Assembly (NCBI GenBank): GCA_015178975.1
Contig: WHVD01000015.1
Span: forward strand, 186,001 to 250,000
Length of the DNA stretch: 64,000 bases
Direction: 5' to 3'
Source: Hysterangium stoloniferum
Lineage: Eukaryota > Basidiomycota > Agaricomycetes > Hysterangiales > Hysterangiaceae
The position numbers and the translations under genes are program-made. Below the pieces are notes generated by a model that was given only the letters and a program-made list of their open reading frames with translations, searched no databases and had not been told where the DNA came from. Positions 1-64,000 of the stretch are shown here, one piece after another. Positions within the stretch are counted from its first letter, which is position 1, and every line of letters starts with the position of its first letter.

Positions 1-666
1 AGTTTCATCTTCAAGGTAGATGTGGATGTTGATGTATCCTAAGACCTTAGCATTACAGTCAGCTGAATGAGGTGCAGTTTGAGTCCTTGTTTGAGCTTGG
101 GGTGATCTTCTAGTTCCTTATAGAAATCCTCTGAAATTAGGGAAAGGTCAGCCCCAGCGTCCAGCCTGATTTTGATAAGGTTAGAGGCTTCTGAATGCCC
201 TATGTGCCGTAGATGTGTAATGCCAAGATTCCTATACTGGAGTATCCACTGGGAGGATCCCTTTGCAATAAATGATAGTTGAATCCTCCTTCATCAGCTG
301 ACTGGACCAAGGATATTGGACCTTGGGTCTTTTACTTTCCCTTTTTGCAGCCAGTTTGACATCCCTCCTGACACATCTACTGTTAGTACCTTGGGAGTAG
401 CACTTGGGACAGGGTCATCTGCTTCTGAGTCCGAATCCTTGTAAGGAATTAAGGTGGGTAGTGGTCCTGGGTCAAAAGGGAAGTTCTCCTCTTCTGATCC
501 CTCTAACCTAGAGGGGTCTTCTATAACATAGTTCTGACTTATTTCCTTGGATTGATTCATAGATACTTCCTCATTGATGATTTGCTCAATGGTAGGAAGT
601 TTAGATTGCAATAAGGCTTCCATCTTGGTCAGACCTTTCTGGTTCTGACGATGAGCATCCAGCCAG
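1..666 (-). pseudogene. Ty3/gypsy element A2, protease-region fragment (runs off the left edge)
   Basis: This is the left part of an old minus-strand gypsy element whose right part resumes at 14546. The frame from 623 to 294 matches, region for region, the frame from 8623 to 8369 of the complete element A (both share the motif EEENFPFDPG). Below 180 the reverse strand reads I-R-L-D-A-G-A-D-L-S, the protease active-site region. The sequence stops at the GCCAG target site (662-666), where element A inserted. The open frames are short and broken, so this is a dead fragment. The rest of its pol gene lies outside the window. Confidence 0.85.
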
Positions 667-1301
667 TGTGAAGAGTGGTGGAAGTTCTAACCATTCTATA
701 TATGAAGAATATTGACCGTTTAGGTACAACACAAAGATGCATTGACTATCTAAGTCTAATACAGACTGAACATGTATTGACTGTTTAGTTCAATACAGTC
801 GGGTGAAATAGCTATCTAAAGTAGAATAGAGAGCTAAAATGAATAAGGAGAATCGACTATGAAGTACGATTCTGAGGGACTGCTTGAGTGTAGAAGAGAA
901 TAATGAGAGAGTCAAATAACAGAGTAGCATGGATGTAGTCTACACGAATTGAGATAAAAGTGGAGTTTCGACCAGTATAGTTTGAAACTCTGATTGCATT
1001 GATAGTCAAAGCCCATCTGTGATGGTCGAGACGATGCCCCAATCACAACTTACAGGACACTAATCGATGTCTGGGTAAGTCATGGTTGTGGGGTAAAAAG
1101 TGCCTGAGTTCTAACTATGGGTGCTAGAATATATAAGTTTGGCATGTTTGTGCCCACAAGAGTCGATGTACTGCATACATAGGTCGTCAAACTAATTATA
1201 AGTGTATAATAAAATAGAGAGAAAGTAGAAATAATAATAGAAATATAGTATGAGCTCATCCAGACTATATTTCCCAAGTATATTTCACTGTACCTCTCAC
1301 A
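667..1301 (-). repeat. 3' LTR of element A
   Basis: This 635-bp LTR begins TGTGAAGAG and ends CCTCTCACA. It matches 13911-14545 over its whole length. Wherever I compared the two, the differences were nearly all C/T or G/A changes. The minus-strand purine stretch GGGAGG just inside the element (about 1305-1312) is a weak polypurine-tract candidate. Confidence 0.92.
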
Positions 1302-1326
1302 GTGCCTCCCAGGTCGAAGAGCTATG

Positions 1327-3816
1327 TCAAAGAAGGTGTTGAAGGACACTTGGAACTCCTCCCCATGCATCCTGCAATGAACCTCCAAGGTGCAGGATAG
1401 CATTTACCCAGGTGAGACACTTGGTGTGAAAAGAAAGGGCAATGTCTTCCCGCTTCAAAACGTCGTTGGCAGATGTCAACCCATCCAGTTTCTGGATTGA
1501 AGAGACCCAATGACTGTAGGCCTTCTGACATGTTCTAATGATGGTGCGAACACAATCAGTGGAGGTGTCAGTGATGCAGGCAATGAGAGGAGGCCAGGGG
1601 TGTAGTGATGGTGGGGCAGGAGTGAGAAGTGGTGCGCAGCTTGCATCTCCACCAGAGGGAAGTCCTCCCGAGGTGTCAGAATCTGGCAACAGATGCTCCA
1701 ACAGGTCGACTAGGTCTGCAGCTGAGTGGATCAGTGCATGCTCAGGAAGGACGCAAGAGGAGTCAACGAGCAGAGACCGAAACATGGAGAGCTCAACCCG
1801 CTCGATATCCTCTGCTAAATGCAGCTGTTCCTTAGGGTCATTGACGCATAAGTAAAATGTACTTATGCAGTCCGACAGTGTGAGAGACCCGCTATACCCT
1901 TGAATATGCCCTTTAAGAAGGGGGTGCTGTAAGGTTGGCCCTAGTCGCATTAATGTGTGTCCCACAGTGAAAATGTCAGAGAGGTAGTTAATGGACATAT
2001 GCATCCAACTTGCCTGTAAGAAATGAGCCAAGTCGGCCGTGTCCTGAGAGTGAGGGGGAGAGGGTGGCTGTGGCGGGGAGCTGCAAATGGGGTCGGCTGG
2101 GAAAGGGTCAATGACATGGGGCTCGTCGGCCTGAACATCAGCCTTCTGCTTCCCCTTTGCCTTTTCGCTTAAGGGGGGAGGCTCCTCAAAGACTTCCATG
2201 GCTGGGAGAGGCTCCTTGAAGACCTCCGTGGCCAGGGAGGGTTCCTCGAAGACATCCATGGCTGAGGGAGGCACCTCGAGGGCATCTGGGATAGGGTGAT
2301 CAACATCCATCAATGCAATATTGGGTTGATGAATGGGGCTCCCCAGGGAAATGTAAGGTGAGTAGGGAGAGACAGGTGGTAGACTCTGCACTGGCAGGGG
2401 AACCAGGGGAGTGTCTGACACTGCAGGGGACAATGGTGTCGGGGTAGAGTGGGTGGCGACAAGGGGGCCAGGTGACATGCATGGGGGTGGGGTTGGCCGC
2501 AGTACTGGAGTGGGCTTGGGTGTGGGTGGGGGCAGTGGTATGAGGGAAGGTCCTGTGGAGGGGAGGGTTAATGGTATGAGGGGAAAAGAAGGCAGGTCAG
2601 TGGATGGTTCATGACCTCCTCGCAGCTCTGAAAAGGGTGTAAAGTGCTGCAGGGGGGGCGCGGAAGAAACGGGTGGAGGTGGAGAGAGGTGAGAGGAGCT
2701 AGACAGCATCGCAGGGTCGGCTGGATGACACCCCCTCCAAACTCTGACAGAAGTCGGCAGTTTTCGCTGTTGATTAGGGTCACTTGTGAAGAAGTGAATA
2801 TTGTCTGGAAGTAAAAAACCTTCGTGGCAATCAGTGCCGAGGTACTTGCCGTTGTAGGTGGGGTAGCATGATTGGTCATCCTCCAAATTGGATGAGAAAT
2901 CAATGGGCCCCATCCGGTAGGTTTGTTCCTGGGGCCCACATTGGGAAGGAGGTCTGGGAGGTAGTGCAACTCTGTCCCCACGTCGCAATGCAATGATTTG
3001 TAGTTTGATCCTCTGTACTTTGTCCCAATTGTAGAAGGTGACCCCATCTTTTCCTTTCCTGCTCTTCTGTCCTACACTCCTAACACATGGCGTGCCCCCA
3101 TCACTGCAATCCATCTCAGTGGAATCCGTCCATTTATGGCCCAGGGGGGGAGCAATGGTTGAAGGGTTGTTGTTTCCTTCCATTCTCCTCCATTCCTGCC
3201 GTGTCCGCTTTGAGGGGACATTATCCCTAGCACCCATCTTTCGCTGTCCTTCTAAGTACTCCTCCCTCCTTTTCCTCTTAAGTGTTTTTAATTCCTCCTG
3301 AACCTGCATGGAGAAAGCCTCGGACTGCCATTTTTTCCTGATCTCCTCCTTGGTGGAAGGGAAGATGCTACAAGGAGGTGGGGGGGTTTCACTCCATGTT
3401 CCTGAGGGAGCCCCCCAAGTTCCAGAGGGTAGGGACGTGGCTTTTGGAACGGGGTCTGTCCATGTAGGGTATGTGGACAAAGAGGCCTCCTCCAAACACT
3501 TGACAATTTCTGTTCGAGGTGGTGGGGAAGGAGGAACCGTTGTTTGGGGTCGAGGTATCCTTTTAAAGTTGGGAAGTCGGGGTCTAGGGGGAGGAGTACA
3601 TGGAGTGAAAGCAGTTCCACTCCCTGAATTGGTGGAGGTTCCTGCCGTGTTGTCCTGTGCAGAGGGGTGCATCGACGATGGCATCCCAGAATTACCCATA
3701 CAGTGCTCAATGTTTTCAGTATGAGACGATGTGGTAGAAGTATTAATAGGTTGGGGTTGTGGTATTCTCTTGGAGTTGGGGAACTTGGGTTTGGGTTGTT
3801 GTTCCTGCAACATCAT
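1327..3816 (-). CDS. Unbroken 829-aa ORF between integrase and 3' LTR of element A, function unknown
   Basis: This long ORF lies on the coding strand of element A, about 240 bp downstream of the integrase/chromodomain region, and its stop lies 25 bp before the 3' LTR. I do not recognise the family. Residues 1-180 are rich in Pro, Ser and Thr and carry two similar K/N-x-K-R-I-P-x-P-Q motifs. A basic Glu/Lys/Arg-rich stretch (around 155-210, with K-R-K-R-R) could be a coiled coil or nuclear signal. Residues about 370-600 are strongly Pro-rich, with a short repeat (MEVFEEP type) and S-E-K-A-K-G-K-Q-K. The last 230 residues look folded and mostly helical. I see no signal peptide or membrane span, so it does not look like an envelope protein. 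It stays open for 829 codons while the neighbouring pol gene is riddled with stops. Confidence 0.7.
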   Translation of the reverse strand: MMLQEQQPKPKFPNSKRIPQPQPINTSTTSSHTENIEHCMGNSGMPSSMHPSAQDNTAGTSTNSGSGTAFTPCTPPPRPRLPNFKRIPRPQTTVPPSPPPRTEIVKCLEEASLSTYPTWTDPVPKATSLPSGTWGAPSGTWSETPPPPCSIFPSTKEEIRKKWQSEAFSMQVQEELKTLKRKRREEYLEGQRKMGARDNVPSKRTRQEWRRMEGNNNPSTIAPPLGHKWTDSTEMDCSDGGTPCVRSVGQKSRKGKDGVTFYNWDKVQRIKLQIIALRRGDRVALPPRPPSQCGPQEQTYRMGPIDFSSNLEDDQSCYPTYNGKYLGTDCHEGFLLPDNIHFFTSDPNQQRKLPTSVRVWRGCHPADPAMLSSSSHLSPPPPVSSAPPLQHFTPFSELRGGHEPSTDLPSFPLIPLTLPSTGPSLIPLPPPTPKPTPVLRPTPPPCMSPGPLVATHSTPTPLSPAVSDTPLVPLPVQSLPPVSPYSPYISLGSPIHQPNIALMDVDHPIPDALEVPPSAMDVFEEPSLATEVFKEPLPAMEVFEEPPPLSEKAKGKQKADVQADEPHVIDPFPADPICSSPPQPPSPPHSQDTADLAHFLQASWMHMSINYLSDIFTVGHTLMRLGPTLQHPLLKGHIQGYSGSLTLSDCISTFYLCVNDPKEQLHLAEDIERVELSMFRSLLVDSSCVLPEHALIHSAADLVDLLEHLLPDSDTSGGLPSGGDASCAPLLTPAPPSLHPWPPLIACITDTSTDCVRTIIRTCQKAYSHWVSSIQKLDGLTSANDVLKREDIALSFHTKCLTWVNAILHLGGSLQDAWGGVPSVLQHLL

Positions 3817-4061
3817 GTACTGATTTGAGAGGTTGACGTGGAGGGAAGAGACAGGGGGATAAAATTTTCTTTAGCGGATTTACGTATTTTATATTAATTT
3901 TAAGCTCTGCTCAGTTATTGAGGTGAAAGGCCAAGGGGGATGAATAGTGAAGGGTAGAGTTAAAAGTAAATAAACAGTGTTGTCATCATGGGGAGGTGAA
4001 ATAATGATTAGATTCGATAAATAGTTTTGTAAGCTCTGAGAAGAGCGGGGGCATTACGAAG

Positions 4062-5382
4062 GTTGTTGCCATTTAACCAGCTGTCCTCTTCCAGTCCATA
4101 TCCTTTCCATCAAACTTGGAAAAGGAGTCAATTTCGATGCTTTTTGTGTCCTACTATAGCTTCTACCTCGTATTCCTCGTCATTACAGTCTAGTTCCCGA
4201 GGACTCTCGAGTAGCTCCCTTGATCTGAATTCCTTGGGGGAGAGATGGTACTTTTTAAGATGGTCTCGGTTGATTACTGGGTGTAGTTGATATTCTGATG
4301 GAATGCGGAGTCGAAAGACTTGAGGATTGATCTTCTCCAAGACTTCAAATGGCCCTATCCATCTTTGTATAAGTTTCCTCCCAGGTCCTTTGGCTTCAAC
4401 AAGCTCGAGAGAATGAGGATTGATTAGAACATAATCTCCTTCTGAGATATCTTCCACCGATCTCCTTTTCTTATTGTAGCTGTGAGCTTGCATTTCTTGT
4501 GCTCGTGCAATCAAATCCTGTGCCACCTGTTGATGGTTCTTCAATTCTAAGATCCATTGGTCAGCTAAAGGGCTATCCAACAATTCCTTGGGAGCCATGG
4601 GGTCATCCCCTCCTGGGCAGCGAGACATTCCTCTTGGTAAGTATCCCATCAGCAAAAAGGCCGGTGTGTAGCTTGTTGAACTCTGAAGCATCGAATTGTA
4701 GGTATGAGCCACCACCTGAGTCCATTTAGACCATCCCTCTTTCGAAGAAGCACAGTACACTCTGAGCATTTGCTCAATGATAGCATTGGCATTCTCCGTT
4801 TGACTGTCAGTTTGAGGATGATGAGACGAGGATATTATGAGGGCACTTCTGTATACCTTGCAGACCTCTCTCCAGAACTTACAGGTCCTCTTGTCTTGAT
4901 CACAGATTATTCTTGAGGGTAGGCCAAATGGAGCAGCTACTTTATTCACAAAGATTTGCACGAATCCTTCAGTGGATAGATCTGAAGTCGTGGGCTCACA
5001 AATTAGAAAATGCATGAGTTTATCCACAGCGACAAAGATGGCTGAGTAAGCACCCTTTGCAGAAGGAGGTAATCCGGTAATCAGGTCCATTGAGACAACC
5101 TCAAATGGCCTTAAGGGTACATCCGTGGGTCGAAGAGCTCCTTGTCGAGTGGTATGATCAACCTTAGTTTTCTGGCATATGTCACAGCGGTGAGCGTACA
5201 CCATGCAGTCCTGCAACATCCTTGGCCAGAAAAACTGGTCTTTCATCAGCTGGAAAAGTCTGTGGCCGCCTGCATGAGCTCCTTTGAAGGGGTTGTCATG
5301 TATCAATTTGAGTATGGTTGACATCATGCTGCTAGGTACACAGATTCAAATTTTCCAGTCCAAATCTCGAAAGAACAATAGC
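4062..5382 (-). pseudogene. Integrase with C-terminal chromodomain, element A
   Basis: The main frame (5327-4128) reads in order: an HHCC zinc-binding region (H-A-G-G-H, then C-D-I-C), the integrase core with Asp in M-D-L-I-T-G, Asp in I-I-C-D-Q-D, and Glu in Q-T-E-N-A-N. A GPF-type C-terminal module (G-P-F-E-V-L) and the start of a chromodomain (V-E-A-I-V-G-H-K) follow. The chromodomain continues past a TGA at 4128-4130 into F-Q-V and, after another TGA (4110-4112), W-K-G-Y-G. A TGA at 5346-5348 separates the N-terminus. All three stops sit where CGA/Arg would fit. Integrase joins the cDNA into chromatin; the chromodomain normally binds methylated histone H3. The gene is inactive as it stands. 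Confidence 0.88.
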
Positions 5383-6177
5383 TTATTCTTGCCGATGAAA
5401 TAGTGCGAAGGGGTAGCTACCATATTTGGGGAAATAGGATCTGCAGCGTAATGATTTCTGAAAGTAAGATCTTTCTGATACATATCCATCGTGAAGTTCC
5501 TTAGCATAGTTCTCATTGATATCTATAAGCAATTGGAGGTTCAAGAGAGTAAACTTTGCCTCATCAATTTCATCATTTCTGGGGAGGTTGTGCAAATCCC
5601 CATTCATTTGGGGGACTTCTTCCATCATTCCAATTGGTTCAACTAACTCGTGATGAGTGAGAAAAATGGCCTTTTCCGCTGGTTTGTTCTCCCATAATGT
5701 CTCATTGTCATTCCAGTTGTAAGAATCTGCTACGATTGGTAAGAGGTCATCTCTCGCAGGACTAGCACAGTCAGGTACTTGAGGAAGTCTAGACAGTGGG
5801 TCAACAACGCTGTGTATCTGTCCCACTCAATGTAAGATTTCCAGACTGGGGTATGCAGCATATACTGCCCCCCATGTGGCCAGTCGACAATTGGTATTCT
5901 CGTAAGATCTGGCCCATTGTAACGCCGCATGATCAGTGATCAGAAGGATATGTTCTCCCTCAATAAAGGGCTGGAAATGGACTAGTCCCTCTTTAGCAGC
6001 TAATGCTTCTTGTTCCGTGGCTGAGTAATTACATTCTGCTTTCTTGAGTGTGCAGCTCCAATAGGTGATGATGTGCTCGACAGTGACACTGGTGTTGTCA
6101 AAATCTGAGGCCCAGGAATCCATCCAAGTGAATTCTGGCTCCTTGGTTTTATAACGAGTAATGAAAATGGGCACGTC
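5383..6177 (-). pseudogene. RNase H and linker to integrase, element A
   Basis: Two frames (6174-5827 and 5826-5383) cover the second half of the RNase H domain and the tether to integrase. RNase H motifs seen are N-Y-S-A-T-E-Q-E-A-L (catalytic Glu) and L-I-T-D-H-A-A-L (catalytic Asp). The first Asp (Y-T-D-A-S) lies upstream at the end of the reverse transcriptase frame. The junction at 6178-6180 is a TGA in S-stop-D, fitting CGA. The frame change at 5826 breaks the conserved W-G-A-V-Y-A-A-Y-P stretch from the linker. RNase H removes the RNA strand of the RNA:DNA hybrid during reverse transcription. Confidence 0.85.
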
Positions 6178-7295
6178 TCATGATTGATTGAAGGCTGATC
6201 TTGCTTGGGCATAGATTTTGGTATCTTTTAGGTCTTTGAGCATCATTTTCTGTATTTGTTGAAAACAACATCCCAGTGCGAAGTCTGAAGCATCCGTGTA
6301 TAACTGATAAGGCATGCCACTCACGGGGTGTCCGAGTACTGGAGCAGAGCTCAATGCCATCTTGATGTCTTCAAGAGCTCGGGCATGTTCAGAATCCCAA
6401 GTCCAACGGACTCCTTTCTTTAAGAGGTTGAAGAGCAGAGCAACGATCCAGGAATAAAATGGTATGTAAGCGGAGAAGTACAGGACCATCCTGAGGAAAC
6501 GTTGAAGATCTGCTATCTTGGAAGACGTAGCTAGTTCTAGTATGGCAGTGACCTTTTCTTGATGGGTCGAAAAACTGAGTCTAGACACCTTATATCCTAG
6601 TAATAGAATCGAGTTATACCCAATGTAGCACTTTTTGGGTGAGAGAGTGATTCCTGCTGCAATTATGGCTTGTAGGACCTGGTCTAAATGCTCTAAATGA
6701 TCATCCCATGTCTTAGAAAAGATCACGATGTCGTCAATATAAACTAGGCAGAATATCCATAAGTAAGGTGCAAGGACAGTTTGCATAACTCTCTGGAATA
6801 TAGAGGGTCCATTACGAAGTCCAAAGGGCATTCTCCTGAATTGCCACAGTCCTCGATGGGATCTGAAGGCAGTCTTCAGTTTGTCTTCTTCTAGCATTTC
6901 AAGCTGGGTAAAGCCGGCTAGTGCATCGAAGGAAGATAAGATGTTGGATCCTGAAAGCGCTTGCATGATTTCAGACTGGCGTGGCAACGGGAATTTGTCG
7001 GGAACTGTTAGGCTGTTCAACTTCCTATAGTCAATCACCACTTGTGGTTTCCCATTGCAATAGATGACAAAGGCTGGTGCCCCCAAGGACTTTTGGACAA
7101 TTTGATTACTCCCTGTTGAAACCAAGTATCCATTTGTTCATCAATGACCTTCCTATTAGCTGGGGAAGTTGGAAACATTGACATTGAAATAGGTTGCACA
7201 CCTTCTTTCAATGGGACTTTGACTTTGACGTCTACTTGTCCTAAATGCCCGTCTACTCCAAAGGCTTGAATGTTCTTAATCAATACCGACTCCAA
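6178..7295 (-). pseudogene. Reverse transcriptase, element A
   Basis: The frame 7125-6178 (315 aa) contains the gypsy RT motifs in order: V-I-D-Y-R-K-L-N, S-S-F-D-A-L-A-G-F-T-Q, R-M-P-F-G-L-R-N-G-P, the catalytic Y-I-D-D and L-L-G-Y-K-V-S. It ends in the first RNase H motif Y-T-D-A-S. The N-terminal fingers part (N-R-K-V-I-D-E-Q-M-D) lies in another frame at 7295-7035, so a frameshift sits near 7040-7125. The domain is otherwise well preserved and closely resembles the RT of the plus-strand gypsy element at 36503-38731. Confidence 0.9.
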
Positions 7296-7299
7296 GTGG

Positions 7300-8800
7300 G
7301 AGGAGACATCAAGTGGGAGGAGATGTCAGTAGGAATGTCAGGTCCTAAGTTAACCAACTTATGTAGGTCCTCTGCACAAAATGTTTCCATGGTGGCAACC
7401 TCTGATGTTTTAGGGCCTGCTGGGTTGAAATCGTCTGCAAGTTCCCATTCTGGGGGCTGTCCAGAAGGTCGAGGATTAAGGACATGCTCCTCTTCTATTC
7501 TTGATAGGCTCTCTACGAGGTGAGCGATCTTAGTTGCCATTGACTGCATTGATGCCTTCTCAGCTGAAGATCTAGGTGTCTGAGCCCATCTGTTCGTGTC
7601 ATGAATTAATCCAACAGTTTCCCCTCATCTAATGATTCTTGGTGTCAGAGAGGGGTTAGTGAGAGGTATCGCGGCACGTTCCCTAGAGATAGCAGTGGTG
7701 GGAGTGGCTAGTATACTTCCATTGTCATTCTGTAAGATAACTCCCTTGACTATCCATTGGTCACCGATAAGATCTCTGACAAAGATTGGTACTAATCGAG
7801 CTGATTCTGACTCTATAGTACAATCCTGCAAGGCCCATGCGACTCTTTCAGTACACACCCCTTTGTCTGGTTTGGAAGTGAGTCATTGGCTAGTTCCTCA
7901 AGGGGGATCTTGCTGATCGAAAAGGCTAAAGGCTGTGGCTCCTTGGAAGAACTGGCTGGGATAGACCCTGCCCTCCTGGAAGAATCAGTCTAGAGCCCAA
8001 CAGTTGGTCTTGTAGTGTCCCAATCTCATAGTTCATGTGAAAGTCCTCTCTGAGAAGAATTGGGATGGTCATGCCTCGGACAACATACATTTCGGTGGTA
8101 AATTTAAGGAGCATACCTGTGTCGTCTTTGAGGTAAATGGGGACATTGACATATCCTAAGACCTTAGCATTACCGGTAAGCTGTATGAGGTGCAACTTGA
8201 GTCCTTGCTTGAGCTTGGGGTGGTCCTCTAGTTCCTTATAGAAATCCTCCAAAATTAAGGAGAGGTCGGCCCCAGCATCCAGCCTGATTTTAATAGGGTT
8301 AGAGGCTTCTGAATTCCCTACGTGTCCGTAGACGTGTAATGCTGAGATCCCAATACTGGAGTATCCACCTAGGGGATCCCTTCTAAGTAAATAATGGTTG
8401 AATCCTCTTTCATAAGCCGACTGGATCGAGGGTATTGGACCCTGGGTCTTTTGCTTTCCTTTCTTGTGGCTAGTTTGACATTCCTCCTGACGCATCTACC
8501 ATTAGGTACCTCGGGCCTAGCGTTCATAATGTAGTCATCCACTTCAGAGTCTGACTCCTCACAAGGAATTAGGTTGGGTAACTGTCCTGGGTCGAAGGGG
8601 AAGTTCTCCTCCTCTGATCCCACTAACTCAGAGGGGTCTTCTATAATGTAGGTCTGACTTATTCCCTTAGATCAGTTCGCAAATACTTCCTCATCAATGA
8701 TTTCCTCAATGGTAGGAGGTTCAGGTCGCAATAAGGCTCCCATCTCAGTCAGACCTTTCCGGTTCTGATGATGAGTGTCCAGCCAGTCTCCTTTCTTGAG
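7300..8800 (-). pseudogene. Aspartic protease region and flanking linkers, element A
   Basis: The frame 8495-7926 carries a retropepsin-like domain: I-K-I-R-L-D-A-G-A-D-L-S-L-I followed by a flap-like region and I-P-I-L-L-R-E-D-F. The usual D-S/T-G active site reads D-A-G here, and the same triplet is seen in the A2 fragment at 1-180. Upstream, 8623-8369 is an acidic linker (EEENFPFDPG, then S-D-S-E). Downstream, frames 7858-7625 and 7549-7280 are the linker to RT and are broken by frameshifts. The protease would cut Gag-Pol; whether a DAG enzyme works is doubtful. Confidence 0.75.
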
Positions 8801-8862
8801 GAAATCACAGTCTGATATAGAAACATAGACTTGCGATGCTTTGTTCTCATTTGGAGGTGAAC

Positions 8863-9891
8863 TGTCAGGAACTGGAAAACCCGCCGGCCTCCAGGCCCCC
8901 GGACCCCATCCTATATGCTCCCAACCCTCTATATTGTATAGTTACAACTGGAGTTCCCACCAGAGCCCACACATCAACTTGTTTATGCCTGACTCTCTGT
9001 ACGCACCCCACCTGTCTGCACCTAACCCTCTGTGTCTCATACACCAGTCCTCGGACTCCACCAGACTCCGGACTCCACCCTACATACACCCGACACTCTG
9101 TGTCTTATATACCAGTCACCGGACTCCGACCGGACTCCCGGAACCCCTCTAACAGAGCATAGAACCCCACTCCTGTTATGATCTGTCTCTGCATCTCACA
9201 CACCAGTCATCGGAAAACCCACCGGACTCCACCGGACCTCCTGCACATCAAACTTGTCTATACCTGACACTATCTTTTGTACCAAGTCACCGGACTCTGA
9301 CCTGACTTCTGGAACCCCTCTAACTGAGCCCTGCTCCAGTTATGGTTAAATGACCTGTCATGATTTGTTCTCCACTCCTGTTCCGTTCCATCCCTAATTC
9401 CCAGTTTAGTATTTACTTGCTTCATTTTATGTTTAATAGTTCTGCCTCTCATTAATACTGGATTTGGTATTATTATATTTCACAGTCTATATAAGTCTGC
9501 TACATATATTCATGTACTTAGAATCCAGTTTCAATCTTGAACAAGTTTTCCCCCGAACAAGTTTGACCCTTGAACAGTCTCTAGTCTTCTTGTCTGTCTG
9601 CACACTCGATTCCCGGAACTCCCATGGGAACTCCGGAATCTATATCTTCCTATATGCATTCTGTACGAGGGTGCACCCTATAAGCTGAAGCCAAGTCCAT
9701 CTCAGTCGTTTACCTTATCTTTCTGGTAATTATTCTGATACCACCGTTCCTTGTACTAATATCCCCAGAACTTTCCCTGGACTTATTGCCTGGGGACTCC
9801 ATGGGACAATCCCCGGAAGCAGGTGTGTGTTTGGAATAATTACTGGAAACCTCCGCAGGACTATCCGTGGAGCTTTGTTCGCAACTTAACA
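8863..9891 (-). repeat. Solo LTR (B-related, long form) inside element A
   Basis: This is an insertion of about 1029 bp in the gag-pol linker of element A. Comparison with the uninterrupted A2 copy near 14618 places the junctions. It begins TGTCAGG and ends TTAACA, with degenerate flanks (TGAAC and CAAAC) that look like a decayed 5-bp duplication. It carries the shared LTR core (GAGGGTGCA then AAGCTGAAGCC) at about 9668-9700. Its middle part (from about 8938) resembles the ends of family B LTRs. No internal coding region remains. Confidence 0.7.
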
Positions 9892-10179
9892 CAAACTCGC
9901 ATCTAAAACAACGTCATCCTCTGATTGAGGAAGGTAGACAGAAATGAAAATCGATTCCTCATCAATGTTATGTACTTGTCCCTGTATGCTTAATCCATAA
10001 ACTGTTTCATAAGCCCTCTGATCCTCCTCCTCCTTAGTTGGGTTCTGCGTGGAGCATTTGTTAATAGAGACATAGTGCGACATCCTACCCATGTGATGGC
10101 AGTCAATCTTAAAATGCTCTAAACTCCCGCAAATCCAGCACTCCTTTGGGGGTTTAGCGACGCTTTTCTTGTCACTTTG

Positions 10180-10852
10180 GGAGGGTGTTTATAATTACTA
10201 TAATATCAAATATTTATTAATAAAAGCCTTATTTTTACAAAACTCCATCTTTAAATAGCAGTATCTATTCTGAGACTATTATATTGTTAGCCACCAACCA
10301 TAACAAACAATTCTCCATATTACATCCTAAATAATTCAGAGTCAATTAATAGAACCTATTGTATATAGTTTTCCAAGTTATGTAAATACTTGCTAATACT
10401 TTTGTTGTTAATTTGTTTTTTAAAAACTAAACTGTAGTTACATATTTCCTAGTAAAATATGTGAGATGTCATTGGAAATTTTTCATCCTATGGCCTTCTT
10501 TATTAAGTGAAATCACCTATATATTCTAGGTATGTTAAATCAAGTAGAAATCTGTTTAGATTGACAGATCCATTCCAAAGTAATACATATGTATTTAGAG
10601 GTGCCAATGATATGGAATGGACTATCTAAAGGTATCTATTTTTTAAAAGTATTAGTGTTTCAAACTACTAATTTTTTTTATTGTTTACTCATGTCCAGAA
10701 AGATTCTTTAGTTTGTAATGTATGTACAAGAGAGTTTAAAACTTTTTGAAAGTTTTAAAAACCAAATTATGTTTGAATCACATCCCAGATGTTTAAATGA
10801 CCTTTAGAGTATATTAGAATTTGGTATACTTAATAGTTTTCAGATATCCTCC
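10180..10852. mobile_element. Non-autonomous inverted-repeat element, family D copy 1
   Basis: This is about 670 bp of AT-rich, non-coding DNA inserted in the gag of element A. It starts GGAGGGTG and ends TATCCTCC. The same sequence recurs at 42353-43561 (there with an LTR inside), and the boundaries of the similarity match the inverted ends. It has no coding capacity, so it behaves like a MITE. The flanks (CACTTTG / TCATTTG) could be a decayed duplication, but the duplication length is unclear. Confidence 0.6.
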
Positions 10853-11524
10853 TCATTTGAAAAAGAACTTGCCATGTTTCTTACCCTGTTTTGTGTTGGA
10901 TCTTCTAGGGACGGTTTTATCTTCTGCTTCACTGAGAAGGACGTGGCCTCGATCAGTGTGGTCGATTCCTCTAGGGTGTTCTTCCTCATGCCAGGGATCC
11001 GACTCTTCCTGTTTGGTGATCATGACTCTGGGCTTTTGAAACTGATAATGCTCTCAATGTGTTTGCACCCAACCATTAATCAGAGCCTCTTGTAGATTGT
11101 TAGCATAAGTCTGCAAGCTTGTGATGTTGTCGATGGGTTGTCCTTGTAGAAGGTAAAGCCATTCTGTGGGCAGCGTCAGGATGAGTCTGCATGTTTCATC
11201 CTGTTGATTTTGGTGGAACCCATACAAGAATTGATAAAGCTTAATTCTCCATTGAATGTAGTGAATGGGTGTCTCACGGTTGTGGCTGGCTTGTCGAAAT
11301 TTCATGGCTTCCCATTCTAAGGCTAAGGATTCGCACCAATGAGTTCCGAGTAATCCCTCTATGATGCCCCTAAGGAACGATCCATGAGATCAACTGAATT
11401 CAGTGCAATGTTCATGGTCCAGGGTGCTCCACCAGATCTTGGCATTGCCGGTGAGTCGTCTTGGCAGAGCGACTCCTAACAACATGCTCATGGAGTCTGA
11501 TATCTCTGAGAGACTCATGATATC

Positions 11525-12239
11525 TGTCATGTAACAGGTAGATTTGATATCAATTACTCAAGCTGCTAACTAAATTGTCACACTACAGTCCATTCATTTG
11601 GTTTTTAGTCTCTCATCAGACAGAGTCAATTGTTATAATGCATGTATTCAACATACGAACATTACCAGGTATCTGAGCTATTAATGTTTGATACATGTAG
11701 TTAGGATACCTGTTTGTGAATGGACAGTAAAAATTCAAAATGCATATCATTTCTTAGCTAAAATTAATCTGAGACGATTGTAACAATCATGCACAGCACA
11801 CTATATTTCAATCATGCGCAGTTATTATGTAGCAACCGTAGTTTGTATGCAGTAATGTGCAGTTGCGCAGCACCATGCCTATGTATTTAAACAGCTGAGC
11901 TGGATCACGAAAATATAACTTTTGAACCCCCTAAACTAGACAACTTTGTCACATTTGCATTTGTGCATCTTATTCCACCTGTTCCAGGTTTACAGGATAT
12001 TACCTTTCTCAGATTAATGAGAATCACCCTTATTACTAACGTGACTTATCTTAGTTACGCACTCCGAACGAAAGCTATTCGTTCGTCTTCTGATATTTCA
12101 CTTTATCTTTAACTACTATTAAACAAGAACCCTAAACTAATAGTCTATTGACACACTCATCCCTTTCATATATAACAAGTTGATTTCTTTAAGTTACTGC
12201 TAAGTACCTAAGGACTCTCAGCATAAGACATACATCACA
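11525..12239. repeat. Solo LTR, family H, in gag of element A
   Basis: This is a 715-bp insertion starting TGTCATG and ending CATCACA, flanked by a perfect 5-bp duplication ATATC (11520-11524 and 12240-12244). The uninterrupted A2 copy near 15540 shows the empty site. No internal region is present, so it is the product of LTR-LTR recombination. No other copy is seen in the window. Confidence 0.85.
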
Positions 12240-13892
12240 ATATCCATGATGTAGTCCAAAGCCTTGAATTGAGTTCCATCGTATTCGGGAAGGTCAGACC
12301 ATTTTATCTTGATGTCATTGGTGTTAAGAGCGATCTTTTTATCCTTAGGTAAGTCATTGATAAGCACACTGGCTCAAGGCTGTGTCGGAGTTTGAAAGGG
12401 AGAGTTAGGGACTCCACCATGACACCCCCCACATCCCGAATTCCCTCCATAGTCAGAACTATTAGAACTCCCAGATGAACTGCTAGGGGATCCTCCTGGT
12501 GGCAGAAAGGGGTTCGAGGAGATTGGCAGGGAATGGCAGGGATCATCTGGATTCAGCGATCCTCGACCAGCAACCTGACCAGCTATACCCTCAGTGAATG
12601 TGGTAGAGAAGGATGGTTGACCCCTGTTGGCGACTGATCGATTCCTAATCGTGGGTTGTTCATCACCAAAGTTAGGATTATCTGAAATTCTTTCGAATGC
12701 GATGCGAGAGTGATGGGGTGCAGGGCTGGGTTCCATTGCAATTTCTCTCTCAAGTTCAATCATATTCAAAGGCTGACATGGCTGAGGCTGATGGAAGGGA
12801 GTGCAGATTTCAACCCCCTTTTCCTGAAGATGATCTGCAACTTGCATCCTCATATCCAACGGGAAGTCTTGCAAAATGACAGGGCAATTGAGCGAATGGA
12901 GAAAATGAGTATCAGGAGACCCATTCAGGTTGTGAACGAATGAATTAGTCGTGGAGATGGGTGAATCGGGCACTTGAATCGAATTATTATAAGGGTAAAG
13001 TACTTCCAAAACCATTTTATTGAGCCTCCTCTGATTTCACTTCAACTGGCCCCTTAGAGTACAGTACGCAAATGATAGATTTGGCGTGACTCCATTAAGA
13101 GATTCCTCCAACATTCAGATGTACATATACTGGTAGTCAACCTTAGGCACAATATGATCCTTACCAAGTAGGATACCAAGTAGGAATTTGCAGCGCATCA
13201 TCGTGTGCATGAAGTGCTTTGAGGAATAAAGAGAACACTTCCCACCTAAAAATCATCCTTCCCCCTTCCATAACGGATGTAACATCATTCGACCATTCGG
13301 GAATTGAGCATGTCAGATCCTCAAGGGTTCCTGGTCATGTGAATAAATCCTGTGCCCATAAGATGGCTTGATAACGACCTAACCAGACTGCTATAGTCAC
13401 CGGTAAAGGAGGGTAATCCGTATCATACTCCTCCACGAAAGGAGTAAGCTGATCATCAGGGATTCAATCGGCATAGTACATGTCCCATTTCACATCGATA
13501 GGCCCAGCGTAAACCATATGACCCCCAAGGAACTGCTTGAGGATGATCTGCCTTGGTGGGAATGAGAGAATGGGCTCGGGTGCATGGGTAGGCTTGACAT
13601 TAGCACCAGGGGTGCTCAACTGCCCAGTTGATGGACATTCCTCATGTGGATCAGGGGGAGTATCCATCGATGGTCCAGCTGCTGCTCCGGGGGAATTCCC
13701 AGGAGGGGCTGGTCTTTGAAAAGTCAATGAAGACTTCCTCATGGTGATGTTATGGGGTGGTTCCAGACTTGATGAGGTTTTGAACTACTCAGGGTTGTTG
13801 AAGATCTCGGTGTTTGGTTCTTGCCAGTGGTCATTTACATACTTAGAAATTAATAGTTGTAGAGTAACGTTTTCTTTGTAGGGAAAGAGCAG

Positions 13893-13910
13893 TCCGGCCC
13901 GGATCACCAC
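13893..13910 (-). other. Putative primer-binding site of element A
   Basis: Directly inside the 5' LTR, the minus strand reads GTGGTGATCCGGGCCGGAC, starting with TGG one base after the LTR as expected for pairing to a tRNA 3' end (CCA). The A2 copy has the same site at 17196-17213 except for changes at CpG positions. The tRNA identity was not determined. Confidence 0.55.
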
Positions 13911-14545
13911 TGTGAAGAGTGGTGGAAGTTCTAACCATTTTATATACGAAGAATATCAACTGTTTAGGTACAACACAAAGATGTATTGACTATCTAAGTC
14001 TAATACAGACCGAAGGCGTATTGACTGTTTAGTTCAATATGGTTGGGTGAAATAGCTATATAAAGTAGAATAGAGAGCTAAAATGAATAAGGAGAATCGA
14101 CTATGAAGTACAATTCTGAGGGACTGCTCAAGTGTAGAAGAGAATAACGAGAGAGTCAAATAACAGAGTAGTGCAGATGTAGTCCATGCGAATTGAGATA
14201 AAAGTGGAGTTTCAACTAATATAGTTTGAAACTCTGATTGCATTGATAGTCAAAGCCCGTCTGTGACGGTTGAGATGATACCCCAATCATAACTTACAGG
14301 ACACTAATCGGTGTCTGGTTAAGTCGTGGTTGTGGGGTAAAAAGTGTCTGAGTTCTAACTATGGGTGCTAGAATACATAAGTTTGGGATGTATGTGCCCA
14401 CAAGAGTCGATGTACCATATACATAGGTCATCGAACTAATTATAAGTGTATAATAAAATAGAGAGAAAGTAGAAATAATAATAGAAATATAGTATGAGCT
14501 CATCCAGCCTATATTTCCTGAGTATATTTCGCCATACCTCTCACA
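13911..14545 (-). repeat. 5' LTR of element A
   Basis: This 635-bp LTR has the same length and ends (TGTGA...TCACA) as 667-1301. To its right the sequence continues GCCAGTCTCCC, which joins seamlessly with the A2 sequence ending at 666. This proves that the whole 667-14545 block is one insertion. Confidence 0.92.
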
Positions 14546-17213
14546 GCCAGTCTCCCTTCTCAAGAAAGTCACAGTCTAATATAGAGATGTAGACTTCCAA
14601 CACTTCATTCTCATTTGAAGGTAAGCTTGCATCTAAAACTATGTCATCCTCTGACCGAGGAAGGTAAACAGAAACAAAAATTGATTTGTTATCAAGGTTA
14701 ATTACTTGTCCTTGTGTGCTTAATCCATAGACCACTTCATATACTCTCTGATCTTCCACTGCCTCAACAGGGTTCTGTGCAGATCATTTGTTGATTGAAA
14801 CATAATAAGACATTCTGCCTGCATGGGGGCAGTCAATCCTAAAGCCTGCAGATCCAACACTCCTTGGAAGGCTTGGTGATGCTTTTCTTTCAAAGAAGAA
14901 TTTCCATGTTGCTTGCCTTGTGCTGGGTTCAACTTTCTCATAGTGTTCCTGTCTCCAGCTTTGCTGATGAGAACATGACTATGAGTAGTTAACTCATCCC
15001 TAGTTGAGAATTCCTCTTCATCTTCAAAATTAAGTCTCTCTCATTCTGTAATCATGACTCTGGGTTTTTGGTATCAATAATGGTCACAATGAGTCTGGTT
15101 CCAAGCATTGATAAGGCTTCTTGCAGATTGTTGGCATAGGTTTGCAATCCCATAATGTGATCAATGGGTTGACCTTGCAGCAGATAAAGCCATTCTGTGG
15201 GTAGTGTCAAGATCAATCAATATGTTTCTTCCTTCCAATCTTGATGAAACCCATACAAGAAACAATACAGCTTGATTCATCACTAGATGTACTGTACTGG
15301 AGTTTCACAATTGTGATGAGGTTGATGGAATCACATTTCTTCCCATTCCAAGACCAAAGATTCACCCTATTTAGTTCCAAGTAGACCTTTGACAACACCC
15401 CAAAGGAAGGATTTGTGAGATCAACTGAAGTCAGTATGATGTTTGCTGTCCAACATGCTCCACCAGATTTTAGCATTGCCTCTGAGTCATCTAGGTAGAG
15501 TGACTCCCAGTAGCGAGCTCATGGATTCCAAGACTTCCAAAAGACTCATAATATCCAAAATATACTCCAATGCTTTAGAGTGGCTACCATCAAATTCAGG
15601 GAGATCAGACCATTTGATCTTGATATCATTGGTGTTCAGGGTAAGTGCCTTAGTTTTAAATAAGTCATTATCCTTGGTGCTAACTCGAGATGAATTTGGG
15701 AATCCAGGAGTCCTGGGATGTCACCCCCCATGTCCCTGGTTTCTGTTGCTGTCAAAACCATCTGAACTTCCAGATAAATCACTTGGTCCTCCCCCAGGAG
15801 GAATGAACAGGTTGATATTCATAGGCAAGTGGTGGTGGGTTTCATCAGGATCCAGTGAACCTTGACTGAATACTTGACCTGATATCCCTCTGACAAATGC
15901 TGTCAAAAAAGACAGTCAACCTTTATTGGTGACTGGTCTGTTGAGATTCTGGTGGGAGTTGTCAAAAGGGTTCAGGGTGATAGAGGTGGTGTCAAAGGTT
16001 ACTCTGGCATGTGGAGTTTCTACATTGGGAATTGTTTGTCGTTCCCTTAAAGCTTCCATTTCCAGTTCAGTCTACTAAGAAGATGATGCAGTTGTGGTTG
16101 GTGAAGGGAAAGTTTGACCAGAATATTCTTCTCCTGTAAATGTTCTGTCACTTTGATCCTCATGTCCATTGGAAAACCTTCTAGGATCAGTGGGCAATTG
16201 AGCAAACAGAGGAAACAAGTGTCAGGGGAACCCTTGAGCTCTCATATAAACAAGTCCATTGTTGAAACCAGAGAAGAGGGTATTTGCATTGTCTCATCAA
16301 ATTTGTTCAATAATTCCATCATCATCTTGTCATATGCAGGAGTCTAGACCAGAGGCTGAAATACACAAAGGATATGTTGGGTGACCTTTCATAGAGAGAA
16401 TGTTCTAAGATCCAAATGTATACATATATATTGATAGTTGACCTTGGGGATAGCATGAAGATGTCTGATCAGTATGTGCAAAATTTGCAACATATCATTG
16501 TGTACTTTAAGTACATCCACAAGTTGAATAAACAATTCCCTTTTTATTGCCATTCTTCCCCTCTCCATCAGGATCATGAGCTCCTTGGACCATTCAGGGA
16601 TCAATTAAGTGATATCTCCCAGAGTTCTTGATTGCATGAAGAGGGTTTGAGCTGATAGAATCCCATGATACCTACCTAACCAGGTTGCAATTGATGGAGG
16701 CATGGTGGGGTATCTCATTTGGTAGATCACTGTAATTTCCTCCTTCAAAATCCGAGAGGTGTAGTACATGTCCACTTGTCATTCATAGGTTCATTGTAGA
16801 CCAATTGTCCATGGTAGGCACATTGAAGCATTACTTGGCATGGTGGAAATTCAAAATCACATCATTATTATGGGTAGGCAAAGGGTTTCTTTCCAGTGCT
16901 TTTGATAGTTCCTGGCGTGAATGTGGTCCTAATTGACCGGGAGAGATGACTGTCAGTGGTTTGACTTTGGTTCAGGGAGAACCTCTGACAGAGGTTTATT
17001 TTTGGGAAGTCAGTGAGGGTTTTCTCATTGTAACATTTCCAGGTGGTTCAAGACTAGCAGGTCTTCATTCTGGAAAGGAACTACTCAATCTTGCTGAAGG
17101 TTTTGCAGCCTGTTCCTTGCCCATAGTCATTGTGTGTAGCTAATGTAGAAGTCTGTTACTTTTAATAAAATGTTTTCTTCATAGGAAAAGAATGGTCCAG
17201 CCTGGATTACCAC
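14546..17213 (-). pseudogene. gag of the older element A2
   Basis: This is the gag region of A2, collinear with gag of element A but lacking its LTR H and family D insertions. Short frames recover the acidic tail (14759-14541, E-D-D-I-V-L-D-A-S), the area around the zinc knuckle (about 14820-14870, degraded) and N-terminal pieces. Stops and frameshifts are dense, and the region looks older than element A. It ends at a primer-binding-like site next to the A2 LTR at 17214. Confidence 0.75.
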
Positions 17214-17260
17214 TGTGAAGAGTCGTGGAAGTTCTAACTGTTCTATATATGAAGAATATC

Positions 17261-18081
17261 TGTTAGGATATGTACAGGGCGGGTCTCCGGAGAAACCCAC
17301 GGGATATCCGGTAGGACTTGGCTTCAGCTTATAGGCTGCGCCCTCACTAGATCGTGTTGTCCAATTTCAGACAGGTGGACGGGAATCCCGGGGAGCCCGG
17401 GTGGGGGTCGTGGGTCGTGAGTCATAAGTCGGAGGTTGGAGGTCGTGGGTCGTGAGTCGAGACTGGTGAGAGAGATAGATATGCTGGAGCCCGTGGGCTC
17501 CAACTAGTGTGAGCGGTGTGAATCAAGTAGGGTTTTAGAGCGGAAAATGTATTAGATTACTGGGGGGAATCTAAGCTAATTTTCTGACTGGATTGTATGT
17601 ACAACATCTGCCAGTTTAAATAGACCGTGGAGTAAATGTCATACCGAATCCAGTAATAATGAAACGAAGTGAGCAAAACATAAAATGGGAATAGTAAACA
17701 CCAAATTGGTGTTAGGAATGGGACGGAATGGAGCAGAGTCCAAATTGTGACAAAGCATAACCCATAATGGGAAATGGAGCGGGAGCGGAGTACAAATCGT
17801 GACAGGTCATTTGACTAAAATGGGAATGGGGCTCAATTAGAGTGGTGACGGGATTCTGAGCAGGGTCCGGTGACTGATGTGTGGGACGAAGACAGACATA
17901 GACAGAGACGGAGTCTGGGGGAAGTCCGGTGACTGATGTGTGTCATAATGAGGTCAAACGTAACAAGTCTTGACGTACGGAGTCCAGGTGGGAAATCCTA
18001 TAAACAGACATTTGGTGCATGTAGGGCGTGGTGGCATATGGGCTAGTGCCCGGAGTCCGGCAGGATTGTTCGGTCGTAACA
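17261..18081 (+). repeat. Solo LTR, family B
   Basis: This 821-bp LTR starts TGTTAGGATATG and ends GGTCGTAACA, flanked by a perfect duplication ATATC (17256-17260 and 18082-18086) inside the A2 LTR. It carries the shared core GGCTTCAGCTTAT near 17320. Further family B copies lie at 18175-20177, 27208-27999, 29235-30039, 30399-30944, 41131-42100 and 44099-44933. Confidence 0.9.
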
Positions 18082-18174
18082 ATATCAACCATTTAGGTAC
18101 AACATGACAATATATTGACTATCGAGTACAATATATGAAATAAGATAGTTCTGGTCAACTTAGCACTTGTAAGA

Positions 18175-20177
18175 TGTTAAGGAGTGCACGTGGAGCTTAT
18201 CAGAGGGTTTCCGGAGAAACCCACGGGAAAGCCAGTAGGACTTGGCTTCTGTTACGACCCATTCTCGGATGTTTCAATATCCAACTTCTGACCTCTGACT
18301 ATGGAACATCATAGTTACCATCTCTTCCGCATTCTTCCCTTGTTCCACATTTGGTAATTTGACCATTGACAAGTATTCACTCATTTGTTTATTATATTCC
18401 CGTTTTGGAATATTGTCTTCCCAATTTGTCTTGTTGTATTCCCATTTCAGAATACTTCCATTTCCATCTAATTGTGGTCTTAGTTTGAAGTACAATAATG
18501 AGAAGACTTATATTAGTTTCTGCAAATTTGTACTTTACTTTAAAATCTGATATCGACTTAGTTTCTTATTCCCTCTTCCGTCTTTCTGTATGCTCGATAT
18601 TCAGAACTCTTTGGAACTTGTTACGACTGTGTCGCAACCCGACGGTCCCCGAGGTTATTGCCACCTATCGACATTTCAAGTTATCGTTCAAGTCATCGCA
18701 TCGGAAACTGTCGGTCTCCCAACACTGATGAATGCTTACATGGCGATCAAACTCTGTTTACACCCTGTCAAAATATGCTTGTATTATCTGGTTAAACTCT
18801 GATACGTCCCTTTCTACTCTATGTTTCACATATGTCTATATATACTTGTAACCCTCGAACTATTTCCTTTTCTCGTAATCCCACTCTCAGTTATTTCATG
18901 GCCTCCAAACTAATTGTAACCTTCCCATTCCTAGTCAAGCTTCTTTGTCAATACCATTTTCCGCTCTTCTCCTAGTTAGTATTTTCTAGACACCAAATAT
19001 TTGTATATGAACCCACTGTAGTTGTAGTTACTAGGCAATCAGAATATCAACTCAGAATACTCTCTTACACCTCTAGAAGTCTTATACTAAGTATCCCACT
19101 ATCTGCCTTTGCGTGCGCTCACCCACTCTCGGTCCCTGACCCCTTGGCCCGACACTCTCTGACCCCTCAACCCACCAACTACTCCTGGACTCCCCAGGAT
19201 TCCCATCTGCCCATCTGAAATTTGACACAATCTCGTGAGGGTGCAGCCTATAAGCTGAAGCTGTTAAGTGCCATTCCAGAACTATCAGAAAGTCACCGGG
19301 AAGTTGGAAACTATCAAATAGGGTTAGGATGTTGGCTTCAGCTTATGTGCTGCACCTCTACACAAACACTCAAAGTCCTTAATTTCAAAGGTGAGACTTA
19401 CAATGGAAGATACAGATATTCAGAGTTCTGTTAAGAACTGAAAACTGACTAATGTCGGTAGGCCAATGGGGACCAATCAGGAAGGACTTGGCTTCAGCTT
19501 ATGTGCTGCACCCTTGCAAATATCCATCGGGTGTCCTTAAATTTCAGACAGGTGAAGACTAGTCCTAATGAGTACCTCTCAGCGAACTACTGATCAGGAC
19601 TGAAGGACCATGGAGGTCAAGGGGTCAGGTGGTGATGAGTTGAAGGTTGAGTAATAGATAGGTTGGAGCCTGTGGGCCTCGATGAGTGTGTTTCAAAGAG
19701 GAGATTAGAGTGGAAAATGTACTGAGATTACTGGGGAGAATCTAAGCTGATTTTCTGATTGGATTGTATGTATGTACAACATCTACCAGACTATGTATAT
19801 AGACTGTGGAATATATGTCATACCAAATCCAGTAATAATGAAATCCAAACTAGTAGGGAATGGGGCAGGAGCAGAGTCCAAAATGTGACAGGTCATTTGA
19901 CCATAACGGGAATGGGGCTCAGTTAGAGCACAGATGGGTTTGCCAGGTGGTATCTGGTGACTGGTACGTGGGACAGGGTTGGAGATAGACAGGTATGATG
20001 TGCATGGGTTCCAATGGATATTCCAGTGACTGATACATGAAGTAACAGATGGCGAGCATGGACAGGTCTGACATCCAGAGTCCAGCAGGTTTTCTGGTAA
20101 ACCGACAACTGGTGTGTAAAGGGTGCTGGTGCCTATAGGGTAGGTCCTGGAGTCCAGCAGGTTTTCTGGTCATAACA
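18175..20177 (+). repeat. Triple LTR nest (B containing C containing F) with internal inversion
   Basis: The outer B LTR starts at 18175 (TGTTAAGGAGTG) and ends at 20177 (GGTCATAACA), with a perfect duplication TAAGA outside (18170-18174, 20178-20182). Inside, LTR C was inserted in reverse and LTR F inside C. The inner block was then inverted. The order read is B start, C 3' part (18250-18618, reverse), F 3' part (18619 to about 19163, reverse), B middle (about 19164-19261, reverse), C 5' part (19262-19428), F 5' part (19429 to about 19615), B rest. The split duplications GCTTC and GAACT, now in opposite orientations, prove the order. Confidence 0.85.
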
Positions 20178-20364
20178 TAAGACAACTAAGTTGAATAAAT
20201 GGAATAGAATCAACCTTGCAGTATAATTCCAAGAAGTGAGTCAACTAAGTAATGAGTTGAAAGAGAAAGAGTTTAATATGAGTGCTACAAAGTGTGAGTC
20301 AAAACCAACAATAGTTCAAGCTTCCACTATTCAGTGTGAAGCTAGATAGTGATGGTGGATTCAG

Positions 20365-20576
20365 TGTTGAACAACACCATCGAAATGTCTAATTTCAGGC
20401 ATGGCCACCTGGTATCAATAAACTCTCAGGCACAGCCACACAACACCAATAACACGATACCTAGCAATGTATGTGGTCAAACATATATATAAACAAAAGG
20501 ATTATGACAGTATCACCTCAGTCCTTATATCATATACGAGACTGAGTTTATTGTATTTAGGTTCTACTTTTCAACA
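20365..20576 (+). repeat. 5' LTR of copia element
   Basis: This 212-bp LTR starts TGTTGAACAAC and ends TTTTCAACA. A TATA-like run (ATATATATAAAC) lies in the middle and is the likely promoter. The sequence GGTTATGGGCC immediately downstream (20577-20587) is the candidate primer-binding site. Confidence 0.92.
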
Positions 20577-20635
20577 GGTTATGGGCCTATCTTCCCTTTA
20601 AAGTCGAACCACCTTCATCGAGATCATTCTTACTT

Positions 20636-21553
20636 ATGATTACCCCACTTCCTACGGATGCTCTTGCACCCTCCATTGCCCTTGTTAGGACCAATATTAC
20701 CTACACCGGTCCTAAACTCGACAAACTTAAATCAAACTATTGTCCTTGGCTTCGTGCCTCGGACCTCTTTATCACCCTCTCTGGACTTTCTGGCTATATC
20801 AATGGTACGACACCAGAACCTGGTAATACTGAGCCTCGTGCCAAGGCCAACTGGCTGGCAAACAACTCTTTGGCTGCTGCACTTACTACATCCACTGTCG
20901 AGACGTCGGAGCAAGAATACCTTGACCACAAGTTGGGTGCAAAGGTCTGCTGGGAAATCATCCGTACACACCACCAAAGTGAGGGGGCCATTTTCCAGGT
21001 ACAATTACTTCAGGAGGCCCTCACAACTCGTTGTAATCGTTCCACTGCCTTACCCGTCACAGCTGAGAACATTTGTTCCCTAATTGATTGCACCTACGAG
21101 ATGGGCAACATTTCCCAGGACCTCTTGAAATGTATCGCTCTTTTAGGTTCTCTTGGCAATGATTTCAGCAATGTACGATCCATCATTACTCAGGATATCT
21201 CAGCTTCCACAGACTCTAACCCCTTCACATCTACTCAACTCTGTCTCTATTTGGATAATGAACAGAGTCTCATTAACTCCGACAAACCACATGCTACTGA
21301 GTCGCTCACCATGTCTGCTCAACATCCTTCAAAGTCAAACACCATGATCTGTTCTAATTGCAAACACAATTACCATGAAATGGAGTTTTGTATCCATCCT
21401 GGTGGAGGCATGGCAGGCAAAAGTCTTGATGAATCCAAACAGGCTCGCCGCCTTGCCCATGGTTCAAAATCAGGGAGTTCTGTTGTAGCAGCCACCAATC
21501 CCACCACTCCTAACTCTACTGTGCTGAAGGTCGTGTCTACATCGTTAATGTGA
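20636..21553 (+). pseudogene. copia gag
   Basis: A 305-codon frame starting at the Met at 20636, about 60 bp after the LTR, encodes a copia Gag-like protein. It contains W-L-A-N-N-S-L-A and the C-W-E-I-I stretch typical of the retrotrans_gag/UBN2 fold. A partial nucleocapsid knuckle (C-S-N-C then H and C) lies near residues 235-255. A frame change near 21520-21550 puts the protease region in the next frame. This was probably an indel, since copia normally has one ORF. Confidence 0.8.
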
Positions 21554-22080
21554 ACTCATCTGATTTCTCCTCTTCAGATGCCCCTATCGCCAATTTGGCC
21601 CTCTCAACCCCTACTCCTGTGCCTATGTTGCCACAGGACACTGTTGAATATCATGGCTGGCTCATCATCGAGGAGGAGTTATTTACTAATATTGATTGGA
21701 CCAAACATAGTCAATCTACGATGGCTGCCATCAATACTACTGATATTAACCCCATATCCCAATCTAATCATACACCCATTTCTACTGACTTGCATCCATT
21801 TTGGATGGATAGTGGTGCATCTGTCCATATATCCCCCGATCACACTGATTTTTTGACCTTGAACGCTGTCACTCCCCACTCTGTTAAAGGCTTGGGTGGT
21901 TCCTCGGTGTGGGCAATAGGTGTCGGAGACATAAAACTTCGAATTGGTTGTGGTACACATTTAATTTTAAAAAATGTCCTTTACATTCCAGATGCCACAG
22001 TATGATTAATCTCCATATGCCATCTCACCAAGGATTCAAATGTTATTGCACACTTCAATGACACATCCTGCTGGCTAAGT
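21550..22080 (+). pseudogene. copia protease region
   Basis: The frame 21550-22005 contains F-W-M-D-S-G-A-S-V-H-I, the D-S-G active site of the copia aspartic protease, followed by V-L-Y-I-P-D-A. It ends in a TGA (22003-22005) in the motif V-stop-L-I-S, where an Arg codon CGA fits. The protease would process the single polyprotein. Confidence 0.85.
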
Positions 22081-22980
22081 ATGAAATCATCTGGGACAAT
22101 TATCACTTGGGGAAACTTGCTACCACAAAAACATCTCTACTCCATAAATATCTACTCAGCCCAAGCTGAACATGCTTTTGTCACTCATCACATACCCACA
22201 ATTGAGACATGGCATCGTCGACTTGGCCATGCAAATTATCAAGCTATTTGTGACATGCTCAATACTGGCCTACTCAAAGGTGCAATGTCCCCCAGCCCTT
22301 CCATTACTCCCACTAATTGCGACTCCTGTATTCTTGGCAAACAGACTAAGTCATCAAAAGTGCAACAGGAAGGTCTAGGGCATAGGGCAACAAGAAAATT
22401 AGAAAAAGTATGGATAAACCTATCTGGACCCAGCCCCATTGCTTCACAGACTGGGAATCATTATGTTATGAATATTGTAGATGATTTTTCAAGTTTCTCC
22501 TGGACCATTCTGCTTAACCTTAAAAGTGATGCATTCCCGCAACTTCAATTCTGGGAGCATGCACGAGAAGTTGAGATGGGATTAAAAGTTGGCATTTACC
22601 AAACAGACAATGGAGAGCTTAAAAGCTATGAAATGGCTACTTGGCTGGCATCTAGGGGCACTGATCATCAATTTACAGCTCCATATACATCAGCACATAT
22701 CGGACGAGTAGAATGACTCCATCGCACTTTAATGGCCAAAGGCAAAACTATGTGTATTTATGCAGCACTACCTGCATACTTGTGGGATGAATTTTATCTC
22801 ACTGTGGCTCATTTACATGTCAAGACAACAACCAAATCTTTGTTAGGCAAAATGCCTTGGGAATTATGGTATGGCCAGAAACCAGACTACTCTTACCTAC
22901 AAGAGATTGGTTGCCACGCTTTTGTCTTAATTCAAAATCGGACCAATCCAAAAATTTATGAATGATCAATTGAATGCATT
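22081..22980 (+). pseudogene. copia integrase
   Basis: The sequence shows an HHCC zinc finger (W-H-R-R-L-G-H, then C-D-S-C), the first Asp of the core in N-I-V-D-D-F-S, the second in Q-T-D-N-G-E, and the Glu in R-V-E just before a TGA at 22714-22716. The frame continues at 22732-22965 to G-Q-K-P-D and is stopped again by TGA at 22963-22965 in Y-E-stop-S-I-E-C. Both stops fit CGA. All three catalytic residues survive, but the gene is interrupted. Confidence 0.88.
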
Positions 22981-22983
22981 CTG

Positions 22984-25087
22984 ATGGGATATGATGGTAA
23001 TTCTAAAACATATAGGTGTTACGACCCAAAAACACGACTAATATATAGCTCTTATCATGTTCGGTTCCTTGAAAGCCATGATGGCCATCCAGGCACTCCC
23101 ACAGACACAGATGGACTTACTGGTCTCTCTGATATACACTTAGAACCCACTTCTCCATCCCAAACTCACTCATCGGATCTACCAGTTGAACCCCCTGACC
23201 CCCCTGACTATCTCCCTGCCATCCTGCTGTTGCAACAACCACCTCAAATGCAAGATGCCAATGACTTACCAGAACCAAATCTTAGGCATTCCAACAGAAC
23301 CACAGCTGGACAACCTGCCTCCACTACCAGACTTGATCGTGCTATTCAAGAATCTAAAGATAGCACCGAGCATTTACAGTTGCAATGGCTAAAACATTCG
23401 GGTGCCATCACTAAACTACCCACTGATGCTACTGTACCAGCACCATCTACCATTGACCATAACGAGCTACAAAACATATTGTTATCTCTCCAATTTGATT
23501 CCAACTTACTGAATACCGATGTGACTTTGGGGGCTATGTCTGACACAGTCGGGATCGACCCATTGACATGCAATGATGAACCACAAACTTGGGCAGAAGC
23601 CCTGCGTTCTGGTGATGCTTCTCGTTGGCAGGCCGGATTTCAGGAGGAGTTGGACTCACTCAGGAGTATGGGGGTATACAAACTAGTTTCCCATTCCAAA
23701 GTTCCTCAAGGGTGCAAAATCAGGAAGGGGTGCCCTGTCTTCCGAATCAAATGGGATGAATCTGGCAAAGCGGTTCATTGGAAGGTGCGGTTGGTCTTTA
23801 AAGGTTTTGAACAGATTTACGGTAAGGACTATCACAAAACAACCTCACCAACTGCACACATGGAGTCCTGGCAAATTCTGCTCCATATTGCCGCCACTCT
23901 TGGTTGGGATGCACAACAAATCAATATCAAAACCACTTTTCTCTATGGTCTACCTACTACCTGATGATGAAGTACAATACATGGCACAGCCCAAAGGTTT
24001 TGAGGAATCTGGGAAAGAAGACTACGTATGGATGATAGTCCAGGGCTTATATGGTATAAAACAAAGTGGTTGAATATGGAACAAAACCATGAACGAGCAA
24101 ATGCTCGCTTGGGGTTTCACTCGACTTACATGCGAATCTTGTATTTATTATAGGCAAACTCCCACTGGTATTATCATCGCTGCAGTACATGTCGATGATT
24201 TTCTCTCAATAGCAAGCACTGCCACTGAAAACAATGCCTTTAAGGACCAAATGTGTCGTGTATGGACTATTTCAGACCTTGACTCTGTCCATTTTGTTGT
24301 TGGCATCGTGGTGGACTGGGATCGACCCATGGAGTCCATCCACCTATCCCAAACTGCACTTATCAATAAAATTGAATGTCAATTCGGTCAGGTGGATTCT
24401 ACTACTGTTTCTACACCTATGGATCACAGCCTCAAACTTCATAAATTTGACTGAACCTCACTATTGACTATTGAAATCACTAACCTACTCAAAATACCTT
24501 ATCAATCTCTCATTGGATGTCTCCTTTATTTAGCAATCTCCATGCGGCCTGACATATCTTTTGCTGTTCAACAATTCTCGCAATTCCTCGACAGCTACTC
24601 CACATTGCACTGGAATGCTGCCATCCACGTTGTTTGCTATTTAAAAGGAACAAGAAACCTTAAACTATGCCTGGGTGGCTCCAATGATATCATGCTTACC
24701 GGCTATACTGGTGTCATATCATGGAGTATGAAGAAACAAAAAACCATTGCTGCCTCCTCCTGTGAGGCTGAATATGTCACTGCCTTTGAAACTGTCAAAG
24801 AGGGCACTTGGCTTCGATCATTACTATCCGGGATATCATTCCCTTGTTCTACCTCCACCACCATCCTTTGTGATAACAATGCAGCTATTAACCTTTCCAA
24901 AGATCCTCTCCTACATTCCCATGTCAAACACATCGATATTAAATTCCACTTCCTGTGGGAATGCATCCTTTCGCAAGATTTTTTCCTACATTATGTCAAT
25001 ACCTCAAATAACCTTGCCGATATCTTCACCAAAGCTCTTGAACCATCAAAATTTATTAAACTTTGCAGTTTCTTAGGTCTTCAATAA
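22984..25087 (+). pseudogene. copia reverse transcriptase / RNase H
   Basis: The RT starts at W-A-E-A-L in frame 22984-23964 and continues V-F-R-I-K-W, then shifts frame near 23962 into 23756-24073 (Q-P-K-G-F, G-L-Y-G-I-K-Q-S-G). A TGA (24071-24073) and another (24452-24454) follow. The catalytic V-D-D is at A-V-H-V-D-D-F in 24089-24454. The RNase H part (24464-25087) keeps I-A-A-S-S-C-E-A-E-Y, L-C-D-N-N-A-A and K-H-I-D-I. It lacks the block with the first catalytic Asp: L-T-G-Y runs straight into T-G-V-I-S-W. This is a short deletion. Confidence 0.88.
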
Positions 25088-25129
25088 CAGGACTACCATG
25101 CAAGGAGGAGTTTCAATGGTGAGGAGGAG

Positions 25130-25342
25130 TGTTGAACAACACCATCGAAACATCTAATTTCAGGCATGGCTTCCCAGTATCAATAAACTCTCGGGCACGG
25201 CCACACAACACCAATAACACAATACCTACCAATGTATGTGGTCAAACATATATATAAACTAAAGGATTATGACAGTATCACCTCAGTCCGTTATATCATA
25301 TATGAGACTGAGTTTATTGTATTTAGGTTCTACTTTTCAACA
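25130..25342 (+). repeat. 3' LTR of copia element
   Basis: This 213-bp LTR mirrors 20365-20576. The purine run GAGGAGGAG just before it (25121-25129) is the polypurine tract. The LTR ends TTTTCAACA and is followed by the TTCAG duplication. Confidence 0.93.
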
Positions 25343-25643
25343 TTCAGTTGTAAGCCATTCAGGATGGCTGAGACAATACCCCAGTCATGACTTACAAGAC
25401 ACTAAAGGGGTGTCTGGGTAAGTCATGGTTGTGAGATAAAAGTGTCTGAGTTTTAATCACAGGTGCTAAAGTACATACATAGGTCTAGTGTGTATGCACC
25501 CACAAGAGTCTATGTACCCACAGGAGATATAGATTGTCAAACTAATACATGCATATGATAAAATAGAGAGAAATAGAAATAATAATTGAAGTGTGAGCCC
25601 ATCTGGACTATATTTCAGAATATATTTCATGGTACCTCTCACA

Positions 25644-25922
25644 CTGACTAGTATGATCAGCCCCCTGATTGACTTAGTTACCATCATTGGCCCTCTGACT
25701 TAGAGCCCCTTCTCCACATTTAGCTTAGATCTTAACACTATGGCAGGCTTGCTGAGTTTCACACATTTGAAACATAGTCTGGGAGTGTCATTAGTGGGGA
25801 TCCTACATATTGTCAATTAGTAGTATAGAAAGTAACCCTTCTGATAGTTTCTCATCTTGAGTCAAGAGGGTTTCAGTTGTCCATGAGATAATAACAGTTT
25901 GTGAGCTTGAGTTCAAATATAC
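25644..25922. repeat. End of a reverse family I LTR plus unassigned repeat DNA
   Basis: From 25644 to about 25737 the sequence ends GCTTAGATCTTAACA. This matches the 3' end of reverse-orientation family I LTRs at 28237 and about 43799, so A2 probably inserted into an I LTR. The remaining 185 bp to the next LTR have no recognisable coding content. Confidence 0.5.
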
Positions 25923-26579
25923 TGTTAAGATCTAAGGTCTAAAGACAAGAGGGGGGATGATGTCAGAGGGTCAGTGGGTATTTCATACTTAACCAGGGAG
26001 TCCAGCCCTACAAAACAAGCAGAGCTTGGCTTCAACTTATGTGTTTCACCCTCATAGAATTGAACTGAAGATGATACTTAGCTGAATCAATTGGAAGGCT
26101 GAAATGCTAAGGGTCATGGAGGTAAGAGGCATAGCTGGCCAACAATGTCTTCAAGAGTATTAGGAGCAACCAAAGGGGCCTAAACACAAAGGGGGTAATC
26201 TACTGTAAGTCAATATTCAATCTGAAGAACTTTACCATACATGATAGGGTTTTTATACAAAGTATAATGGATGATTGGAAGGCCAATCAAGGAAGCAAGA
26301 AGTTGTGATGGGTCAAGGGAAGTGGGAAAAGGAAAAGGATCAAAATAAGGCTAAATGTGATGAAACACAAGTATTCTAAATGTTGTGAGGTGGCAAATAA
26401 AATATACATGTAGAACAGGTAATGGGAGAGTGTCAGGACAGAGATGCGATGGGATGACCAAAAAGGGAATCTACAGAAGAATAGGTGTCAGGGCACCACA
26501 GGGTCAGGGGTACTGATAACCAGAGGGTTACAAGGGTAAAACAAGGTGCAGGGGGTCCAAAATGGTGAGGATCCTAACA
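25923..26579 (+). repeat. LTR, family I
   Basis: This 657-bp LTR-like repeat starts TGTTAAGATCTAAGG and ends GATCCTAACA. It carries a variant of the shared core (TTGGCTTCAACTTATG) near 26030. No 5-bp duplication is visible (TATAC / ATTTT). The purine run GAAAGAGGGGA at about 26603-26613, just before the next LTR-like start, could be a remnant polypurine tract. Confidence 0.65.
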
Positions 26580-26616
26580 ATTTTCTAGAAAGGTTTTGAC
26601 CTGAAAGAGGGGATGC

Positions 26617-28237
26617 TGTTAGGCACCTCATGTTTTGGGGTCCTACAACCTGTTCTCACTTTGACATTGGCACCTCCAATTGTGGTGTCACCTGCAGTCC
26701 CCCACCATGTCAATTACCATTTTTGTCATTCTGTAAACAAAATAAAATAAAATAAAATGTACATATGAGCCCTGACACTCACCTTTTTGGGGCCCCACAA
26801 CTTGTTTCTATCCTGGGAAACCTTCCCACACCCTGACATTGGTGCCCCACCATAGATTACCACTCTAGTCATTCCATTCTGTCTCCATCCTGACACTTTC
26901 CCTTCATTCATTCTGCATGTAAACATTATTTGCCATCTCATACCCTTTAGAATACCTTTGTTACATCCCATTTAGTTGTAGTTTCCTCCTTCCCCCTTTC
27001 CATGCTTCCCTTGACCCATCACTACCTCTTGCTTCCTTGACCAGACCTCTGGCCCTATGTTATACCTTTGTATAAAGTTCCTACCATGTATGCTACAGTT
27101 CTTTAGTTTGAAGCTCAACTTATATTACCCCTCTTTTGTGTTTAATTCCCTCTACTATCCTCCTAATCTCTTGAAGACATCCTCAGCCAGCCATGACTCT
27201 TACCCCCTGTTATGACCAGAAATCCCACCCAGACTCCAGGCACTAACTTATACGCACCCATTATCAGTTTACTGGAATTCCCACCGGACTCCGTATGTCA
27301 GACTTGTCTATGTTCGTCTTCATTATGTTGTGTTTCAGTCACTGGAAAACCCACTGGACTCTGTCTCTGAGACCTCGTCCCACACGTCAGTCACCGGACC
27401 CTGCTCAGAAAACCCGTCATCTCTCTAACAGAGCCCCATTCCCATTTTAGTCAAATGACCTGTCATGTTTCGGACTCCGCTCCCGCTCTGTTTCCTGTTA
27501 TGGTTTATGATTTGTCACTATTCAGACTCCACTCTGTTCCATCCCATTCCTAACACCAAATTTGGTGTTTACTATTCCCATTTTATGTTTTGCTTGTTTC
27601 GTTTCATCATTACTGGATTCGGTATGACATTCACTCCACGGTCTATTTAAACTGGCAGATGTTGTACATACAATCCAGTCGGAAAATTGGCTTAGATTCC
27701 CCCCAGTAATCGAATACATTTTCTGCTCTAAACTCCTACTTGAATTACACCGCTCACACTAGTCAGAGCCTACAGGCTCTGGTGCATCTATCTCTCTCAC
27801 CTATCTCGACTCACGACCCACGACCTCCGACCTATGACCCCTCGACCCACGACCCCCACCCGGACTCCCCAGGATTCCTGTCTGCCTGTCTGAAATTGGA
27901 CAACCCAATCTAGTGAGGGTGCAGCCTATAAGCTGAAGCCAAGTCCTACCGGATATTCCGCAGGTTTCTCCAGAGACCCACCGTGTACGTACCCTAACAC
28001 CCCCTTTGACCCTTAGCATTTCAGCCCTCTGGTCAATTCAGCTAAGTGTTGTCTTTAGTCTAAATTCATACTACCTGCTCATTCTGAAATACTGGAACAC
28101 CCTAACAGTTCATGTGAGGGTGCAATATATAAGTTGAAGCCAAGCTCCACTCATTTTGTAGAATCAGACTAGTATGATTTACCTTTTCAGACCCCAAAAA
28201 TCATCCCTTTTGCCCCCTTTTGCTTAGATCTTAACAC
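26617..28237 (-). repeat. Reverse family I LTR, interrupted by a B LTR
   Basis: It starts TGTTAGGC at 26617 and ends GATCTTAACA at 28237, in reverse orientation to 25923-26579. It is split by the solo B LTR at 27208-27999. A short (AAAAT)n run lies at about 26735-26758. The shared core appears in reverse at about 28122-28156. There is no coding content. Confidence 0.65.
27208..27999 (-). repeat. Solo LTR, family B (reverse)
   Basis: This 792-bp LTR starts TGTTATGACC and ends ACCCTAACA, flanked by a perfect duplication CCCCC (27203-27207, 28000-28004). The same family in forward orientation lies at 17261-18081. Small ORFs in it are chance frames. Confidence 0.9.
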
Positions 28238-28652
28238 AATGTCTTTGAGAGTATAAAGAGAAGAGTAAAGGGGACTTGAACAAGAGGAGGGTAATCTAAG
28301 TTGATATTTGAACTGGAGAACTATAGCATACATGAGAGGGTCTCAGCAAGAAGTTGTGATGGGTCAAAGGAAGTGGGAAAGGGGACAAGGACCAAACTAA
28401 GACTAAATGTGATAAGAAACAAGTATTCTAAGGGTTGTGAAGTGGCAAATAAAAGATACACATAGGATGGGCAAGAGGAGAGCATCAGGATGGAGACAGA
28501 ATGGGATGGTTAAAAGGGTAATCTACAGAAGGACAGGTGTCAGGGTGCCATGGGCAGTGACACCATGGTGGGTGATACCAATAACAGGGCACCAGATGGT
28601 TATGAGATAAAACCAAGTTGTGGGGGTCTGAAAATGATAGAATCCTAATACT
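28238..28652 (+). repeat. Family I LTR fragment (forward, lacking its start)
   Basis: It matches the second half of 25923-26579 (for example the stretch AAGAAGTTGTGATGGGTCAA) and ends AGAATCCTAATA. It joins the reverse I LTR directly at 28237/28238, so the two form an inverted pair. Confidence 0.55.
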
Positions 28653-28940
28653 TCTTTTGACCCATTTTGTGAAGATCTGTTTTTGGAGACTCCACAGAGT
28701 ATTTCCTGGGCATCATATCAGGTTCTGAACCATCTTCCAGACTAGTATCAAGATCCAGAATCCACCAGAACCCAACCCTCATCCCTCAAGTACCCTTCAA
28801 CTCAAATCTGATCCTGGTATTCTGCCCTCAACTAGACACCTTCTGTTATGACCTAGAACCTATCAGACTCCACCCTTTCCCAGCTGGCATCTCTGAGTAT
28901 CCTTGGTCATTTCCTGACCAGACTCTGGCCAGACTCCCCA
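28653..28940. other. Unassigned repeat DNA with an LTR-like start at 28844
   Basis: No gene is visible. At 28844 a TGTTATGACC start resembles the reversed ends of families B and C. It is interrupted at 28941 by the family E element. The segment is probably an eroded LTR that continues after 30944. Confidence 0.35.
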
Positions 28941-30372
28941 GGAGGATAGTCACAATTCATTGAATATACAAAATTTTATGGAAAAATCCTCATATTTTTA
29001 AGTGAGACTATTTCCTCTGACTATGACTACATGTTTTAGGGGTTTATATTTCATTATCCCAAAATTTCATCTTTAAGACTTGTATGCTCTTTTAAAATAT
29101 GGACAAATATCATGGTTATACAAGATTATCTGGATTGTTACCTAATCTTTGGGATGAGATGCATTCTCTAGTATCTCTGTGATTTTAAAATATCCACAAA
29201 TGTCATGGTTAAATAAAATTATTTGGGTTATGACTGTTACGACTGGAATTCCCACCAGACTCCAGGCACTAACTTATATGCACCAATTGTCAGTTTACTG
29301 GAATTCCTGCCAGACTCCGTACGTCAGACTTGTCTACATTCAACTTCATTACGTTGTGTATCAGTCACTGGAATACCCACTGGACTCCGTCCCTGTCTAT
29401 GTCCGACCTCATCCTGCACATCAGTCACCAGACCCCACTCAGAAAACCCAACATCCCTCTAACAGAGCCCCGTTCCCATTTTAGTCAAATGACCTGTCAC
29501 AATTCAGACTCCGCTCCTGCTCCGTTTTCCATTATGGTTTATGATTTGGGACTCCACTCCGTTCCGTCCCATTCCTAACACCAAATTTGGTGTTTACTAT
29601 TCTTGTTTTATGTTTTGCTAGTTTCATTTAATTATTACTGGATTTGGTATGTCATTCATTTCATGGTCTATATAGTCTGGCAGATGTTGTACATACAATT
29701 CAGTCAGAAAATCGGCTTAGATTCCCCCCAGTAATCTAATACATTTTCTGCTCTAAACTCCTACTTGAATTACACCACTCACGCTAGTTGGAGCCAACGG
29801 GCTCCGGCGCATCTATCTCTCTTATTTATCTCGACTCCTGACCTCTTGACCCACGACCTCCGACCTACGACCTACGACCCCCCGACTCACAAACCCCACC
29901 CAGACTCCCCGGGATTCCTGTCCGCCTATCTGAAATTGGATGATACAATCTCGTGAGGGTGCAGCCTATAAGCTGAAGCCAAGTCCTACCAAATATCCCA
30001 CAGGTTTCTCCAGAAACCCACCATGTACGTACCCTAACAATGACTTAATCTTTGGGATAAGATGCATTCTCTTGTATACATGTGAAATTTCAAATGTAGT
30101 TTATATAATTTAAATTTATTTGGTTTAAAAAGTTAACCAGAACTATCTGGCCAACCATTCCATGTTGTGGAATTTATCCCCAAAAGGATAATCTATATAT
30201 GTATGTTTGTTTGACTAACTTTTGTCAGATACAAGATAAATATTAATATTTCCTTATTCTCCAGAATGTCATCTGATAGACTGAATTTGATTAAATCTTA
30301 ATTCTACAACAAACAATATAAATATATATACTTTAGTGGATATATAACTTTTAAAGTTTTGGATTATCCTCT
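28941..30372. mobile_element. Non-autonomous inverted-repeat element, family E, split by a B LTR
   Basis: With the solo LTR at 29235-30039 removed, about 620 bp of AT-rich non-coding DNA remains. It starts GGAGGATAGTC and ends GATTATCCTCT, inverted repeats of about 11 bp, with CCA on both sides (28938-28940, 30373-30375). The ends resemble those of family D. About 100 bp of it is tandemly duplicated: the phrase TTTGGGATGAGATGCATTCT near 29149 recurs with small changes at about 30053. Confidence 0.55.
29235..30039 (-). repeat. Solo LTR, family B (reverse)
   Basis: This 805-bp LTR starts TGTTACGACTGG and ends ACCCTAACA, with a perfect duplication ATGAC (29230-29234, 30040-30044). It sits inside the family E element. 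Confidence 0.9.
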
Positions 30373-30398
30373 CCATGTTTGTTCTATATATGTACATA

Positions 30399-30944
30399 TG
30401 TTACGACCGGAAATCCCGCTGGACTCTGGGACTACTTATACACACCCATGCCCTATACGCACCCATTGTCAGTTTACTGGAATTCCCACCGGACTCCGTA
30501 CGTCAGACTTGTCTACATTTGACTTCGTTACATTGTGTTTCAGTCACTGGAAAACCCACTGGACTCCGTCCCTGTTTATGTCCGACCTTGTCCCGCGCGT
30601 CAGTCACTGGACCCCGCTCAGAAAAACCTGTCATCCCTCTAACAGAGCCCCGTTCCCATTTTAGTCAAATGACCTGTCACGATTTGGACTCCGCTCCCGC
30701 TCCGTTTCCCGTTATGGTTTATGATTTGTCACTATTTGGACTCCGCTCCGTTCCGTCCCATTCCTAACACCAAATTTGGTGTTTACTATTCCCATGACCC
30801 CCGCCTGGACTCCCCAGGATTCCCATCCGCCTGTCTGAAATTGGACAACATGATCTAGCAAGGGCACAGCCTATAAGCTGAAGCCAAGTCCTACCAGATA
30901 TTCTGTGGGTTTCTCTGGAGACCCACCATGTATGTACCCTAACA
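30399..30944 (-). repeat. Solo LTR, family B, with internal deletion
   Basis: It starts TGTTACGACCGG and ends ACCCTAACA. Compared with 27208-27999 about 250 bp are missing at 30795, where TACTATTCCCAT joins GACCCCCGCC directly. Flanks are ACATA and ATATA, a possible duplication with one change. It keeps more CpG sites than the other copies. Confidence 0.85.
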
Positions 30945-31935
30945 ATATACATCTTTAATCCATGACCCAACCTTCACTCAATCATCCCTGTCAACCCTTG
31001 TCACTTCTCTATGCCAAGGTTCCAACCTGCCTGGAACCTGTGGCTTTCCCAGAAATACACACATTAGTCATTATAGTGTTAGGATCCATTTCCAGATAGT
31101 ATCAGATATCTGTGGATATTCTGACTTGTTTTATATTATATGCTTAGTTTGGAAACAGTTCCAAATAGGGCATATTATACTCCCAGACTTGTAGTACAAT
31201 TATTGGAACATCTATATAGTCTTCCATAGTCATATACTTACTCCTCAGTTTTAATCTCAAATCAGTTTGTATCTTGACTTAGTTTCTTATCCCTTCTGTC
31301 TTTCTGTATGCTCAATATCCAGAACTCTCTGGACTCCAAATCCAGAACTCTCTGGACTCCAAATCCAGAACTCTCTGGACTCCAAATCCAGAACTCTCTG
31401 GACTCCAAATCCAGAACTCTCTGGACTCCAAATCCAGAACTCTCTGGACTCCAAATCCAGAACTCTCTGGACTCCAAATCCAGAACTCTCTGGACTCCAA
31501 ATCCAGAACTCTCTGGAACTCTGAGTATCTGTGAACACTCTGGCATATATCCATCCTCTGAAATATGGACACCTGAGTGAGTGCATGAGGGCACAGCACA
31601 TAAGCTGAAGCCAAGTCCATGTGTACTCTGGTAATATTCCAATTCCAGACTAATCCCCAGAAACTCCCAGACTACATAATTCTCCAGAACTCTGTGGACA
31701 CATTCCAGGAAGTGTCTGGAATATCCACCAGAAAATCCACCCAGAGATCTGGAATTGTTATGACCCATTCCTGGATACTTCAATATTTGAATATTTGGAA
31801 GTTTTTATACTCAGATCACCAGCCAAAACTCTCCACTTCCAAACATGCATTTTTTCACAATTCATAATGGATAGCTGACAGTTCAATGCTCAGTACCTAA
31901 TCACCTCTATGGGATTTTGGCCTAACAGGGGGTAC
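30945..31935. repeat. Eroded family C LTR material with a minisatellite
   Basis: The part around 31270-31320 (CTTAGTTTCTTATCCC, then CTTTCTGTATGCTC) matches reverse family C LTRs at 18250 and 32280. The shared core in reverse lies at about 31584-31617. A second LTR-like start (TGTTATGACCC) is at 31757. No gene is seen. The ORFs across 31262-31783 are produced by the 23-bp repeat. Confidence 0.5.
31318..31517. repeat. 23-bp minisatellite, nine copies
   Basis: The motif GAACTCTCTGGA occurs nine times at exact 23-bp spacing from 31322 to 31506. Each unit contains the palindrome TCCAGA-ACTC-TCTGGA. It expands a single unit that is present once in other family C LTRs (near 18605 and 42650). Confidence 0.95.
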
Positions 31936-32437
31936 TGTTATGACCAGTTCCCAGATACTTCAAACTTCCATAATTATCCAACTTTCCACTCCAACTCTCA
32001 ACCTGACTTTCCAACCTGACTTTCCAACCTGACTTCCAACCTGACTTCCAACCTGACTTCTGACTACAGAACATTATAGTTCCCATACTTCCAAACCTCA
32101 TCCTTGTTCTACATTTGATAACTTGTCAGTCAACAAGTATTCACTTGTTTGTTTGTTGTATTCCCATTTTGGAATACTTACCTTAATCTGTCTTATTATG
32201 ATCCTAGTTTGTAGTACAATAATGAAAGAACTTATATTAGTTCCCACGAATTTGTACTTTACCTTAGATCTGATATCCACTTAGTTTCTTATTCCTTCCT
32301 TCTTTCTGTATGCTTGATATTCGGAACTCTGAATATCCATAATCTTCCAGCATAAATCCCATCCCTGAAATTAAGGACATTCCAAGCATTTGTGTAGGGG
32401 CACAGCACATAAGCTGAAGCCAATGTCCTGACCCTAT
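31936..32437 (-). repeat. Family C LTR, left part (right part at 42101-42164)
   Basis: It starts TGTTATGACC and runs to CTGACCCTAT, where the gypsy element at 32438 begins. The missing end of the same LTR, finishing GGCACTTAACA, is at 42101-42164. A tandem run of AACCTGACTTCC-like units lies at about 31993-32055. The C-rich/G-rich stretch AGGGGGTAC just before it looks like a polypurine tract. Confidence 0.65.
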
Positions 32438-32680
32438 TGTAAGGTATCCGGCTATTTACTCTCTCAAATAATTAACAAACATTGACATGGCAAGGGATTC
32501 AAGAAATAAACAAATAAAGGTCCAGTAATTTAAATACTGATAGATTAATTAGCTGCACTATTAAGCTTAAACAACTAAAGTCAATATTTGTTTGGTCTCT
32601 TGACAAATTCAGATGAACTTGTAGTGACGTGCTCTACGAAAGTTAACTATTTGAGAGAGTAAATAGCCGGATACCTTACA
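32438..32680 (+). repeat. 5' LTR of C-gypsy with ~38-bp inverted ends
   Basis: The LTR starts TGTAAGGTATCC and ends GGATACCTTACA. The first 39 bases and the last 39 bases are reverse complements with one mismatch (33 matches, one mismatch, then TTAAC). The sequence TTGGTGGACGC directly after it is the candidate primer-binding site. With no second copy, LTR identity rests on its position before the leader and gag. Confidence 0.75.
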
Positions 32681-32808
32681 AAATTGGTGGACGCTCTGGG
32701 AAATCTTGCTTTCAATCTATCGTTGCAGCAATCTTTCAGTAATTCACTTATATTCGGGATCAAGGCTTTCATCCTGAACAACAAGAAATTAAATCAAAGT
32801 TAAATCAA

Positions 32809-34720
32809 GTGACTACCAAGTTACAACAGCTTTCCTCGAATCAATACATTACTCCCTACATTCTTATAACACCTATTCCTCCTTTGAATACACCTACTTT
32901 ACTACCACCTCTTAGTATTCGATACACCTTTGGTAGGAGCCGCAACAATCCTATCATGTCAAAAACATCAAGTATACAACCCGAACGGGAGAGATCTATT
33001 TCTCCTAACAGACCCATTACTCCAAAAGCATTCCGCCATCTTAATGTCACCATTCCAGACAGTCCTGTCCTTAGCTTCTCTGGTACACCTCAAAAGCACC
33101 AACCGAGAAGTGACAGAGCAAGACCAGGTGATCTTACCCATCTCTATCCCAGCACAATCCAATTGAGGAGGTTGTATGAGCCTTCATTTGAGGATAAGGC
33201 TAGAAGAGATGTTATTCTAAAGATTGGAACCAAATACATTCCAAAAGATGATAGGCTTCCTTCAATGCCCTTGCCAATTCCAGCAGAGAGGGTGGCAACC
33301 CATGCTCTCTATTTGATGAAGGACTTGTTAGTTGGAGTACCCAGTGAAGAGAATAGGAATTTACCTGCAGAACAGGCAGGCTATTACATTGACCCCGGCT
33401 GCTATGAGATACTGTCTGATATACTCCTTGAACATATTCAGACAGCTTCTCCACTATTAGAAGCCAAGGGCATACCTATTCCCAATGTTCCTAACTGGGG
33501 ACCAAATAATGATCCTCGCGAGGCTTGGGGCCAGGGTGATTTTGAAGTCATCTCAGTCCTTTACTGTGAAGAAGTGGAAAATACACTTGCCTATCTATAT
33601 TCACATGATGCTTTGATGCCCATGGGAATGACTCAAACACCACAACCTGTAATTTCCTCCCCTAGGCTCAAATCTGAAGGGATTAGGCAAACACCCTCTC
33701 CATTACCAACCAGTGACCAACCTTTAGAAATCATTCACTCAACTCTGAAGCATCTCACAAGCGAAATTAGATTTGAATTGCCACCTCCAGAGGCACCTTC
33801 AAATCACAAAAGTCAAGCTGCATAAGGAGATGATGTTGATTCTAATATTATACGGCATGAAACCAAGTGAAGTGTACCCTTGTTTGAAGAACATGGATTT
33901 CAAGATGCTAAAAAGAAGGTGTCTGAAGAACTATTCAGTCCACATTCAAGTATCACTTCACCATACAATGACTTGCCTGCATATATGTCAGAATCTAGGA
34001 GACTATCAGAGCTACTTCAAGATCCTCAAGAAAGAAGGACTATGGAGAAAAGGAGTTCATTGCCTCATACTCGAGTAGCTTCAGGAGATCCTCCTTTTGA
34101 ACCTCCTAAAGAGCCCCCTGACCGAAACAACAGTGGACATCATTTCCCTCATGACCCTGACAGAGATAGACGTACTTCATATCGGAGACCAACCAGGCCA
34201 AGTTTCTTTGAAAATCAAAATCTCCCTTATGGAGGAGGTCCTCCAGGTGGTGGAGATGATGACCCCTATGATCCAGGTGGTCCTAAAGACTTCAATAATC
34301 TGAACCATGGAAAAGGCAAGCCACTTGACTCTACAAATTCTAAAGGCATTCAAGCAGCACATTTCGACTTGAAACTGAAACCCGAAATCATTCCTAAGTG
34401 GGATGGCGACCCAGATACATTGTCAAAATGGATTTTCAAGATCAATAACTTGTCAGAACAAAGTAACTACATTTTCAAGCAACTAGGACAACTTGTACCT
34501 TTAAGACTTGAGAAGGATGCAGACTTATGGTTCTGGTCATTGCCCACCGATTATCGTCATGAAATTACAGCTTCTTGGAGTACTTTGAGATGAGCCATTT
34601 GTGTGTATTACATGAACCAGTCCTGGCTTGATCGTCAAAAGAGCTGAGCAAACAAAGCAAGCTACCAAGAATCAGGTCATTCAAGCGAATCACCAACAAC
34701 TTACTTCATATGCAAATCAG
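32809..34720 (+). pseudogene. gag of C-gypsy (N-terminal and capsid parts)
   Basis: The frame 32809-33825 (338 aa) is Pro/Ser-rich at the N-terminus and helical after residue 100. It ends at TAA and continues in 33880-34593, which has a Pro/Gly-rich hinge (G-G-G-P-P-G-G-G) and then the capsid start (W-D-G-D-P-D-T-L-S-K-W). TGA stops at 33868-33870, 34591-34593 and about 34651 interrupt the reading. The last two precede Y-Y-M-N-Q-S-W-L-D and Y-Q-E-S-G-H-S motifs of gypsy Gag. The start codon is tentative; a leader of about 130 bp precedes it. Confidence 0.8.
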
Positions 34721-34725
34721 AGCTC

Positions 34726-36117
34726 TTGAGTATGGTCTACCAATTATCAGACTCTGAAATGATGATGGAAGTAATGAATGGTGCTCCTGAATTTTGGTCT
34801 ACAATTTTGGATACACATCGATGTAGAACTTTGCGCGAGTTTGCTACTGCCATCAAACATCATGAACAAGCACTTCAACACTCTCCTTTCGGATCTCACA
34901 ACTCTTCAATTGAATGGTGCCTGAAGCAAGTTGAACAGTCAATTTGTCAATCAAAAGGTCCTTCTTCAAATTGTAATCAATTCCACTTTGCAAGGTCGAA
35001 CTTAATAGGTTGGAGTCCCAATATTGGAAAACCTCAGTTCCCAAAGGATGACTCTATTGTCTCTAAGGGGGATACTCCAGAATCCAAGAAGGCTAGGCCC
35101 TGTCGACACTGTGGCAGTCCAAAGCACTGGGACTATGACTGCAAGTACTCTCGGAAGGGAATGAAAAATGTTAGGGCCAATTTTGCTAGCCAAACAGATG
35201 AAGATGTTCAAGCTCAATCAGAGTATGATGAACTGTACTACAATTGTTCCTCAGAAGATGAAGACTCACAACAGTCAATTCAGGAATCCTCAGAGTCAGG
35301 GAATGTGATCAACCTTGATTCTGACTCCTCTGATTCAAATACTTGTGAAGCTTTCAATGTATGCAGAGCTGTTAATCTGGCTTCAAGTCCGAACAGCCAG
35401 TCTTTAGAACCTCAGTCTATACAGAGGGGATTAGAGATTGAACACTCACTTCCTAGCAACACTCCTATACATCAAAAGGCCTCTGAGCAAAAGCTTCAAT
35501 GCAAAATGCTTAATGGAATTTTCAATGTCAAAAACTATATTATAAAACTGGCCAATTCAACAAAGAAAGAAATCTTTTCCTTACCCAAACTAATGGCCAG
35601 GCCTCCTGGATGTGCATTCCTTGGAGCACAAGCCACTTCAGCCAAAGGATGGCTAGGATGTTATGGCCAGAATCCAACTAAGATCATTGTAGACTCGGGT
35701 GCAGACATTTCATTAATATCACACTCTACCTTATCTCGACTTGATAATCCTCCAAAGATTAAGAATGGACAGCGAGTCAATCTGATTCAAGTAACTGGAG
35801 CATCAACTATATCAGGATTCATCTCATTGCCTGTCTACTTTGACACAAATGAGGGACCAGTGGAGTTAGTCATTGAGGCTTATGTAGTCAAAGGAATGAC
35901 TACTCCTTTTATCATTGGAAATGACTTTGCAGATCAGTATGCAATCTCAGTCATCCGAGGAGAAGAGGGTTCAACTTTGAATTTTGGTTCAAGTGGAAGA
36001 TCTATCAAAGTCGAAAACTCTATTGGGCCAATGTTGCAGGATGAAAATGGTCAAGCATTTCAAGTTAAAGTAACTCCAAAGCTCTCAGACCTAACTGCAA
36101 AATTCAAGGCCCATTGA
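34726..36117 (+). pseudogene. gag C-terminus, zinc knuckle and protease of C-gypsy
   Basis: A 463-codon frame begins within capsid (F-W-S-T-I-L). It carries a nucleocapsid zinc knuckle with C126, C129, H134 and C139 (P-C-R-H-C-G-S-P-K-H), an acidic Ser/Glu/Asp-rich linker, and the protease active site V-D-S-G-A-D-I-S-L-I at about residue 323, followed by F-I-I-G-N-D-F. It ends at a TGA (36115-36117) in A-H-stop-K-N-K-R, where CGA fits. The frame 36223-36600 then continues the linker to RT. Confidence 0.88.
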
Positions 36118-36502
36118 AAGAACAAACGACTCAAGAAAACACTTCAAAACAGAGAAACTGATAATTCTGTGTGATCTGTCATTGGTATTACTATATCTCC
36201 AGAGTCAATCAGTGCAATTCCTGTGTCACTGACCTTTCCCGAGAAGTCAGACATAGCATATATTGAGAAGATTATCTTATCCAATCGAGGTGATCAAGAC
36301 TTTTATGCAGCACCCGATTCTATCATTACTCGGAAGAATCCACACTTATATGTTTCGAACTTTTCGAGTTTTCCAGTGCATATACATGAAGGTCAAATTC
36401 TAGGCTATTCACATAATCCTGAATCTTGGTTGGATAGTCCTGAGCATTTAAGTGAAGAACAACTTGACAACTTAAGTGCTCATGCCTATCTAGTTAAGAG
36501 CA

Positions 36503-38731
36503 TTGCCAATCAACTTTCAAATCCTAAATATAACTCAATTGATGAACCAAATGTTGAAGGAGAATCAGAAGGTGGACAAAACTGCAGATCCACCCCCTGA
36601 AGATGTTAGCTCCAATAAGTTCTTTGAAGAGATCGACATTAGCAAGGACTTATCTCTGGAGCAAAAGAAGCAGTTGAAGTCAACACTCTGGAAGAATCGT
36701 CTTGCATTTGGATTAGATGGAAGACTTGGACATTATCCTGCAAAGGTGGAAATCAATTTACGAGAAGGAGCTAGAGAAATATCAATGCCTCCATTCTTTG
36801 CTTCACCCAAGAGCAGAGGAGTTATAGATGAACAGATGGACAAGTGGATTAAGCTGAAAGTAATTGAACCTTCTCAGAGTCCATGGAGTGCACCTGCATT
36901 CATAACATATCATCAGTCCAAGCCTAGAATGGTTATTGACTATCATCAACTCAATGCACAAGTCATCCCGGATGAATTTCCATTACCATGTCAAGATGAT
37001 ATTCTGCAAGCATTATCTAAATCACAATGGTTATCGACTCTGGATGCACTAGCAGGTTTTACACAGTTAGAAATGGCATCTAGAGACAAGGAGAAGACAG
37101 CCTTCAGGACACATCGAGGTCTTTATCAATTCTCAAGGATGCCATTTGGATTTCACAATGGACCAGCTGTGTTTCAAAGAGTCATGCAAAATGTTTTGGC
37201 ACCCTTCTTATGGATATTCACCCTGGTTTATATTGATGACATTGTAATCTTTTCAAAGACCTTTGAAGATCATTTAAACCATGTTGAATTGGTGCTTCAA
37301 GCAACCATAACATCCAAGATTACCCTATCTCCTTCAAAGTGTCATTTTGGCTATCAGTCACTCAAGTTATTAGGGCAAAAGGTCTCAAGACTTGGTCTCT
37401 CTACTCATAAGGAAAAGGTTGATGCTATCTTACAACTGGATGAACCCAGAAATGTTCATGAGCTTCAAACATTCTTGGGAATGATGGTTTACTTCTCTGC
37501 ATATATTCCATTCTATGCTTGGATAGTAAACCCATTATTTTCATTACTCAAGAAAAATGTAACATGGACATGGGGAAATGCTCAGCAGAATGCCTTTGAA
37601 TTAGCAAAAAAGGCACTCACCAATTCTCCAGTTAGGGCCTACACAATCAGAAGTCTTGGTTATCAACTGTACTCCGATGCTTGTGACATAGGAATAGCAG
37701 CAATTCTTCAACAAGTTCAGCCAATCAAGATTAGAGATTTGGAAGGGACCAAAACTTATGATAAGTTAAGGAAAGCTTATGACAACAATGAAGAAATTCC
37801 TCAATTGATCATTGCTATATCTAAAGAAGAAGAGAACTTACCAAGCAATGGATCTTGGGCTGAGGAATTTGAAGAAACTATTGTTCATGTAGAAAGAGTC
37901 ATTGCTTATTGGTCAAGAACATTAAAATCTGCTGAAAGGAATTATTCACCCACAGAACGAGAAGCCTTGGCATTAAAAGAAGGCTTGGTCAAATTCCAAT
38001 CATACCTAGAAGATGAAAAGATTTGGGCAATTACAGATCATGCAGCATTAACTTGGAGCAAGACCTTTCAAAATATCAATAGGAGATTACTCACTTGGGG
38101 AACAATCTTTGCAGCATATCCTGAACTTAAGGTTATTCATTGTGCTGGACGAGTACACTCAAATGTAGATCCTATATCAAGATTAAGAAGACATTGGCCT
38201 CGAGAAGATGGTCCTATCACTGACCAGACTAGATCTGTAAGCTTAACAGATCAAGAGAACGACCCATTGGCTAAGTTCTATGAAGAATTAATGCCCGAGT
38301 TTGAAGCAGATTTGCTAAATCTTGGAAGAGAAGTTCTAGAGGAAGACTATAAGGCACCCGACCGATCAATCAACTTGGGAATTATTATGCAAAATCCTAA
38401 TCTTGGAAACATGAGTTCATCTTATGCAAGTGCTCATGGTTACAGCATACTCATTGGAGCCGATCCAAATGAAATTCAAGAATTCATTCTGGGTTACCAA
38501 GAAGATCCTCACTTCACTACAGTCCTGAACACTTTGAAGACTGAAGAGAATTGGAGTAATCCTCAGTTTCCCCAGTATTCCTTAGGAAATGAAGGATTAA
38601 TTTTCTTTGAAGATTCTCAAGGAAATTTAAGACTTTGTGTCCCAAGTTCTAAACGTCCTGATATTATGTCACAAATGCATGATGATTTGACTAATGGTGC
38701 TCATGCTGGATATCACAAGACTTATAACTGA
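36503..38731 (+). CDS. Reverse transcriptase-RNase H of C-gypsy (742 codons, open)
   Basis: The RT motifs are intact: V-I-D-Y-H-Q-L-N, T-L-D-A-L-A-G-F-T-Q, R-M-P-F-G-F-H-N-G-P, catalytic Y-I-D-D at residues 243-246, and L-L-G-Q-K-V-S. RNase H follows, with Y-S-D-A-C-D (the usual T-D-A-S is altered but Asp kept), N-Y-S-P-T-E-R-E-A-L and I-T-D-H-A-A-L. The frame runs on through the tether to the first His residues of the integrase zinc finger (G-A-H-A-G-Y-H). It stops at a TGA at 38729-38731 where CGA fits. The true polyprotein start lies upstream, so the Met at 36503 is only the first in the frame. It is part of a dead element. Confidence 0.9.
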   Translation: MPINFQILNITQLMNQMLKENQKVDKTADPPPEDVSSNKFFEEIDISKDLSLEQKKQLKSTLWKNRLAFGLDGRLGHYPAKVEINLREGAREISMPPFFASPKSRGVIDEQMDKWIKLKVIEPSQSPWSAPAFITYHQSKPRMVIDYHQLNAQVIPDEFPLPCQDDILQALSKSQWLSTLDALAGFTQLEMASRDKEKTAFRTHRGLYQFSRMPFGFHNGPAVFQRVMQNVLAPFLWIFTLVYIDDIVIFSKTFEDHLNHVELVLQATITSKITLSPSKCHFGYQSLKLLGQKVSRLGLSTHKEKVDAILQLDEPRNVHELQTFLGMMVYFSAYIPFYAWIVNPLFSLLKKNVTWTWGNAQQNAFELAKKALTNSPVRAYTIRSLGYQLYSDACDIGIAAILQQVQPIKIRDLEGTKTYDKLRKAYDNNEEIPQLIIAISKEEENLPSNGSWAEEFEETIVHVERVIAYWSRTLKSAERNYSPTEREALALKEGLVKFQSYLEDEKIWAITDHAALTWSKTFQNINRRLLTWGTIFAAYPELKVIHCAGRVHSNVDPISRLRRHWPREDGPITDQTRSVSLTDQENDPLAKFYEELMPEFEADLLNLGREVLEEDYKAPDRSINLGIIMQNPNLGNMSSSYASAHGYSILIGADPNEIQEFILGYQEDPHFTTVLNTLKTEENWSNPQFPQYSLGNEGLIFFEDSQGNLRLCVPSSKRPDIMSQMHDDLTNGAHAGYHKTYN

Positions 38732-40034
38732 ATTGCCAGTGGATACTATTGGCCCAGAATGTCCAGGGAGATCCTTCAATTTGTTAATACTTGTGATATT
38801 GCCAAAAGTCAAAGACAAGAAAACATGCACCATATGGTCTCCTTCAGCCTATTCCAATTCCATCACAGCCTTTCGAAGTCATTACAATGGATTTTATCCC
38901 AGAACTACCTACAAGTGATGGATTTGACAACATTCTTGTCGTAGTGGACAAACTGACAAAGTATGCAATATTTATTCCTTGTCATACTACGGATAAAGAA
39001 GAAGAAATCGGGAGACTAGTCTTTCAATACATTATCTCACAGTATGGATTGCCTTGACAAATAATATCTGACCGTGATCGCAAATGGACTGGGAGATTTT
39101 GGGAATCACTCTGCAAGCAGATGAAAATAAAAGGAGGACTCACCACAGCCTACCATCCTCAAGCGGATGGACAAACTGAAATAATGAATCAAACCTTGGA
39201 AGTTGGTCTTCGTGCTTATATTGGGCCAGAAAGGAATGATTGGATATCCCTCTTAAATGGATTCGCATTGTCCTATAATACAAGCACTCATGCCGTATCA
39301 GGATTCACTCCAGCATTCTTATTATTTGGATATATGCCACTCACGAAGTCAAGTTTCTTGTCCCCAGAATCAGATAAGGTGGACCCACCCAACAGTTCAC
39401 CAGAAATGACAGAATTGGATTTCAAGGGATGGAGTGATCAGGCTGACTTGATGGTAGAACAATTCTGGATGAATCGAGATAGAGCCAAGGATGCCATACT
39501 TCTGGGACAAATGTTTCAGAAAAGGTATTACAATCATGACTTACCCTTGAATTTCAAGTGGGCGATTTAGTCGTTTTAAATCCACATTCGCTAGCACTAT
39601 TAAAAGAAATGAAGGGGCGAGGACAGAAATTCCTGATGAGATACGAAGGACTGTTCGAAATTTTAGAAAAAATCAGTGCAGTAGCATATCGCCTGAGAAT
39701 GCCAGCGTTGTATGGAACTCACCCTGTCTTGAATATTGCACATCTAGAGCCTTACAAAGAGTCCCCTGAAAGATTTGGATTTCAACCCAAGAGAAATTTC
39801 AATTGTGCCGATTTTGAAGAACTCCCCGAATACAAAGTCGAAGCTATTGTGGATCAAAAATGGTCACGAGCACGCAATGAGAGACGTAATGTTCTCTACA
39901 GAGTACGATTTAAAGATTATTCGTCGAATTTCGATGAATGGCTTACAAGAAGAGACTTGAAGAATGCTCCAGCAATCCTTCGAGATTGGGAGATCCAAAT
40001 GCGGAACACGAAAACCCAATCTGAGTCATATTGA
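38694..40034 (+). pseudogene. Integrase with chromodomain, C-gypsy
   Basis: The zinc finger is split by the TGA at 38729 and a frameshift near 38800. The core follows with Asp in T/V-M-D-F-I-P, Asp in I-I-S-D-R-D and Glu in G-Q-T-E-I-M-N. A TGA at about 39056-39058 (G-L-P-stop-Q-I-I) fits CGA. A frameshift near 39555 leads into the C-terminal frame 39558-40034. That frame has G-D-L-V-V-L-N-P-H-S, the G-L-F-E-I-L module, H-P-V-L-N-I-A-H-L-E-P-Y, and a chromodomain starting Y-K-V-E-A-I-V-D with Y-R-V-R-F-K-D-Y and D-E-W-L. Confidence 0.88.
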
Positions 40035-40203
40035 AATCTCAGATGCCAATCCATTCACCTAGGATGGGTAGGTTTGAGACCTATGCTTGGACGAGTTTCC
40101 CATATATGTATTTGTATGAAAAGAAAAGAACGCTATTCACTAAAAACATTATCACTACGACAATTCCTCTCAGAAAACCAAAACTGAACGAAAAAACTTA
40201 CTA

Positions 40204-41130
40204 TGGATCTCCCCCCAATAACTGAACTCAATTACGCTCTTAGCATCATTGATGGCAAACCCTGTCAGAACGATGTGATAGTTTCTCACACCTTGTATCC
40301 AACTCACAAACCACTTCAATACTGATTAAACGAGAAAGATTGGACCTCGATTGAGTACGACGGCATTAAAGTTTATCGAATTCGAGACTCCCTTGCAAAT
40401 TCTGTATGGGAATACCATTTGGTGAATGTCAAAATGACATGTATTGCCACTCATAATTATAGTCCTATCTTGTCAAATTCAAAAATTTCTTACTATATTC
40501 CGGACGAAAAATTTGAAGAACTTGGAATGACGTCAGCACCCTTCGGGAGCTACCAAGATCTTATTATGAACCCATTGACCATAATGGGCTCTTGAACCTT
40601 TGTGGCCCATTGGTTCGATAGTAAGCGTATTGATGTTATAATCTGTTTTTCGCCACATTTTGACTTTAATCCAGTTTATCAAAAAAAATGGATTGAAATT
40701 AGAGGCATGGATGGAGAAAGCTAGAGCCAGAAGTGCAAGGATCGGATGAGAATGCTCGTGGAGCTGGCCGGATGACCCCACGCCTCCCCTTCCATATGCA
40801 TTGCATGAAGGGTGGAATTTAGAAGAACAGGTAGATGCGGAGGTTTGGACATTTAATGATATGTGGGGAATGAGAGCTCCAAAAGTTTTTACTCGTGGTG
40901 GTGGGCACCTTGCCATCATGAATAGATCTCTCAGACACATATTTCAGATCCTCAACGGATCGAATAACGAAACTATTACTGGTGATACTCTGCTCACGGT
41001 TCAAGACGGAGATCCCAGATTGCGCACTCACGATCATAACCTCACATCGTCTTCCCAATCAACTTCTTCTGACTCTAACATTTCTTCCAACTTTTCTCCA
41101 CCCATGGGCTCCAATGAGGTACATAATTAA
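40204..41130 (+). pseudogene. Broken extra ORF after integrase in C-gypsy, function unknown
   Basis: After the chromodomain stop a new frame opens at the ATG at 40204 (M-D-L-P-P-I-T-E-L). It reads about 170 codons with stops at about 40324 (TGA) and 40591 (TGA) and ends around 40720. A shifted frame (40801-41130, 109 codons) continues to the element border and includes G-G-G-H-L-A-I-M-N-R-S-L-R and a Ser/Asn-rich tail. I do not recognise it, and it does not resemble the 829-aa ORF of element A. Its position, after integrase and before the lost 3' LTR, is the same. Confidence 0.5.
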
Positions 41131-42100
41131 TGGTGTGTTTCAAAGAGAGGAATAGAGCAGAAAATGTACTAAGATTACTGGAGGGAATCTAAGCTGATTT
41201 TCTGACTGGTGTTAAGAACTGAAAACTGACTATGTAAATGTCGGTGGCCGACAGGGACCGATCGGAAGGACTTGGCTTCAGCTTACATGCTGCGCCCTCG
41301 CAAATATCCGTAGGGTGTCCTTAAATTTCAGGCAGGCGAAGACTAATCCTAAAGAGCTCCTCTCGGCGAGATACCAATCGGAACCGAAAGACAAGTCGAG
41401 CATCGGGCCAAGGGGGTTGGGGCTGGAAGTGGGCGAGCGCACGCAAAGGCGGATGGGGGATTCTTAGTATGAGACTGTTACAGACGTATGAGGGTATTCT
41501 GAGTCGATATTCCGATTGCCTAGTAACTACAACTACAGTGGGTTCATATACAAGTAACAGGCATCTAGAAAGTACTAATGGGGAGAAGGGCGGAAAACAG
41601 TATTAGCATTAAGCTTGACTAGGAACGGGAAGTTTATGATTAGTTCAGAGGCCGATGATAACCGAGAATGGAAATTACAATAAAAGGAAATAGTTCGAGG
41701 ACTACAAATATAGATAGACATATGTGAAACATGGAGTGGAAACGGATCAACATAATAAAAGGGACGTATCAAAACATAGCCAGACAGAAAGGTGTAGTCG
41801 GGTTTGATTGACCGGAAGGCATACGTCAGCATCTGGGGACCGATGGCTTCCGAGATCTTTGTCTTGTTGAAGACGTATAATTATGATATACCATCGGGGA
41901 CCATCAGTGTGCGAAGGGTTGCGACACAGTCATAACATGGGTATTCCAGTGACTGATTCATGAGACAATGAGGGTCAGACATAGGCAGGTTCAACATCCA
42001 GGTCCTGGTGGGTGTTCCAGTTAACCAATAACTGGTGCATGTAGGGTGCAGGTGCATATAGGGTAGTGCCCGGAGTCTGGTGGGTTTTCCAGTCATAACA
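41131..42100 (+). repeat. Family B LTR fragment containing an F LTR
   Basis: Pieces 41131-41209 and 41938-42100 match the interior and 3' end of family B LTRs (end GTCATAACA). The B start is missing, lost in the same deletion that removed the 3' LTR of C-gypsy. About 350 bp of B around the F insertion are also missing. Confidence 0.7.
41210..41937 (+). repeat. LTR, family F (full length)
   Basis: This 728-bp LTR starts TGTTAAGAACTG and ends ACAGTCATAACA. It has the shared core (GGACTTGGCTTCAGCTTA) near 41269. It keeps many CpG sites. The two parts of the F copy at 18619 and 19429 align to it, which fixes the boundaries. The flanks ACTGG and TGGGT are not a duplication. Confidence 0.8.
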
Positions 42101-42164
42101 AGTTCCTAAGTTCCTAGTCACTTTCTGATAGTTCTGGAATAAGTTCCTGACATGGCACTTAACA
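42101..42164 (-). repeat. Right end of the family C LTR split by C-gypsy
   Basis: These 64 bp end GGCACTTAACA and match the terminal part of family C LTRs (compare 42468-42540, reversed). They complete the LTR that breaks off at 32437, so C-gypsy and then a B LTR inserted into one C LTR. Confidence 0.65.
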
Positions 42165-42352
42165 GAACTTAACACATTGGTCTTCTTACCTCCATGATCA
42201 GCCTCCTAATTACCCATCTCACTTTAGTATAAAATCCTTATCCTGTATTCTATTTATCTTCAGTTCAAATGTCAACTTAGATTCCCCTTCTCTCTACTTA
42301 ATCTCTGACAAGAAGCTCTTGGCCAGCCATGACTCTTACCCCTCAACTCTTA

Positions 42353-43561
42353 GGAGGTTGTCTGTAATCATTATAATATCAAATGTTTACTAATAAAAGC
42401 AATATTGCTACAAAACTTCATCTTTAAATAGTGGTATATATTCTGAGACTATAATATTGTTAACTACTGTTAAGTACCATGTCGGAACTTATTCTGGAAC
42501 TATCGGAAAGTCACCGGGAAGTCAGGAACTATCAGATAGGGTCAGGATGTCAGCTTCAGCTTATGTGCTGTGCCTCTATGCAAATGCTCAAAGTCCTTAA
42601 TTTCAGAGGTGAGACTTGCAATGGAAAATACAGATATTCAGAGTTCCGAAGAGTTCTGAATATCGAGCGTACAGAAAGACAGGAGAAGGAATAAGAAACA
42701 AGTCGATATCAGATCTAAGGTAAAGTACAAATTTGCGGAAACTAATATAAGTCTACTCATTATTGTACTACAAACTAAGACCATAATAAGACGGAAACGG
42801 AAATGTTCTTAAAACGGAAATACAATAAGACATATTAGGGAGACAATATTCCGAAACGGGAATACAACAAACAAATGAGTGAATACTTGTCAATGGACAA
42901 ATTACCAAATGCAGAACAAGGGAAGAATGCGGATGATACGGTAACCGTAGTCGGAGATCGGAAGTTGGATATTGAAACATCTGGGAACGGGTCGTAACAA
43001 CTACCAACCTTGAGAAATAATTCTCCATGTTACATTTTAAACAATTCAGAGTCAATTAATAGAACCTATATATATGGTTTTCCAAGTTATGTAAATACTT
43101 GCTAATACTTTTGTTGGTACTTTGTTTTTTAAAAGCTAAACTGTAGTTATTTCCCAGTAAAATATGTAAGATATTATTAGAGATTTTTCATCCTATGGCT
43201 TCTTTACCAAGTGAAACCACCTATATTTTCTGGGTATGTTGAATCAAGTAGAAATCTGTTCAGATTGACAGACCCATTCCAATATAATACATATGTATTC
43301 AGAGATGTCAATGACTCACACATGCATGAAATGGACCATTTAAAATGACATGCTTTTTAAAAGTCTTAATGTTTTAATCTACTAAACTCTTTCATAATCT
43401 ATTCAGTTCCTGAAAGATGCTTTGTTTCATAATATACAAATAAGTTTAAACATTCCCAAAGTTTGAAAACCCAAATTATGTTTGGATCACATCCCAGATG
43501 TTTAAATGACCTCTAGAGTATATTAAAATTTGGTATACTTGATAGTTTTCAGATATCCTCC
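42353..43561. mobile_element. Non-autonomous inverted-repeat element, family D copy 2
   Basis: It starts GGAGGTTGTCTGTAA and ends CTGAAAACTATC in reverse complement style (terminal CAGATATCCTCC), flanked by TTA on both sides (42350-42352, 43562-43564). With LTR C (42468-42999) removed, about 670 bp remain that align to 10180-10852. It is AT-rich and non-coding. Confidence 0.65.
42468..42999 (+). repeat. Solo LTR, family C
   Basis: This 532-bp LTR starts TGTTAAGTACC and ends GGTCGTAACA, with a perfect duplication ACTAC (42463-42467, 43000-43004). It is inserted in family D copy 2; copy 1 near 10285 shows the empty site. Confidence 0.92.
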
Positions 43562-43799
43562 TTAGCATTCTGGCCCCCTGGTTGTTTCAGCTAATTGTTA
43601 ACTTTAGTTCTATTACATACTATTTGCTTGTTTCAAATACTGGAGCAACCTGACAGTTTGTGTGAAACACATACATACGTTAAAGCCAAGCTCCACTTGA
43701 GTTGTAGAACCAGACCTCCCAGTTGAGTACATACTGACCTTGCACCCTCAACATCCCATCACCTTTTGGGCTTAGACCTTAGATCTTAACACACAGAGT

Positions 43800-44098
43800 A
43801 CTTTGAGTGAAGATCATAGAGCTGGCATTCATCCCTTGAATGACAACTATTCCAGCTCCAAAACAATTGTGCTTTGAATTGTATTGTTAGCAGTATCCAG
43901 GTTGACTCAGGTAGTATAAGTATCAGTAAATCAGAGGTCAATCACTGAAATATGTAGTGGGATTGGCATTTGCACACTCCTGCCTTCTCACATGTATAGT
44001 TTTTTATGTTGATTGCTTCAAGAGGAACAAATGGGGGAAGAATGAAAATACTATTTTATGACAGATATGTATAACTGCTGATGTGTAGTGTTTAAGGA
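43800..44098. other. Unassigned non-coding DNA between LTRs
   Basis: About 300 bp, AT-rich, with no gene, repeat match or inverted ends that I can see. Confidence 0.4.
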
Positions 44099-44933
44099 TG
44101 TTAAGGCATGTGCAAGGCTTAGTGGAGGGTTTCCAGAGAAACCTGTGGGTCTTCCAGTAGGACTTGGCTTCAGCTTATATATAGGCTACACCCTCACAAG
44201 ATTGTGGTGTCTAATTTCAAACAGGTAGATGGGAAACCTGGGGAGTCCAGGTGTAGTTGATAGGTCGGGAGTTGATAGGTTGAAGGACCAGTCAGGGAGC
44301 CCACAGGCTCTGACAAGGTTGAGGGGTTGGGTGGTGATGGGTTGGAGGTTGAGCGATAGATAGGTTGGAGCCTGTGGGCTCTGACAAGGTAAATAGTGGT
44401 GTGTTTCAAAGAGAGGAATAGAGTGGAAATTATACTGAGATTACTGGGGAGATCTAAGCTGATTTTCTGACTGGATTGCATGTACAACATCTGCCAGACT
44501 ATATAGACTGTGGAATGTATGTTATGTATACCAAATCCAGTAATAATGAGATCCTAAACAAGTAATCATGAAACAAGATGAGTAAACACCAAACTAGGTA
44601 TTAGGAACGGAATGGAATGGAGGTGGAGTCCAAAACATGACAGGTCATTTGACCATAACAGGAAGGGGGCTCAGTTAGAGTGCTGATGGGTTTTCCAAGT
44701 GGAGTCTGGTGACTGATGCATGGGACAGGATCAGAGATAGACAGGTATGATGTGCATGGGTCCTGACAGGTATTCCGGCAACTGGTACCTGAGACAATGA
44801 AGGTTGGGCATGGACAGGTTCAATGTCTGGGTCCCAATAGGCATTCCAGTTAACTGATAACTGGTGCATATAGGGTGTGGGTGCATATACATATGGTAGT
44901 AGCTGGAGTCTGGCAGATCTTCCAGTTGTAACA
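44099..44933 (+). repeat. Solo LTR, family B
   Basis: This 835-bp LTR starts TGTTAAGGCATG and ends CAGTTGTAACA. Flanks AAGGA and AAAGA form a 5-bp duplication with one change. It is the right-most recognisable transposon piece before host DNA. Confidence 0.85.
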
Positions 44934-46228
44934 AAAGACATTATTATTGACCCATAAGTCTTCAAGCCCAGTTGCAAAAAGAGACTGACTTATGTATGTC
45001 TTTTAGGTTCAATGATTTTAAAAAGTATATAAAAGTATAGAATTATAAATAATTAATACAATTTAAATAAGTTTCTGAGTTATAGTAGATCATATGCTCT
45101 TATAAATACTTAGAATTGTTGATGCAGAGAAAAGTTGTAGGGGATGTGGGGGGCTTGCCCCTCCACAGGTTCACCCCTTGTTGAGTGGTGAGAGTGTTAA
45201 GTGGTGAGAGTATGTGGAAGGTGACTTTGTTCCGCCAGTCAGTCATCGGATCCTTAGCCAATTTAAAGTCAATTAAGGATTCTAAAATTTTTGGAGTCTA
45301 AAGAATATCTCTTTGCTCTTTGACTGAGTATGACTCAACCATCAAGCATCTTTGAATGTTAAAAGGGTGATCTTTGATCAGCCGGGTGACTCCATCAAGG
45401 CACAAGAGGAGGGGTTATCCCGATGTAGTGAGATGGGTGACACTTTGTACCCGACATTGATCGTTGCCGTTGGGTGTGTATGCAAAAATAGATCGAATGG
45501 TTGTTGGCAACCGCAGTTCAAAATTAGAATAATAGAAACAACATCGCGCGAAATCCGAGAACTACACCACAGGTGCGATCCTAACGTGTCATGTAAATAA
45601 TAGACGTTGCGATTTAAAGTTGAAATCGTGCGGTGCGTCGCTATGAAGAGGGTGCTCTGGCTGTGGCACCTACCACAGCCAGATTCGCCAGCCAGTATTG
45701 TGGTAGAATGTCACACGACACCGCCTTCAAGCTTGGAATCAAGTGAATAACTTACGACATATAATCGAGAGAAGTTGTTGTATTACGATAGGCAAAGGTC
45801 CTTATGATTGTCATCAGGCGGAGGGTGTAGATGATAACTTCACTACTCAAAAAGCTGCGATTTCGAAAAGACTTTATTCAGCCTTGGGAAAAGACGCTTC
45901 CTTTGATCGCATATTAAACTTGATAGCCCAAGTCAGAATACTTATCTTTTCAACTCATGGGCTGCAGATCAAAGTACCCCACTAGTGCAAGTCAAGTAGT
46001 GTGTGCGTGTGTTATTCAATTATACTCCTGGAAAGCAGTAGACGAGGAGTAAAATACGTATTATTCTCGCGACAGGAAAGAAGCGATCACCTGTTGCCAA
46101 TCTGGCGCCGGTGTTCGAGGTCCCACTAGAACGCATTCGCGGAAGCAATTGTTAACTCTTACAGCATCACAATTAAGGGCTTTGAAACCCTACAGTAACT
46201 TTGGCAGTGTCCACGACGAGGTCTCACT
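44934..46228. other. Transition to host DNA; presumed 5' region of the RasGAP gene
   Basis: AT-rich up to about 45110, then base composition changes and CpG becomes common. The open frames at 45352-45600 and 45743-45985 show no recognisable domain. I see no tRNA. The promoter of the RasGAP gene should lie in the last few hundred bases, but no clear TATA box is seen. Confidence 0.4.
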
Positions 46229-49200
46229 ATGTCTGGACGGGCTAGACAGCCAAGGAGGACACCTCACTCGTCGTCTGGCAATCTTGCCTTTCTTCCACAA
46301 CTCCCAGAGGGTCAATATCCACAGAGCGATGAATATACGCAGCGCCATACACACCAGTCAAGTCCCTCTTTACCAAGCATATCCTCTGCAAGTACCGTTC
46401 GTGGAGCATCCAATGACGGGATTGTAAAGAATCTAGTTGATAAAATGACGATGAAGGTCGGTCTTGGCTTGTCATTCATACTTCGTACCTTTCGTTCTGA
46501 ATATAGCGCTTGTGTACAGCTGCCTTGTTATTCAGGCTTTCGGCTTCAGGAGGTCGAGGAAAATGAGTCCACACTGCAGATCGTTGAGGCTCTACGACAG
46601 TTGTCACGGCATTGTATCGACATTATCATGCTATTTTTGATTCAGGTTTTGGACAAGCTTTCTAAGGCATGTTTCTTTAACTTGTTAGTAGTCATATCCT
46701 TCCTTAATTGTATATGTAGAAATACACTGGTCCCGAAGATACCACATTGGACATTTATGAGTCCGAGATGTTTGTTGTACGCCTCATTATAAACCTGTTG
46801 TTGTTCCATTGCAACAACTTTGCAGAGGACAACGGTTCCTCTTCACACGAAGTTGAAGAATCTATCTCTGACTTACCCTCTAAAACGTCTGATGATAGTC
46901 TCCGATCCAAGATGGCGTTTCATTCACTCAACCCTCCACCATTGGAAGATACCGTAGCCAAATATATTCTCAGAGCAATGATCGACATTATACGTCGATC
47001 TGGGCCAACCAAGGTTGATAGCATCAAATCTAACGATAGACTCGAGTCCCTTGATATTTTGCATGATCTTGCCTCACTTGAATTGGATTCCTCTACGAAT
47101 GCCGGTGGGCATTCGTTACCCATAGACAGTGAACTTGGCATTCCCCCAGCAGCACCATCCGCAAGTCCTTTTGGAGCCGGAGCATTCGATCGTCAGCAGA
47201 ACAATCGTTCCACGATGTCGTTCAGCTCTGAGCGGACTGTTTCGCCTTCTGTTTTACCTTCCGTAGCGACATTTTTGCCTTCTGCGCATGAGGTTCGATC
47301 GTCGCAGTCGAGTACCGTGAAAGCTCCAATGTTTCTGACATATCTGTGAATGTGTTTTCTTCTTTCTTTGCCTTTAGCCAGCTAAGATTAACGGTTTACA
47401 GCGCTGGCAGAGTTATTTATCGACTCTCGTTTACAAATTGGGATATTTTATTCCAGCGTATACGTATGAAGATCCATCAACTCGCTTCTAATGCGACAGA
47501 TGAAGCATTGGATATCACAAATTTAAAACTTGTAACCTATTGCCGCGTCGATAAGATCCGTCTGAAGCAAGTGATGGTTGGTCAGTCGCGATATGTTATA
47601 ATATCGCCTGGATCGTAAATTGACCTATTATCTTTGATCTAGAACTTTCATCACTGCTAGTGAACATGCGAACTGAAACACAAGGGGCAGTTGCTGCTGT
47701 ACTACGCGCTGTCATATGGAACTGGATAGAGGGCTTCCCTGAACAGTTTATTGAAGTTGTGCAGTCTCCACGTCGACGGTTAGAGGGAAACCCAGAACGA
47801 GTCTTTGATTTGCTATACCAGCTAGTTGACCCTGGAAATAAGCCAATGTTTTGGCCGACACTCTCGGTCTTGCTGACTATCAGTCCCGAGCGACTAAAAG
47901 CGGCAGAAATGGCCCTTTCCAAAACGAATCGATTCGGAAAGAAAGTAATGTATTTCTTTAGTTCAGATGAGATAGCACCATTCATTCTTTTTTTTATTTA
48001 GCACAATAATTTACTAGAACAGTTACATGGGGCTTTGACGACGCCATCCAAGCTCGGAGACCTAAGCGACCTAGTTATAATGTGCTATAATGAAATATGT
48101 CGGGCTGCCTTCCATTTTCCATCCAATGCCACGGAGTCGATCGTGCTACGGTCATTGGCACCGGATCTCGCAGATGAGCTAAAGGTAAAGAACCCGGTTG
48201 TTGATAGTTTAATAGCGTTAACACTATAACTTTAGAGGCGCATAATCAATCCGCCCCTTCCATTACGACCGTTTTTCGACTCAATCGAGCCTATCAACGT
48301 TAACCTCTACGCTGATGCGCTCGTTGTCATATTACGATATCATCCTGTAATAGCTTTGAATAATGTTCTTCCCCTCTGTCTGGAGCCGGATCGTTCTGCG
48401 GCCGTCAAATTATGTGTGGTCCGAGCTCTCATTATTTTTATCTCCGAGGTAAGTTCTTATATATTTAAGCGCGACATCTACTCTGAGCTAGGTTTTGGTA
48501 GGCGCCCAAGTTCAGGTATCAAGCGCCGTTAGATAAAACTATACACATCTACGTGGCTCCGAAACTTCGTGAGGCTATGATTGTTCGTTCTTTTGTGACG
48601 TCTGGTCTGTCATCTTTCTTAATTACTTCTTAGGACATTATCGAACCGTCTGGTCGGATGGGATCTCGGCCAGTATCAGCTAGAGACCGGGATAACGCTC
48701 AATCTCAGCCTCAAGATGATCGCAAAGAGCTACTGCTTAGTATCCAAACTCTTTGGCGGGTCGATACCGGCTTTTTCTTTTGTGCTATGAATGAGCAAGA
48801 AATTCTTTCCTTTGTGAAGACGTCTCTGAAGGTTTTAGAGCCTCCGAGAGACGAGCTTATGCAGTCCTCTACATTGAGGACGCTTGGCACTGTTATGATT
48901 AAGATGAATAACCCTGACGAGGAGTATACTGAGGAAATGCAATCATTCTCGTACCATGCTGCGTATGTTCCACGTAATGTGGCTGTTGAACCCAATTCTA
49001 ATCAAGACCACGTTTGTAGACCGGCTACAATGCTAGCAGTAGCACAACAGATCTTAAAGTATCCAGACGATCTAGAAGAGAACAAACTGTGTCTGAATAT
49101 GATCCTCGCCCTTTTAACTCCACTTGCGAATAAGGCTACGGTCTGTTTTTATGACCACACTACCATACAAAACCTTATTCGTGTTACACACAGGAACCTC

Positions 49201-52200
49201 TAGGCTGGAAATCTAATCAAACATGGGGTCCAAGCCTGGCCGTGGCAAATGTGGCTCTCACAATTAGTCTGTGTTCGCAAAGAATGGACATTTCCTCCCT
49301 CGCGGTGCGTGGGCTTCGGCTGGGGCAGATTATCGCCAGAGAAACAGATGTGCCCCGCTCAGGCTACCCCAGCAAGGAGCGGCGGATTTCCTACCTTGAG
49401 GTTATCGGAAACACTAAGTTTATCATTCTCGGTCGCGTTGAGTTCCAGAAAAAGGTTCGACTAGCTTTAGGACCGGCTGCTATGGAATGCGTGACACATT
49501 TGGCAACGTGGCGAGAGGCGTATTATCGGTGGTCAAGCCTTTGTCTGATCGTTCTTGGCTCGGCCCCTCGTTCGTCGACGGATGTTTCCAGCAGTTCTGA
49601 TGGCACTGCGTATGCTAGTTTAAGACCGGAGGTAATAATCAAATTTCAAATGTTCGTCATTCAATGTGATAGCTGAGAATTGTCTTTGCAGGAAAGACAA
49701 TTGGTATGGGAGAACCTAACATTGTTGCTTGCTGCCACTGCAGGGGCATGTACAAGCGACGAATCGTCTTTAAATGTACCGACAGAGTTTGGGGTCCCTT
49801 TGCGCCATGGTATCTCCTATGAGAGACCATCAACACTGGTAAAGAAGTTCCTCATCGAACTTGTGACCACATTGGCGTCGCCCTGGGTCCCCGCACAGGT
49901 CATTGCAAGGGACGCGTTGGGAACGGAGCTTTCACCCAAATGGATCCCCCTTTTAATCGAGCTCTTAGATCAGTACGTTCAGTTTATCCTTATGTCTTGC
50001 TTGCTACTCACCGAATACCATCTTCCTGGTAGGCATCTGCAAAAAGAGTTTAAGCCCATCGACACTCTGACGCGAGAACACGTGAAATGGACCCTAATAG
50101 ACCAAGTCATTTTAATTCTCAGACCGATTGCAGAAAGAATTAGCAGCGCTGAGGCCCTCCTGATCAAGGCTGACATCGGCAGCATGTTAGGCTTACTCTC
50201 TAAGGCCCTCCATCAAAGCCAGCTCAGAGCAGCTGAACTACGTATCAAGGCCCGTTTCTGTTCTTTGCTAGACCTTATGCTAGAGAGACGCGACATTGTA
50301 CGGATCCAACAGGAAAACACGGTCAAAAATGCGCTTCTTGAGGTAGTAATCGACTGGATCCTTGAATCAGCCAATGTACGTTTCTTACCTAGGCAATTCT
50401 GCCGACGGTGCTTTCTCCGTGGTCCCCACGTGCCTGATTTTTTCTGCTCTCTCTAGGAGTTTCAGGATGAGGAAGTGCCGCGGAGTGAATACAGTCGAGC
50501 TAGATTAGATTCCAATTTAGCGGCGTTGAAGACCTCTGTGAATCTGTCTGAAGACCTTAAACTGCGAGCGATGGATGATCCTAATCCAAGCGATTCAATG
50601 TCTCATGGGATATCGCGTCTTTTCCATAGGTATTTTATAATATTTATCAAGGCTTTCCGACGTTCGACAGAGGTATGCAAAGGGTTTGATAATGAGGATT
50701 TTCCTAATAATCAATTTTTTACTCAGGCCTATTCTACAATGGAGTTTGATCGTGTATCACAATATGTCAGTTTCACCATTATCCTATTAATCGTCGCTAA
50801 CTAGCCTATAGGAAGCATACGGTAGTGGTAAACACGAAGCCTTTATTCAAGAAAATGTCGTTTCAGGCATCGCAAATCTTCTCCAAACGAATACCGATGC
50901 AGGGACAAAGCATGTACTATCACTTGCCTATAGTGATGATCCTCGTCTACGCATTATATTTACTCAAATATTTCACCGTGTATTATCTCGTGGTATAAAC
51001 TTTGAAGATTACAAAGATGGCTTGCATTCCAGTCGACGGAAGAGTCAATTATGCGAGGTAAGAATACACGCAACTAGTCTTTGGAAGCATTCTCATCAAT
51101 GTTTGTCAGATGATTAAAGGATCCGAGGTGAGAGCATTTTTAAGAGATGCATCACAATTCTTCAATCTATGTGTAGGTCATCATTCAAGCTGTTATTGAA
51201 GCTTGTCCAGTGTCGGAAATTGATGTCCTGGTTCCTGTGCTCCTCAACTTATACGATACGCGCAGGTTTGCATAACTACTGTATTATCTGTGGTTCGACC
51301 CTGATTTCAAATTATAGATCATTGATGAACCTGCTGAAGATGGTTATATATCGTCAAGTTGATATTATGGGTATGAAATAGTTTCCTCACTTTGGCTGTC
51401 ACCGATTGACTCATATATAAGAAAATCCTATGGATATCTTTCGCGCGAATGACATCTGTAGTAGGCTACTATCAGGGTTTGCCAGAAACCATGGTTACAC
51501 ATATCTGCGTTCAATTGTGAAACCCATTATCGATGTCATGCTTGACTGTCCTGGTGGGTACGAGCTCGACCCGGCCAAACTTCCTCCTGGTGAATCGCAA
51601 CATGAGAACGCTCACAATCTTCAACAAATCGCGGAGGCATTTTTGAGTGCCATATTAGGATCCCTTCCAGCTTTGCCCCCGTACGAGATGTACTCCTCCG
51701 TCAGTCAAATATACCGCTAATGCATCAAATAGACTTATCCGTGAAGTATGTCGATATATCGAGGAAGCAATGTAAGCGAGCGAACACTTTGCTCCCAGAA
51801 GACTTATTGTAGGTTCATTTGCAGTTCCGCTGTATGGCCAGGTGCTCGATATGAGGCTATTGCGGCATTTCTCTTCCTTCGTTTTGTGGTAAGTTGAAAG
51901 GGATTTTTTTCAGCATGCTGTTCACACCCCTCCAGGTTCCAGCTATAGTGGCCCCAGAAAATATTGACATCGAAATCCCTCCAGAGCAACAAGCGGTCAT
52001 GCGTCGTGGATTACTTCTGGTCGCTAAAATTATACAGAATTTAGCGAATAATGTCTCGTTTGGGAAAGAAGCCCATAGTACGTTTAATGTATTATTCCTA
52101 ACAACGGCTAGTAATGATCCGTTACGGCTGTTAGTGACCATATTGAATCATTTCATGCAAGACGGAATTTTCAGAATTACCCGCTTTCACTCGGATTTGC

Positions 52201-55200
52201 TGGTGTGTACCATCGTATCAAAGGCACATTGGTACCTTAACAGTTTTGTTAGAAACCAAATCCTGACGAGCGTAGTCCCAAGCCGGACGAACCATTAGGT
52301 TCTTCATATGACGAGGCTGATGCCGTTATTCTGCACCGATTCTTCCAAAGGTATATGGACAAGATAGGTCGCGTTCTACTTGGACTGTCCAGAATGTCAA
52401 ATAGCCACGAGGATACCGCAGTTTCCAGTGGCAAACGCGCATGGGACGATGTCTGTCATTTGCTTGTGGAAACAAATCACGCAATGAGTGGGCCTACTCT
52501 GTCGGACAATCCGGCGAGTCAGCATGCCATTTTTCGTGCATTGATGGTTAAGCATGGTCACCGCAATATGGATTCTGTCCGTGAAATTTTCCAGAGCGCA
52601 ATGGCATCTACTGTAAGTCGTTTACAGGACAACCATGGTAACTTCGACCCTACTTGACTATATTGCTAGGTGCAACGCCCTACGTTCGTATTGACACTAC
52701 GGAAAATTAATGCTGAAACTGTGGATTACGACTTATTAATGTGTCATGTCTTCAAAGTATGAGACTTGTTCCGTTATTCGACTCCGCTAACCGACTAACC
52801 TTCCTTGGTTAGACTGTAAAAGAGAGGACTGCATATCAAGAACGTTTCGCCGTCATCGTAGATTGTACAGGTTTCACCGCGAAGTCCGATATACCCATAT
52901 CGTGGTGCAAACTCTTTGCGGAATATGCGCCATCCGACTTACGACAGAATTTTGAAGACATTTACATTGTAAACCCAAATATCGCCGCCAGGTCCTTCTT
53001 GCGGAAGATCTATTATGTGTTTGCAGGTGCATCAGTCGTTATCTCGCTTCGCTTGCACATCCACTAATACCTTGCAGAGGCGAAGTTCGTCAGCAATGTG
53101 ACCGCTGTGTCTTCGATAGCAGACCTAACTAGTCATTTCCATCCTGGATTAGGGGCATCTTTGATGTACGCAAGTAAGCATCTTGACAGTTGGTCCGTTA
53201 AATGCGTGTACTAACTACATGTACTAGTGTCGTTGGAAACGGAGGGATCTAGCGTTCACCGTTGTCAGCAACATTCACGAGATCAGCTTCGCATTCCGAT
53301 CACGATGACTATCGGCGAGTCTCATATTCGTCTAACATCGGTGGGCAGAAGTTTAGTATATTTTCCCATTTCTGACGATCTTTTAGGAAAAACCGCAAGT
53401 TATGTATCCGACACTATCGTGCCTCACCGTTGAAATCATCGAATTTGTCGACATCAAAGATATAGCTGCTGTCAACCCTCGTTCGGATGCAACGGAGTTT
53501 CTGATTCGCCGCCTTAGCAATAATGGTACTCTCAGTTTTTCAGCGTATGACACGAATGAAAGGGAAAGGATTGTGGACGTAAGTAGCTGTCATATTACCG
53601 TTAACGGAAATGATTGACTGATGTTCGTCTGATAGTCTATCCGTATGGCTAAAAACCGAATGAAGTTGCCGATGCAGCCTGTCATGACTGAAAGAGTTGG
53701 GCTTTCGGATATATCTGCTGCATTGATGATCGTTGGTCTTTTCAACATATCAGATAGCGACGAGTCACTGCGATTATCAGCCTATAATCTGTTGACCGCT
53801 GTCTCCAGCTACATCAAGTACGAAAACAGCTCTCTCATTCCCTTAAGAGGTATGTATAAGTATAGCTACACGCACGATATATCTTGATTGTACTGACGCA
53901 TTCGTCTCGGTTCAGGAAATTTCATTCCTACCAACACCTCCGCGTTCCTCGTACCTTTTAGTGAACAATTGTCTAAGTTTGCACCACATCTCACACTAGA
54001 CTTGATTGTTGAATTTACAGTTGGATTTGAGAAGGCGTCCATTGATCAAAGGTTAACTTGTCTCCCTTATTTAGCGCCGTGGATAAGAAATCTGTCAATG
54101 TTCTGCAACCCCGCCAGTGAAATGTGCGATATGACCCACGGAAAGCTTAAAGATTGTATCCATCTTTTGGTAGAAATGACAGTAAAGTTTCCAGAGGTAA
54201 TTAAATTGTTCAATGGCTGAATGTACCTTCTTACTGACCGGAGGTTTCTCAGGTCTCTGTCAGTTTGCAACGATACATCTGGACTGAAATGGCGAAACAT
54301 GAAAATCCGCTTCTTAACTTCGCCTTGGATGACTTGATACAGACTGCTATCGAAGGCGGCTTAGGCTCGCAGCGCTGTGAATTGGTTGGCGATGCCTTAG
54401 TTGCGATGACTTCCATCAATGTTCGCGCTAGGGTTTTGAAGAAGCTTCGCAATGTGAGCTTACTATGACCTTTTCTCTCAAGCACGATTGTTAACCCTTC
54501 ATAAGTCTTTACAGAAAGCATCACTGAAAACTACCCGCTCATTGACTACAAGTCCCCTGTGGAATGAGATATCGGCTATAGCACGACTTGCCCTTATCAC
54601 AGGATATAGCCCCAGACTGGCTCTACAAAACCAGCTTTTTGTCCCTGAGATTATCCATTTGACAACTCTTTTGTGTGCTACCGGATCATTGCCCATGAGG
54701 CTTACCGTATATGGGCTGGCCATCAATCTGATACAGTCACTCTATACTGCACGTGTCGAGGATGAAGGTGCAGCGAGTCGACTAATGTCACTTTTGGATC
54801 GTGCTTCTCAGAACGACGTACTGCATTTCTTCGGCCTTCATCGTGGTTATCCTAGCAGCGGGATAACTATGAATGATTATACGACTGATCAAATACCCAT
54901 CTCTGCACTTGAAGGTATAACGGCGCTATTTATCGAAGCGTTGACTCACGGGGCACAAAGTGGTGGTATGTATCGTCGCCTTCAACATAGTTGGTCAACA
55001 ATGCTGATCATGATTCATTAGGTCTAATGAATATCTGGCGATCTCGATGGATGGGTCTCATCACATCTACAGCATTCCAAATCTGCCCATACATCCAGTA
55101 TCGGGCATTCGCCGTCTTGGGCTTATTGTCTACTTCTGGTGTTTTGGACATCGATGACGATCTTTTCTACCAGATAATAGTAGCTTTCAAAACGGCCTTA

Positions 55201-56381
55201 TTATCTTCAGAAGACCAGGACGCCGCTGCGGTAATGAGCATGCTGCGGTGCATAGCCCGAGTTATCCCAGGTCTGGGCGAGGATTCACGATATTCGCCTC
55301 ACCTATTCTGGCTCGCTGTAGCGCTTCTACAATCATCATATTTGCCACTATATGAAGAAGCAGCGCGGTTACTTGAAGTGACTCTCGAGACATTAGCTCG
55401 ACAGGGATACTTTGAGGGATGTCGCATGTCGAGCGTCCTTCTCGATGCCCGCGTACCGCTTTTGGATATCACAACTCAGTTGGACGGCATGATGGGACTA
55501 TCTTTCGATACCGCATTCTCATTCTCTTTAGCTGCCATCATCTTCCGTGGCGTCCGTCCACCCAGCCTTCAACCTATCGCACGGAAATTACTACGAACTG
55601 TTTTGCGGATATCAGCCGAGGCCGCAGCGTCATATAAGGCTTCTCATAAGGAGAACGGAGCAAGCAGTGCGCTGACACCTCTCGATCCCGATATCATAGG
55701 GTATTTCTTGGCTTTATTACCCTTTTCCCATACACAAGCGTCCTATCGTGAGCTCTTGCGAGATGCCGGCGTATCTTCTCAGTGGTACCCGTCTTCTCTT
55801 TGTGATCAAGACGGAGAGGAGGTTGCCTCAGTTCCGACAGTTGGCACCGAGCTATTCGGAATCTCACCCGATGATACCACAACGCCCCTGCTGGTGACTT
55901 CGTTTGTTTTTGCGATGCTGGACTCATATCAGGGGTCAGAGCAAGAGAAGGGGTTCTTGTTTAATGTACTCGCACAGCTTGCTGTAGTATATCCGGATAT
56001 CAGTTCAAGAGCCGTCGTCCATTACCTCTCAGATCCCCGGTATGTTGAGCACCTCGTTTTAACCCTCACACTTATTAATGTCTACATAGATTCGAATGGT
56101 TGTTGAACAGCTTTACAGATACTTTCACGGCTTCGCCAGACACAGCAAGCTCTGTGCAGGCTCTTTTCCGCATCACAATGTCAAGCCAGGCTTGGAAAGC
56201 GATCGCGGAGCCAACGATAACGATGACACCCAGCGATGAAAAAGTGAAGACGCCACACTACCATGCGTTAGAGGAGCTGGACATGCATTCGCTGTCTGCA
56301 TATTGGCAATTCTTAAATAAGGTGGAAGCGTGGAAGATCTTGAAATGGATTCCACAATTGGTGGATGTCATCATAGATTGA
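46229..56381 (+). CDS. NF1: Neurofibromin/Ira-type Ras GTPase-activating protein
   Basis: This gene should switch off Ras by speeding GTP hydrolysis at the membrane, limiting cAMP/MAPK signalling. My splice model has 35 exons (46229-46456, 46520-46666, 46720-47330 ... 55022-56039, 56090-56381) and gives 2762 aa, normal for this family, with all phases consistent. The N-terminus is Ser/Pro-rich, then L-P-C-Y-S-G. The RasGAP domain is at about residues 1280-1610, with the arginine finger in I-F-R-A-N (R1407, codon 51442-51444) and F-L-F-L-R-F-V-V-P-A at about 1514-1523. A Sec14-like domain (V-I-V-D-C-T-G-F, about 1740-1860) and a PH-like domain follow, then about 750 helical residues. Intron 2 (46667-46719) appears to be GC-AG; exon 16 (51110-51127) is 18 nt. 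The donor of intron 3 (47331 or 47346) is uncertain. The frame is intact; the gene looks functional. Confidence 0.93.
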
Positions 56382-58112
56382 TCACGGGACATTGTAGTTT
56401 GTAACGCAAAGGCATTGACGGTCAAGAGCCTTACCAAGTAACTTATTATCAAGTATCTGTTTTTATTCTTGTTATTACTGCGATGTAGCATGTATCATCT
56501 CGTAATAGAGGTTTTTTATGGAATAACATAGTTACTAACACAGGTATGATTTTTGGTAAATAGTACATACTAGTATAAACATTTGGACAAATTTTATCAC
56601 ATGAATATACCCAAAGTGAACCTTTGAATAGATATAACAATTCGAAAGAGTTCTGTGAATCCCTACCATCAAGTTGAAAAGTCGAAGACAGAAACGGTCC
56701 GAGTAGGGCCTATGAAAAAAGGTTAATCGATATCAAAATTACAAGGTGGCCTTAGGGCGGATCCGTTTGGTGGGATCGCAGAGTACTATATTTTCATCAG
56801 GAAAATCCAAGACTGACTTAAACTTATCATGCTTATTGCCCATCAAGTAAAATAAGTGTGAAATTAAGCAGAAGACCCTACTTATTCGCTACTTATTCAT
56901 CGTAATTTCTAACTTACATACGTTCTTGCTTGAAGATTGCAATATGATGTCTGGTCACAATTGATGCGAACTGCTTGGAACTGGTGTTACCGACGACCAG
57001 TTATAACTTTAGTCAGGTCAAAGGGTCCTGGTTGTCAGATCCCTTTGACCGGGAGCCTAGATATACTCGATCTCGGGATACTTCTGATAAAGAAAAGCCC
57101 ACCAACACCGCTCAAATCTCTGAAAATGCATCGGAATTCTTGATATATTCTAAAGAATTTTTCGACAACTTTTTAAATTGAATTACATAGAGTTTTGTCT
57201 AATGCCGGAATACCTATAAGACATATAAGGCTTTCGGTCTCAGATCTCGGATGACAGAGGACCAGGGGACTTCACTGATTCAGAACAAAGAGGAACCTGA
57301 CTTACAATATGGTAATTCCAATAAACTGGGGCCGCAGTCTTGTCGGGATCGGTGAACTCTATTACCCCCTGGGCCTGATCCAGGTCCATAAGGTCTAAAA
57401 TATGGGGTAGGCAGAGGTCATTGAGGGTCAAAGCCGGGAGTCACCGAAGAATCGGAGGGGTTTTATCTCAGGTATATAATATTGGTGCCTCGACCGCCCG
57501 CTATTTACATTATATTTCCGCACAGTTTATCTCGAGCATCATTACTCGGTGGTTGGACTGTGTGACTTGACAGCATTCCATATGCGGATTGCGGCCTTGG
57601 CAATCAACAGAGGATGAACATCTCTAATAGCCAGCACATTGTCTTGCTGAAAATAAACGGCGGGTATTTGTACGGCGACAAAGTCCCTTGTAGAATGCAA
57701 CCGATTACCAAGTCAGAGTACAGTGCCACATGGCCAGGTGAATGTCCGCCTGATAATATAGTATAACCAAAGCAGAGCAGAGCACAAACCGCAAACCTCA
57801 CTTGCAACACAATACCAATACATCCCAACATGTGCCACATATTTCAATTTGTTTCTTGAACTTTTTGGCAGATATATTGGAAACCAAGTATGCACAACAT
57901 GTTCACATGTAAGCCATTTCTGGTCCACACCTCCGGGTGTGTGTGTCGGAAAGCGATTGACATGGCGACTTCTCGGACTCATTTTGGTTTCTGTGGATAA
58001 ATATAATAGATTTAAAAGAATTCTATGAACCTCCATTCCCAGCTCACGACCAAATAATTTAGCAAGCAGAACTGACTGTATAGGGTTACATGCATGGAGG
58101 AAAACCACCCCT
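56382..58112. other. Intergenic DNA, no gene recognised
   Basis: About 1.7 kb between the RasGAP stop and the 3' end of the minus-strand membrane protein gene. Frames such as 57713-58156 (minus) have no domain and no supporting splice structure. I see no transposon ends or RNA gene. Confidence 0.5.
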
Positions 58113-59151
58113 TCAGTCTGCAACAAGATTGTCCTTGTCTTCCGTGTCCTCAGCAATATTCTCGCTGTCTTGAACCCGGCCTTCCCAGCCTAAGGTCAGA
58201 CTGCTCGCGCCTTGATCTATACACTCCCCGCCCTGGATATCACTTGGCCCCAAATTTTCGGCCTCCGTCGGGATACGATCCTTCCCATTTTTAATGGCCG
58301 TTGCCCTAGCCACTATTTGGGCGGCCTCAGATTCGGTGCTCTGCTCGTGGGTATGGTCGTCGTGGCGGTGGCACGAACACGGACATATGAGCGTGCACGC
58401 CCTATCCGCCTCGTTTAATTGATCCCCCGCCTTCCTTGCGCGCGTGTACATCCTCGTCGAGAAGGGGACTATAGCTCTGAGATTTCGCTCCAGCTGGGCA
58501 TGGGTGTTGCTCCACCCTGCGGTTGTTTCGTCGCCGACGAGGTGGTAGAACGCGAGGATATCCATGTAGACAGAAACCATGGCGTAGATATAGAACGTGA
58601 CCGTAATGTAGAACAACGCCATGCCGCCAATGAATGTCCCCACGCTGGAAGTGAGGCGGGCAGTGCTGCTCCTGATGGCGTCGAGAGACAGGGGGCGGCC
58701 GCCTAGCGCTGGGGAGCAAACAAAAGCGAATCAGCGCGGTGAAGATACGTCCAGCTGCGCCCTAACCTGCAGTGAGGACCTTCGTCGTTATCGTCGTGAG
58801 CTTCACAATCTCGAAAAAGTAGCACGCCCACATCGTGCTCTTGTCGTCGCATCGAAAGAAGCGGGGATAGACCAGCAGCGACACGCCCGCCGCGAGCCAT
58901 AAGACGTTGCCTAGCATACTCAGCACTGCAATCACGTCCCGGGGGTCGGACTCATCCGGGCGCAGGGCGTACAGAGCCACTCCGAGAGAGAATGTGAGAA
59001 ACGTGCCGAACAAGGGATGCACGGGGCCCATGTATATTTTGGGATTGTGCGCGACATGGTGTTCGGTCGGACTCCGCTCAGGCGGTTTCTTGTTGTCAAC
59101 GTTTGGAGGCTGCATTGTAGACTTGTCACTGGCCACCATGATGCTGTTCAA
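58113..59151 (-). CDS. Predicted four-span membrane protein, unknown function
   Basis: Two exons (59151-58767 and 58708-58113, intron of 58 nt with GT-AG ends) give 326 aa. After a hydrophilic N-terminus of about 50 residues there are four hydrophobic segments: L-F-G-T-F-L-T-F-S-L-G-V-A-L (about 48-65), V-I-A-V-L-S-M-L (about 75-98), a stretch W-A-C-Y-F-F-E-I (about 108-128) and I-G-G-M-A-L-F-Y-I-T-V (about 152-180). The C-terminal 140 residues are hydrophilic, with a Cys/His cluster (I-C-P-C-S-C-H-R-H-D-D-H-T-H) and an acidic end. I do not recognise the family; similar hypothetical membrane proteins are common in Agaricomycetes. The reading across the intron is in frame and joins two well-formed membrane parts, which supports the model. 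Confidence 0.75.
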
Positions 59152-59809
59152 GTTGACAGAGGGGTCAAAGCAAGGAATAGGAGGGATGCGGAGTAGTTCC
59201 GCATGAGTGACCTCTACAACTATTGAACCGTCATGACAACAACCCCCACTATTTCAGTGGAAAGTGACTTGCACCTGGAATGCGGCATTTGATGGCTACA
59301 GAACCAGAACCCGAAAATGAGAAACTAAGATGAAAGAGTCCATATTCCAGGGCTGGTTTCTTCTTGTATGAATTATAGGGTTAATTGGGCGATATATGTG
59401 CTCAAGGCATGCTTGAACGACCGGTTAGAAGTCTTTATTATGTTTCTAATGTCTAGACGGTCGAAGGTGAAGGATAAGGTCAGCAAATATCCTGAAGGAT
59501 GGCGATTAGCTACAACGTTTGGTATATAATAATGTAAAGATACCATGTCCTGGTATCTTTAATCCATTATTGAACCAGTAAGTAGTTGATAAACATAGCT
59601 TGCCTAGGGTATAAATACATGCATCCGAGCCATCCATATGCATAGTGGGAGAAAAAAAAAATCAAACAAAAAAAAAGATGAGGGGGAAAGAAGAAAAAGC
59701 GAATAAGAATATGGTACACATAAAATGCACAAACAAGAAAAAAAAAGGCGTCAAGAAAACGGGAACACGCATATTGGACCCGGCCTCTCCGCCATCCTCA
59801 AACCCCATA
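59152..59809. other. Intergenic DNA between two minus-strand genes
   Basis: About 660 bp, AT-rich near 59500-59640, with poly-A/T runs at about 59650-59750 that fit the 3' untranslated region of the gene to the right. No gene is seen. Confidence 0.5.
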
Positions 59810-62800
59810 TCATATATCACCCCTCCTCTTCCACGCTGCATGCACACCCCCATCTTCCCTCGGACTGCCAAACCGCACCCCTGCGCCATCACCAAACTGC
59901 GCCCAGGTCGCCAACCGCTCCACACGAGGAACACGCACGCTAGCACCGCGTGGCGGGGACGACGAAACAGCAGAAGCGGAAGATATCGAGGGCGATCCCC
60001 CCCGTCGAATTCCGATGCCGATGCCGATACCAGAGAAATCCTTGCCTTTCCGCGGGGTAGCGGCGCCGCTTCCACCTCCGCCGCTGCCGTTCCGGGCATG
60101 TATTTGGCTGTCATCACTCTGCCCACGCTCGTGCTCCCCGTCCGCGTCTACAGCATCCTCGCCAGCCTTCAAAAACGTCGTATGGATGGAGGAATCGGAA
60201 AGCCCTCTCGGGCGCAGCGTCCGCTGCAACAACGTCTCCCGAAAGTCCGTCGTCGGCAACGGCGGTGGCGGCGCATCATCCAGAACCACGACGTTCGAGC
60301 GCAACTTGGCCTTGACCGACGTCGCTCGTTTGACCCCTGCTCCGACGCTCACATTCCGCAGTGCCCGCTTCTCTTTATCATTCTCACTCGTGCTCGCGCC
60401 CAAGCCCCGCGGTAACACCACCCACCCGCCGCCGCCCTTCTCCCTACCCCTCTCTGCCACGCCCACACCCGAACCCGGAGCACCGACAAACAGCCCACGG
60501 AGCCGCCCCTGCTCCATCGGCAGCGGCGTCTGGGGGGGCTGTATAGCCTTCGGGCTCGTCGTGCGGACGATATCATCGGCGGACATGAATCCGTGTATAG
60601 ATGTAGATCCGGCGAGGACGTTTACCGTCATTGCGCTCGCGGAGACCTGGGCCGCTGCACGGGGTTGTGGGTGGAGGAGCGGGGGCGATGAAACGTGGTC
60701 GCGAAGTGTGATTGCGTTTGCGCTTGCGTGAGGAGCAGCTGCGTGGGTAGACGACGACGACGTAGTCGGGTTGGAGAGTGAAGTCGGCTGCTTGAATAAT
60801 AGCCTTGATATTGCAGGCATCCAGCTGCCCCCTTCATCGCCGTGGAACGCCTCCTTCCTCATCTGCCCCGCCACCTCTGGCTCAAACACCACTTCATTAA
60901 GCTGCTCCCTCAGCGCACCCACCGTACTGAACAGATCACGCATCAGCCTCAACAAAGCCTTCATTTCCTCCCTTGTCGCAACCGCCGACCACTCTGCACC
61001 TCTCCTAGCTCCACCAACTGCTCCCACCCCACCACTAGTACGCCCAACCCTCATCCTCCCCACCTCAGCCACAACACCCTTAATAGTCGCACGCCCCACA
61101 TGCCGCGCATCGGCATTCAAATTTTGCCGTTTCAGCCGCAGCGTAAGTGTCCTCGGATCAGCCTGCGTCAATCGTGTCAAAAGTGGCGCGAGACTGCTTG
61201 TCATGGTCGTAATTGGGTGAGGGTCGGTGGGGAGTATGAGGTGCCGGTTGGTGGTGGCTGGTGTTGGTGCCGGTGCGAAGCCCGTGTCTAACTTTGAGGT
61301 GGAAGGAGTGAGATTGGCAGTTGATGGGCGAGTGTGTTCTGGGCCGCTCAGGGAAGAGGTTTCGGAGCGAGAAGAGAGGCTGTCGATGCCGAGGCTGGAG
61401 GGGCCAGGAGAAGGGAGTGCGAATGCATGATGGGTATTAGTGTTGTGGGCGGGCTGGCTTGGTGGCGACGGTAGTAAGTCAGTTTGGACACCTCTTGTTT
61501 GTCGTTGGATTGCAAACCCTAGGCTCAGTGCGTCTTCTTTCAAATCATCCTCCTAGGGGACAATGGATGATTAGCTCAAAAGAAAAACAACGCAATAAAC
61601 AACACATACAAGCCCTGCTATTGTGAAATTAACCTTGGTTTCATCGTGATCAACATCTTCCAGCTCGTTCCTCCTCGCCTCTTCAAGCTCATCTCTCGCC
61701 TCACCTAATAACACAGACAATTCTGCAACATCCCGCTTGAGTGCCTCATTATCCGCGACAAGAGCTTCTAACACCCTTGCCGTTTCTAAATGTGGCGTGG
61801 GCAAGGGTGTGTTCAGTGATTGATGTAGCCCTTCGAGACGAAGCTTGGCCTCTTGTAAGACACTCTTGGAGAAATCTTCACGGGAGGCACGCAGTGACGA
61901 CAGGTCGTTTTTTAACGAGTGTATTTCACGTTGCAATTTGGCTATGTAATCCAATAAGCAGGTTGACAGCGATAACTGGTACAACTCACAAGCTTTCTCG
62001 GTACCACTCCTAACTTTGATCTCTGTATTCCTAACAGCTGCTAAGGCAGCATCACGCTCCTGGCGCATATCGTCTCTTTCTTGTACGGCCTGCGTATATC
62101 GTGACTCCCACCCTACAGACCTGGTTTGCTGTGCAGATAAGCGATGTGCAGTGGTGCGGGCATCATGTAGTTCACGTTGTAACATCTTGGTCGTTGAATC
62201 GGAAAGCTCGGTCTTTATGAGGAGCTCTTGGATTCGCTGGAGGAGGATGAGTGGTGTGATAGAGGGGGGTGTGACAGACAAAGTTGGGACGTACTGATTC
62301 CATAATTGAATTCTCTTCGGTGACTATGTCCAGTTTCCGCTTAAGCAGCTCAATTTGGAGGCGGGCATCGTCTGGGAGATCTGAAGTCTCTGAGAAAGAT
62401 GCTTCGCTTGCCTACAACATTACATGTGTGAACGATCCCATGGAACATGATTAATATTGTTTGCTCACTTGACGAGAAAGAACTGCATCCTGTCGTCGAA
62501 TGTATGCCTCGTACCTCTGTAGTAAAGCCTGACCAACCTCTATATATTCAACAGCGTCGGTGGTAATTCAGTAGGCAGCTGGAAGGGCACTCACCGGCAC
62601 TCAAGACGAGCCTGCTCTCCAACTTGGCTCTCACGTCCGACCAAGCGACCAATGAGGGGCATTCGCGCCTGCGACAACAGCAGGCAATATGGGCATCCGG
62701 GGTGGGGGCACGGGTCTTTGAAAAGTTAGACAAGGCCAACGTGAGATCGTCAATGGTCTTATTAGCGTGATGGTCTGACGCTGTCGTCGTCGCTGGGCTA

Positions 62801-62841
62801 GCCGAACGCGAGCTGGGTGCAGAGAGGGGGCCAACCATCAT
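59810..62841 (-). CDS. Long coiled-coil, Ser/Pro/Gly-rich protein, unknown function
   Basis: Six exons, about 62841-62595, 62539-62469, 62411-62296, 62236-61991, 61941-61610 and 61552-59810, give roughly 918 aa. Introns are 41-60 nt with GT-AG ends; the middle boundaries are good to about one base. Residues about 85-340 are heptad-rich coiled coil (L-L-Q-R-Y-E-A-Y-I-R-R-Q; E-L-H-D-A-R; L-K-N-D-L-S-S-L-R). The rest is mostly low complexity, with Ser/Pro/Thr regions and Gly-rich repeats (G-I-G-I-G-I-G-I). A short helical block (E-E-M-K-A-L-L-R-L-M-R-D-L-F) sits in between. This layout suits a scaffold of the spindle pole, septum or cell cortex, but nothing identifies which. The opposite strand is open for long stretches; those frames are shadows. 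Confidence 0.75.
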
Positions 62842-62937
62842 GGTGGCTATGAACAGGAAGAGTGGTACTTAAGTGAATTGAAAAAGAAGATTGTTTGAAG
62901 TGAACAACGAAAAGGGGACATTCAATTAATGAGATGA

Positions 62938-63027
62938 CTAAGCCCCGGCAAAGATGGGATCCTCTCCGCCATCTTGGGCTGTGACGGTGGGTGCCTTGGA
63001 GGTTGACAGGAAGTACTCGGTAGCCAT
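62938..63027 (-). CDS. 29-aa upstream ORF in the 5' leader of the coiled-coil gene
   Basis: An ATG at 63027 opens a frame (M-A-T-E-Y-F-L-S-T-S) that ends D-P-I-F-A-G-A followed by TAG at 62938-62940, about 100 bp before the ATG of the coiled-coil gene. A polypyrimidine-AG stretch lies between them, so it could also be an exon end. It has no known domain. If translated it would act as a regulatory upstream ORF or a small protein. Confidence 0.3.
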   Translation of the reverse strand: MATEYFLSTSKAPTVTAQDGGEDPIFAGA

Positions 63028-63536
63028 TCATTGACCAATGGGGACGTGAAGGAAAGGCGGAGGTGTACAGGAGGAGGTCTGTATCCGCTTCATGAAGGTC
63101 CTATAGATAAATCTGGGAGAATATTTCATACCACCACAATTAATGTGACCCGAGCACGATGATCACTTGCATTAAGAGGTAGCTTCAAAGTAGAGTCCCT
63201 GAATCAAAGCTCATAGCAAAGCCTCAAGAATGGACGTGTCATTTGCTATTCATCTTTACTCGAATGGAAAAAGAACTTTAGTGTAGAGATGCTTTCCGGG
63301 AGTATTTGACCCTGGGTCAACGTTCACCGTAGGACTGACTATCCTCTCGAATCATGATATATGAGTAATGCTGTCGCCGAAAGGGTGCAGGATGGCCAGA
63401 TTACTCAGCTGGCTAAGAAATTTCAACTCATCATCAACAATCCTTAGGAATCCAATGTGTGTGATTGATTATACATCCAATGAGAAATCAATCCTTTTTT
63501 AGGACTTCGGTATGACGCAATACAGTCTGAATCTAC

Positions 63537-63544
63537 TATATAAT
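63537..63544 (+). promoter_or_regulatory. TATA box of the dehydrogenase gene
   Basis: TATATAAT lies 47 bp before the ATG at 63591. A start of transcription about 25-30 bp downstream would leave a leader of about 25 nt, short but usual for fungal genes. Confidence 0.5.
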
Positions 63545-63590
63545 CACACAAAGAACCTAAGACTCCTCCAAACCCACCCTGCATACTAAA

Positions 63591-64000
63591 ATGTCTCAGC
63601 AAACATCTCTGCTCTTGGTATCCAAACAAGGCGCGTTTGAAGTTAAAACCACAGATATCCAGAAGCCTGGCCCGGGTGATGTCTTGGTCAAGGTCTGTAC
63701 ATGTGGCTTTTTGAAAATATAATTGATTAACAAAAAATCAGATCATGGCCACAGCCTTGAACCCCGTTGACTGGAAAATTCAGAAATACGGGGCCTTCGT
63801 CCAAACGTACCCTGCTGTCTTGGGCACCGACTCCGCAGGCGTCGTCGAGGAAGTCGGCGAGGGCGTAACGTCATTTAAGAAAGGCGATAAAGTGTGAGAT
63901 GCGCAATAGCTCACGTAACCATCACCACCTGACGCGCTTTGATTTTTCATCTCCCAGGCTCCATCAAGGCTTCTTTACGAACGATAAAGCTACTTTCCAA
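63591..64000 (+). CDS. Zinc-type medium-chain alcohol dehydrogenase / quinone oxidoreductase-like, 5' part
   Basis: Three exons (63591-63692, 63742-63893, 63958 onward) give the N-terminal GroES-like domain. The protein starts M-S-Q-Q-T-S and continues [34 protein letters not shown] and G-D-K-V-L-H-Q-G-F-F. These are the conserved core of the MDR superfamily, closest in style to fungal CipB-like/zinc-binding dehydrogenase domain proteins that reduce or oxidise small carbonyl or enone substrates with NAD(P)H. No catalytic zinc ligand of classical alcohol dehydrogenases is visible in this part. The Rossmann domain lies beyond the window. Confidence 0.85.

What the first reader, a model, noticed from the sequence alone, without database searches (positions are those of the whole stretch)
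1327..3816. An intact 829-codon ORF of unknown function inside a decayed gypsy element
The ORF lies on the element's strand between integrase/chromodomain and the 3' LTR, a place where most chromoviruses have nothing. The neighbouring gag and pol carry TGA stops and frameshifts, yet this frame is unbroken and richer in GC. It has a basic coiled-coil-like segment, a long Pro-rich part and a folded-looking C-terminus, with no membrane span, so it is not an obvious envelope protein. It may be a captured host gene, a family-specific accessory protein, or selected after capture.
Basis: partly seen in the sequence, partly recalled or inferred. Interest (0 to 1): 0.78.

Follow-up and report, generated by a model that had tools for sequence, protein, structure and literature searches.

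The report
Extra gene of a fungal retrotransposon
A high-copy jumping element in a mushroom-type fungus carries an extra protein gene of unknown kind beside the usual two, and natural selection kept that protein working while the element was spreading, so it probably helps the element rather than the fungus.

Summary
The ORF is real (minus strand, family-conserved start 3813, stop 1327). It is the third gene of a chromodomain Ty3/Gypsy element, between integrase and 3' LTR. It is no one-off capture: a 30-nt probe from its 5' end has 251 sites in the genome (reversed control 0), and 17 of 20 further integrase copies, not known beforehand to carry it, have it downstream. Most copies examined are broken (28 of 32). 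In 16 copies chosen by DNA similarity, private non-CpG changes look neutral (N/expected 0.93) while shared ones are constrained (0.36, 95% 0.28-0.45; 1 shared stop, 16.2 expected); shifted frames are not. Constraint lies in a basic helix block (0.11), a middle block (0.22) and a C-terminal block (0.16). So the protein was selected while the family transposed. The window copy shows no clear sign of later host selection. No relative was found in Pfam, PDB or capped searches of 5.8 billion proteins, where its integrase frame has 370. Hydropathy shows no membrane span. Best reading: a lineage-specific, probably nuclear accessory protein of the element, comparable to CERV of Cer1. Gene status is firm; function is inference.

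The parts
1327..3813 (-). ORF3, 828 codons from the family-conserved ATG (an additional ATG stands at 3816)
3379..3813 (-). ORF3 residues 1-145: Pro/Ser/Thr-rich, weakly constrained; holds two copies of a basic motif, (K/R)FPNFKRIPRPQ in most other copies shown, both altered in the window
   Evidence: shared N ratio 0.68; motif seen
3064..3378 (-). ORF3 residues 146-250: basic block with a long helix (about 165-192, pLDDT block up to 93) containing KRKR
   Evidence: shared N ratio 0.11, helix, motif
2674..3063 (-). ORF3 residues 251-380: constrained middle block
   Evidence: shared N ratio 0.22
1966..2673 (-). ORF3 residues 381-616: Pro-rich linker, weakly constrained; the four indels shared by three or more copies, all multiples of three, lie about here
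   Evidence: 0.66; indels
1330..1965 (-). ORF3 residues 617-828: C-terminal block, helices predicted at low confidence
   Evidence: shared N ratio 0.16
3814..4010 (-). Spacer between integrase/chromodomain end and ORF3 ATG (197 nt in copy L025)
3886..3899 (-). TATA-like block AATTAATATAAAAT, about 85 nt before the ATG
   Evidence: mean minor frequency 0.009 against 0.044 for other A/T columns of the spacer, position; suggestive only
3840..3850 (-). CT-rich tract between TATA-like block and ATG
4011..5345 (-). Integrase with chromodomain, the latter cut by a stop in this copy
5386..8495 (-). Broken part of pol: RT and RNase H by Pfam; protease by position only
12374..13742 (-). Presumed remnants of gag (by position; no Pfam match to the part searched)
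   Evidence: a similar stretch FPPRQ(I/V)ILKQF follows the 5' LTR in L025
663..1302 (-). 3' LTR, 24 nt after the ORF3 stop codon
13907..14546 (-). 5' LTR

Best explanation
ORF3 is a regular gene of a high-copy chromovirus family. Shown: it sits in the env position in most copies sampled, is inherited together with integrase, and its protein was under purifying selection through the rounds of transposition that made the family; changes private to a copy look neutral, and decay is chiefly CpG C-to-T. Inferred: it is expressed separately from gag-pol, from its own promoter in the 197-nt spacer (TATA-like block, CT-rich tract, then ATG) or from a spliced RNA. The protein enters the nucleus through the basic helix, which may also self-associate; a flexible Pro-rich linker carries the C-terminal domain, which binds a partner. 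It then helps the element's own RNA or DNA in the nucleus, most likely by promoting expression or export of element RNA as CERV does for Cer1, or by opposing silencing. Gene status: about 0.95. Nuclear accessory or regulatory protein: about 0.45. RNA export or expression in particular: about 0.25.
For: Copies: (251 sites, control 0); presence after integrase in 17 of 20 further copies. Selection: 16 copies chosen by DNA similarity, shared non-CpG N/expected 0.36 (0.28-0.45) against private 0.93 (0.73-1.16), Fisher P 2e-9, shared stops 1 of 16.2 expected; control frames 1.30 and 2.14 with stops near expectation. Indels shared by three or more copies in frame 4 of 4, private 14 of 61. Other genes of the element, shared changes: pro-RT 0.07, RH-INT 0.08, gag part 0.27, ORF3 0.37. 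Conserved start in 30 of 32, frame different from that of integrase in the copies shown. Basic helix with KKKR and KRKR motifs, no membrane span by hydropathy. Three near-identical copies (L024-L026; 1 to 6 ORF3 differences) lack most of the integrase core; ORF3 is open in two of them and has one frame-shifting indel in the third. LTR pieces of one, L025, are 98-99% alike.
Against: No homologue or confident fold gives a biochemical activity. Short basic motifs occur by chance. The TATA-like block is not more conserved than the best of seven A/T-rich LTR windows. CpG changes show little or no depletion of nonsynonymous change (0.72-1.57 in the shared classes). Private changes in pol are themselves below 1 in the smaller samples (0.38-0.62), so 'private' is not purely post-insertion. 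No RNA or protein data. 28 of 32 copies examined have a stop or frameshift, so few could make the protein today.
Confidence: 0.5

Rival explanations
1. ORF3 is a second structural or particle protein (a Gag or integration-complex partner) acting in the cytoplasm or pre-integration complex, not a regulator.
For: Level of constraint (0.36-0.37) is nearer to that of the gag part (0.27, 6 copies only) than to pol (0.07-0.08); helical C-terminus (low confidence).
Against: No blastp similarity to the element's own gag-pol frames in L025; no Pfam match, so no zinc knuckle, in ORF3 of L025.
Confidence: 0.25
2. ORF3 descends from a host gene captured by an ancestor of the family and kept because its activity helps the element.
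For: Slightly higher third-position GC than gag-pol (0.553 against about 0.50); no relative among other elements' products in the searches made.
Against: No host relative seen either; but own-genome searches score only the best 40 or 55 candidates, so a single diverged host gene would be hidden.
Confidence: 0.15
3. This particular window copy of ORF3 has been kept by the host (domestication).
For: Open for 828 codons although its LTRs differ by 8.3% and its pol is broken about eight times; derived changes against its four nearest relatives would give about 7 to 10 stops at random, none seen, and N is 97 where 152 is expected.
Against: Private changes look neutral: N 21 against 22.5 expected, stops 0 against 1.1; about 250 copies or more exist and the copy was noticed because it is open; part of the changes predate insertion and were under element-level selection.
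Confidence: 0.06
4. Retroviral-type envelope protein.
For: Position between pol and 3' LTR.
Against: No hydrophobic segment strong enough for a membrane span; no Pfam match above cut-off.
Confidence: 0.02
5. Open by chance, not a gene.
For: Few CGA codons at risk in the window copy (8).
Against: Frame-specific constraint, near absence of shared stops, in-frame shared indels across copies.
Confidence: 0.01

Closest known systems
CERV of the C. elegans Cer1 Ty3/Gypsy element (PMC10309623, abstract and passages seen)
   Same: Large ORF between pol and 3' LTR, not an envelope, no obvious homologues outside nematodes, K/R-type nuclear signal, helical and predicted multimerising parts, highly divergent between species.
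   Different: CERV is 517 aa, its N-terminal half is spliced from exons shared in part with gag; ORF3 has its own conserved ATG and 828 aa. No sequence comparison was made. Nuclear location and RNA export are shown for CERV, only supposed here.
Sense additional ORFs (aORF-3S) of plant LTR retrotransposons (PMC7264820, first two of three parts read)
   Different: The plant ones are called env-like, some with transmembrane domains; ORF3 has none by hydropathy.
Antisense additional ORFs: maize Grande gene23 (PMC7264820, parts read), Retand TRP28 (PMC11963269, abstract), Botrytis Boty/BcGypsy1 brtn (PMC8365987, passages and a reference title)
   Same: Additional gene in an LTR element; gene23 is described as nuclear and transcribed from its own promoter; brtn is in a fungus.
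   Different: Antisense to gag-pol; ORF3 is sense.
Fungal Gypsy elements with 'add. ORF' of unknown function (PMC2864245, figure legend and passages seen; figure not held)
   Same: An additional ORF is marked in a figure of fungal (and one spikemoss) Gypsy elements.
   Different: Which element, position and sequence could not be seen; no selection test in the passages seen.
Bdelloid rotifer LTR elements with varied ORF3 (PMC5408684, abstract)
   Same: Non-envelope third ORFs beside gag and pol.
   Different: Those named are DEDDy exonuclease, GDSL esterase/lipase or fusion glycoprotein; ORF3 has no Pfam match above cut-off.

Membership tests
Chromovirus (chromodomain Ty3/Gypsy) | RT-RNase H-integrase order | tested here: met
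Chromovirus (chromodomain Ty3/Gypsy) | Chromodomain at the integrase C-terminus | tested here: met
   PF00385 E 1.1e-11 in copy L025; in the window it is cut by a stop
Chromovirus (chromodomain Ty3/Gypsy) | LTR pair with short target duplication | tested here: met
[quoted passage not shown]
   17 of 20 further integrase copies
Sense additional ORF (aORF-3S) | Protein-level conservation | tested here: met
Retroviral envelope / env-like | Membrane span | tested here: not met
   maximum 19-residue hydropathy 0.92 in L025; no dedicated predictor was available
Antisense additional ORF (aORF-3R; brtn, gene23, TRP28) | Orientation opposite to gag-pol | tested here: not met
CERV (Cer1) | ORF in env position unlike envelope | tested here: met
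CERV (Cer1) | Product of spliced RNA that includes gag exons | not testable with these tools
   no RNA data; ORF3 has its own conserved ATG
CERV (Cer1) | Nuclear protein needed for genomic RNA export | not testable with these tools
   only KKKR and KRKR motifs seen
CERV (Cer1) | Sequence or fold homology | not tested
   CERV sequence not fetched; own models too weak for a fold search
Captured host gene | Homologous host gene outside the element | tested here: inconclusive
   score only the best candidates; searches found no protein

The most novel reading that the evidence does not exclude
A fungal chromovirus family evolved its own nuclear regulatory protein, unrelated to known proteins, made from an internal promoter, that drives export or expression of element RNA or counters host silencing: a fungal counterpart in function of CERV or Rev, and a cause of the family's high copy number.
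Probability: 0.27. Interest if true: 0.72.

Novelty: new member of a known kind. Interest (0 to 1): 0.52.

Why it matters
In a survey of fungal Gypsy elements the majority of full-length ones had one or two ORFs, gag and pol only (PMC2864245, passage seen). A large extra protein kept by selection through many transpositions, with no relative found, shows that a fungal element can carry an accessory gene, and gives a concrete target for asking what limits retrotransposon spread in mushrooms. Three constrained blocks mark the parts to test. It also illustrates a general method: private against shared changes separates a gene selected in the element from one kept by the host.

Tried and rejected
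Homology: single-sequence and profile searches of 5.8 billion proteins found nothing; each scored only about 7,980 candidates sharing most words, the profile's words come from the first 500 residues, and Pro-rich words may have crowded out true relatives, so 'no homologue' is provisional. PDB profile search: none up to E 10. Pfam: over 14 members only weak matches (PYRIN in 4, best E 0.015; three others in 1 each), in C-terminal fragments PYRIN and paramyxovirus P/V at E 0.06-0.3, below the curated cut-offs given, taken as chance. Fold prediction without an alignment failed for the C-terminus (mean pLDDT 40) and gave one confident helix in the other job, so no fold search was run. ORF3 as a gag duplicate: no blastp hit. 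TATA-like block as proven promoter: rejected as unproven. Splicing to ORF3: considered, not testable. The first selection table mixes copies chosen by protein score, which favours intact ones; the headline numbers therefore use 16 copies chosen by DNA similarity. Rows dropped there: L017 and L027 (interrupted or incomplete), L024 and L026 (near duplicates of L025), L009 (the window itself). CpG changes are left out of the headline: shared CpG changes give ratios 0.72 to 1.57 by frequency class and stops up to 2.7 times expectation; I take this as recurrent CpG decay, and the choice matters. Literature: nine searches; listings and the passages seen (also PMC3248453, and PMC3411680) do not describe this ORF.

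Full report
What is there. The window is C57:186001-250000 of a 111-Mb assembly in 554 contigs. The element lies on the minus strand: 5' LTR 14546..13907, presumed gag remnants, broken pol, integrase with chromodomain, a spacer (197 nt in copy L025), ORF3, then 24 nt with a purine-rich tract, and 3' LTR 1302..663. The LTRs are 91.7% identical over 640 nt. It is inserted in another copy of its own family (2-667 matches 8119-8787 at 82%) and flanked by CTGGC.

The ORF. 829 codons from 3816, 828 from the ATG at 3813, the one shared by the family (ATG in 30 of 32 aligned copies, window included). Regions: residues 1-145 rich in Pro, Ser and Thr with a repeated basic motif; 146-250 basic with a helix around 165-192 predicted with pLDDT up to 93 in one block of ten; 251-380; a Pro-rich linker 381-616; a C-terminal block 617-828 predicted as helices at low confidence. 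No membrane span by hydropathy. The higher GC is mostly amino-acid content.

Family-wide. DNA search returned 49 matches with 40 of 498 candidates scored; protein search 63 matches with 55 of 2,688 scored. Of 30 rows that span nearly the whole protein (start at residue 11 or earlier, end at 829), four have no stop, one of them the window. A 30-nt probe has 251 sites with at most three mismatches, against 0 for the reversed probe. I then listed 40 integrase copies (40 of 598 candidates scored). Eleven were already known to have ORF3 sequence downstream (in one, 3 kb away); of the other 29 I fetched 1.1 kb downstream for the first 20: 17 of 20 have ORF3 sequence there, L044, L053 and L056 do not, and L052, counted among the 17, keeps only the 3' part. 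ORF3 and integrase distances agree (r 0.86, 0 of 2000 permutations, 17 copies).

Selection. The question is whether the frame mattered. Changes found in one copy only should mostly postdate insertion; changes shared by copies arose while the family was transposing. In 16 copies chosen by DNA similarity, non-CpG changes: private N 214, S 105, stops 13 (11.3 expected), ratio 0.93 (0.73-1.16); shared N 123, S 165, stops 1 (16.2 expected), ratio 0.36 (0.28-0.45); Fisher P 2e-9. The other two frames read the same way give 1.30 and 2.14 for shared changes with stops near expectation (7 against 7.6, 12 against 9.4). With all 32 copies: 1.05 private and 0.40 shared. By block, shared: 0.68, 0.11, 0.22, 0.66, 0.16 (all). 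Within the element the same measure on shared changes gives 0.07 for pro-RT (9 copies), 0.08 for RH-INT (16), 0.27 for a part of gag (6), 0.37 for ORF3 (18). In the same call private changes give 0.38 (pro-RT), 0.45 (gag part), 0.62 (RH-INT) and 0.94 (ORF3), so with few copies 'private' still includes older, selected changes; this blurs the contrast for pol but not for ORF3. Indels shared by three or more copies are multiples of three in 4 of 4 cases, private ones in 14 of 61. ORF3 was therefore a working gene of the element, constrained nearer to gag than to pol. Against this reading, CpG changes show no clear depletion (ratios 0.72-1.57 in the shared classes of 32 copies); I take this as strong CpG decay recurring in parallel, and they are left out of the headline.

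The window copy. 28 of 32 copies have a stop or a frame-shifting indel; the four without are the window, L024, L025 and L033. Window-private changes are N 21 (22.5 expected), S 9, stop 0 (1.1 expected). Against its four nearest relatives (at least three agreeing), changes on the window line would give 7 to 10 stops if random and none is seen; N is 97 where 152 is expected; part of that line was under element-level selection. Compared with its own pol (about eight breaks in about 1,495 codons, read) zero breaks in 828 codons has P about 0.01, but the copy was picked because it is open and there are some 250 copies or more. Stops in copies are mostly CGA to TGA (50 of 86 cells), and the window carries CAA or CAG at 7 of the 17 columns with CGA in three or more copies. 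I see no need for host selection, and cannot exclude it.

Young copies. L024, L025 and L026 differ by 1 to 6 of 2,457 ORF3 bases; two LTR pieces of L025 are 98 and 99% alike. In all three the integrase match starts only at base 462 of the window's frame, and L025's frame shows no integrase core in Pfam; in L025 and L026 the RT frame is also broken, and L024 has little RT sequence in the stretch fetched. ORF3 is open in L024 and L025; L026 has one frame-shifting indel in ORF3. They must have been mobilised by other copies (inference).

Relatives. None above cut-off in Pfam, none in PDB by profile, none in two searches of 5.8 billion proteins, while the RNase H-integrase frame of the same element finds 370. 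The limits of these searches are given under Tried and rejected. A second chromovirus-like element in the window (32956-40034) has no sense frame above 126 aa in the next 5 kb.

Expression. The spacer holds a TATA-like block about 85 nt before the ATG and a CT-rich tract between. Its first ten bases are the least variable of 20 consecutive blocks of the spacer (0.006; 0.009 over 14 columns), but one of seven A/T-rich LTR windows is as conserved, so this is a hint only. That TATA plus CT-rich tract is typical of fungal promoters is from general knowledge.

How it may work. The parts suggest a nuclear protein that may self-associate by the basic helix and hold a partner with its C-terminal block. 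The best parallel is CERV of Cer1: an env-position ORF unlike envelopes, without obvious homologues outside nematodes, nuclear, required for export of genomic RNA (PMC10309623, abstract and passages). Grande gene23 in maize is described as nuclear with its own promoter, though antisense (PMC7264820, two of three parts). Anti-silencing factors of plant transposons are a further model (recalled, not from a call). None of this is shown here.

Novelty. [quoted passage not shown] ORF' of unknown function in a figure I could not see (PMC2864245, legend). The protein itself matches nothing searched. Hence new member of a known kind, with a new protein.

Noticed in passing
window 1-667 and 8119-8787: The element is inserted into another copy of its own family (the stretch matches 8119-8787 of its own pol at 82%), with CTGGC on both sides.
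   Followed up: partly
L024, L025, L026: Three near-identical copies with most of the integrase core missing and ORF3 open in two of the three: a young non-autonomous lineage, apparently mobilised by other copies.
   Followed up: partly
window 32956-40034, + strand: A second Ty3/Gypsy chromovirus-like element with a 729-aa open RT frame and a chromodomain-like integrase end; no sense frame above 126 aa in the next 5 kb; its LTRs were not identified.
   Followed up: partly
window 8500-12374: Roughly 3 kb more between 5' LTR and RT than in copy L025, with repeats shared with other parts of the window: probably nested insertions.
   Followed up: no
window 20636-23964, + strand: Two open frames that look like pieces of a Ty1/Copia element (recognised by eye, not searched).
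   Followed up: no
ORF3 copies: Decay is dominated by C-to-T at CpG, the mark expected of methylated repeats; in the young copy L025 CpG observed/expected is near 1 (0.93-1.11).
   Followed up: partly
G000, hits: A related chromovirus family (about 58% to a Lyophyllum integrase) has many unbroken integrase frames in this genome and may be more recently active; whether it has an ORF3 was not seen.
   Followed up: no
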